Below the pieces are notes generated by a model, which saw nothing but the letters and a program-made list of their open reading frames with translations, was not told where the DNA came from and ran no database searches. Of a stretch of 35,887 nucleotides of DNA, positions 1-35,887 are shown piece by piece. Position 1 is the first letter of the stretch. Each line of letters starts with the position of its first letter. Both the position numbers and the translations under genes were made by a program. The DNA is from Bacteroides sp. (GTDB lineage Bacteria; Bacteroidota; Bacteroidia; Bacteroidales; Bacteroidaceae): assembly GCA_017471925.1 (NCBI GenBank), contig JAFURM010000020.1, positions 1-35,887 of the forward strand, read 5' to 3'.

Positions 1-1
1 C

Positions 2-121
2 AATCGCCAAATACAATCTCAACTACTTCGTATTGATCCTGAAGATGATTTTGGAATACTATTGGCTACTTGTCAATATGATACCGTTGGAGCCATTACC
101 GTTAAACCAATAGAATTATGA
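2..121 (+). CDS. HipS-like / HipA N-terminal domain protein, C-terminal fragment
   Basis: Only the last 39 codons are in the window; the gene runs off the left edge. The readable tail carries a block around DDFGILLATCQYDTVGAI, typical of the HipA N-terminal (couple_hipA) module, which here is a separate small protein. Its stop overlaps the start of the downstream kinase gene as ATGA, so the two are translationally coupled. In split HipA systems the small N-terminal protein pairs with the kinase and modulates it. Whether a HipB-like DNA-binding antitoxin precedes it cannot be seen. The reading frame and family are well supported; the exact role in the pair is inferred. Confidence 0.75.
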   Translation, partial: NRQIQSQLLRIDPEDDFGILLATCQYDTVGAITVKPIEL

Positions 122-1113
122 AAGATTTAACTGTTTGCCCTCCCATATTACAAGAGGGCTATGATACCTATTCGCCTATTGCTCAAAGAACTTTGTTTGA
201 CGGTCATGCTGTATCTCATATTTTCTCTGAACCAAGTCCAGACACAGAAACTGTTCAGGCAAATGAAGCTGTAAAAAGTGTTGGACGTATATCACTTTCT
301 GGTGCTCAACCCAAATTTTCCATTGTTGTAGATGATGATAAACTACGTTATATTCGTGAAGGAGAACAAGGAACATTCATTCTTAAACCACGTCCCACAG
401 CATATCAAATCATAAATAAGGATTTTTGTGTGGCCAATGAGCACGTAACCATGCAAATTGCATCACAGGTATATGGTATTGAAACGGCTGCAAATGCGCT
501 TTGCTTCTTTGATGATGGAACTCCTGCATATATTACACGCAGATTTGATGTACACAGCAAGGGCAAATACAAACAAGAGGACTTTGCTGCATTATTGGGT
601 TACACAAAAGATAACGCAGGATCTAATTACAAATACGACAAAGCCAGCTATGAAGAATGTGCTGAGGTAATCCATAAATATGTCAAAGCAACATTGGTTG
701 ATATACGACGATTCTTTCGCATAATCTTATTTAACTTTGTTACACTGAACGATGATGCACACTTAAAAAATTTTTCTTTAATAGAACGTAATGGTGAATA
801 TCGTTTATCTCCTGCCTATGACCTTATCAATACATCTTTGCAGCTTATGAATCCTCATATTTTCGCTCTTGACAAAGGTCTTTTTAAGGAGGGAATGGCA
901 TTTTCTGATACTCACACAATCAGTCGTTCTGATTTTGAAGAGTTCGGTAAGCGTATTGGACTTCCTGAAAAAGTAATAAAACAGGAGATTGATATGTTTG
1001 CAACAGAACAGCCTTTAGTTAAAGAGCTGCTTGGCCGTTCGTTCCTTTCACCATCTTTGCAAAAACAATATTGGATGGCATTTGATTACCGTCGTGAAAT
1101 GCTTGATTTTTAA
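118..1113 (+). CDS. hipA: HipA C-terminal domain serine/threonine kinase (toxin)
   Basis: This 331-residue protein matches the kinase part of HipA toxins. The family phosphorylates translation-related targets such as aminoacyl-tRNA synthetases and induces growth arrest. Visible motifs are SLSGAQPKFS near residue 60 (the nucleotide-binding start of HipA_C), a TRRFDVH segment near 140, the catalytic block LNDDAHLKNFS near 215 and the metal-binding block LSPAYDLINT near 235. All essential residues appear present, so the kinase is probably active. It lacks the N-terminal HipA module, supplied by the overlapping upstream gene. The gene is markedly AT-rich compared with the carbohydrate genes that follow, which suggests horizontal acquisition. 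The family call is firm; the cellular target is unknown. Confidence 0.88.
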   Translation: MKDLTVCPPILQEGYDTYSPIAQRTLFDGHAVSHIFSEPSPDTETVQANEAVKSVGRISLSGAQPKFSIVVDDDKLRYIREGEQGTFILKPRPTAYQIINKDFCVANEHVTMQIASQVYGIETAANALCFFDDGTPAYITRRFDVHSKGKYKQEDFAALLGYTKDNAGSNYKYDKASYEECAEVIHKYVKATLVDIRRFFRIILFNFVTLNDDAHLKNFSLIERNGEYRLSPAYDLINTSLQLMNPHIFALDKGLFKEGMAFSDTHTISRSDFEEFGKRIGLPEKVIKQEIDMFATEQPLVKELLGRSFLSPSLQKQYWMAFDYRREMLDF

Positions 1114-1135
1114 AGCACAAGTATAAAAGTTTAAG

Positions 1136-1281
1136 GAATTATTGATAGCATAGCCCTTCACAAGGTAATCTTTGAGTACCTTGTTTGCCCAAATACCAAA
1201 TAGATTACCTCGCTTGGAGTTTACGCGATAGCCAACCGATATAATCATATCGAGATTGAAATAGGGAATATTTCGGGTAAC
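1136..1281 (-). pseudogene. Remnant of a RhuM-family (virulence RhuM) protein
   Basis: On the minus strand a short frame reads through VTRNIPYFNLD, MIISVGYRVNSKRG and IWANKVLKDYLVKGYAIN. These are the conserved core of RhuM-family proteins, which are usually over 300 residues long. Only about 50 residues of that core survive. After the KGYAIN block the frame loses family resemblance and runs into the 3' end of the hipA kinase gene on the other strand. It therefore looks like a decayed gene fragment rather than a functional small protein. RhuM genes are common passengers of defence and mobile islands, in keeping with the HipA neighbours. Confidence 0.6.
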
Positions 1282-1286
1282 TTTTT

Positions 1287-1658
1287 TTATGCCATGAATT
1301 TTTCAATCAATCCTTTCAAGAATTCCGTATCCAAGTTTGCAATCCCTTGTTTCTCCAGCAATGCATATTCTTCTCTTTTCTTGCTAATTACAAACTTACG
1401 TTCTTTGTCATTTATGGTTGCGTAAAGATAATAATTGCCTTTATAGGTCTGTTCTATACGTACATTTTCATAGAGTACATCTCCTATTTCAATATTCACA
1501 ACATCTTTAGACGTATCAACGAATCCCCAACTCGTTAGAAGTTCGTTTAAGCGAGTTTCAACAGCCCTAATCCAACGCTCTTCTACAAGATACTTTTCTG
1601 CAAAAGACCTGAATTGAGAAATAAATTCAGTTGCTCCGACTTCTTTATACCCGAAGAT
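1287..1658 (-). pseudogene. Frame-disrupted ORF of unknown function
   Basis: This frame of 123 codons is open from a stop at 1659-1661 to a TAA at 1287. It has no ATG in its first 58 codons; the only start is an internal GTG near 1499. It reads GYKEVGATEFISQFRSF, then KYLVEERWIRAVETRLNELL (a helical stretch), and ends LKGLIEKFMA. I do not recognise the family. It overlaps, in another frame, the tail of a HipA N-terminal remnant and touches the RhuM remnant on its other side. The lack of a start and the position between two decayed genes suggest the 3' end of a broken gene. Confidence 0.4.
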
Positions 1659-1831
1659 TCAGGCATAAACTCCAAAGCACCCATTCCTCGTTTTCCAATG
1701 AATGACAATAAGTCCAATGGTGTTATTGCTTGATTCCGAATATTGTTTTGAATACGCCAACACTCGAAAACCTGATTGCCCCATGCATCTGGAAGGGAAT
1801 CGGCAAGGAAAGACTTTAAGCGAGCTGGTAA
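1583..1831 (-). pseudogene. Remnant of a second HipA-like N-terminal region
   Basis: The minus-strand frame reads LPARLKSFLADSLPDAWGNQ, then a TPLDLLSFIGKRGMGALEF block. These are hallmark motifs of the N-terminal half of full-length HipA proteins: the FADSLPDxWG signature followed by the GKRGMGALE signature. The frame is closed upstream by an in-frame TGA immediately before the first motif. It drifts out of homology after MPESSGIKKSEQ and terminates at 1583. No kinase domain follows. It is a dead fragment of a hipA gene distinct from, and opposite in orientation to, the intact kinase gene at the left end. Confidence 0.65.
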
Positions 1832-1917
1832 TCATTGTTTCTTATGTCTTATACGTTGTACTTTCTTTTGATTGTCTCTGATTAGGTATGCCGATTCGGG
1901 AAGTTCCGGAAAACAAA

Positions 1918-1955
1918 GATGAGGGTGTGCATTCTATGGAATGCACACCCTCATC
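1918..1955 (-). terminator. Intrinsic terminator of the glycan operon
   Basis: A perfect 17-bp inverted repeat (arms 1918-1934 and 1939-1955) encloses a 4-nt loop. Read on the minus strand it is followed by TTTGTTTT. It lies about 110 nt beyond the stop of the GH3 gene, the last gene of the minus-strand operon, and so probably ends that transcript. Confidence 0.8.
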
Positions 1956-1974
1956 TGTTATAATGCTCCGACTT

Positions 1975-2029
1975 AGAAACTGTTTTGATTTTATTTATGC
2001 ATGCTTTCAGAAGCTGTTTTGAATTTATT
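1975..2029. repeat. Short imperfect direct repeat at the composition boundary
   Basis: Two 21-bp copies (1975-1995 and 2009-2029) built around agaaactgttttgattt match at 19 of 21 positions. They sit between the terminator and the GH3 stop codon, where AT-rich DNA gives way to the GC-richer glycan operon. Function unknown. Confidence 0.5.
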
Positions 2030-2062
2030 CCCTTCTTTTATTATCCGCTTTCCCTGAGTTTC

Positions 2063-4426
2063 TTATTCTACCTCAAACTTCCCTTGCAGGCGGATGTCTT
2101 TGGAGGAACTGCCCACCATAACAGTGAAGCTGCCCGGCTCTACGACAAAGCGGTTGTGCTTGTCCCAAAGCCCCAACTCCCTGGGCGTGAGGGTAAACTC
2201 TACACGCTTCTCTTCGCCAGGCTCCAGGTGGATACGCTCAAAACCACGCAACACCTTTACATAGGTGGTGACACTGCTGACATCATCGCGCAGGTAGAGC
2301 TGCACCACTTCGTCACCAGCCACCTGACCACTGTTCTTCACCTTGCAGGAGAGTTGCACACTTCCCTGCACGCCGATGCGCGGCTGCTTGATTTCCAATG
2401 CGCTGTAGGTGAAGTCGGTGTAGCTCAATCCATGACCGAAGGGGAACAGAGTGCCCGTCACCCGTACGCGTCCTGATGAGGCCGACCCGGGTTTGAAGGG
2501 AAAGGCGAAAGGTATCTGGCCTACGGAGCGGGGGAAGGTTACGGGAAGTTTGCCACCGGGATTGTAGTCGCCAAACAGCACCTGGCTGACGGCATCGCCC
2601 ATAAACTCACCGGGGAACCAAGCATGGAGAATGCCCGGTACATGACGCTCGGCCCAATTGATGGTAGCGGCACGTCCGTCCACCATGACCAGCACAACCG
2701 GTACACCGGTGGCATGGACTGCACGCAGCAACTCTTCCTGACGGCCACACAGGTCCAGGTCTGTGCGTGAGAACTCCTCGCGTACCGTCTTTTCGTTGCC
2801 GCCAAGCACCAGTATGCAGACATCCGACTCTCGGGCCAGGGCTACGGCCTCGTCCTGAAGAGCCTGCTCTTCGGCATCTAACGGAATGTCATACAGCTCG
2901 CTCTCAGGGAAATACTTGTCTATAATCTCCGCACCCTTGGCATACTTTACTTCCGCATCGGGCAGATACTCCTTGATGCCTTGGTAGATGGTCTTGATGG
3001 GTGCATTGGCCGGACCGTAACGGCAGACCAGATTTTTCACCTCGTCGGCATTGGGACCGATGACGGCCACACGCTTCACCGACTTGGAGAGGGGGAGAAT
3101 GTTGTTCTCGTTCTTCAGCAAGACGATGGACTCTAAGGCTGCACGCATGGAGACAGCCTGATGCTCCCGGCTGTGTACCACCGATTCGGGTTGGCGGGCA
3201 TCACCCTTATAAGGATTGTCGAACAGGCCCAGCATGAACTTCACACGCAGCACATCGCGCACACGGCTGTCAATGGTCTGCAGGGAGACCTTGCCCTCGC
3301 TGATGGCCTGGCGCAACGGCAGGATGAAGGTTTGCGGATAGGTGAAGTTGGTCCTGATGTTCAGGCCGGCGTTAACGGCCATGGCCGCACCCTCCACAGC
3401 ATCGGCTGCCACTCCATGCTTGGAGTGAAGGTATTCCACAGCCTCACTGTCTGAAACCACATATCCCTTGAAGCCCCACTCCTGACGGAGAATCTCGGTC
3501 AGGAAGTGGTGACTGCCCGTAATCGGTTCGCCGTCATAGTCGTTATAGGAACTCATCACGCCCAGCGCACCGGCATCGCAGAAGGCCTTCCTGAAAGATT
3601 CCAGATAGAGCGTACGCATCTCGCGTGGAGCTACGTGAGGGTCGGTGCGTGTTCCGCCGTCCCGTCCGCCAACAGGAATGCTGTAGACCGCAAAGTGCTT
3701 GGGAGTAGCCACCAGTCCTCTGCTTTGCAAGCCGGTAATCATGCGCTTGCCCAGTTCGCCCACCAGATAGGGGTCTTCACCGTAGCACTCCACCACGCGT
3801 CCCCACCTGGGATCTTGTGCAAGGTCCAGGATGGGGGAATAGATGTTGGTGTAGCCCAAGGCATTGGCCTCTTCGGCCGTGACACGGGCTATTTCGCTAA
3901 TCAGTTCTTTGTCCCAGCTGGCTCCCTGACCACATTGGGCTGGGAACATGGTAGCCCGGTCGTGGCAGAGACCACGGATGCCCTCGTTGGTGAAGTCCAC
4001 CGGAATGCCCAGACGGGTCTCTTCTACGAACCAACGTTGGATGGTGTGACGGTTCTGCACACTGTTCTTGTAGGGATAGGAGAGGGTAGAACCGAAGTCG
4101 CCTATGCCATTGGCCTGTTCATCTATGTTGCCTATACCGTCTTTCCAGATTTTCTCTTTCCATGCTTCGGTGGGCAGGGCATCGCTCAATACACGTCCCG
4201 AACCGTAGAGCGTGGCCATCTGGCAGGTCTTCTCTTCCAGGGTCATCTGTTCCATCAGGTCGGCGATGCGCTCTTCTATGCCGGCCTGCGGGTCTTCATA
4301 GATGTCCTTTACTCCGTTCTTGTTGAAGTCTATCCATCCTTTCTTGTAGATGGAGGGCCGGTTCCCGGCATGGCCCGCAATCGCTATGGATAGGGCCAGG
4401 GTGGTACAAATCAAAGCTCTTTTCAT
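2063..4426 (-). CDS. Glycoside hydrolase family 3 (beta-glucosidase/xylosidase-like), secreted
   Basis: This 787-residue GH3 enzyme would release terminal beta-linked sugars from oligosaccharides in the periplasm. A signal peptide covers residues 1 to about 20 (ALSIAIAGHA). An acidic DFNKNGVKDIYEDP loop near 33, resembling a calcium loop, precedes the catalytic domain. KHFAVYS occurs near 243, and GYVVSDSEAV near 321 places the probable nucleophile at Asp326. The alpha/beta sandwich follows (IVLLKNE near 435, then GRQEELLRAV), and a fibronectin-III-like C-terminal domain begins near 690. Length is normal for multi-domain GH3 (BglX type). Its start lies five bases after the stop of the GH92 gene, so it is the last operon member. 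Substrate specificity within GH3 (glucose, xylose, arabinose) cannot be read from sequence; SDSEAV differs from the SDW of classical beta-glucosidases. Confidence 0.9.
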   Translation of the reverse strand: MKRALICTTLALSIAIAGHAGNRPSIYKKGWIDFNKNGVKDIYEDPQAGIEERIADLMEQMTLEEKTCQMATLYGSGRVLSDALPTEAWKEKIWKDGIGNIDEQANGIGDFGSTLSYPYKNSVQNRHTIQRWFVEETRLGIPVDFTNEGIRGLCHDRATMFPAQCGQGASWDKELISEIARVTAEEANALGYTNIYSPILDLAQDPRWGRVVECYGEDPYLVGELGKRMITGLQSRGLVATPKHFAVYSIPVGGRDGGTRTDPHVAPREMRTLYLESFRKAFCDAGALGVMSSYNDYDGEPITGSHHFLTEILRQEWGFKGYVVSDSEAVEYLHSKHGVAADAVEGAAMAVNAGLNIRTNFTYPQTFILPLRQAISEGKVSLQTIDSRVRDVLRVKFMLGLFDNPYKGDARQPESVVHSREHQAVSMRAALESIVLLKNENNILPLSKSVKRVAVIGPNADEVKNLVCRYGPANAPIKTIYQGIKEYLPDAEVKYAKGAEIIDKYFPESELYDIPLDAEEQALQDEAVALARESDVCILVLGGNEKTVREEFSRTDLDLCGRQEELLRAVHATGVPVVLVMVDGRAATINWAERHVPGILHAWFPGEFMGDAVSQVLFGDYNPGGKLPVTFPRSVGQIPFAFPFKPGSASSGRVRVTGTLFPFGHGLSYTDFTYSALEIKQPRIGVQGSVQLSCKVKNSGQVAGDEVVQLYLRDDVSSVTTYVKVLRGFERIHLEPGEEKRVEFTLTPRELGLWDKHNRFVVEPGSFTVMVGSSSKDIRLQGKFEVE

Positions 4427-4431
4427 TATCT

Positions 4432-6690
4432 TTATTCTCCTTTCATTTCAAATACCAGTTCACCGCCCTTCATCAGGTCGAAGTGTGAGAAGCGGGGTTC
4501 GCTGAGTTCCTTTCCGTTCAGCTTCATGGAGCGGATATACTTGTTCTGACGACTGTTGTTGATGGCACGGATGACGAAGTCGTTACCGTTGTTCAGGTGG
4601 ATGGTCACCTTGTCGAACAGCGGACGTCCGATTTCATAGGTCGGCCTTCCGGGACAGAACGAATAGAAACCCATAGAGCTGAGCAGGTACCAGGCAGACA
4701 TCTGGCCTACGTCCTCGTTGCCGCACAGACCATTCGGGTCGTTGTGGTAGAGGGTCTGCAGAATCTGGTCGACCAGTTCCTGTGTCTTGTGGGGAGCACC
4801 GACGTAGTTATATAAATAAGGTATATGGTGACTGGGCTCGTTGCCGTGGGCATATTGGCCAATCATGCCGGTGACATCGGCAGCTGCGTTGGGGTCGCCT
4901 GTCAGTTCCGAACTGGTTGTGAACAGGGTGTCCAGATGGGCCTTGAATGCTTCGCGGCCTCCTACCAGCTCCATCAATCCGTCCACGTCATGGGGTACGA
5001 ACCAGGCCCATTGCCAGGCATTGCCCTCTACATAGTTGGAGGGACGTTCCACCGATGAGGGGTCGAAGGGAGTAATCCAACTGCCATCGCTCAGGCGTCC
5101 GCGCATCAGTTTGGTCTCCGGGTCGAAGTAGTGGCGGTAGGCTTTGGAGAGCTGCATGTATTGGTCGAACAGGTCTTTCCGGTTGCACTCCTTGGCCAGC
5201 ATGGCTATCAGCCAGTCGTTGTAGGCAAACTCCAGGGCTTGGGAAACTGAACCGCCGACCTTGTCGCAAGGAATGTAGCCCAGCTCGTTCTTGTACTTGA
5301 TGGCATGCGACATCATCTTGCCGTGGAGCACCTGCCGATCCATGACCGGTGTGATGCCTGTCGTGTCATAGACCGATGAACGCACGCAGGCTTCGAGTAA
5401 CTTGTTCAGGTCATGGTTACCTTGGCGCTTCATCAAGGCATCGGCAATGACGGAGACGGCGTGATAGCCAATCATGGTGCCGGTCTCGGTAGAGGCCAGT
5501 TCCCACTTGGGCAGAATGCCGCCCTCCTCATACTTGCGCATCAGGGTACGGATGAAGGCTTCGTTCTTGTCGGGCGTGGCAATGGTGTAGAAGGGATGGG
5601 CGGCACGGAAAGTGTCCCACAGGGAGAAGACCGTGTAGTTCATGTAGGCCGTGTCTTGGGCTATCTCCTGACTCATGGTGCGGTAGCGTCCGTCTACGTC
5701 CGAGGCGATGCTGGGGTGTACAAAGGCATGATACAGTGAGGTGTAGAAGATGGTGCGAAGGTCGTTGTCCTTGGTCTCCACATCGATGACACCCAGTTCC
5801 TTGTTCCACGCCATATCGGCCTTGGCCATTGTGCCTTCAAAGTCCCATCCGGTTGCTTCGGTTTCCAGATTGCGGCGTGCGCCTTCCTCATCCACGGCAG
5901 AGAGACCGACCTTTATCAGCAGTTCGCCGTTTGCCGGCAGTTGGCTGAAGCTCAGGATGCCCTTGGCATCACGCGAAGAGACCGAATCGCCCTCCACTGC
6001 CTGCTGCTCGTTGGCAAAGAAACGGGCCTTGAAAGGTGAGGAGGTCACGGCATGGAAGTAGATGGTGCGGCGGGGTGCCCAACCACGCACTTCCCTCATG
6101 CCCACGATGGTCGTGTCGTTCAGCACGCGCAAACGGGTCACCGGATGGTTGCGGTGGTGAATGCTGGGACTCATGTCGATAATCACACGGGCATCGCTAC
6201 CGGCAGGATAGGTGTAACGGTGCCATCCTGTGCGGAGGGTGGCTGTCAGTTCTGCATGAATAGAGTCGTCGTCCAGCATCACCTCATAGTAGCCCGGGAC
6301 AGCACTTTCGTTCCGGTGAGAGTAGCGAGAACGGTAGCCCTCCTCGGGGTGTTCGTTGCTGCCCGGTCGCAGTGGCTTGTCGCCAACCACGGGCATGAAG
6401 AGGATGTCTCCATAATCGCCTATGCCGGTTCCGCTCAGGTGCGTATGACTGAATCCCATGATGGAGGAGTCGTCATAGTAATAGCCTGCACAGGCATCCC
6501 ATCCCACTTGTCGGGTGTCGGGACTCAGCTGTACCATACCGTGCGGCAGGGTGGCACCCGGGAAGGTGTGTCCGTGTCCTCCGGTTCCGATAAACACATT
6601 GACACGCTCTGTGTAAGAGAGACTCTTGCTCGCGTCGGTGCAGGCCAGAAGTCCTGCTGCGCTCATTGCCAGGAAGAGTATTTTCTTCAT
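4432..6690 (-). CDS. GH92 family alpha-mannosidase lipoprotein
   Basis: This 752-residue protein belongs to GH92, the calcium-dependent inverting exo-alpha-mannosidases abundant in Bacteroides. The leader MKKILFLAMSAAGLLAC is a lipoprotein signal with the acylated Cys at 17. Family blocks in order are VNVFIGTGGHGHTFPGA, GFSHTHLSGTG, YHAFVHPS, FSLWDTFRAAHPF, GNAWQWAWFVPHD, GNEPSHHIPYLYNY and GNEDVGQMSAWYLLSSMGFY; the last two contain the catalytic acid/base region. I chose the ATG at 6690 because it begins the lipoprotein leader and overlaps the GH99-like gene's stop as ATGA. A longer frame upstream only reads through that neighbour out of frame. Mannosidase activity is well supported at family level; the linkage preferred is not determined. 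Confidence 0.93.
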   Translation of the reverse strand: MKKILFLAMSAAGLLACTDASKSLSYTERVNVFIGTGGHGHTFPGATLPHGMVQLSPDTRQVGWDACAGYYYDDSSIMGFSHTHLSGTGIGDYGDILFMPVVGDKPLRPGSNEHPEEGYRSRYSHRNESAVPGYYEVMLDDDSIHAELTATLRTGWHRYTYPAGSDARVIIDMSPSIHHRNHPVTRLRVLNDTTIVGMREVRGWAPRRTIYFHAVTSSPFKARFFANEQQAVEGDSVSSRDAKGILSFSQLPANGELLIKVGLSAVDEEGARRNLETEATGWDFEGTMAKADMAWNKELGVIDVETKDNDLRTIFYTSLYHAFVHPSIASDVDGRYRTMSQEIAQDTAYMNYTVFSLWDTFRAAHPFYTIATPDKNEAFIRTLMRKYEEGGILPKWELASTETGTMIGYHAVSVIADALMKRQGNHDLNKLLEACVRSSVYDTTGITPVMDRQVLHGKMMSHAIKYKNELGYIPCDKVGGSVSQALEFAYNDWLIAMLAKECNRKDLFDQYMQLSKAYRHYFDPETKLMRGRLSDGSWITPFDPSSVERPSNYVEGNAWQWAWFVPHDVDGLMELVGGREAFKAHLDTLFTTSSELTGDPNAAADVTGMIGQYAHGNEPSHHIPYLYNYVGAPHKTQELVDQILQTLYHNDPNGLCGNEDVGQMSAWYLLSSMGFYSFCPGRPTYEIGRPLFDKVTIHLNNGNDFVIRAINNSRQNKYIRSMKLNGKELSEPRFSHFDLMKGGELVFEMKGE

Positions 6691-7982
6691 TTTCTTGTGG
6701 GAATCTTGAAGGTTAATGGTTTCTCTTTTCTCAGGATGCGGGCAGCCTCGCCGGTCAGCCACAGGTAATGGTCGGAAGGCAGGCCGTCCATGGTGATGAA
6801 TTTGGCGGTGTCGCTGACGGGCGGATTGTCCGAGCACTTGAAGATGGCAGTGCCTTCATCCACTTCGTCGAACATGGCCACATAAATCATTTTGGCTCCG
6901 GCCTGGATGGCTGTGGAGAGCTGTTGCCAATAGAAACGCCCTCCCTGTCGGGGAATGCTGCCCACCGGCTTCACGTCATCGGGAAACTCTATGCGGCTGA
7001 GGTTGTGCCAACTGAAGCCGGGAGTGACGGCCGGCACATAGTCCGTTCCGTTCTCTTCACACCATTGGATGTCGCCGGCAATGAGGTCTCTGAAACGGTC
7101 CATGTCGTTGTGCAGCAGGGGAGAGAAACGCTGTATGGTCCAAGGCAGTACGATGTCGGCCTTCTTTATCAGGCGATGCAGGTAGCTGTCGTGGATGCAG
7201 TCAGCCTCCAAGGTGCGCCAGAAGGTGGGTACGCCCAACATCACGGCGCAGCCGCCATATACAGGGTCGTTCTGCAGGAAGTCCATCAACCGCTCCAGAC
7301 CGATGTGGCGGATGTTGTAGGGACGGTCGGGGAATCCCACTCCCCAGATGGCCACAACTGGCCTGCCGTTGTGGTGCAGGTAGGTCTTGGTGCCCGTCTG
7401 GTTGGTGACTTTCAGGTCATCAACCAGGTGCTTCCAGTCTTCAATGATGGAAGAGCAGTCCTCGCCCGTGGCCCTCAGACCGGAGAGGTCATACATCACT
7501 GCGATGGCCCGCTCGTATTGGGATGCGGCTTCCAACGTGTTGGCCAGAATGCGGTTGGTGGCCGATGCCGGGTCCCAATGATGTGTGTTTCCAAAGAAAC
7601 GTTGTACGAACACACCGTCCAAACCATATTCCTGCATCCACTTGAAGTGCAGATTGGTGGTGGAACGGTCCAAAGAACTGAACACCCGTGCCTTTTCACC
7701 GTTGGCCAGACGGAAAGGGGTCTCATAGCTCTTCTCATATTCGCTTACATCCGGCCAGATGTCTATGGTGCAGTGGGTCTCGTCGAAAGCCTTGCCTACT
7801 CCATAGTGGCCGAAGCCCTGCTTGCTGCCGTCGCCGGGAGCGCGGAACCATCCTTGATAGCCGGCCATAATCAGACCGTTATAGGTGGGATATAAAGTCT
7901 CTTTGCTGTGTTTGCTCTGTGCATGGAGCAAGGTTGCCATGCCATACAGAAACAGAGTCAGGAATAAAATCTTCTTCATCAT
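6687..7982 (-). CDS. GH99/GH71-like secreted glycoside hydrolase
   Basis: This 431-residue protein carries a signal peptide (residues 1 to about 21, ending LLHAQ) followed by one (beta/alpha)8-type domain. Recognisable parts are MAGYQGWFRAPGDG near 39, GLDGVFVQRFFG near 120, a PVVAIWGVGF strand near 208 and the motif MIYVAMFDEVDEGTAIF near 365. That last motif matches the E-x-x-E-G-T block of GH99 endo-alpha-mannosidases, placing candidate catalytic residues at Glu373 and Glu376. GH99 members cut mannan or glycan backbones endo-wise, which would fit the adjacent GH92 exo-mannosidase. However, many Bacteroides members of this GH71/99-like group are uncharacterised, so the substrate is uncertain. 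It overlaps the GH92 gene by four bases and follows the beta-helix gene by 51 bases. Confidence 0.82.
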   Translation of the reverse strand: MMKKILFLTLFLYGMATLLHAQSKHSKETLYPTYNGLIMAGYQGWFRAPGDGSKQGFGHYGVGKAFDETHCTIDIWPDVSEYEKSYETPFRLANGEKARVFSSLDRSTTNLHFKWMQEYGLDGVFVQRFFGNTHHWDPASATNRILANTLEAASQYERAIAVMYDLSGLRATGEDCSSIIEDWKHLVDDLKVTNQTGTKTYLHHNGRPVVAIWGVGFPDRPYNIRHIGLERLMDFLQNDPVYGGCAVMLGVPTFWRTLEADCIHDSYLHRLIKKADIVLPWTIQRFSPLLHNDMDRFRDLIAGDIQWCEENGTDYVPAVTPGFSWHNLSRIEFPDDVKPVGSIPRQGGRFYWQQLSTAIQAGAKMIYVAMFDEVDEGTAIFKCSDNPPVSDTAKFITMDGLPSDHYLWLTGEAARILRKEKPLTFKIPTRK

Positions 7983-8033
7983 ATGAGTGGAATTAATAGT
8001 GTTGTTTCTTGGTCTGTTGTTTTTAGGGGAGGA

Positions 8034-10880
8034 TTACTGCTTGTCCGTTCCGTTGACACTCTTCTTGTAGGAGTTGTCTATCCGGAATCCAGAGGTGTAG
8101 TAGTTGTTGGTAGCCTCTATGGAGTGGGCGTTCTTGCCCAAGCGCATGTAGTGTTCTCCGGTTTTCAGCTTTTGGGCAAAGTAGGAACTGTAGATACGCG
8201 CCTTGCCGCCTCTTACGTCCACTCCTTGTCCGCCGGAGCGTGTGAAGTTGGCCTGTTGGAGCGACAGGATGCCGTTGTTCACGATGGCGCCATAGACCGG
8301 ACTTCCCCAGAAAGCACTGTTGTAGAGAATCAGCTGAGCCTTGGGATGAATCTTTTCCGTCTTTTCCTCGTCGCCCATGAGGACATAAGACCTGACCGGC
8401 TCGTCGGGAATCTGCGTGTTCACCAGTTCGGAGTTGATGGCCACGATTTTGGTATCCTTGTCGGCATCTTCTACGAACAGCGAGTAGGTGCAACCGTCAG
8501 ATCCGTGTCCGATGACTGTCATGCTGCCGGGATATTTGCCGGTGATGGCATCTTTCAGGAAGTGTATGCCGTAGACGGAGCCATAGACGAAGTTGTTGAA
8601 GATGGTCTGGTTCTTGACATCGGCAAACTTCAGTGCGCTGCAGTTGGACTGTACATAGCGCATCATGAAAGCCTCCGGGTAGCCTTGTCCGCCTTCGGGC
8701 AGGCGGGAACCGTAGTGAGGATTGAATTGCATGTTGCGGATGAAGCCTCCTTCGGCTCCGCCACCCACCCAGATGCCGGCTCTCAGAGGCATGCCGCCCA
8801 GATAGTCCACGTAATGACCACTGGTGTTGTAGGAGGCCAGGTCAATCCCCTTGTCCGCTATGGGGATAGTGACGTTGATGAGATAAACCTCGGGGCCTTG
8901 GCCTTGCACCAGGAAGGGGGCCTTTCGAGGATTTCTCACACTGTAGCCGTCAGAGATGATGTTGAGTTGCACCAGTGACAGACCGCGCAGGCCGGCCTTG
9001 CTCTCCAACTGGATGAGAGAGACACCGTTCTCGCCTTCCGCTCCGCCATCATAGTTGGTGAAGAGGGCTGTTCCGCCGCCTTGTGTGTGGTGTTGTACGT
9101 CCCATGAACCTCTCAATTCGACTCCTGAGGGAACCTTGATGGGACTTTCCACTAAGTATCTGCCGGCCGGGAGATAGAGTGTGCCGCCACCGGCTGCCTT
9201 CAGCCGGTTAAGTGCGGCTTGCAGGTCGGCGGCCACATCCTGGGTGGGGCGGTCGTTGTTGAAACCGCTGGCTTTGGGTAAATCCACCCGCAGTACGTTG
9301 TTGGATGCGGGTCTGGGATGTCGGGCAATGTCTGTCGGAATGTTCTGTGGAATGGGGGTGAAGGCATACTTCTTTCCATTGATGATTTCCACCTTGGCCG
9401 CACGGCTTTGGTTGTCGATGGCCAGACGGTTGTGCAGTCCGCTGTTCACTGATTTCAAGCTGTTCATTTCGTTGCCTAAGTAGAGGTGTCCGGTGGGCTT
9501 GTTGAAATGGCATTGTGAGAGCAGAACGTTGCCGCTGTTCACCTTCAGGGCATAGTCGGTATAGTCGATGAAGCGGCAGTTTTCAAAGGAAATGACCCCA
9601 TCCTTGCCATCGCTGACGACACTACCGGCGAAGTTAACTCCGTTGAACTGTACCGATGTGGCAAAATCTTTATGGAAGTAGGCAGAATGGCCATCCTTCC
9701 TGCCTCCGAAGAAGGAGTTGGAGATGAGAATACCGTAGGGGTTAACGTCTTCCACATACAGTCCGTCGCGGCAATTATCCACGTGTATGTCATACAACTG
9801 TGCGTTGGGAGCATCGGCATAGCCCGGTTCGCGCCCAATCCATACTCCCGTCTTGTAGCCGGATACGTTGAGGCCGGATACATACTCCCAGTCCGAACGA
9901 TGCATTTGGAAACCGGTGGCGGCATCCAGGGTGTGAGCAGTGAGTGCTTCAAGAGAGGGAGCACCGGGAAGTCCCGACTCGGCCCAGTAGCGGGGATTGA
10001 TTTTCACGTTCTCAATGCGGCCGATGTCGGTACACACGTGCACCTCAACGCCTTTGTTCAGGGGAGTCAGGTAGCTGTCCTTGACGTAGTGCAGCTCGCT
10101 CGGTGCCGAGTAGAAACCGTTGTAGGCGTTGACCAGAGTCACCCGGTCTATCGTGGCACAGTCTCCTTGAGCCTGAAACAGTGTCCAGGGGTAGGGCCTG
10201 ATGTCGTCTATCTTCTGTTCGGGATACCAGATGGAGAGGTTGGTTACTCCCGTTCCGGCATTCATTTCGATGAATCGGTCGGCAATGCTGGTGTAGGTGG
10301 TGCGCAGGGCATTGCCGGCCTGGCTGTCGTTCCACCAGCTCTCCACGCTGCCATCGTGGTTGGGAGCATCCTTCCCTACACGTACTTCAAGGATGGTACC
10401 GAGCACTTTTCCGCCATTTGTCTCCGGATTGGTCCAGTCTCCGCGAAGCTGTACGCCCGGATGCAACCGCAGGACATACTCGTAGTGGAATTCCTGTCGG
10501 CCTTCTGAGCGTCCCCGTCTCACTCTGACGGTCTTGTGTCCGATGTAGGTACTTCGGAATTCATAGTTCCCGGCCGGTATGTAGACCACACCGCCGCCGT
10601 TCTTGTAGGCAGCATCAATGGCCAACTGGAAAGCAGACCTGTTGTCAAATCCAGGTTCGGCCTTGGCACCGAAGTCGGTGACAACGTAGTCCGATACGAC
10701 CCAGTCATTGGTCGGGAATTGGGTAGTGATGCTGGGTTGGATGGTCGGCTCGGTCTGTGCCTGGCAGGCACTGATAGGGAGCAGCGTCAGTAAGCCGGCT
10801 GCAACCCATTGCCGGAATGTTGCAAGTCTCCTTGGAAAGAACGGCTTGCGGGATGAAGAGTCAGAATAATTCTTGTTCAT
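8034..10880 (-). CDS. Double beta-helix (pectate-lyase-3-like) lipoprotein
   Basis: This 948-residue protein is the first gene of the glycan operon. A long basic N-terminus precedes a hydrophobic stretch ending LLPISAC, a probable lipobox with Cys39. Two similar right-handed beta-helix units follow. Unit one opens with DFGAKAEPGFDNRSAF near 69 and GGGVVYIPAGNYEF near 95. Unit two opens with DVAADLQAALNRLKAAGG near 548 and GGTLYLPAGRYLVESP near 565. Each is a PF12708-type (pectate_lyase_3) start found in GH28-related proteins, lyases and epimerases. Each unit later carries an RGDW/RGSW segment and an INPRYW or FNPHYG segment, which supports an internal duplication. No catalytic residues of a known lyase family could be assigned. 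It may be a lyase, a hydrolase or a binding protein. Confidence 0.8.
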   Translation of the reverse strand: MNKNYSDSSSRKPFFPRRLATFRQWVAAGLLTLLPISACQAQTEPTIQPSITTQFPTNDWVVSDYVVTDFGAKAEPGFDNRSAFQLAIDAAYKNGGGVVYIPAGNYEFRSTYIGHKTVRVRRGRSEGRQEFHYEYVLRLHPGVQLRGDWTNPETNGGKVLGTILEVRVGKDAPNHDGSVESWWNDSQAGNALRTTYTSIADRFIEMNAGTGVTNLSIWYPEQKIDDIRPYPWTLFQAQGDCATIDRVTLVNAYNGFYSAPSELHYVKDSYLTPLNKGVEVHVCTDIGRIENVKINPRYWAESGLPGAPSLEALTAHTLDAATGFQMHRSDWEYVSGLNVSGYKTGVWIGREPGYADAPNAQLYDIHVDNCRDGLYVEDVNPYGILISNSFFGGRKDGHSAYFHKDFATSVQFNGVNFAGSVVSDGKDGVISFENCRFIDYTDYALKVNSGNVLLSQCHFNKPTGHLYLGNEMNSLKSVNSGLHNRLAIDNQSRAAKVEIINGKKYAFTPIPQNIPTDIARHPRPASNNVLRVDLPKASGFNNDRPTQDVAADLQAALNRLKAAGGGTLYLPAGRYLVESPIKVPSGVELRGSWDVQHHTQGGGTALFTNYDGGAEGENGVSLIQLESKAGLRGLSLVQLNIISDGYSVRNPRKAPFLVQGQGPEVYLINVTIPIADKGIDLASYNTSGHYVDYLGGMPLRAGIWVGGGAEGGFIRNMQFNPHYGSRLPEGGQGYPEAFMMRYVQSNCSALKFADVKNQTIFNNFVYGSVYGIHFLKDAITGKYPGSMTVIGHGSDGCTYSLFVEDADKDTKIVAINSELVNTQIPDEPVRSYVLMGDEEKTEKIHPKAQLILYNSAFWGSPVYGAIVNNGILSLQQANFTRSGGQGVDVRGGKARIYSSYFAQKLKTGEHYMRLGKNAHSIEATNNYYTSGFRIDNSYKKSVNGTDKQ

Positions 10881-10951
10881 ATTATTTATAGGTTAGAAGT
10901 TTGTATGTCTTTTGAGGCTTTCCGCATTGTTGCGGTGGTTTTTTATTAGCC

Positions 10952-10959
10952 CAAAGATA
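10952..10959 (-). promoter_or_regulatory. Candidate -7 element of the glycan operon promoter
   Basis: On the minus strand TATCTTTG matches the Bacteroides -7 consensus TAnnTTTG, about 70 nt upstream of the beta-helix start codon. A -33 TTG is not evident at the usual distance, which is common for activated promoters. The 16-bp inverted repeat lies just upstream. Confidence 0.5.
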
Positions 10960-10982
10960 CCTTTATCACCTTAATAAAAGAC

Positions 10983-11019
10983 TTAATATCCGATTAATCA
11001 GAAATTAATCGGATATTAA
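10983..11019. promoter_or_regulatory. Perfect AT-rich inverted repeat, candidate operator
   Basis: The arms (10983-10998 and 11004-11019) are perfect 16-bp complements, ttaatatccgattaat and its reverse, around a 5-nt centre. The element begins about 24 nt upstream of the candidate -7 box of the glycan operon, where a dimeric regulator would bind. On the minus strand it is followed by GTCTTTTATT, so a weak terminator for the exporter operon is the alternative. Confidence 0.5.
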
Positions 11020-11249
11020 TTAAAATATAGACTCTGAATAAGTGGAGAATTTGGTACATGAAAGTACTTTTTGTACCCGTAATACCTTTTTGAGGAAGAG
11101 TGTAATCCTGCTCTATAGATACTCTTCCGGTTGATACTGTTGTCTTTCAGCTAATCGCTCTTAACTGAAGATAAAAATACCGATGTTGATTAATTTTGTA
11201 GAATGGGAAGGAAAATGGTTATTGCTTTTTCACCCGATATTTATGCCGT
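11020..11249. other. Non-coding stretch between the exporter and glycan operons
   Basis: No convincing coding frame is present here. Two minor dyads are visible: ggtac/gtacc around 11053-11077, and gaagagt/actcttc around 11095-11130. Neither is followed by a clear T-run. With the adjacent palindrome and repeat island this completes a 471-bp gene-free interval. Confidence 0.45.
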
Positions 11250-11345
11250 TTGGTCCATACACGTCCGGTCCGTGGACGGGACATGTATGGACGACGGACG
11301 AAACATGTGTGGACGACGGACGAGACGTGTATGGACGACGGGCGA
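11250..11345. repeat. Intergenic 22-bp repeat island A
   Basis: Three tandem units of about 22 bp built on ggacgacggacgaaacatgt lie directly downstream of the tolC stop codon, which is six bases away. An inverted partial copy (11253-11265) is the exact 13-bp complement of 11324-11336, so a transcript of the exporter operon could fold here in alternative ways. A related island occurs at 32641-32735, sharing the stretch acatgtatggacgacg and a few bases beyond. The units are contiguous with no spacers. Function unknown. Confidence 0.75.
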
Positions 11346-11351
11346 AAAGCA

Positions 11352-12692
11352 CTACTTGATTTCTTCCCCTTTGTAGAAGGCAAGGATTTTGGTGCGGAAC
11401 AGGTATTCATACTTAGCCTGCAGTTCGTCACTTTGTGCCTTCATCAGGTTTTGCTTGGCCTCATTGTATTCCACGGCAGTGGCTTTGCCGTTGTCGTACT
11501 TCTCGCTCATCAGGCGGAAGGACTCCTGGCTGGCCAAGGCGGCCGATGAACTGCTGGTGTATTGGCTCTCGGCGGCCAGGGCGTTGTACCATGCCTGCTG
11601 AATCTCTTTGTAGAGCGTCTTCTTGGCGGCATCCAGCTGCAAGGCATAGTTTTCGCGCTGCAGGCGTGCGGTGCGCACCCGGTTGCGTGTGCTGAAGCGG
11701 TTGAAAAGGGGAATGCTGAGGTTCAGGCCCACATACTTGTTGAAGTTGTCGTGCATCTGTTGCGAGAAGGTGCGGTCTATGGTGGAGTAGTAGCTCGTGC
11801 CCAGGCTGCCGTTCAACGTCAGTTGCGGATAGAAACTGCTTTGTGCCAGGCGTATGCTGTGCTTGCTGCCTTCTAACCGATATTGTGCGGCCTGTATGGA
11901 GGGCTTGCTGACCAGGGCGGTCTGATAGATCTCTTCGGGCGGCGTGAGTGGGGCAAGCACCAGGCGCGTATCGGGATTCTCCAGCAGGAAGCCCTCGGGA
12001 GACTCCAGCTCGATGAGCTGGCTCAGGTCGAGGAGAGCAATGCGACGGTTATTGTCGGCCTGCACGGCCTGCATCTCGTCTTGTGCCACGCGGGCTTTGG
12101 ATTCGGCCACTTCGGCAGGCGATGCCTTGCCCAACTGGGCCAGACGTTCGATGCGTGCCAGTTGCTGGCGGCTCAGTTCCACCTGAGTGACGGCCACCTG
12201 GTGCAGTTCCTGATTGAAGAGCACCTGCAGATAGGCCGAGGCAATGTTGATGGCGATGTCCTGCTTGGCCTTCTCCAGGTCTGCGACGGCTGCCTTCAGG
12301 TTCAGCTTGGCCAATGCCTGCTGGTTGGGAATCTGCAGACCTGTGAAGAGGGGAATGCTGGTGCCCAGCGTGAGGTTGGTGTTGTTGCTGCTGGTGTTCA
12401 CGTAGACGGTGGAATAGTCTCCCGTATCCTCGTTCTTTACGGCCGTCTGGGCGCGTCCCCAGTTCCAGCCTTGCGAGGCCGATGCATTCAGATTGGGCAG
12501 GCGGGCCCATTTGGCAGTATGGGCTTCTACGGCACTCTGCTCGGCGGCGTTGGCCGTTTGCCGGATGTTGATGTTGTGCGCTATGGCGTGGTCAATGCAT
12601 CGGCGCAGGCTCCATCGCTCTTGTGCGTTGGCCTTTCCCAGGAAGAGGCCGGAGACCAGCCCGATGCTTAGGAGTAGGATTCTTGCTTTCAT
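11352..12692 (-). CDS. TolC-family outer membrane efflux protein
   Basis: This 446-residue outer-membrane channel subunit completes the exporter encoded by this operon. A signal peptide spans residues 1 to about 23 (ending GKANAQ). Two outer-membrane-efflux (OEP) repeats follow, with coiled-coil helices rich in Ala, Gln and Glu such as LEKAKQDIAINIASAYLQV near 140 and LYKEIQQAWYNALAAESQY near 375. The beta-barrel strand segment GTSYYSTIDR and the LNLSIPLFNRFSTRNRVRTA block near 330 are typical of TolC proteins of Bacteroidetes. The gene begins 19 bases after the adaptor stop and is the last of the operon; the repeat island starts immediately after it. The family is firm; the exported substrate is unknown. 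Confidence 0.92.
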   Translation of the reverse strand: MKARILLLSIGLVSGLFLGKANAQERWSLRRCIDHAIAHNINIRQTANAAEQSAVEAHTAKWARLPNLNASASQGWNWGRAQTAVKNEDTGDYSTVYVNTSSNNTNLTLGTSIPLFTGLQIPNQQALAKLNLKAAVADLEKAKQDIAINIASAYLQVLFNQELHQVAVTQVELSRQQLARIERLAQLGKASPAEVAESKARVAQDEMQAVQADNNRRIALLDLSQLIELESPEGFLLENPDTRLVLAPLTPPEEIYQTALVSKPSIQAAQYRLEGSKHSIRLAQSSFYPQLTLNGSLGTSYYSTIDRTFSQQMHDNFNKYVGLNLSIPLFNRFSTRNRVRTARLQRENYALQLDAAKKTLYKEIQQAWYNALAAESQYTSSSSAALASQESFRLMSEKYDNGKATAVEYNEAKQNLMKAQSDELQAKYEYLFRTKILAFYKGEEIK

Positions 12693-12711
12693 AATGATAG
12701 GGTTGGTTGGG

Positions 12712-13812
12712 TTATTTCTTGCTGCCTCTCACTTTCTCTTGTGCACTGAGTCCGCTCTTCACGGCAATCCTGATGCCGTCGCTCATGCCCACTTGGATGG
12801 GGCGTCGCTCAAACTTCTGTTCGGGCAGACTGTCGGTCAGAACGTAAACAAAGGTGGAATCGCCGCTGAACTCGATGGTACGTTCCGGCAGAGCCAGAGT
12901 CTGATGGGCACGCTCCAGCACAATCTCGGCATTGGCGCTGTAGCCCGAGCGAATCTGTACGCTGTCGGGGGCGGAGAGGGCGGCCTTGATTTCAAACTGG
13001 TTGGCACCGTTCTCTTCCACACCTTTGGGGGAGATGTATTCCAGGTTGGCCTCAAACGTCATTCCTTGTAAGGCACCGATGGTGAGTTTCACCGGCATCC
13101 CTTCGTGTATGCGTCCCACTTCGGTCTCGTCCACATTGCCACGGAAGATGAGGTCGTTCATGTTGGCCACGGTGGCGATGGTGGTGCCGTCATTGAAAGT
13201 GTTGCTCATGATGACCGAATTGCCCACCTTGATGGGGACATCCAGGATGAGGCCGTCGATGGTGCTGCGAATCAGGGTGCTGCTGAACGAAGCGTTGCTC
13301 TTGGTGATACCCTCCTTCACGATTTCCAGGTTGTCCTTGGCCGTCTGCAGTTCTTCGCGGGCCTGCTTCACGCCCACTTCGCTCTTCTCATACTCTTCAC
13401 GGCTGATGAGTTGCTCTTCATAGAGCTTCTTGACACGGGCAAAGTCGGTCTCGGCCTGGCCGGCATTGATTTCAGCCAGACGCACGCGGCTCTCTGCGGA
13501 GTTCAGGGTGCCCAGTTCGGGAATAACCTTCACCTTGGCGATGACTTCGTTCTGCTTCACGCTTTGTCCGGCCTCCTTGTACACCTCGGAGATGATGCCC
13601 GAAATCTGTGGCTTGATGAGGACTTCGTCGCGCGGCTCCACCTTGCCGGTGGCTACGGTGGTCTTTTCCAGGTCGGTAACTTCGGGGGATACAATCTCAT
13701 AGACTGTCACCACCGGTTGTGATTTTCTGTACAGGAAGACAAAGGTCCAGACGATGATGGCTGCTACGGCCACCAATACGCCGATTCTCACGATTTTCTT
13801 TCTTGTTTTCAT
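12712..13812 (-). CDS. MacA/HlyD-family periplasmic adaptor of ABC exporter
   Basis: This 366-residue membrane-fusion protein would link the inner-membrane ABC transporter to TolC. A single N-terminal membrane anchor spans residues 8-27 (IGVLVAVAAIIVWTFVFLY). A lipoyl/barrel-sandwich half begins at TTVATGKVEPRDEVLIKPQ. A helical hairpin around residues 100-170 (AEINAGQAETDFARVKKLYE) and the second lipoyl half (STIDGLILDVPIKVGNSV) follow. Next come a beta-barrel domain (MNDLIFRGNVDETEVGRI) and a membrane-proximal domain ending VRGSKK. Length and order match the RND/MacA adaptor family. It lies between the second permease gene and tolC, all on the minus strand. Confidence 0.92.
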   Translation of the reverse strand: MKTRKKIVRIGVLVAVAAIIVWTFVFLYRKSQPVVTVYEIVSPEVTDLEKTTVATGKVEPRDEVLIKPQISGIISEVYKEAGQSVKQNEVIAKVKVIPELGTLNSAESRVRLAEINAGQAETDFARVKKLYEEQLISREEYEKSEVGVKQAREELQTAKDNLEIVKEGITKSNASFSSTLIRSTIDGLILDVPIKVGNSVIMSNTFNDGTTIATVANMNDLIFRGNVDETEVGRIHEGMPVKLTIGALQGMTFEANLEYISPKGVEENGANQFEIKAALSAPDSVQIRSGYSANAEIVLERAHQTLALPERTIEFSGDSTFVYVLTDSLPEQKFERRPIQVGMSDGIRIAVKSGLSAQEKVRGSKK

Positions 13813-13870
13813 CTTTATTTATGGTTATTTATAGATTGCTTGATTGTCTTGTTCGTTTTGCCAGATTCTG

Positions 13871-15118
13871 TCATCCGTCATCTCTGATGGCCTCTATCGG
13901 TTTGATGGCCATGGCGCGGTAGGCCGGAGCCAGGCCGGCCAGCATGCCCAACAACGCAAGGAGCAGGCAGGTGCCTATGGCCAGACCGAAGGAGACCTGA
14001 TAGTGGGTCTTCACGATGCCCGGCTCGTTGACGGCACTTTCCAGCACCTGCAACACGAGTACGCCGAAGGAGATGCCTGCCAGACCTGCCAGACTGGTCA
14101 ACACCATGCTCTCCGAGAGAATCTGTGTCAGGATGTCTCTGGGGCGTGCGCCGATGGCCCGGCGTATGCCGATTTCCGTGGTACGTTCCTTCACGGTCAC
14201 CATCATGATGTTGGAAACTCCGATGGCTCCGGCAAACAGCGTGCCGAGTCCCACCATCCAGCTCAGTATTCTGATACCCTTGAAGAGGTTGTCTATCATG
14301 GAGAACATGGCTTCGGCGTTCACTTTGATGATGGCCTGCTTGTCATCGGGATGGATGAGGTGGGCACGCTTCACCACGTTTTCCACCTGCTTCTCCACCT
14401 CCGAGATGGGGTGGCCAGGCCGTGCCGTGTAGCAGAGCAACTGGATGTGGGTGCCGAAGTTGTAGTTCTGCTGCATGGTGCTGAAGGGGATGGTGATGCT
14501 GGTGCGGGCATTGCCGTTGATGTTCATATTCCCCTCCGTGGTATTGACGCCGATAATCTGATAGTAGATGCCGTCGATGCAGAGCCGTTGGCCGCAAGGG
14601 TCCTCACCCTGAGGAAAGAGGGCTTCATGAATCTGTCTGCCGATGACGCACACCTTGCGTCGCTCCTTGATGTCTACATTATTAATATAGCGTCCGTAAC
14701 TGATGATGGGAGTCTCAATCTCGCCATATTCGGGATAGACTCCCTTCAGCGTGCAAGAGATGTTATAGTTGCCGTGTACGGCGTTCATGCCCCATCGGGC
14801 ATTGGTCGGGGTGATGACGTCCACCTCGGGCACCATGTGCCTGATACGTTCCACGTCCTGCAACTCCATGCTCCACCAGCGTCCTTTGCGGAAGCCCTTG
14901 TAGGCTTTGCTCGTCTGGTTCATGGTCATGAAGCCCGAGTTGGTGGCGAAGCCTTCGAAGTTGGCGGCCATACTCTCCTGCATGCCTTGGCTGCCGCCCA
15001 TCAGGGCCACCAACATGAAGATGCCCCAGAAGATGCCGAATGCCGTCAGCAGGCTGCGTGTCTTGTTTCTTGTTATGGTGATGAGAATCTCTTCCCATCG
15101 GTCGATGTCTATTCGCAT
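13871..15118 (-). CDS. MacB/FtsX-type ABC transporter permease (second of pair)
   Basis: This 415-residue permease has the MacB-core topology: one transmembrane helix near residues 20-42 (SLLTAFGIFWGIFMLVALM), a large periplasmic domain of about 230 residues, then three helices in an FtsX domain from about 285 onward. The FtsX domain includes GLGTLFAGAIGVSNIMMVTV and the conserved cytoplasmic loop VKERTTEIGIRRAIGARP, which contacts the ATPase. It ends with the family tail PAYRAMAIKPIEAIRDDG. It lacks an ATPase domain, so it must work with the ATPase encoded two genes upstream. It is a diverged paralogue of the neighbouring permease, which suggests a heterodimer. Confidence 0.92.
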   Translation of the reverse strand: MRIDIDRWEEILITITRNKTRSLLTAFGIFWGIFMLVALMGGSQGMQESMAANFEGFATNSGFMTMNQTSKAYKGFRKGRWWSMELQDVERIRHMVPEVDVITPTNARWGMNAVHGNYNISCTLKGVYPEYGEIETPIISYGRYINNVDIKERRKVCVIGRQIHEALFPQGEDPCGQRLCIDGIYYQIIGVNTTEGNMNINGNARTSITIPFSTMQQNYNFGTHIQLLCYTARPGHPISEVEKQVENVVKRAHLIHPDDKQAIIKVNAEAMFSMIDNLFKGIRILSWMVGLGTLFAGAIGVSNIMMVTVKERTTEIGIRRAIGARPRDILTQILSESMVLTSLAGLAGISFGVLVLQVLESAVNEPGIVKTHYQVSFGLAIGTCLLLALLGMLAGLAPAYRAMAIKPIEAIRDDG

Positions 15119-15162
15119 GGATAAAAACTATTCCTCGTTAAACATAGGTCATTGCCCGTGAC

Positions 15163-16416
15163 TCAGTTGGCCATCAGGGCTTCTATCGGTCTGATTTTTG
15201 TCGCTTTACGTGCAGGGAAGAATCCGGCAAGAGTGCCCGCTACAATCAGAGTGAAGGTGGCCTGCAGGGCGATGCGCAGGTCTACGGTAGGATTGTCGAA
15301 GACGGTGGCCGAGGCTATACCGATGTCCATGACCTGCGTGCCAGCCACCATGTTCATGTATTCGGTGACACCGATGCCGGCCACCATGCCGATGTAGCCG
15401 AAGAAGGTGGTGATGACCACGCTCTCCACGATAATCAGCCGCAGGATGGAAGAGGGCTTGGCCCCCAAAGCCTTGCGTATGCCAAACTCGTGTGTACGTT
15501 CCTTCACGGTGATGAGCATGATGTTGGAGACTCCCACAATGCCGCTAAGCAGGGTGAAGATGCCGATGACCCAGATGGCTGTGCGCAGGATGCTGTTGCC
15601 CGCTTCCTGCTGCAGGTATTGGCGAATGCGGTTCCATATCCAGATGGCACTGTTGTCCGTGGGGTCGAATTGCTGGATGGCGCCTATGGCACTGCGGTAT
15701 TCTTTCTCAAAAGCTTCGCTCTCTTCCAGCGTATTCAGATCTTTGGTGAGGAAGACGAAGGAGTCTGCTTCCTTTCCTTTATTATAAATAAGCTGCAGGG
15801 TGGTGAACGGCAGATAGGCGGGAGGAGAATAGCTGTTGTTGTCGGTGTAGATTCCCACAATGCGATAAACCAGTCCGCTGGCGTTCACCACCTCCCCCAG
15901 TGCATCGAACTCCTTACTGCCGAACAGCATTTCTATGGTCTTCTCGTGAAGGACGATCACTTTGCGCTTATCCTGAATGTCCAGTTCATTGATGAAACGG
16001 CCACTCTTTACCTTTATGCCGTTGGTTTGCGGATAGTTGGGCATCACGCCGTCCAGTTCGATGGATACATGGTCGTCCCCATAGCTGAGGTTTACTCCGC
16101 TTTGCGAAATCGTGGCGCTGGCATAAGTGATGTGTTCCGTTAGCTTGCGGGTCACTTCCAACTCTTTATCGGTGAGCTTGATGTTTCTGCCTTCTTTCAG
16201 TCCTTTGTAGGCTTTACTGGTTCTTCCCGGCCATATCTGCATCGAATTCATGGCCATGCCTTCGCTTTGCTTCTCGAAGGCATTCAGCAGGCCGTTGCCG
16301 GCTCCCAGGAGCACGATGAGCATGAAGATGCCCCAGGCTACGGCCAGACCGGTGAGGCAGGTGCGCAGCTTGTTGCGCCTGATGGTGCTGTAAATCTCTT
16401 GAAACAGGTCAATCAT
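15163..16416 (-). CDS. MacB/FtsX-type ABC transporter permease (first of pair)
   Basis: This 417-residue permease has the same architecture as the next gene. There is a helix near residues 18-40 (RTCLTGLAVAWGIFMLIVLL), a periplasmic MacB domain, and an FtsX domain with WVIGIFTLLSGIVGVSNIML. The coupling loop VKERTHEFGIRKALGAKP and the tail GFFPARKATKIRPIEALMAN follow. Its start codon overlaps the stop of the ATPase gene by four bases (ATGA), showing tight coupling. MacB complexes are mechanotransmission exporters that push substrates from the periplasm through TolC. Two different permeases with one ATPase imply a mixed dimer. Confidence 0.92.
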   Translation of the reverse strand: MIDLFQEIYSTIRRNKLRTCLTGLAVAWGIFMLIVLLGAGNGLLNAFEKQSEGMAMNSMQIWPGRTSKAYKGLKEGRNIKLTDKELEVTRKLTEHITYASATISQSGVNLSYGDDHVSIELDGVMPNYPQTNGIKVKSGRFINELDIQDKRKVIVLHEKTIEMLFGSKEFDALGEVVNASGLVYRIVGIYTDNNSYSPPAYLPFTTLQLIYNKGKEADSFVFLTKDLNTLEESEAFEKEYRSAIGAIQQFDPTDNSAIWIWNRIRQYLQQEAGNSILRTAIWVIGIFTLLSGIVGVSNIMLITVKERTHEFGIRKALGAKPSSILRLIIVESVVITTFFGYIGMVAGIGVTEYMNMVAGTQVMDIGIASATVFDNPTVDLRIALQATFTLIVAGTLAGFFPARKATKIRPIEALMAN

Positions 16417-17129
16417 TTCATCATTCCGTTAATCCCGAAGGGTGAAGCATTATGTTCCAGGTTCTCTTCTACGCTGCCGATGATACCGTCCTTGATGTGG
16501 ATAATCTTGTCCGTCTGATTGGCCACACCGCTCTCGTGGGTCACCACAACAATGGTCATCCCCTCGGCGTGCAACTCTTTCAGAATCTGCATCACCTCTA
16601 CAGAGGTTTTACTGTCCAAGGCTCCGGTAGGCTCGTCGGCCAGGATGATTTGCGGCTTGGTGATGAGGGCGCGGGCAATGGCTACACGCTGTTTCTGTCC
16701 GCCGCTCATCTCGTTGGGCATGTGGTGTGCCCAATCTTTCAGTCCCAAGCGGTCCAGGTATTCCAGTGCCAAGGCGTTCCGCTTGCGTCGGCCCACTCCT
16801 TGATAGAACAGCGGCAGAGCCACGTTCTCCATGGCATTCTTGAAGGAAATGAGGTTGAATGACTGGAAGATGAAGCCAATCAGGCGGTTGCGGTATTCGG
16901 CAGCACGGTTCTCGCTCAATCCCTTGATGAGAGTGCCGTTCAGGTAATACTCGCCGGTGTCATAGTTGTCCAGGATGCCCAATATATTCAATAAGGTGGA
17001 TTTGCCCGAGCCTGATGAACCCATGATGGAGACGAACTCTCCCTTGGCAATGTCCAGGTTAATACCTTTCAGCACGTGGAGCGGTGCTCCGTTGTAATAG
17101 GTCTTGTTGATGTCTTTAAGGTGAATCAC
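16413..17129 (-). CDS. ABC transporter ATP-binding protein (MacB/LolD type)
   Basis: This is an ATPase of about 238 residues that energises the two downstream permeases. All motifs are intact: Walker A GSSGSGKST, Q-loop region IFQSFNLI, signature MSGGQKQRVAIARAL, Walker B IILADEPTGALD and H-loop VVVTHE. I chose the GTG at 17129 (reading MIHLKDINKTYY) because family proteins start at this point. The frame remains open further upstream to a TTG at 17186, which would add 19 residues of unlikely sequence. It is the first gene of the exporter operon and is divergent from the ROK kinase gene. No convincing -7 element was found for it in the shared 161-bp gap. Confidence 0.9.
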   Translation of the reverse strand: MIHLKDINKTYYNGAPLHVLKGINLDIAKGEFVSIMGSSGSGKSTLLNILGILDNYDTGEYYLNGTLIKGLSENRAAEYRNRLIGFIFQSFNLISFKNAMENVALPLFYQGVGRRKRNALALEYLDRLGLKDWAHHMPNEMSGGQKQRVAIARALITKPQIILADEPTGALDSKTSVEVMQILKELHAEGMTIVVVTHESGVANQTDKIIHIKDGIIGSVEENLEHNASPFGINGMMK

Positions 17130-17212
17130 GTTATTTTCTATTTGAATTTTTCCTATTAGACGCTCGGTAGTAGTGAAAAGTTGCAACCAAAATGCACTTT
17201 TTTCAAGAAAGA

Positions 17213-17244
17213 TTTTGCTATCTCGTTTTTCTTTATGACTTTTG
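17213..17244 (+). promoter_or_regulatory. Candidate promoter of the ROK kinase gene
   Basis: TTTTG at 17213-17217 and GACTTTTG at 17237-17244 are 19 nt apart. This approximates the Bacteroides -33/-7 pair (TTTG and TAnnTTTG) with a mismatch in the -7 box. It lies about 47 nt upstream of the start codon. Confidence 0.4.
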
Positions 17245-17290
17245 TAGCATAAACATTTAACTAACTAACCATTTAAAAGAGATTGATATC

Positions 17291-18271
17291 ATGAATTCAA
17301 GTATGGAAAAGCCCTATGTAGTGGGCATTGACATAGGCGGAACCAACACCGTCTTTGGTATTGTAGATGCACGTGGAACCATCATAGCCAGTAGCTCTAT
17401 CAAAACCGGTGCCTATGAGAAAGCAGAAGATTACGTAGACGAAGTTTGCAAGAACCTGGCTGCGCTGATTGCCGCCAATGGCGGTGCCGATAAGGTGAAA
17501 GGTATCGGTGTAGGCGCTCCCAACGGTAACTATTATAGCGGAACCATTGAGTATGCACCCAATCTTCCCTGGAAGGGCATTATCCCCTTGGCTGCCATGT
17601 TTGAAGAACGCCTGGGCATTCCCACGGCACTGACCAATGACGCCAATGCCGCCGCCATCGGCGAAATGACTTACGGCGCCGCTCGTGGCATGAAGGATTT
17701 CATCATGATTACGCTGGGTACAGGCGTTGGTAGCGGTATCGTCATCAACGGACAGATGGTTTATGGACATGACGGCTTTGCCGGCGAATTGGGTCACACC
17801 ATTATCCGTCGTGAGAATGGACGCACGTGTGGTTGTGGTCGCAAGGGGTGTCTGGAGACTTATTGCTCGGCTACGGGTGTAGCACGCTCTGCCCGTGAAT
17901 TCCTTGCCGCAAGCACCGAACCCAGTTTGCTCCGTGCCATTCCTGCCGAAGAAATCACTTCCAAGGATGTATATGATGCAGCCGTGAAGGGTGACAAGAT
18001 TGCACAGGATATTTTTGACTTTACCGGCACTTTGCTGGGTGAAGCGTTGGTAGATTTCATCGCTTTCTCCAGTCCTGAGGCTATTGTGCTGTTTGGTGGT
18101 CTGGCCAAGTCGGGTGACTACATCTTCAAACCTATTCAGAAAGCCATTGACGACAATGTGCTTCCCATCTATAAGGGCAAGACCAAACTCCTGATGTCAG
18201 AACTGAAGGATGCCGATGCCGCTGTGCTTGGTGCCAGTGCTTTGGCTTGGGAGTTGAAAGAACTGAAATAA
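17291..18271 (+). CDS. ROK-family glucokinase
   Basis: This 326-residue sugar kinase probably phosphorylates glucose (or a related hexose) with ATP in the cytoplasm. The phosphate-binding motif GIDIGGTNTVFGIVD is at the N-terminus. LTNDANAAAIGE near 114 supplies the catalytic Asp117. A second ATP-site motif is TLGTGVGSGIVING near 141. The ROK zinc site comprises ELGHTI with His169 and CGCGRKGC from 180. The C-terminal LFGGLAKSGDYIF motif is also present. There is no HTH domain, so it is an enzyme rather than a ROK repressor. The gene stands alone with its own promoter candidate and terminator. It could feed glucose from nearby glycan breakdown into glycolysis, but that link is only positional. 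Confidence 0.9.
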   Translation: MNSSMEKPYVVGIDIGGTNTVFGIVDARGTIIASSSIKTGAYEKAEDYVDEVCKNLAALIAANGGADKVKGIGVGAPNGNYYSGTIEYAPNLPWKGIIPLAAMFEERLGIPTALTNDANAAAIGEMTYGAARGMKDFIMITLGTGVGSGIVINGQMVYGHDGFAGELGHTIIRRENGRTCGCGRKGCLETYCSATGVARSAREFLAASTEPSLLRAIPAEEITSKDVYDAAVKGDKIAQDIFDFTGTLLGEALVDFIAFSSPEAIVLFGGLAKSGDYIFKPIQKAIDDNVLPIYKGKTKLLMSELKDADAAVLGASALAWELKELK

Positions 18272-18336
18272 ACAGAAGACCTTTCTTTTTATGACATGCC
18301 TTAAATTAGGCAAATGATAGATTAATACATTTGTGA

Positions 18337-18365
18337 AGCCCCGTTGTTGTGAGAACAATGGGGCT
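18337..18365 (+). terminator. Intrinsic terminator after the ROK kinase gene
   Basis: A 12-bp stem (arms 18337-18348 and 18354-18365, one G-T pair) with a 5-nt loop is followed by TTTTTGTG on the plus strand. It lies 65 nt after the stop codon and 13 nt before the end of the convergent dehydrogenase gene. Confidence 0.85.
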
Positions 18366-18377
18366 TTTTGTGCTTTT

Positions 18378-19397
18378 CTATGCTATCTCCACGAGTATGC
18401 GGAACACTTTCCCGGGGTCGGCTGCCCATGCTTGCATGGCGGTAGATGCCTGTTCGGGGGAGACGATGCTGCTGATGAGTTGTTCTTTGGGACAAGTGCC
18501 CTGCTCCAGATAGTGGATAACGGCACGGAAGTCGGTCGGAAGAGCGTTGCGTGAGCCGTAGATGTTCAGCTCCTTCTGCACAAAATATTTCGTTTGGAAG
18601 GAAATCTCAGACTTGGCATACCCGATACATACCACACGGCCCGTAAAACCCACTTCGTTGACTGCCGTGATATAGGTCTCGGGACTGCCCACAGCTTCAA
18701 TGACTACATCGGGACCCAGTCCCTGTGTCACTTCCTGCAGGCGTTCGTGGAGCGACTGGGTGCGTGAGTTGATGCAATGGACAGCACCCAGTCGGGCGGC
18801 TAATGCCAGCTTTTCATCGTCAATGTCTACGGCTATGACGGTGGCACCACGCAGTGCTGCCCGCACAATGGCTCCGACACCTATCATACCGCAGCCGATG
18901 ACCATGACACAATCAATGTCGGTCACCTGTGCACGTGATACGGCATGAAATCCCACGCTCATAGGCTCTATCAGGGCACAGTCGCGTGGCGAAAGACTGT
19001 TGGCCGGTATCACTTTCTCCCAGGGTATGGCGAGATACTCGGTCATGGCACCGTTGCGTTGCACGCCTAAGGTCTCGTTGTGTTCACAGGCGTTCACACG
19101 GTTGTTGCGGCACGAGGCGCACTTGCCGCAGTTGGTATAGGGGTTCACCGTAACACTCATGCCGGGCTGCAGAGAGACCGGAACACCTTCTCCTGTGGCA
19201 GCAATGACGGCTCCTATTTCGTGGCCGGGGATGACCGGCAGTTTCACCATGGGATTACGTCCCAGGAAGGTGTTGAGGTCAGAACCGCAGAAACCCACAT
19301 AGTGGACCTTCAGTAATACTCCGCCCGGTTTCAGGACGGGCTTTTCTATTTCTACCGTTTCCATGTGGAGCGGTGAAGTGATTTGAATGGCTTTCAT
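18378..19397 (-). CDS. Zinc-dependent medium-chain dehydrogenase (sugar-acid/polyol type)
   Basis: This 339-residue MDR enzyme oxidises a secondary alcohol with NAD(P). Catalytic zinc ligands are in GFCGSD (Cys37), GHE (His59, Glu60) and ALIEPMSVG (Glu144). Structural zinc cysteines are 90, 93, 96 and 104 in CGKCASCRNNRVNAC. The Rossmann motif GCGMIGVG starts at 168. The C-terminal YGSRNALPTDF segment resembles L-galactonate 5-dehydrogenase (LgoD-like) proteins. That suits a sugar-acid substrate released by the adjacent lactonase, such as L-fuconate or L-galactonate. It is the last gene of the minus-strand module, 25 bases after the amidohydrolase. The enzyme class is firm; the substrate is inferred from context and partial resemblance. 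Confidence 0.85.
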   Translation of the reverse strand: MKAIQITSPLHMETVEIEKPVLKPGGVLLKVHYVGFCGSDLNTFLGRNPMVKLPVIPGHEIGAVIAATGEGVPVSLQPGMSVTVNPYTNCGKCASCRNNRVNACEHNETLGVQRNGAMTEYLAIPWEKVIPANSLSPRDCALIEPMSVGFHAVSRAQVTDIDCVMVIGCGMIGVGAIVRAALRGATVIAVDIDDEKLALAARLGAVHCINSRTQSLHERLQEVTQGLGPDVVIEAVGSPETYITAVNEVGFTGRVVCIGYAKSEISFQTKYFVQKELNIYGSRNALPTDFRAVIHYLEQGTCPKEQLISSIVSPEQASTAMQAWAADPGKVFRILVEIA

Positions 19398-19422
19398 CGT
19401 TTCTATTGTTTTATTAGGGGGA

Positions 19423-20349
19423 TTATTCAGACATGTTTTTGATATAGGGAAGTTCTATCAGGCGGTTGAACCCATAGAATTGGGCGGCGTTCCGTTCCAG
19501 GAAGAGTTTTTTCTCCTCGGAAGAGAGTTCGTCACTCTTCAATACGAAGTCATAGGACATGCGGTAGGTGATGGCTGTGATGGTGCGCGGATAGTCGGAA
19601 CCCCACATCAACTTCTCCATACCCACCAGGTCGGCCGCTTTACGGATGGCGCGAATGGCTCCATGGAAAGGATAGAACTCATCGTTGAAGAGCCACGTGA
19701 TGCCGCCGGATTCTATCCGCACATTCGGGTGAAGAGCCAGTTTGATCTGCTCTTGCCACTGCGGACGTGTTACCATGCCGAAATGGCCTATGGCTATCTT
19801 CAGGGAGGGACACTCTTGTATCACCTCCTCCATTTCACCCACTTGCAGGGCACCATCGGCCAAATCGATGGAGAGGATGATACCGCGCTGCTCCATTTCG
19901 TGGAATAACTGCATCATCTCGTTGCCGGTGAGACTCACCCGTCCTTCCTTCAGCAGCAGGCGTTGGGCAGGTATCTTGATGGCTCTGAATCCTTCGTCCA
20001 TCAGACTGCAGGCATGGGGCAGGAAGCCTGGACGGCGGAACTCGCACATGCCGCACACCAAAAAGCGGTCGGGATAACGCCGGGCCACCTCTGCCAGATA
20101 GTCGTTCTGTATACCGTCGATAAACTCTTGGGTAATGACGGCTGCCGAGACTTGGGCATAGTCCATATTGGACAGAAACACTTCGGCACTATTCTTTCCG
20201 TTGGTCATGAAGGGGGGAAGCATTTGCCGTACCTCGCCCATGAAAAGCGAGCGGCCGTTCTCCATTGTGCGAATGGGCAGATTGTCCACTACGGTGTCTT
20301 GCCTCAGCCACAGGTGGGCATGGGCATCAATGATTCTAAGGTCGTTCAT
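19423..20349 (-). CDS. Amidohydrolase-family sugar lactonase (L-fuconolactonase-like)
   Basis: This 308-residue TIM-barrel protein belongs to the amidohydrolase-2 family, which includes L-fuconolactonase and related aldonolactonases (COG3618 type). The metal motif IDAHAHLW gives His10 and His12. IAIGHFGM supplies His189, and LMWGSDYPR supplies the conserved Asp252. No signal peptide is visible, so it acts in the cytoplasm. I chose the ATG at 20349, giving MNDLRIIDAHAHLW, because the family starts just before the HxH motif. The longer frame overlaps upstream sequence without conservation. It sits 10 bases after the aldo/keto reductase stop. A sugar dehydrogenase producing a lactone next to a lactonase is the standard arrangement of oxidative sugar pathways. 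Confidence 0.83.
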   Translation of the reverse strand: MNDLRIIDAHAHLWLRQDTVVDNLPIRTMENGRSLFMGEVRQMLPPFMTNGKNSAEVFLSNMDYAQVSAAVITQEFIDGIQNDYLAEVARRYPDRFLVCGMCEFRRPGFLPHACSLMDEGFRAIKIPAQRLLLKEGRVSLTGNEMMQLFHEMEQRGIILSIDLADGALQVGEMEEVIQECPSLKIAIGHFGMVTRPQWQEQIKLALHPNVRIESGGITWLFNDEFYPFHGAIRAIRKAADLVGMEKLMWGSDYPRTITAITYRMSYDFVLKSDELSSEEKKLFLERNAAQFYGFNRLIELPYIKNMSE

Positions 20350-20359
20350 GTGGATGACA

Positions 20360-21292
20360 TTAAGAGTTTTTCCAACTGACACGCATCTGGCTGCCGATGA
20401 TGCTCTGTACCTCTTTTACCAGAGTCTCGTCCATGGGCTCCTGTAGGTAACTCAGGTTCTTCAGCACATTGTCGGGATTGGCCGAACTGAACAGGGTGGT
20501 GGCGATACGCGGATTGCTGACGGCGTATTGGATGGCCAATCGTTCAATGGGGTAGTCCTTGGCGAGACAGTGGGCCGCTGCCTTTTGGCAGGCTTCAATC
20601 AGTGGACGGGGTGCCGGATGCCAGGCGGGGACACCACGCTGCGAGAGTAGTCCCATGGAGAGGGGAGAGGCGTTGATGATACCTATCCCGCGTTGTTCAA
20701 AGTAGTCCAGGTAGTCCGCCAGCTTGTCATCGTTCAGGCAGTAGTGGCAGAAGTTCAGTACACTCTCCACCGTGCCGGCAGGTGTGTGGTCAATGACCCA
20801 TTGCAGGTTTTCCAGTTGCAGGTCAGTGATTCCCACGTGGCCCACCACGCCTTTTTCCCGCAACTCTACTAAGGCCGGCAGGGTCTCTTCGGCCACTTGA
20901 TGCAGATCGGCAAATTCAATGTCGTGTACGTTGATGAGGTCAATGTAGTCTACGTTCAGGCGTTCCATGCTTTCATAGACGCTCTCTGTGGCCCGGCGAC
21001 CCGAATAGTCCCACGTGTTGATTCCATCCTTGCCGTAGCGTCCCACCTTGGTGGAGAGGTAGTAGCGGTCGCGCGGAATCTCCTTCAATGCCTTCCCCAA
21101 TACTGTCTCGGCCTTGTAGTGGCCGTAGTAGGGAGAGACGTCAATAAAGTTCATGCCATGCTCCACGGCCGTGTGGACAGCTCGCACAGCTTCTGCCTCG
21201 CGTACATCATGGAACACTCCTCCTAACGAGGAGGCTCCGAAACTGAGTTCAGATACCCTCATCCCAGTTTTTCCAATTTCGTTATATCTCAT
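20360..21292 (-). CDS. Aldo/keto reductase, L-fucose/L-galactose dehydrogenase-like
   Basis: This AKR of about 310 residues belongs to the L-galactose/L-fucose 1-dehydrogenase group, which oxidises the sugar at C1 to a lactone with NAD(P). The catalytic tetrad is visible: Asp51 and Tyr56 in NFIDVSPYYGHYKAETVLG, Lys82 in LSTKVGRYG and His123 in LINVHDIEF. The HDIEF segment is characteristic of the plant and bacterial L-galactose dehydrogenase subgroup. I chose the ATG at 21292 (MRYNEIGKTGMRVSEL), which has AAGGA close upstream; an ATG 30 nt further upstream cannot be excluded. The gene lies between the AraC regulator and the lactonase on the minus strand. The context (GH29, mutarotase, lactonase) favours L-fucose or L-galactose as substrate. 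Confidence 0.85.
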   Translation of the reverse strand: MRYNEIGKTGMRVSELSFGASSLGGVFHDVREAEAVRAVHTAVEHGMNFIDVSPYYGHYKAETVLGKALKEIPRDRYYLSTKVGRYGKDGINTWDYSGRRATESVYESMERLNVDYIDLINVHDIEFADLHQVAEETLPALVELREKGVVGHVGITDLQLENLQWVIDHTPAGTVESVLNFCHYCLNDDKLADYLDYFEQRGIGIINASPLSMGLLSQRGVPAWHPAPRPLIEACQKAAAHCLAKDYPIERLAIQYAVSNPRIATTLFSSANPDNVLKNLSYLQEPMDETLVKEVQSIIGSQMRVSWKNS

Positions 21293-21325
21293 ATTCCTTA
21301 ATTTATAATTCATCATTTGCAATGC

Positions 21326-22183
21326 TCACTCATCATTCATTCTGTATTGTTGTGGCGTCATTCCCGTTGTCTTGCGGAATAGGCGGTTGAAGTAGGAGTG
21401 GTCTTCGAAAGCCAGAGCCAAGGCAATGCTCTTGATGGAGAGCTTGGAGGTGAGCAACAGGAGTTGTGCTTTCTCCACCTTCTTCTGATTGATGTAGTGC
21501 AGAGGTGTACTGCCGGTTGTCCGCTTGAAGAGGCGGATGAAGTGGTCCTTGGATAGACAGGCCGTGTTGGCCAACTGTTCAATGCTGATGCTTGTGTGCA
21601 GGTTCTTGCGGATGTAGGCCAGCACTTTCTGCATGCGGTCGTCGCTGACTTCCGACTTGGGTTGCGCATGTTTCAGGAAACGGGCGATGAGTTGGTAGAC
21701 GATGCCGCGCGATTCCACCTTGTCACAGAAGGCTCGTTGTTTGTTCTTCACGATGTTGTGGAGCAGTGTGGAGTTATTGTCATAGGTGCTGGGGTCCGAT
21801 TGAGTCAGTCGGAACGTGGGATTCATCTCGCAGAGACGTTGGAACAGGGCGAGGTCCAGCGGTGTGGCCGGTAGTTCGGTGGGAAAGTGCCAGTCCTCCA
21901 GAATGCCCGTGTCCGACTGATGGTCCTCGTAGATGTGCAGGTAGTAGTGCTCAAAAGGACCGTTGCAGTGGTAGCTGTGGGACGTGAAAGCCGGAATCAG
22001 GTAGAGGTGTCCCGGCCTCAAGGTCTGTTCCTTGTCGGGCAGGTTGATTTGTGCGCTTCCCCTCGTTACATAATAGAGCCGTGTGAAGGGACTGCTTACG
22101 TCCTGCCAATTCCAGTCACCGTCGTGGACGGCCGGTCCCACGTTCAGTATAAGCAGGTGCAGTTGGTCAATGGATGAAATCAT
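21326..22183 (-). CDS. AraC-family transcriptional regulator
   Basis: This 285-residue regulator has an N-terminal cupin-like ligand domain (TRLYYVTRGSAQINLP, then LRPGHLYLIPAFTSHSY). The C-terminal AraC double helix-turn-helix spans about residues 185-283. Helix one is SIEQLANTACLSKDHFIRLF and helix two is SIKSIALALAFEDHSYFNRL, ending in the signature FRKTTGMTPQQYR. I chose the ATG at 22183 because AGGAG lies about seven bases upstream on the minus strand; the longer open frame reads through the promoter region. It heads the minus-strand dehydrogenase/lactonase operon and is divergent from the fucosidase gene. It is therefore the likely sugar-responsive activator of both arms. Confidence 0.92.
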   Translation of the reverse strand: MISSIDQLHLLILNVGPAVHDGDWNWQDVSSPFTRLYYVTRGSAQINLPDKEQTLRPGHLYLIPAFTSHSYHCNGPFEHYYLHIYEDHQSDTGILEDWHFPTELPATPLDLALFQRLCEMNPTFRLTQSDPSTYDNNSTLLHNIVKNKQRAFCDKVESRGIVYQLIARFLKHAQPKSEVSDDRMQKVLAYIRKNLHTSISIEQLANTACLSKDHFIRLFKRTTGSTPLHYINQKKVEKAQLLLLTSKLSIKSIALALAFEDHSYFNRLFRKTTGMTPQQYRMNDE

Positions 22184-22247
22184 GGTGCATCTCCTGATAT
22201 TGGTTAATTGGCTGCAAGTTAGGAGAAAAAAAAGTAAGCACCAACCG

Positions 22248-22322
22248 AATGTCGATAATTTGCACAGCTTTGCCACAAGAAACCCTCAATAATCCCATGC
22301 CGGGAATGGAAATGTCGATAAT
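22248..22322. promoter_or_regulatory. 12-bp direct repeat pair, candidate AraC operators
   Basis: The sequence aatgtcgataat occurs exactly at 22248-22259 and 22311-22322. The repeat distance is 63 bp, close to six helical turns. The left copy abuts a TTG -33 candidate of the regulator promoter. The right copy lies about 50 bp upstream of the fucosidase -7 box. Such spacing and position fit AraC-type activation, possibly with looping. Confidence 0.55.
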
Positions 22323-22371
22323 GTCCAATACAAACCTCCCATTGTCTGATGCTTGTTATCGTTTATCTCTC

Positions 22372-22379
22372 TATCTTTG
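22372..22379 (+). promoter_or_regulatory. Candidate -7 element of the fucosidase promoter
   Basis: TATCTTTG matches TAnnTTTG exactly, 43 nt upstream of the GH29 start codon. The nearest upstream TTG copies are at unusual distances (16 and 27 nt), which is consistent with an activator-dependent promoter. Confidence 0.6.
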
Positions 22380-22422
22380 CACCATACAGAAAATAAAACA
22401 AACTACTTAAACAATCTGACCA

Positions 22423-24063
22423 ATGAAAGCAAGAAGATTATCTCTCCTCCTCTCCTTTTGTATGGCGGGGATGTTGTCAGCCCAGGAATACCAGGTTCCG
22501 GTATCGGAGGTGCATGAAAAAGTGGCGGGAGGTGTGTTTGCTCCCACCTGGGAATCGCTGAAGACCTATGAAGTGCCCGAGTGGTTCCGTAATGCCAAGT
22601 TCGGCATTTGGGCCCATTGGGGACCGCAATGCGTGGAGGGCTCTGGTGACTGGATGGCCCGTTCCTTATATATAGAAGGTACGCGCGAGTACAAGCATCA
22701 CGTGGAGCACTATGGCCACCCCTCTGAAGTAGGCTTCAAGGACATTCTACCCTTGTTCAAGGCCGGGAAGTGGAATCCCGATTCGTTGGTGGCTTTCTAC
22801 AAGCAGATTGGGGCGCAGTATTTCTTTGCCTTGGGCAATCATCACGACAACTTCGACCTGTGGGACAGCCGCTACCAACGTTGGAACTCTGTGAACATCG
22901 GCCCCAAGAAGGATATTTTGGCCGGATGGGCAGAGGCGGCCAGGAAGCAAGGACTTCCCTTCGGCATCAGTTTCCATGCCGACCATGCCTGGAGTTGGTA
23001 TGAACCGTCGCAGCGTTACGACCGTGAGGGACCCAAGATGGGCGTGCCTTATGACGGCACCCTCACCAAGGCCGATGGTGTGGGCAAGTGGTGGGAAGGA
23101 TATGACCCTCAGGAACTCTATGCACAGAATCATCCCCTCAGTCAAGGCAGCTGGGCCAACGGCATGATACACAGACAGTGGGCCTGGGGCAACGGTGTAG
23201 CACTGCCCACACAGGAATATTGTACCAACTTCTATGACCGCACACTGGATGCCATCAACCGTTATAATCCCGACCTGATTTACTTCGATGTGACCGGTGT
23301 GCCTTTCTATCCCATCAGTGATGCCGGCCTGAAGATTGCCGCCCACTTCTATAACCACAACATGGCGATTCACAAGGGTGACTTGCGGGCGGTGATGTTT
23401 GGCAAGATTCTGACCGAAGAACAACGCGATGCCTTGGTTTGGGACGTAGAGAAGGGAGCACCCAACCGCATTATGGAGGAACCGTGGCAGTCCTGTTCAT
23501 GCATCGGTGGCTGGCACTACAACACGGGCATCTATGAACGCAACCGCTATAAGTCGGCTGCCGATGTGGTGAAACTCCTGGTAGACATTGTCAGCAAGAA
23601 CGGCAATCTGTTGCTCAGCGTACCCTTGCGGGCCGATGGCACTTTCGATGAAAAGGAAGAGGCTATTCTGAAAGCTTTCGGTGCCTGGATGACGGTCAAC
23701 AAGGAGAGTATCATCGACACCCGCCCCTGGAAAGTATTCGGTGAAGGCCCCATTGCCGAGGCCGATATCCAAATCAATGCCCAGGGCTTCAACGAAGGTG
23801 CCTATACCAAGGCCACTGCTCAGGAAATACGCTTCACGCAGCGTGGCAAGTTCCTCTATGCTACGGCGCTCTCCTGGCCGGAGGGAAAGCAGGTACTCAT
23901 CAAGTCTCTGAGTCAGGATAATCCCCTTCATCCGGGTAAAATCCGTCGGGTGGAACTGCTGGGCTACGGCAAGGTAAGTTTCAGCCGCACGGCCGATGGA
24001 CTGCTCATCAACCTGCCCGACAAACAAGTGAACGACATTGCACCCGTATTTAAAATCAGATAA
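22423..24063 (+). CDS. GH29 alpha-L-fucosidase, secreted
   Basis: This 546-residue enzyme belongs to GH29, retaining alpha-L-fucosidases that remove terminal L-fucose; some members accept L-galactose. A signal peptide spans residues 1-20 (SFCMAGMLSAQ). The catalytic barrel carries WFRNAKFGIWAHWGPQ near 54, the substrate-binding ALGNHHDNFDLWDS near 136 and YNPDLIYFDVTG near 281. That last segment places the probable nucleophile at Asp289. SKNGNLLLSVPLRADGTF follows, and then a C-terminal beta-sandwich. GH29 domain length is normal. The product would enter the divergent oxidative pathway after conversion by the mutarotase gene three bases downstream. The fucosidase family is firm; the glycosidic linkage and the fucose versus galactose preference are open. 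Confidence 0.93.
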   Translation: MKARRLSLLLSFCMAGMLSAQEYQVPVSEVHEKVAGGVFAPTWESLKTYEVPEWFRNAKFGIWAHWGPQCVEGSGDWMARSLYIEGTREYKHHVEHYGHPSEVGFKDILPLFKAGKWNPDSLVAFYKQIGAQYFFALGNHHDNFDLWDSRYQRWNSVNIGPKKDILAGWAEAARKQGLPFGISFHADHAWSWYEPSQRYDREGPKMGVPYDGTLTKADGVGKWWEGYDPQELYAQNHPLSQGSWANGMIHRQWAWGNGVALPTQEYCTNFYDRTLDAINRYNPDLIYFDVTGVPFYPISDAGLKIAAHFYNHNMAIHKGDLRAVMFGKILTEEQRDALVWDVEKGAPNRIMEEPWQSCSCIGGWHYNTGIYERNRYKSAADVVKLLVDIVSKNGNLLLSVPLRADGTFDEKEEAILKAFGAWMTVNKESIIDTRPWKVFGEGPIAEADIQINAQGFNEGAYTKATAQEIRFTQRGKFLYATALSWPEGKQVLIKSLSQDNPLHPGKIRRVELLGYGKVSFSRTADGLLINLPDKQVNDIAPVFKIR

Positions 24064-24066
24064 ACC

Positions 24067-24444
24067 ATGAAAGGTTATAACGTCAAGAACTACCCCGGTC
24101 CGGTGAAGCGCTACTGCCGTACCCTGGACCTGAAGAACGATGAGGCATTGATTGCCGAGTATATCAAACGCCACAGCCAAAGCGAGGCCTGGCCCGAAAT
24201 CCTGGAAGGCATACGCTCTGTAGGTATCCTGGAGATGGAAATCTACATCACGGGTAACCGCCTTTTCATGATTGTGGAGACTCCGCAGAACTTCGATTGG
24301 GACAGTGCCATGGCCCGCCTGGGCACCTTGCCGCGCCAGCAGGAGTGGGAAGACTATATGGCCATCTTCCAGGACTGCCGGCCGGGCGATACAGCCACCG
24401 ACAAGTGGAAGATGATGGAGCGCATGTTCCATCTCTATGAATAG
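24067..24444 (+). CDS. DUF718/RhaM-family sugar mutarotase
   Basis: This 125-residue protein belongs to the L-rhamnose mutarotase fold family (DUF718, COG3254), which interconverts alpha and beta anomers of 6-deoxy-L-sugars. The N-terminal strand and helix read [20 protein letters not shown]. The conserved [19 protein letters not shown] segment follows near residue 37, then the strand [18 protein letters not shown] and a C-terminal [15 protein letters not shown] block. No signal peptide is present, so it works in the cytoplasm. It starts three bases after the fucosidase stop, clearly in one transcript. Members of this family associated with fucose genes are treated as type-2 L-fucose mutarotases, which fits here. 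The anomer produced would be supplied to the dehydrogenase. Confidence 0.85.
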
Positions 24445-24471
24445 CTTCGGCGAAAAAAGTCCAAGAAACAC

Positions 24472-24502
24472 TTGTGTATCTGACAAATAATTCGTTCCTT
24501 TG
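24472..24502 (+). promoter_or_regulatory. Promoter of rplS
   Basis: TTG at 24472-24474 and TTCCTTTG at 24495-24502 are 20 nt apart, close to the Bacteroides -33/-7 pattern. The predicted transcript would have a leader of about 85 nt before the L19 start codon. Confidence 0.55.
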
Positions 24503-24593
24503 CAACCGCTTTCGCGCAATCGCTGTCAGGACATGGCGAGAGAAGCCTGGTATGTTGCGTAGTAACGATAACAATTTAACTAATAAAACGACA

Positions 24594-24947
24594 ATGGATT
24601 TAATTAAAATTGCAGAAGAAGCATTTGCTACCGGCAAGCAGCACCCCACCTTCAAGGCTGGTGATACTGTAACTGTAGCATATCGTATCGTGGAAGGTAA
24701 CAAGGAGCGCGTTCAGTTGTATCGCGGTGTTGTTATCAAGATTTGTGGTCATGGTGAAAAGAAGCGTTTCACTGTACGCAAGATGTCAGGTACTGTAGGT
24801 GTTGAGCGTATCTTCCCGCTGGAGTCTCCGGCTATCGACAGCATCGAGGTGAACAAGATTGGTAAGGTACGTCGTGCCAAGCTGTACTACCTGCGCAAAC
24901 TCACCGGTAAGAAAGCCAGAATCAAAGAAAAAAGAGTCAACGCTTGA
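24594..24947 (+). CDS. rplS: 50S ribosomal protein L19 (bL19)
   Basis: This 117-residue protein is ribosomal protein bL19, located at the interface of the two subunits. The family sequence is clear throughout: [58 protein letters not shown] and [21 protein letters not shown] chose the ATG at 24594 ([15 protein letters not shown]). The frame is open further upstream, but that extension covers the promoter and leader and shows no conservation. It is monocistronic, with its own promoter and a terminator 25 nt after the stop. It marks a conserved chromosomal site between two accessory modules. Confidence 0.97.
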
Positions 24948-24972
24948 TAGCTTTGCCCCTGTTTTCAGAAAT

Positions 24973-25004
24973 AAGTGGATGTGTCATAAAAAGCATATCC
25001 ACTT
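24973..25004 (+). terminator. Intrinsic terminator after rplS
   Basis: An 11-bp stem (arms 24973-24983 and 24994-25004, one G-T pair) with a 10-nt loop runs into a T-run (TTTTGTT). It lies just downstream of the rplS stop codon. Confidence 0.85.
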
Positions 25005-25066
25005 TTTTGTTGCCTTCCCGCACCGTTTTTGTGCCCTTGAAATGTGGTAGGAAGTGTAAAAGGAAG

Positions 25067-25074
25067 TATCTTTG
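25067..25074 (+). promoter_or_regulatory. Candidate -7 element upstream of the split nucleotidase operon
   Basis: TATCTTTG matches TAnnTTTG exactly. It lies about 33 nt upstream of the chosen ATG at 25108 and argues against a start near 25072. The -33 element is not obvious. Confidence 0.5.
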
Positions 25075-25107
25075 TCCCCCGAATGGAAACAAACAGAAAC
25101 AAATCGC

Positions 25108-25878
25108 ATGAATAGACTGGATTGGAAGATGGCAATGGCTTTGCTGTTGGGGGGATGTCTGCTGTGCTCCTCTTGCCGTACGGCCTCCTGTGAAGTGTTC
25201 TCCGTCGAGGGAACTGCCGTAAAGATGGACACCCTTTGGCAGGCTGCGCCGGATAACGAAATGGCCCGTCTGCTGGCCCCTTACCGGCAGAAGATGGACA
25301 GCTTGCGCCACAGGGTGGTGGGGCGTGCCGCCGTATCAATGGATCGGGAACGTCCCGAAGACCTGTTGCAGAACCTGGTAGCCGACGTTTTGCGGGAAGC
25401 GGCAGTGATGGTGCAGCCACAACCGGCCGACATGGGCTTGATGAATATCGGTGGCTTGCGCAACGTGCTGACGCAGGGCGATGTGACCTATGAGACCATC
25501 TTCGAGATACTTCCCTTTGAAAATTCTCTTTGCGTGCTGACGCTGACAGGACGCAACCTGCTCCTGCTTTTTGAGAACATTGCTGCCCGTGGCGGTGAAG
25601 GAGTGAGCGGTGTGACGCTCCGCATCTCTACCGACGGTCGTCTGTTGGAAGCCAGAGTCGGCGGACAACCCGTGGAGCCGGACCGTCTCTACACCGTGGC
25701 TACCATTGATTACCTGGCCGAAGGAAACGACGGCATGCCTGCCCTGTTGCAGGCCGAGAAGCGGGAGTGCCCGCCCGATGCCACGCTGCGCGACCTCTTC
25801 CTGCGCTATGTGGAACGCCAGACGGCTCAGGGAAAGGAACTGACTTCCAAACGGGAAGGACGCATCGTCAGGCGGTGA
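25108..25878 (+). CDS. 5'-nucleotidase C-terminal domain lipoprotein
   Basis: This 256-residue protein consists of the C-terminal (substrate-binding) domain of UshA-type 5'-nucleotidases. A lipoprotein-like leader reads LLLGGCLLCSSC; either Cys could be acylated. Domain motifs are RPEDLLQNLVADVLREAA near 80, then DMGLMNIGGLRNVLTQGDVT near 110, and the IFEILPFENSLCVLTLTG strand and helix near 138. TVATIDYLAEGNDGMPALL follows near 218. The metallophosphoesterase half is encoded by the next gene, 42 bases downstream of the stop at the preferred start. The domain order along the DNA is thus the reverse of that in fused enzymes. The two proteins probably form one periplasmic nucleotidase. Confidence 0.85.
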   Translation: MNRLDWKMAMALLLGGCLLCSSCRTASCEVFSVEGTAVKMDTLWQAAPDNEMARLLAPYRQKMDSLRHRVVGRAAVSMDRERPEDLLQNLVADVLREAAVMVQPQPADMGLMNIGGLRNVLTQGDVTYETIFEILPFENSLCVLTLTGRNLLLLFENIAARGGEGVSGVTLRISTDGRLLEARVGGQPVEPDRLYTVATIDYLAEGNDGMPALLQAEKRECPPDATLRDLFLRYVERQTAQGKELTSKREGRIVRR

Positions 25879-25920
25879 CCCTCTTCCCCTTTTATGAACT
25901 CAAATCCGTTTTTTGAAATC

Positions 25921-26781
25921 ATGAGATACATCCTATCTTTACTTCTCTGCTTCCTCGCTTTGGAAAGCATGGCTCAGGAAACCGTACAACGTCTGCTCAT
26001 CTTGCAGACCAGTGACACACACAGTCGTCTGGAGAGTGTGCCGGCAACTTCGGCCGACGCCCGTTGTGCCGGATTGGGCGGTGTGGAACGCCGCAGTGCC
26101 TTCGTGAACCGGATGCGCAACGAGACCCCAGACCTCTTGCTGCTGGATTGCGGCGACTTTTCCCAAGGCTCGCTCTACTATAACATCTTCCGAGGTGAGG
26201 TGGAGATACAGGCTATGAACCTGATGGGTTATGATGCCGTCACCATCGGTAACCATGAATTCGATTATGGCCTGGACAACATGGCCCGCCTGTTCCGCAT
26301 GGCCCGTTTCCCGATAGTGTGTGCCAACTATGACTTTACGGGTACCGTACTGGAAGGACTGGTGAAACGCTATACCGTGGTACAACGTCATGGCCTGAAG
26401 ATTGGCATCTTTGGACTGGGAACCCGTCTGGAAGGATTGGTACAGGCTCACAACTATGTGGGAGTGGGCTATAGGGAGCCTGTTGCAGTAGCCCGTGAGG
26501 TGGTGGACATCCTGCGCGACAGGGAGGGTTGTGATGTAGTCATCTGTCTTTCCCATCTGGGCATTGTGCAGGGAGCCGATGATAGCTCCGGTTATGACAA
26601 TGAACTGGCCATGAACACCCGGGGCATCGACTTGATATTGGGCGGTCATACCCATACCTTCATGGAGACTCCCGAAGTCTACCTGAATGCTGATGGCCGG
26701 GAGGTGAAAGTGTTCCACACGGGTAAGCAGGGAGCCTATGTGGGACGTGTGGAACTGATGGTTCGGACAATCAAAGAGTAA
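25921..26781 (+). CDS. 5'-nucleotidase metallophosphoesterase domain protein
   Basis: This protein of about 286 residues is the catalytic metallophosphatase half of a UshA-type 5'-nucleotidase. A signal peptide (MRYILSLLLCFLALESMAQ) precedes the dinuclear-metal motifs. These are LQTSDTHSRLES, LLLDCGDFSQGS, the GNHEFDYG block, ICLSHLG, and LILGGHTHTFMETP; together they supply all expected Asp, His and Asn ligands. I preferred the ATG at 25921 because its leader has a positively charged start. An in-frame ATG at 25894 would add nine residues. It would hydrolyse nucleotides or other phosphomonoesters in the periplasm together with the upstream C-terminal-domain lipoprotein. Full-length enzymes of the family carry both domains in one chain. 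Confidence 0.9.
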   Translation: MRYILSLLLCFLALESMAQETVQRLLILQTSDTHSRLESVPATSADARCAGLGGVERRSAFVNRMRNETPDLLLLDCGDFSQGSLYYNIFRGEVEIQAMNLMGYDAVTIGNHEFDYGLDNMARLFRMARFPIVCANYDFTGTVLEGLVKRYTVVQRHGLKIGIFGLGTRLEGLVQAHNYVGVGYREPVAVAREVVDILRDREGCDVVICLSHLGIVQGADDSSGYDNELAMNTRGIDLILGGHTHTFMETPEVYLNADGREVKVFHTGKQGAYVGRVELMVRTIKE

Positions 26782-26816
26782 TTTGTAGAATAGAAATAGA
26801 CAAACTGTTAGAAACA

Positions 26817-29324
26817 ATGAAAAGAATCTGTGTTTGCATGATGGGTCTGTTGATGGGGATGGTCCTCCTGGCCCAACCCAAGAATGTAACAACAACGACA
26901 AATCCGGCCTGCAAGGAATGGGTGGATACCCGCCTGGCCGGTCTGACCCAAGACGATAAAATAGCCCAATTGGTAGTGGTCACCGTGCCGGCCAAGGTCG
27001 ATGGTGCCACCAAGAAAGCCGTGCGCGACTGGGCCAAGAAGTACAGGATAGGTGCCATGATGTTCAGCGGAGGTACCGTTGAGGAACAGACCATCCTGCT
27101 GAACCTGGCCCAGAAGAATGCCCCCCTGCCCGTGCTGGCCATTACGGGAGGCCGACGGCTTTCGGCCCTTCTGTCGGATGTGCCCTGCTTTCCTGAAAAG
27201 ATGCCTCTTTCCTGTGTGTCCGATGAGGCTTTGCTGGGTGAAATGGAGACCGAAATGGCCCGCGAGTGTCGCGAACTTGGACTGTATGACTGTGCTTGGG
27301 AAACCTATGGTGATGCCACGGCCCGCCTGACCGCCCTGCGCGACTCGGTGGCAGCAGGCACCCTGACTGTCGCCGAACTGGACCGTCGATGCCGGCTTGT
27401 CCTCACGGCCAAGTATCAGGCCGGCCTGCATCGCCCCTGGCAACCGTTGCAGGTGAGCGGCATGAGCCATCGTGTCAACTCCGATGAGGCCAAGGCACTG
27501 GCCGGGAAGTTGCATCAGGCCACGGTGGTGGTACCCAACAACTACTTCGGTCTTCTCCCCTTGACGAAGGAAGGGCAGGAGGTGGCTGTGCTCAGCATCG
27601 GTGCGGAGTCGGCGGACTCCATCTTCTGCGAAGCGTTGAAGGAACATACTGCTTTTACCCACTTCCACCTGGCCACTGATGCCGATGAGAACCTCTGTGA
27701 GGTGATGGGGCGTAACCTGGCTTCCTATACCCGCATCATCGTGAGCCTCACGGGCGAGGGCTACTCCTTGGTGGGTGCTCCCGTGTTGAACTTTCTGGCC
27801 AAGCAGGAACTGAAAGCCCCGCTGGTCTATGTCTGCTTCACACCCTACCTCTCCCTTTTCTCCATGGAACAGGCTTTGGCACGCTCGGCCGCTACCGTCG
27901 TGGCCCACTCGGCTGACGCAGCCATACAGCGTCATGTAGCCGCTCTGCTGTGGGGCCGGAGTGCCGCTTCGGGTCGTTTGCCAATGGCCATGGGACGTAC
28001 CTTTGCCCAAGGCGACGGACTTGACCTGATGCCCGGCCGGCCTGCCGCCACCTTGATTCCCGATGATTGGGGACTGAAGTCCTACGTCTTGCAGCGCATT
28101 GATGCCGAGGTACAGCGCGGACTTCAGGCCGGGGCCTATCCCGGCTGCCGTGTACTGGTACTGAAGGAGGGACAACCCGTCTACGACAGAGGTTTCGGCG
28201 TACATTCTCCCCTGGACTCCACGGCCGTGCGTTCCACCGACCTCTTCGACATGGCTTCGCTCACCAAACCCATGGCTACACTGCTGGCCGTCATGAAACT
28301 CTATGACGAGGGCCGTCTGAAGCTGGAAGACAAACTGTCGGCCCATCTCCCCTTGCTGCGCAACACCGACAAGAGAGACATTACCATCCGCGAACTCCTG
28401 TTCCACGAGTCGGGCCTTCCGCCTCACATCCGCTTCTACATGGAGGCCATAGACCCCAATTCCGTAAAGGGACCCTACTCCCAGAGTTGGGAGGACGAGT
28501 GGCACAAGACGCGCGTCAGCGAGCACGGCTACTATTCCTCGGCCTTCCGGTTTAAGAAGGGACTGGTGGCTGCTACACAGAGCACTACGCACACCCTGCC
28601 CGTGGCCGAAGGCATGTGGATGAACAAAAGCTTCAAGCAGACCGCCCTGCAACAGATTGCCAAGTGTGACCTGGGAGGCAAACGCTACGTCTACAGCGAC
28701 CTGGGCTTCATCCTGCTGCAACAGGTGGTGGAGAGCGTGAGCAAGACACCGCTGGATGTCTACGTGACCCGCGAGTTCTACGAGCCTATGGGCCTGAAGC
28801 GTACGCTCTTCCTGCCGCTCACCAAATATCCCAAGAGTGAAATCATGCCCACAGCCTTCAATGACTTCCTGCGTAGGCAGGACCTCTGCGGCTACGTGCA
28901 CGATGAGGCCGCAGCCTGCCTGGGCGGTGTGGCCGGACATGCCGGACTCTTCTCCACCGTGGAGGAGACGGCCAAGATATTCGGCATGCTGATGAACGGT
29001 GGCGAATGGGACGGACGCCGCTACCTCTCGGAGGGCACCTGCAGCCTCTTCACCACGCAGACTTCGGCCATCAGCCGGCGTGGACTGGGCTTTGACAAGC
29101 CTGACGGCATTCCCCTGAACAGCCCCTGCTCACTCTCTACGCCAGCCGAGGTCTATGGCCACACCGGTTTCTCCGGTACGGCGGCCTGGGTGGACCCCAA
29201 GAACCATTTGATTTACATCTTCCTGAGCAACCACATCTGCCCGAACGTGTGGGATACCAAGCTGGGTGACATGGACATCCGGCGCAACATTCAGGAAATC
29301 ATCTATCAAAGTCTGAAGAAATGA
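26817..29324 (+). CDS. GH3-like (catalytically deleted) plus serine hydrolase fusion protein
   Basis: This 835-residue secreted protein starts with a signal peptide (LLMGMVLLAQ). Residues 35-205 resemble the NagZ GH3 domain, but about 160 residues present in the next gene are missing after ECRELGL (near 156). The lost part includes the KHFPGHG loop, its DSH motif and the nucleophile FTDA segment. The GH3 C-terminal sandwich is retained (about 210-420). A class C beta-lactamase-type serine hydrolase domain follows, with SLTK (Ser481, Lys484), YSD (Tyr626) and HTGFSGTAAW. It should be inactive as a glycosidase but may be an active serine hydrolase. The last four bases overlap the next gene. Both are probably exported cell-wall enzymes; the substrate is unknown. 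Confidence 0.85.
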   Translation: MKRICVCMMGLLMGMVLLAQPKNVTTTTNPACKEWVDTRLAGLTQDDKIAQLVVVTVPAKVDGATKKAVRDWAKKYRIGAMMFSGGTVEEQTILLNLAQKNAPLPVLAITGGRRLSALLSDVPCFPEKMPLSCVSDEALLGEMETEMARECRELGLYDCAWETYGDATARLTALRDSVAAGTLTVAELDRRCRLVLTAKYQAGLHRPWQPLQVSGMSHRVNSDEAKALAGKLHQATVVVPNNYFGLLPLTKEGQEVAVLSIGAESADSIFCEALKEHTAFTHFHLATDADENLCEVMGRNLASYTRIIVSLTGEGYSLVGAPVLNFLAKQELKAPLVYVCFTPYLSLFSMEQALARSAATVVAHSADAAIQRHVAALLWGRSAASGRLPMAMGRTFAQGDGLDLMPGRPAATLIPDDWGLKSYVLQRIDAEVQRGLQAGAYPGCRVLVLKEGQPVYDRGFGVHSPLDSTAVRSTDLFDMASLTKPMATLLAVMKLYDEGRLKLEDKLSAHLPLLRNTDKRDITIRELLFHESGLPPHIRFYMEAIDPNSVKGPYSQSWEDEWHKTRVSEHGYYSSAFRFKKGLVAATQSTTHTLPVAEGMWMNKSFKQTALQQIAKCDLGGKRYVYSDLGFILLQQVVESVSKTPLDVYVTREFYEPMGLKRTLFLPLTKYPKSEIMPTAFNDFLRRQDLCGYVHDEAAACLGGVAGHAGLFSTVEETAKIFGMLMNGGEWDGRRYLSEGTCSLFTTQTSAISRRGLGFDKPDGIPLNSPCSLSTPAEVYGHTGFSGTAAWVDPKNHLIYIFLSNHICPNVWDTKLGDMDIRRNIQEIIYQSLKK

Positions 29325-32300
29325 AACGCCTGATATGCTCCCTGTTGATAGGGCTGATGGCTGCCTGTGCCCATTCGGTGGGCGAGGAGAGACCGGTGCA
29401 GTCCGGAGAAGGCACCGGGCCTGACGTGGTGGCGGACCAATCCGGTCCCGCCCTGTTACGCCCTTTGCTTAACGACTCTTGTTGCCTCCAGTGGGTGGAC
29501 TCGGTGATGCTGACGCTGGATGCCGATGCCCGCTTGGGCCAGCTCTTCATCTACACCATCGCTCCCCAGCGCGACAAGGCCAACGTAGCCCTGCTGCGCA
29601 AGGTGGTGGAGGAGTACAAGATTGGCGGCCTGCTCTTCTCGGGCGGACAGATGGCGGACCAGGTAGCCCTGATGAACGAGGCGCAGGAACGGGCCGATGT
29701 CCCTCTGATGATGACCTTCGACGGAGAGTGGGGACTCTCCATGCGCTTGAAGAATACTCCGCTCTTCCCCCGCAACATGGTGCTGGGCTGCATCCGCAAC
29801 GACAGTCTGCTCTATGCCTATGGGCGTGAGGTGGCCCGCCAGTGCCGCGAGTTGGGAGTACAGGTGAACTTTGCTCCCGTGGCCGATGTCAACATCAATC
29901 CCAAGAACCCCGTCATCAACACCCGCTCCTTCGGTGAGTCCCCAGCCAGGGTGGCCCGTCAGGTGACGGCCTATGCCCGTGGTCTGGAAGATGGTGGTGT
30001 GCTCTCGGTGAGCAAACACTTTCCCGGACATGGCGATACGGAGGTGGACTCCCACGAAGCACTCCCCACGCTCCCCTTCAGCCGCGAGCGACTGGACAGC
30101 GTGGAGCTGCTCCCCTTCCGCCAGGTTATACGTGCCGGACTGGGTGGCGTCATGGTGGGCCACTTGGAGGTTCCGGCCCTGGAACCGCGCAAGGGAGTGC
30201 CCGCTTCACTGTCGTGCCGCGTGGTGGACGGCCTGCTGCATGGCGAACTGGGCTTTGAAGGACTGACCTTCACCGATGCCTTGGCCATGAAGGGAGTGGG
30301 CAGCGGACAGACTCTCTGTCTGCAAGCATTGCAGGCCGGCAATGACCTGCTGCTAGTGCCGCGTCGCATCAAGGAGGAGGTGGAGCACATCCGGCAGGCA
30401 CTGAAGAGCGGTGAACTGTCGCAGGAGGAGATAGACCGCCGTTGTCGCAAGGTGTTGATGTTCAAGTATGCCTTGGGGTTGCACCGGAAACCCCATACGC
30501 TCCTCTCCGGACTGGACCGGCGCATTGACACGCCCGATACCCGCCTTCTGATTCGCAGGCTGAACCTGGAGGCCGTGACCCTGCTCCGCAACCAGTCGGA
30601 CATCTTGCCGCTGGACACCACCATTCGGGAAGTGGCCCTGCTTCATGTGGGCGAACGCCAGTCGGTGCAACCTTTCATCAACACGCTCTCCAAGTATGCC
30701 CTGGTGAAGGACTTTCGCCTCATGGCCGGACAGACCCCGGCCCAGCGGGAACTCCTGCGCGAGAAGTTGTCCAAGTATCGCCGCGTGGTGGTCTGTGTGG
30801 CCGAGCGCAAGCTGGCTCCCTATCAGGATTTCTTCGACGAACTCTCCCTCGACGTGCCGCTGGCCTATGTGCTGCTGGTGCAGGGCGGTGATGCCGCCCG
30901 CATCGAAGGGGCTCTCTCTAAGGCCGAGGCGGTCCTGCTGGCCCATTCGACCGATGAAGAGGTGCAGCGTCATGCCGCCCGCCTGCTCTATGGTGAGGCC
31001 TCGGCCGACGGTCGTTTGTCGGCAGCTATCGGTCAGGCTTTCCCGGCCGGTGAGGGAGTGGACTACGGACCACATCCACGGACACACTATCGTCCCGAGG
31101 AGCATGGCATGGACAGTCGCCTACTGGCCTGCATTGACACCATTGCCGAAGAGGGCATTCGTGAAGGGGCCTATCCGGGCTGTCAGATTGTGGTCTGGAA
31201 GCAGGGAAAGGAACTATATAATAAGGTGTTCGGCACGCACACGGGCAAGTCGCCCCAAGAGGGCAGCGTGCGCTTTGTACGTCCCACGGATGTCTACGAC
31301 GTGGCTTCGCTCACCAAGACTTCGGCCACCCTGCTGGCTGTCATGAAACTCTATGACAAGGGACTGCTGAGCCTCACCGACCGTGCCTCTGACTATCTGC
31401 CTTGGCTGGTCGGGACCGATAAGCAGGAGATTACCATCCGTCAGCTTCTGCTGCACGAGTCGGGTCTTCCCTCCACCATTCTTTTCTATCAGAATGCCAT
31501 CGATGAGGAGAGCTTTACTGCTCCTCTCTTTAAGGCCCGCCGCGATGCCCTGCACCCTGTGCGCATCGGCAGCAAGACGTGGGCCAATCCCAGGTTCCGC
31601 TTCCGTGAAGGACTCACCTCGGCGGTGAAGAGCGATCGTCACACCCTGCAGGCGTGTGACAGCCTTTGGCTGGATGCCGCCTTCAAGGAGGAATATCGGA
31701 AGTTGATTGTCGAGACACCCCTGTGCGACAGGCGTAGCCGTTATAGTTGCGTGGGCTTCATCGTGCTCCAGCAGGTGGTGGAGGCCCGCACGGGAATGTC
31801 GCTCGATGCCTACCTGGAGCAGGAATTCTATGGACCGATGGGGCTGCAACGCACGGGCTACCTTCCGCTTCGTCGCCTGGACAAGGCCGGAATCGTACCT
31901 TCCAACAGCGACCCCTTCCTGCGCAAGGCTACCTTGCAGGGCTATGTCCACGACGAGTCGGCGGCCTTTCAGGGCGGGGTGTCGGGCAATGCCGGACTCT
32001 TCTCCACGGCTGCTGAACTGGCCTGCATCTATCAGATGCTGCTGAATGGCGGTGAGTGGCAGGGACGTCGCTACCTGAGCCGGGAGACTTGCCGCCTCTT
32101 CACCACCACTGCTTCCCGAAGCTCGGGACGCGGACTGGGCTTCGACCGTCCCACGCGCCCTGCCGGAAAGACGAGTCCTTGCTCCGAGTCCACACCGGCC
32201 GCTGTCTATGGTCACACCGGCTTCACCGGTGCCTGCGCCTGGGTGGACCCTGAAAACGAACTGGTCTACGTCTTCCTCAGCAACCGCATCTATCCCGATG

Positions 32301-32380
32301 CCTGGAATTCCCAACTGATGAAACTTGACATCCGCCCCCGCATTCAGGAGGCCATATATGCCGCAATGCGCCGGAAGTGA
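29321..32380 (+). CDS. NagZ-like GH3 beta-N-acetylglucosaminidase plus serine hydrolase fusion lipoprotein
   Basis: This 1019-residue lipoprotein has the leader LLIGLMAAC, with the lipobox Cys at 16. The GH3 domain (about 55-390) is complete: SKHFPGHGDT at 231-240, DSH at 243-245 (the NagZ acid/base dyad) and nucleophile Asp319 in LTFTDALAMKG. The GH3 C-terminal sandwich spans about 405-600. A beta-lactamase-type serine hydrolase domain follows, with SLTK (Ser663, Lys666) and HTGFTGACAW. The usual third residue of the Tyr motif is replaced: the segment reads YSC (808-810), against YSD in the upstream paralogue. The combined domains suggest attack on peptidoglycan fragments, cleaving both the sugar and an amide or ester bond, but the hydrolase substrate is unproven. 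Confidence 0.9.
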   Translation: MKRLICSLLIGLMAACAHSVGEERPVQSGEGTGPDVVADQSGPALLRPLLNDSCCLQWVDSVMLTLDADARLGQLFIYTIAPQRDKANVALLRKVVEEYKIGGLLFSGGQMADQVALMNEAQERADVPLMMTFDGEWGLSMRLKNTPLFPRNMVLGCIRNDSLLYAYGREVARQCRELGVQVNFAPVADVNINPKNPVINTRSFGESPARVARQVTAYARGLEDGGVLSVSKHFPGHGDTEVDSHEALPTLPFSRERLDSVELLPFRQVIRAGLGGVMVGHLEVPALEPRKGVPASLSCRVVDGLLHGELGFEGLTFTDALAMKGVGSGQTLCLQALQAGNDLLLVPRRIKEEVEHIRQALKSGELSQEEIDRRCRKVLMFKYALGLHRKPHTLLSGLDRRIDTPDTRLLIRRLNLEAVTLLRNQSDILPLDTTIREVALLHVGERQSVQPFINTLSKYALVKDFRLMAGQTPAQRELLREKLSKYRRVVVCVAERKLAPYQDFFDELSLDVPLAYVLLVQGGDAARIEGALSKAEAVLLAHSTDEEVQRHAARLLYGEASADGRLSAAIGQAFPAGEGVDYGPHPRTHYRPEEHGMDSRLLACIDTIAEEGIREGAYPGCQIVVWKQGKELYNKVFGTHTGKSPQEGSVRFVRPTDVYDVASLTKTSATLLAVMKLYDKGLLSLTDRASDYLPWLVGTDKQEITIRQLLLHESGLPSTILFYQNAIDEESFTAPLFKARRDALHPVRIGSKTWANPRFRFREGLTSAVKSDRHTLQACDSLWLDAAFKEEYRKLIVETPLCDRRSRYSCVGFIVLQQVVEARTGMSLDAYLEQEFYGPMGLQRTGYLPLRRLDKAGIVPSNSDPFLRKATLQGYVHDESAAFQGGVSGNAGLFSTAAELACIYQMLLNGGEWQGRRYLSRETCRLFTTTASRSSGRGLGFDRPTRPAGKTSPCSESTPAAVYGHTGFTGACAWVDPENELVYVFLSNRIYPDAWNSQLMKLDIRPRIQEAIYAAMRRK

Positions 32381-32571
32381 GTCCGGCCGGCGAGTTGATA
32401 CCTTAGGCACGGATGACACGGCTTCCGCAAATTGAGACACATCCTTTGTGGGTAACTGACTGCTCCGCCTGATAGGGTAACTGTCGGCTTGCCGACTGAG
32501 GGGCTCCATACGGTTAATAAAGGATGAACTGACAACTTGGGAAGGAACCGGAAATCTCTTTAAAAGAAACA
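32381..32571. other. Non-coding stretch after the GH3/hydrolase operon
   Basis: No credible gene is visible here. A small gtcggc/gccgac dyad occurs near 32490. This forms the first part of a 459-bp gene-free interval between convergent genes, followed by the terminator and the repeat island. Confidence 0.5.
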
Positions 32572-32618
32572 GCCCGAAAGTTTTAAACTTTTGCATCAGA
32601 AGTTTAAAACTTTCGGGC
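32572..32618. terminator. Strong bidirectional intrinsic terminator
   Basis: Perfect 19-bp arms (32572-32590 and 32600-32618) enclose a 9-nt loop. On the plus strand CTTTTCTTTT follows; on the minus strand TGTTTCTTTT follows. It separates the convergent GH3/hydrolase operon and the outer-membrane protein operon. Confidence 0.9.
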
Positions 32619-32640
32619 CTTTTCTTTTAATGTTTTCGAG

Positions 32641-32735
32641 GCTTGGACGAGACACGTGCGGTGCGTGGACGACACATGTATGGACGACGGACGACACATG
32701 TCTCGTCCACGCACCACACATGTATGGACGAAAGA
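32641..32735. repeat. Intergenic 22-bp repeat island B
   Basis: This is a second copy of the repeat family seen at 11250-11345. It contains ggacgacggacgacacatgt-type units in direct and inverted orientation. Arms 32661-32679 and 32696-32714 pair at 18 of 19 positions, around a 16-nt loop that itself contains the repeat core. acacatgtatggacga occurs twice (32672-32687 and 32716-32731). It lies between the bidirectional terminator and the 3' end of the outer-membrane protein gene. No spacers and no coding potential are seen. Confidence 0.75.
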
Positions 32736-32839
32736 GCATAAAAAGCTGCCTCCAAGACGTGTAAGAACCCCTCTTTGGAGGCATATGCGAAACGGACGGT
32801 TGCCGTCTTGCGATGGCCGCCGTCCGTCCTTGGTTATCA

Positions 32840-33469
32840 TCAGAAAGCGATACCTATGCGCAGCCCGATGTTGCTCAGGCCATCTACACTGTAGGTCAGC
32901 AGGTCGCCCTTGTTGGTGCCGTAGCTGTAATAGGCGGCAATGTGCAGACCCGGACCGTAGGCCCACGGGTAGATGTTCATGCCCACTTCAGGAGATGCAT
33001 AGAAGCCCCACGTGTTCTTGGTTGCCTGGAAGACGTTGAAGTCCGACTGTAGCTGGGCGTACTGCGGGCCAAGTTTCAGACCCACATAGGGTTGGAAGGC
33101 TCCGCCACGGTCGAAGGTATAGCGTGCCGCCACTCCGAAGGGAAGCTGGAACAGCGTGTGCTGCTGGTCGGTGTTGAGGCTTCCGCCTTCGCCCACGGGC
33201 AGAGTCTTGCGGCCGAAGTATTCGTGGTTGCTGTGGAAGGCGATGTAGCCACCCAGCGAAATGTTGTCCGTGAGGTAGAATCCGCCTTCGAAGTTCATGC
33301 CCCATCCGCTGGAGTGGTCGGCAAAGCTGTTACTCAGGGGGAAGTTGTACTGCCAGTCGATGTTGGCATACGCATTGTCACTCATTTGTGCCTTTGCCGG
33401 AAGGGCAATGGCGAGGCAGATGGCCACCAGGGCCGCTGCTCTCATCGAAAGATATTTGATTGTTTTCAT
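32840..33469 (-). CDS. Outer membrane beta-barrel protein (OmpX-like)
   Basis: This 209-residue protein has a signal peptide (about residues 1-28, ending LPAKAQ) followed by an eight-stranded-barrel type pattern of alternating strands. Examples are GWGMNFEGGFYLTDNISLGG, LPFGVAARYTFDRGGAFQPY and VGLKLGPQYAQLQSDF. GMNIYPWAYGPGLHIAAYY follows, and the chain ends in Phe, the usual terminal residue recognised by the outer-membrane insertion machinery. The family is the generic OMP beta-barrel group of Bacteroidetes (PF13505-like). Its role may be structural or in adhesion; no ligand can be inferred. It follows the DUF4136 lipoprotein gene by 38 nt and is likely cotranscribed with it. Confidence 0.85.
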   Translation of the reverse strand: MKTIKYLSMRAAALVAICLAIALPAKAQMSDNAYANIDWQYNFPLSNSFADHSSGWGMNFEGGFYLTDNISLGGYIAFHSNHEYFGRKTLPVGEGGSLNTDQQHTLFQLPFGVAARYTFDRGGAFQPYVGLKLGPQYAQLQSDFNVFQATKNTWGFYASPEVGMNIYPWAYGPGLHIAAYYSYGTNKGDLLTYSVDGLSNIGLRIGIAF

Positions 33470-33507
33470 CTTTTGAACTTTGATAGTTGGTCATTACTTG
33501 TTGTGCG

Positions 33508-34143
33508 TCACTCGTTGGTCAGGTAGGCCGACTGTGCGAAAGCCTGGTCCACAGCCTCCACAGCCAGGTTCACGTTGGTGGTGCTGGAGCCGCTGAGCAG
33601 GCCGCTCATGTAGGCCGTCCACAGCACGGAGAGTTTCTCTCTTTCGCCTTGTGGAGACTCCAGGTTGAGGAGTTCGGCCAGGTAGGAACCGGTGCTGTAG
33701 CTGTAGGTGATGCTGTAGGGATAGTACCATCCGCCGCCCCAGTTGCCCCAGTAGGGTGCGCCCCAGTAGCCGGGGTAGTCCCACCACCATTGCGGGTAGG
33801 TGTAGTCGGTGAAGTAGTAGGTACTCTTCACGTAGCTCACCTGCAGGCCCAGGTCGGCCTCGTCGCGGTTGTCGGTGCGCACGTAACCCCTGCTCTCCAT
33901 GTTGGTGACATAGGTGTTGAGGATGGCTTGTGCATTCTCATCCTTCCAGTATTCGGCATCCTTCTTGTCGCCGATGACCAGGATGCTGTCCGGCAGGTAG
34001 AAGGTCTCGAACAGTTTGAAGTCGGCCTTCTTGTCATAGTTGGTGTAAACCAGATACTTGTTGTCCAGTTTGCCCATGTCGGGGTCTTTTTCGCAGGCGG
34101 CAAATGCGATGACCGCCAGTAATAAGGGAACAATTCTCTTCAT
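33508..34143 (-). CDS. DUF4136 domain lipoprotein
   Basis: This 211-residue protein has the lipoprotein signal LLLAVIAFAAC with the acylated Cys at 17, then a DUF4136 domain. Motifs are ADFKLFETFYLPDSIL near 40, a helix AQAILNTYVTNMESRGYV near 72, DEADLGLQVSYVKSTYY near 94 and a tail of strands and helix ending AFAQSAYLTNE. A low-complexity aromatic and glycine-rich segment (WWWDYPGYWGAPYWGN, around 118-135) is typical of the family in Bacteroidetes. The biochemical function of DUF4136 is unknown. The protein is expected at the outer membrane facing the periplasm. It lies just upstream of the beta-barrel gene on the minus strand, so the pair could be an envelope unit. Confidence 0.88.
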   Translation of the reverse strand: MKRIVPLLLAVIAFAACEKDPDMGKLDNKYLVYTNYDKKADFKLFETFYLPDSILVIGDKKDAEYWKDENAQAILNTYVTNMESRGYVRTDNRDEADLGLQVSYVKSTYYFTDYTYPQWWWDYPGYWGAPYWGNWGGGWYYPYSITYSYSTGSYLAELLNLESPQGEREKLSVLWTAYMSGLLSGSSTTNVNLAVEAVDQAFAQSAYLTNE

Positions 34144-34214
34144 ACGTCTCTAATTGTTTAGGTTAATATTCGTTTGCCCGGGTACCTTCAGGCTTTTGTG
34201 AGAAAGAACAAGGC

Positions 34215-34241
34215 GCGGGGCGGATTGTTCATTCGCCCCGC
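34215..34241 (-). terminator. Intrinsic terminator after the TlpA-like gene
   Basis: A GC-rich perfect 8-bp stem (34215-34222 and 34234-34241) with an 11-nt loop is followed on the minus strand by GCCTTGTTCTTTC. It lies about 50 nt after the TlpA-like stop codon. Confidence 0.65.
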
Positions 34242-34289
34242 ACAAACAGGAATAAAATGGATGGTGGAGTAGGGAAGAGAATTTATTCT

Positions 34290-35747
34290 TTATTCATTGA
34301 GATACTGTTCCAGGAGTTTGTCTATTGTTTTCATGCTCGGCCTTGGCGCATTGCTTGCTGCCAACCGGCCTTGTTTGTCGAAGAGAATGAAGCGGGGAAT
34401 CAGGGTGAGCTCAAGTCTTTCCAGCATCTTGCAGTTCTGGGAATTCAGAATGAGGTAATGATTCTCCTGTTGTACTGTTCCTTCTGCAGTCAGGACTCTC
34501 TTCCACTCCTCTTCCGTATCTTTATAGGCCAGATAGAGGAACACTACATCCTTTCCCGCATAACGTTCCCGCAATCTTCGGGCCGGCTCCATCTCTTCCC
34601 GACAGGGCTGGCACCAGCTGGCCCAAAAGTCCACATAGATCACCTTTCCCTTGTGCTTCTCTAAAAGGGCGTCAAAAGTAACCTGCCTCCCATCGTAACC
34701 TTTTAGAAAGAGGGTGTTGGCATCTGCCGACAAGGCATACTTCTCGTTCATTGCCTGCAACAGTTCCATGTCTCCGGTCATGTCCACGTATCTCTCTAGC
34801 CTGGGCTTCAACTCCTTGGCCGAGAAATTCTTACCGATTTCCTCTATGCATCTCTTTAGCAACTGCTTTTTGCTTTCATGCTGCATCTCCTTGGCAATCA
34901 GTTCGTCGAAGATGACGTTCCAGTTTCGGCCGGAGCCTTGTTTACGCAACACTTTGGGAATATGCTTCTCATGATGCCACAAATAGTAGTTCAAGAACTC
35001 ATGGTAGGAGGGATTGAACAGGCAGGCATCAGACATTTCGTTGCTCAGTTCGTGGTAATATGTAGTGTCTTCATTCAGTATACGCTGTGCTTCATACCCT
35101 TTCAGACGCAACAGGTATTGAAATTGGCGATACATCTCATCCGATATAAGGCACTCTTCCTTGTAGACGGCAATCGTATCAGCATAGGCCGCCTTGTAGG
35201 CATTGAACATGCCGGACAGGGAATCCAATGGGCAATAAACCGAGGCCAGGTTGTCCCAATTCATCTCTTTGATATAGTCAATGGTCCTGGCTATACGTAC
35301 CCAAACATCATTTCCCAGGCAGGTCTTGGCTTCCAGGCCTGAATGTGTTCTGCCTTTACGCAACTCACTGTTCATGTTATACACCCTGTCTCGTTCGGGA
35401 TGATGTTTGCTGGTCAATATGGGATAGTCCAGCGTGTCTGTACGTACAATGACGGTATCTCCCGGATAGAGGAGAAAATAGATGTTCTCAAAATCCCTGT
35501 AGCTCAGGCCTATCTCTTTATATGGACCGTCTACAGCTAACGCCAAGGTGTCCATTCCTTTCTTCGGTGTATAGTCTACAAACTCTCCTCCCATGTCCAC
35601 GTAGGCCAGCTTGGGCATAGGCAGACTGGAAAATCCGGCCGGGGTCTTGTAATGTTTCGGATTGTAGTTTTCAAAACTATTGGTGTCCGCTAAACATAAT
35701 AATTCTCTCCCAACTTGCTGAAACAGACAAGCTGGGAGATTTTTCAT
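34290..35747 (-). CDS. TlpA-like thioredoxin-domain protein with atypical N-terminus
   Basis: This protein of about 485 residues has a C-terminal thioredoxin fold of the TlpA/ResA type. VIYVDFWASWCQPCREEM holds the redox pair Cys379 and Cys382, and LTLIPRFILFD holds the cis-proline near 451. The N-terminal 350 residues are helical and unassigned, as in many Bacteroidetes members with a DUF-type leader domain. I chose the ATG at 35747 because AGGAGG lies at 35758-35763, ten bases upstream. The first 22 residues (MKNLPACLFQQVGRELLCLA) do not form a normal signal peptide, although such proteins are normally periplasmic. A hairpin overlaps these codons. The 5' end may be truncated or recombined, or the true start may lie further in. 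Confidence 0.8.
   Translation of the reverse strand: MKNLPACLFQQVGRELLCLADTNSFENYNPKHYKTPAGFSSLPMPKLAYVDMGGEFVDYTPKKGMDTLALAVDGPYKEIGLSYRDFENIYFLLYPGDTVIVRTDTLDYPILTSKHHPERDRVYNMNSELRKGRTHSGLEAKTCLGNDVWVRIARTIDYIKEMNWDNLASVYCPLDSLSGMFNAYKAAYADTIAVYKEECLISDEMYRQFQYLLRLKGYEAQRILNEDTTYYHELSNEMSDACLFNPSYHEFLNYYLWHHEKHIPKVLRKQGSGRNWNVIFDELIAKEMQHESKKQLLKRCIEEIGKNFSAKELKPRLERYVDMTGDMELLQAMNEKYALSADANTLFLKGYDGRQVTFDALLEKHKGKVIYVDFWASWCQPCREEMEPARRLRERYAGKDVVFLYLAYKDTEEEWKRVLTAEGTVQQENHYLILNSQNCKMLERLELTLIPRFILFDKQGRLAASNAPRPSMKTIDKLLEQYLNE
35707..35738. other. Hairpin spanning the start of the TlpA-like gene
   Basis: Arms ctcccaacttg and caagctgggag pair at 10 of 11 positions (the other is a G-T pair) around a 10-nt loop. 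It starts about 26 nt after the preceding gene's stop codon. On the plus strand ATTTTTC follows. It could be the former terminator of the upstream gene, overlapping the annotated coding start. Confidence 0.4.
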
Positions 35748-35763
35748 CTTGGACAAGCCTCCT

Positions 35764-35886
35764 CTATGTGTTAGCCGTCCCCTCCGGTGGCGGTTCGGCT
35801 GCCTCCATGAGCATCAGTCTGAGATCTTCGTCCGGCTTATTGAAGAATGTCTGCATATTGAGGTAATACATCAGGACTATCCTGAC
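35764..35886 (-). CDS. C-terminal end of an unidentified protein (runs off the window)
   Basis: Only the last 40 codons are visible on the minus strand, reading YLNMQTFFNKPDEDLRLMLM, then EAAEPPPEGTANT and a TAG at 35764. The composition is coding-like and the stop lies 16 bases before the TlpA-like start, so both are probably in one transcript. I do not recognise the family from this fragment. Confidence 0.5.
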   Translation of the reverse strand, partial: VRIVLMYYLNMQTFFNKPDEDLRLMLMEAAEPPPEGTANT

Positions 35887-35887
35887 C

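Follow-up and report, generated by a model that had tools for sequence, protein, structure and literature searches.

L-galactose is a rare sugar of plants and algae, and the lactonase of the L-galactose pathway of Phocaeicola (Bacteroides) vulgatus is presumably BVU_0220. Oxidative L-fucose pathways of the Xanthomonas type use a dehydrogenase, a lactonase-type hydrolase and a mutarotase, followed by fuconate dehydratase and later steps. For P. vulgatus, one paper describes BVU_0219 as the reported L-galactose dehydrogenase, BVU_0222 as L-galactonate dehydrogenase and D-tagaturonate as an intermediate of the pathway (PMC12632266, citing Hobbs 2014, Biochemistry 53:4661). The Xanthomonas and related oxidative L-fucose pathway is mentioned in two others (PMC5507952, PMC6946681). 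A GH95 enzyme frees L-galactose from corn xylan (PMC4491172), and the sugar is therefore available from land plants.

The window (the whole stretch of 35,887 nucleotides that was analysed) very probably carries this known, published L-galactose pathway in one more genome, to which a GH29-mutarotase pair and an AraC operator are predicted extras. The genes very probably form an AraC-controlled L-galactose salvage module feeding the tagaturonate route (Table 1), and the substrate is most likely L-galactose rather than L-fucose. Compared by description, the locus resembles the P. vulgatus pathway in its AKR, lactonase (BVU_0220, as we presume), L-galactonate dehydrogenase and D-tagaturonate exit; the AKR family, the adjoining amidohydrolase and zinc dehydrogenase, and a UxaB/UxaA outlet in the genome were all found. 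The dehydrogenase, lactonase and mutarotase logic of the Xanthomonas L-fucose pathway is matched as well, but a Pfam scan of 20 window ORFs, covering the module and the genes that flank it to left and right, detected neither a fuconate dehydratase nor the later steps. As in the LgoD/UxaB/UxaA route of E. coli, L-galactonate would pass through D-tagaturonate to altronate; in E. coli K-12, lgoD is accompanied by genes for a regulator and for a galactonate symporter, and the 12 kb examined there carries no annotated AKR or lactonase.

Table 1. Features of the L-galactose module and of the intergenic region between its two gene sets.
Feature	Positions	Strand	Evidence and predicted role
Zinc-dependent medium-chain dehydrogenase	18378..19397	-	Pfam ADH_N + ADH_zinc_N; predicted L-galactonate 5-dehydrogenase, product D-tagaturonate
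Amidohydrolase-fold lactonase	19423..20349	-	Pfam Amidohydro_2, 128.7 bits; predicted L-galactono-lactonase
Aldo-keto reductase (AKR)	20360..21322	-	Pfam Aldo_ket_red; predicted L-galactose dehydrogenase
AraC-family regulator	21326..22276	-	Pfam HTH_AraC + AraC_binding
Direct repeat, first copy, possible AraC site	22248..22264	+	AATGTCGATAATTTGCA, 88% like second copy
Probable AraC operator, second repeat copy	22311..22328	+	Best motif match in whole window
Candidate promoter element TATCTTTG	22372..22379	+	Fits Bacteroides -7 element, read from sequence
GH29 glycosidase	22423..24063	+	Pfam Alpha_L_fucos; predicted exo-alpha-L-galactosidase
RhaM-family (PF05336) mutarotase	24067..24444	+	Pfam rhaM, 102.8 bits; predicted L-galactose mutarotase

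The six genes named in the original prediction were recovered with open, undamaged frames, on the strands and at the places given there, and the curated Pfam cut-offs were exceeded for Aldo_ket_red, Amidohydro_2, ADH_N, ADH_zinc_N, Alpha_L_fucos, rhaM and HTH_AraC. The minus-strand and plus-strand sets diverge from a single common intergenic region. Gaps on the minus strand are short (AraC/AKR about 3-9 bases, depending on the start; AKR/lactonase 10; lactonase/zinc dehydrogenase 25), and GH29 and the mutarotase are separated by 3 bases on the plus strand. The listed AKR start is TTG, with an ATG just after it at 21316; the lactonase frame uses an ATG, with an alternative GTG start possible at 20382; and translation of AraC may really begin at codon 32, an ATG (22183).

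Each gene can be given a step in the proposed route. An exported GH29 enzyme would cut terminal alpha-L-galactose off a plant or algal glycan, and the mutarotase, predicted to act on L-galactose, would interconvert the anomers of the sugar released. The AKR, by close homology a predicted L-galactose dehydrogenase, would oxidise C1 to give the lactone; the amidohydrolase would open L-galactono-lactone to L-galactonate and the zinc enzyme, as a putative L-galactonate 5-dehydrogenase, would oxidise C5 to give D-tagaturonate, both roles being predicted from homology and gene order. The conversion of D-tagaturonate into pyruvate and glyceraldehyde 3-phosphate would, to judge by homology, fall to UxaB, UxaA, KdgK-like and Eda-like enzymes whose genes lie in other parts of the genome, and AraC, bound at repeats in the divergent promoter region, would drive both gene sets. 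The order sugar, lactone, aldonate, followed by LgoD-like oxidation, had been proposed originally and is supported by homology and gene order. The unusual L-fucose C5-oxidation branch proposed with it gives way to the route reported for P. vulgatus.

The AKR is 72% identical over 313 residues to PDB 7lh6, an L-galactose dehydrogenase, and each of its five best PDB matches is an L-galactose dehydrogenase by name. The original suggestion that L-galactose is an equally good substrate, giving tagaturonate, is supported by this match and by the reported P. vulgatus route. The letters of 7lh6 are those of the AKR of Phocaeicola plebeius DSM 17135, locus L113 (100% over 310 residues). The lactonase is the sole Amidohydro_2 match in its own genome, and its motifs DAHxHLW and WGSDYPR are invariant across 24 aligned members. 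A structure search with it was headed by a probable 2-pyrone-4,6-dicarboxylate hydrolase (4i6k, 18% identity), with a COG3618 amidohydrolase at rank 4; the 50 matches listed are general amidohydrolases (11-19% identity), so the search assigns the lactonase no substrate. The zinc dehydrogenase shares 31% identity with E. coli LgoD (309 residues aligned) and scored 183.5 bits against PRK10083, its nearest NCBIfam model, whose cut-off is 376; its similarity to E. coli-type LgoD is thus below equivalog level. A broad L-sugar module serving L-glucose (as in Luteolibacter) or D-arabinose as well finds some support in Luteolibacter LguA and LguD, which accept L-glucose and L-galactose alike, but BVU_0219 and BVU_0222 are described as very inefficient on L-glucose and L-gluconate (PMC12632266), and we hold such breadth to be very improbable.

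The original prediction was right that the six genes include no transporter, dehydratase or aldolase; the description of the module as self-contained did not hold, with UxaB, UxaA, KdgK-like and Eda-like genes on other contigs, a FucP-like permease missing from the module and any transporter encoded outside it. UxaB (44%) was located on contig C43 beside UxaC, and UxaA (57%) on contig C51 with KdgK-like (26%) and Eda-like (31%) neighbours. With UxaB and UxaA present in the genome, D-tagaturonate has an outlet, and by homology this genome can carry L-galactose through L-galactonate and D-tagaturonate as far as pyruvate and triose phosphate. A search of the same genome for an ortholog of the module permease returned matches of 35% and 34% at best and no ortholog.

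Related loci were collected by a scan of named genomes, and the best 80 of 577 confirmed loci were compared. In 77 of these 80, the AKR and the zinc dehydrogenase are both found no more than 10 kb from the lactonase, and the gene grouping is therefore not chance. Within the 77, four AKR matches are partial (64-138 residues; L064, L079, L082 and L103). Taken singly, a zinc dehydrogenase homolog lies within that distance in 78/80, the exceptions to the full set being L040 (no AKR), L074 (a short contig, no dehydrogenase) and L096 (neither). The order AKR-dehydrogenase-lactonase occurs in five loci (L081, L089, L097, L108, L118). In L082 of Phocaeicola sartorii (9031-11973), the AKR and the dehydrogenase were each matched as two pieces.

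Other members of the module are less constant among the same best 80 of 577. A FucP-like permease is present in 44, a mutarotase in 16, a close GH29 (at least 60%) in 10 and an AraC relative (40% identity or more, no farther than 10 kb) in 18. UxaB and UxaA, whose linkage the original prediction had proposed as a check, occur together in 17 of the 80, or in 11 of the 51 that have at least 9 kb on either side. Unlike most of the relatives compared, the window has AraC at the head of the core genes, a divergent GH29-mutarotase pair and no FucP-like permease gene separating lactonase from dehydrogenase. Locus L113 of P. plebeius has the order mutarotase-AKR-lactonase-FucP-dehydrogenase-UxaB-UxaA; mutarotase, AKR, lactonase and dehydrogenase genes are common to it and the window, the permease, UxaB, UxaA and a GH2 go beyond the window module, and no GH29 match was found within the 20.9 kb examined. 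P. plebeius DSM 17135 has two L-galactose modules (L058 and L113), one with a close GH29 and the other with UxaB and UxaA. Of 399 genomes sampled from the window's family, 183 have a lactonase relative, as do 93 of the 207 among them with completeness of at least 90%; this points to L-galactose use as a widespread trait of the family and not the oddity of one species.

The module had originally been read as one for L-fucose, in which L-fucose would be converted by way of fuconolactone and L-fuconate into a 6-deoxy-5-ketoaldonate by C5 oxidation. L-fucose and L-galactose differ at C6 alone, GH29 enzymes are known chiefly as fucosidases, and in other bacteria fuconolactone is a substrate of COG3618-type lactonases. 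This reading is nevertheless rejected as very improbable: the AKR is closest to L-galactose dehydrogenases, and the lactonase scored 23.8 bits against NF052480, the curated L-fucono-1,5-lactonase model, with a cut-off of 400. The linkage to UxaB and UxaA fits a 6-hydroxy acid by known chemistry, and FucI, FucK or FucU was found in none of the best 80 of 577 loci (tblastn, E up to 1e-8). The genome also has FucI (63%) with a FucP gene on contig C8, outside the module; searches for FucK and FucA gave only weak matches, so that the isomerase route is supported in part.

For the GH29 enzyme, the fold and the position of the catalytic aspartate were recovered by Pfam, by sequence alignment and by structure comparison, and the N-terminus is signal-peptide-like as judged by eye. 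The nearest solved sequence is the exo-alpha-L-galactosidase BpGH29 of the porphyran locus (Bacple_01702), to which it is 36% identical across 443 residues. The counterpart of D289 in BpGH29 is D264, which was mutated in 7lnp; D289 would by inference be the nucleophile. BpGH29 is described in porphyran use and, unlike the window GH29, its gene adjoins sulfatase and porphyranase genes (PMC12316285); together with BT2192 it is listed among GH29 enzymes with alpha-galactosidase activities (PMC10154630). Foldseek with the GH29 model placed BpGH29 first (E 6e-44 to 2e-41; fungal fucosidases 3e-38), and VIA-align gave tied Z values for BpGH29 and fungal GH29 fucosidases. This tie suits a second possibility, in which the pathway serves L-galactose but GH29 is an ordinary alpha-L-fucosidase (of xyloglucan, for example), co-located by history or by a two-sugar polymer. 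So does a network study that assigns BpGH29 to cluster 2 and reports fucosidases of clusters 2 and 3 that free xyloglucan fucose (PMC11189522).

Against an ordinary fucosidase stand the order of sequence matches, with BpGH29 nearest, and a recurrent linkage to the lactonase. The linkage was counted over the first 95 GH29 relatives listed by E-value (58% identity and up), of which 17 come from genomes that have no lactonase match and 26 from genomes for which the position of the lactonase was not among the matches listed. Of the 52 genomes with both placed, 26 (the window's among them) have GH29 no more than 10 kb from the lactonase, 7 have it farther off on the same contig and 19 on a different contig; chance would give about 1% or less, as estimated from genome sizes. 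Among the matches listed, 19 of the 95 closest GH29 relatives also have a mutarotase gene within 600 bases, and at least 10 others of lower similarity do so too. Six of the 19 pairs belong to the window's genus and lie away from the lactonase; such pairing, even at a distance from the lactonase, supports a mutarotase working on the GH29 product. An ordinary fucosidase is accordingly possible but doubtful, and GH29 is taken here as a putative exo-alpha-L-galactosidase, the specificity favoured by sequence order and lactonase linkage. Y32 and H36 of the mutarotase are invariant (14/14), and it scored 26.3 bits against TIGR02625, the L-rhamnose mutarotase YiiL equivalog, with a cut-off of 99.6. 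In locus L080 (935-7834), a SusC/SusD-like pair sits between GH29 and the mutarotase, and GH29 can therefore belong to a glycan uptake locus.

The gap between AraC and GH29 contains a 17-base repeat starting AATGTCGATAAT, in two copies that are 88% alike and 63 bases apart; if AraC is read from the GTG of its longest frame, the first copy falls within that frame. A motif search over 16 gaps in which AraC faces GH29, the mutarotase or the AKR, with one site per gap forced, returned 16-base sites, all on the same strand and 73-154 bases ahead of the next gene. The motif carried 14.7 bits of information, against 6.2-7.0 bits in four sets with single bases shuffled (the real set being the best of 10 starts, each shuffled set the best of 6); a 20-base run chose different sites in several loci. 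With a weight matrix built from the 15 other loci, the window site ranked first over the whole window on both strands (17.5 bits; next 13.8), its own site being omitted from the weights but included in the run from which the 15 sites came. The window site is a probable AraC operator on good evidence that is not independent, since the loci are relatives of one another and the window took part in the choice of sites. A genome-wide search for the operator pattern found three sites with two mismatches besides the two in the window, while the reversed control gave two matches; at such counts no wider regulon is supported in this genome, and the best score in the UxaB, UxaA and FucI regions was 13.9 bits against 17.5 at the window site. 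The Bacteroides -7 element has the consensus TAnnTTTG. A divergent regulator other than AraC stands ahead of the AKR in L061 (7852-8877) and L085 (7869-8882), that of L085 being LacI-type by Pfam and that of L061 alike by its N-terminal letters; the regulator may therefore differ between lineages.

No description of a GH29-mutarotase-AraC module was found in the literature searched, the coverage of which left most subscription journals outside; the GH29-mutarotase link and the probable AraC operator are new here. The chances are about even that Bacteroidales of land-animal guts have in this GH29 clade a dedicated family of exo-alpha-L-galactosidases, which would be paired with an L-galactose mutarotase and placed, together with L-galactose oxidation, under a single AraC regulator acting through a TGTCGATATTGTCCTA-like operator; this would make up a complete regulon for alpha-L-galactosides of terrestrial plants and not of seaweed. 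A large GH29 group labelled fucosidase may instead free L-galactose, a likely annotation error (fucose in place of galactose) is corrected, and a candidate operator is available for testing.

Elsewhere in the window, two tandem genes at 26817-32380 (+) fuse GH3 parts with a beta-lactamase-like domain, the GH3 part of the first being matched weakly, below the cut-off. A 5'-nucleotidase at 25072-26781 (+) is apparently split with its order reversed, the gene for the C-terminal domain preceding that for the metallophosphatase domain. A series of GH3, GH92, weak GH99-like (below the cut-off) and pectate-lyase-like genes at 2063-10880 (-) forms a glycan-degrading set to the left of efflux genes.
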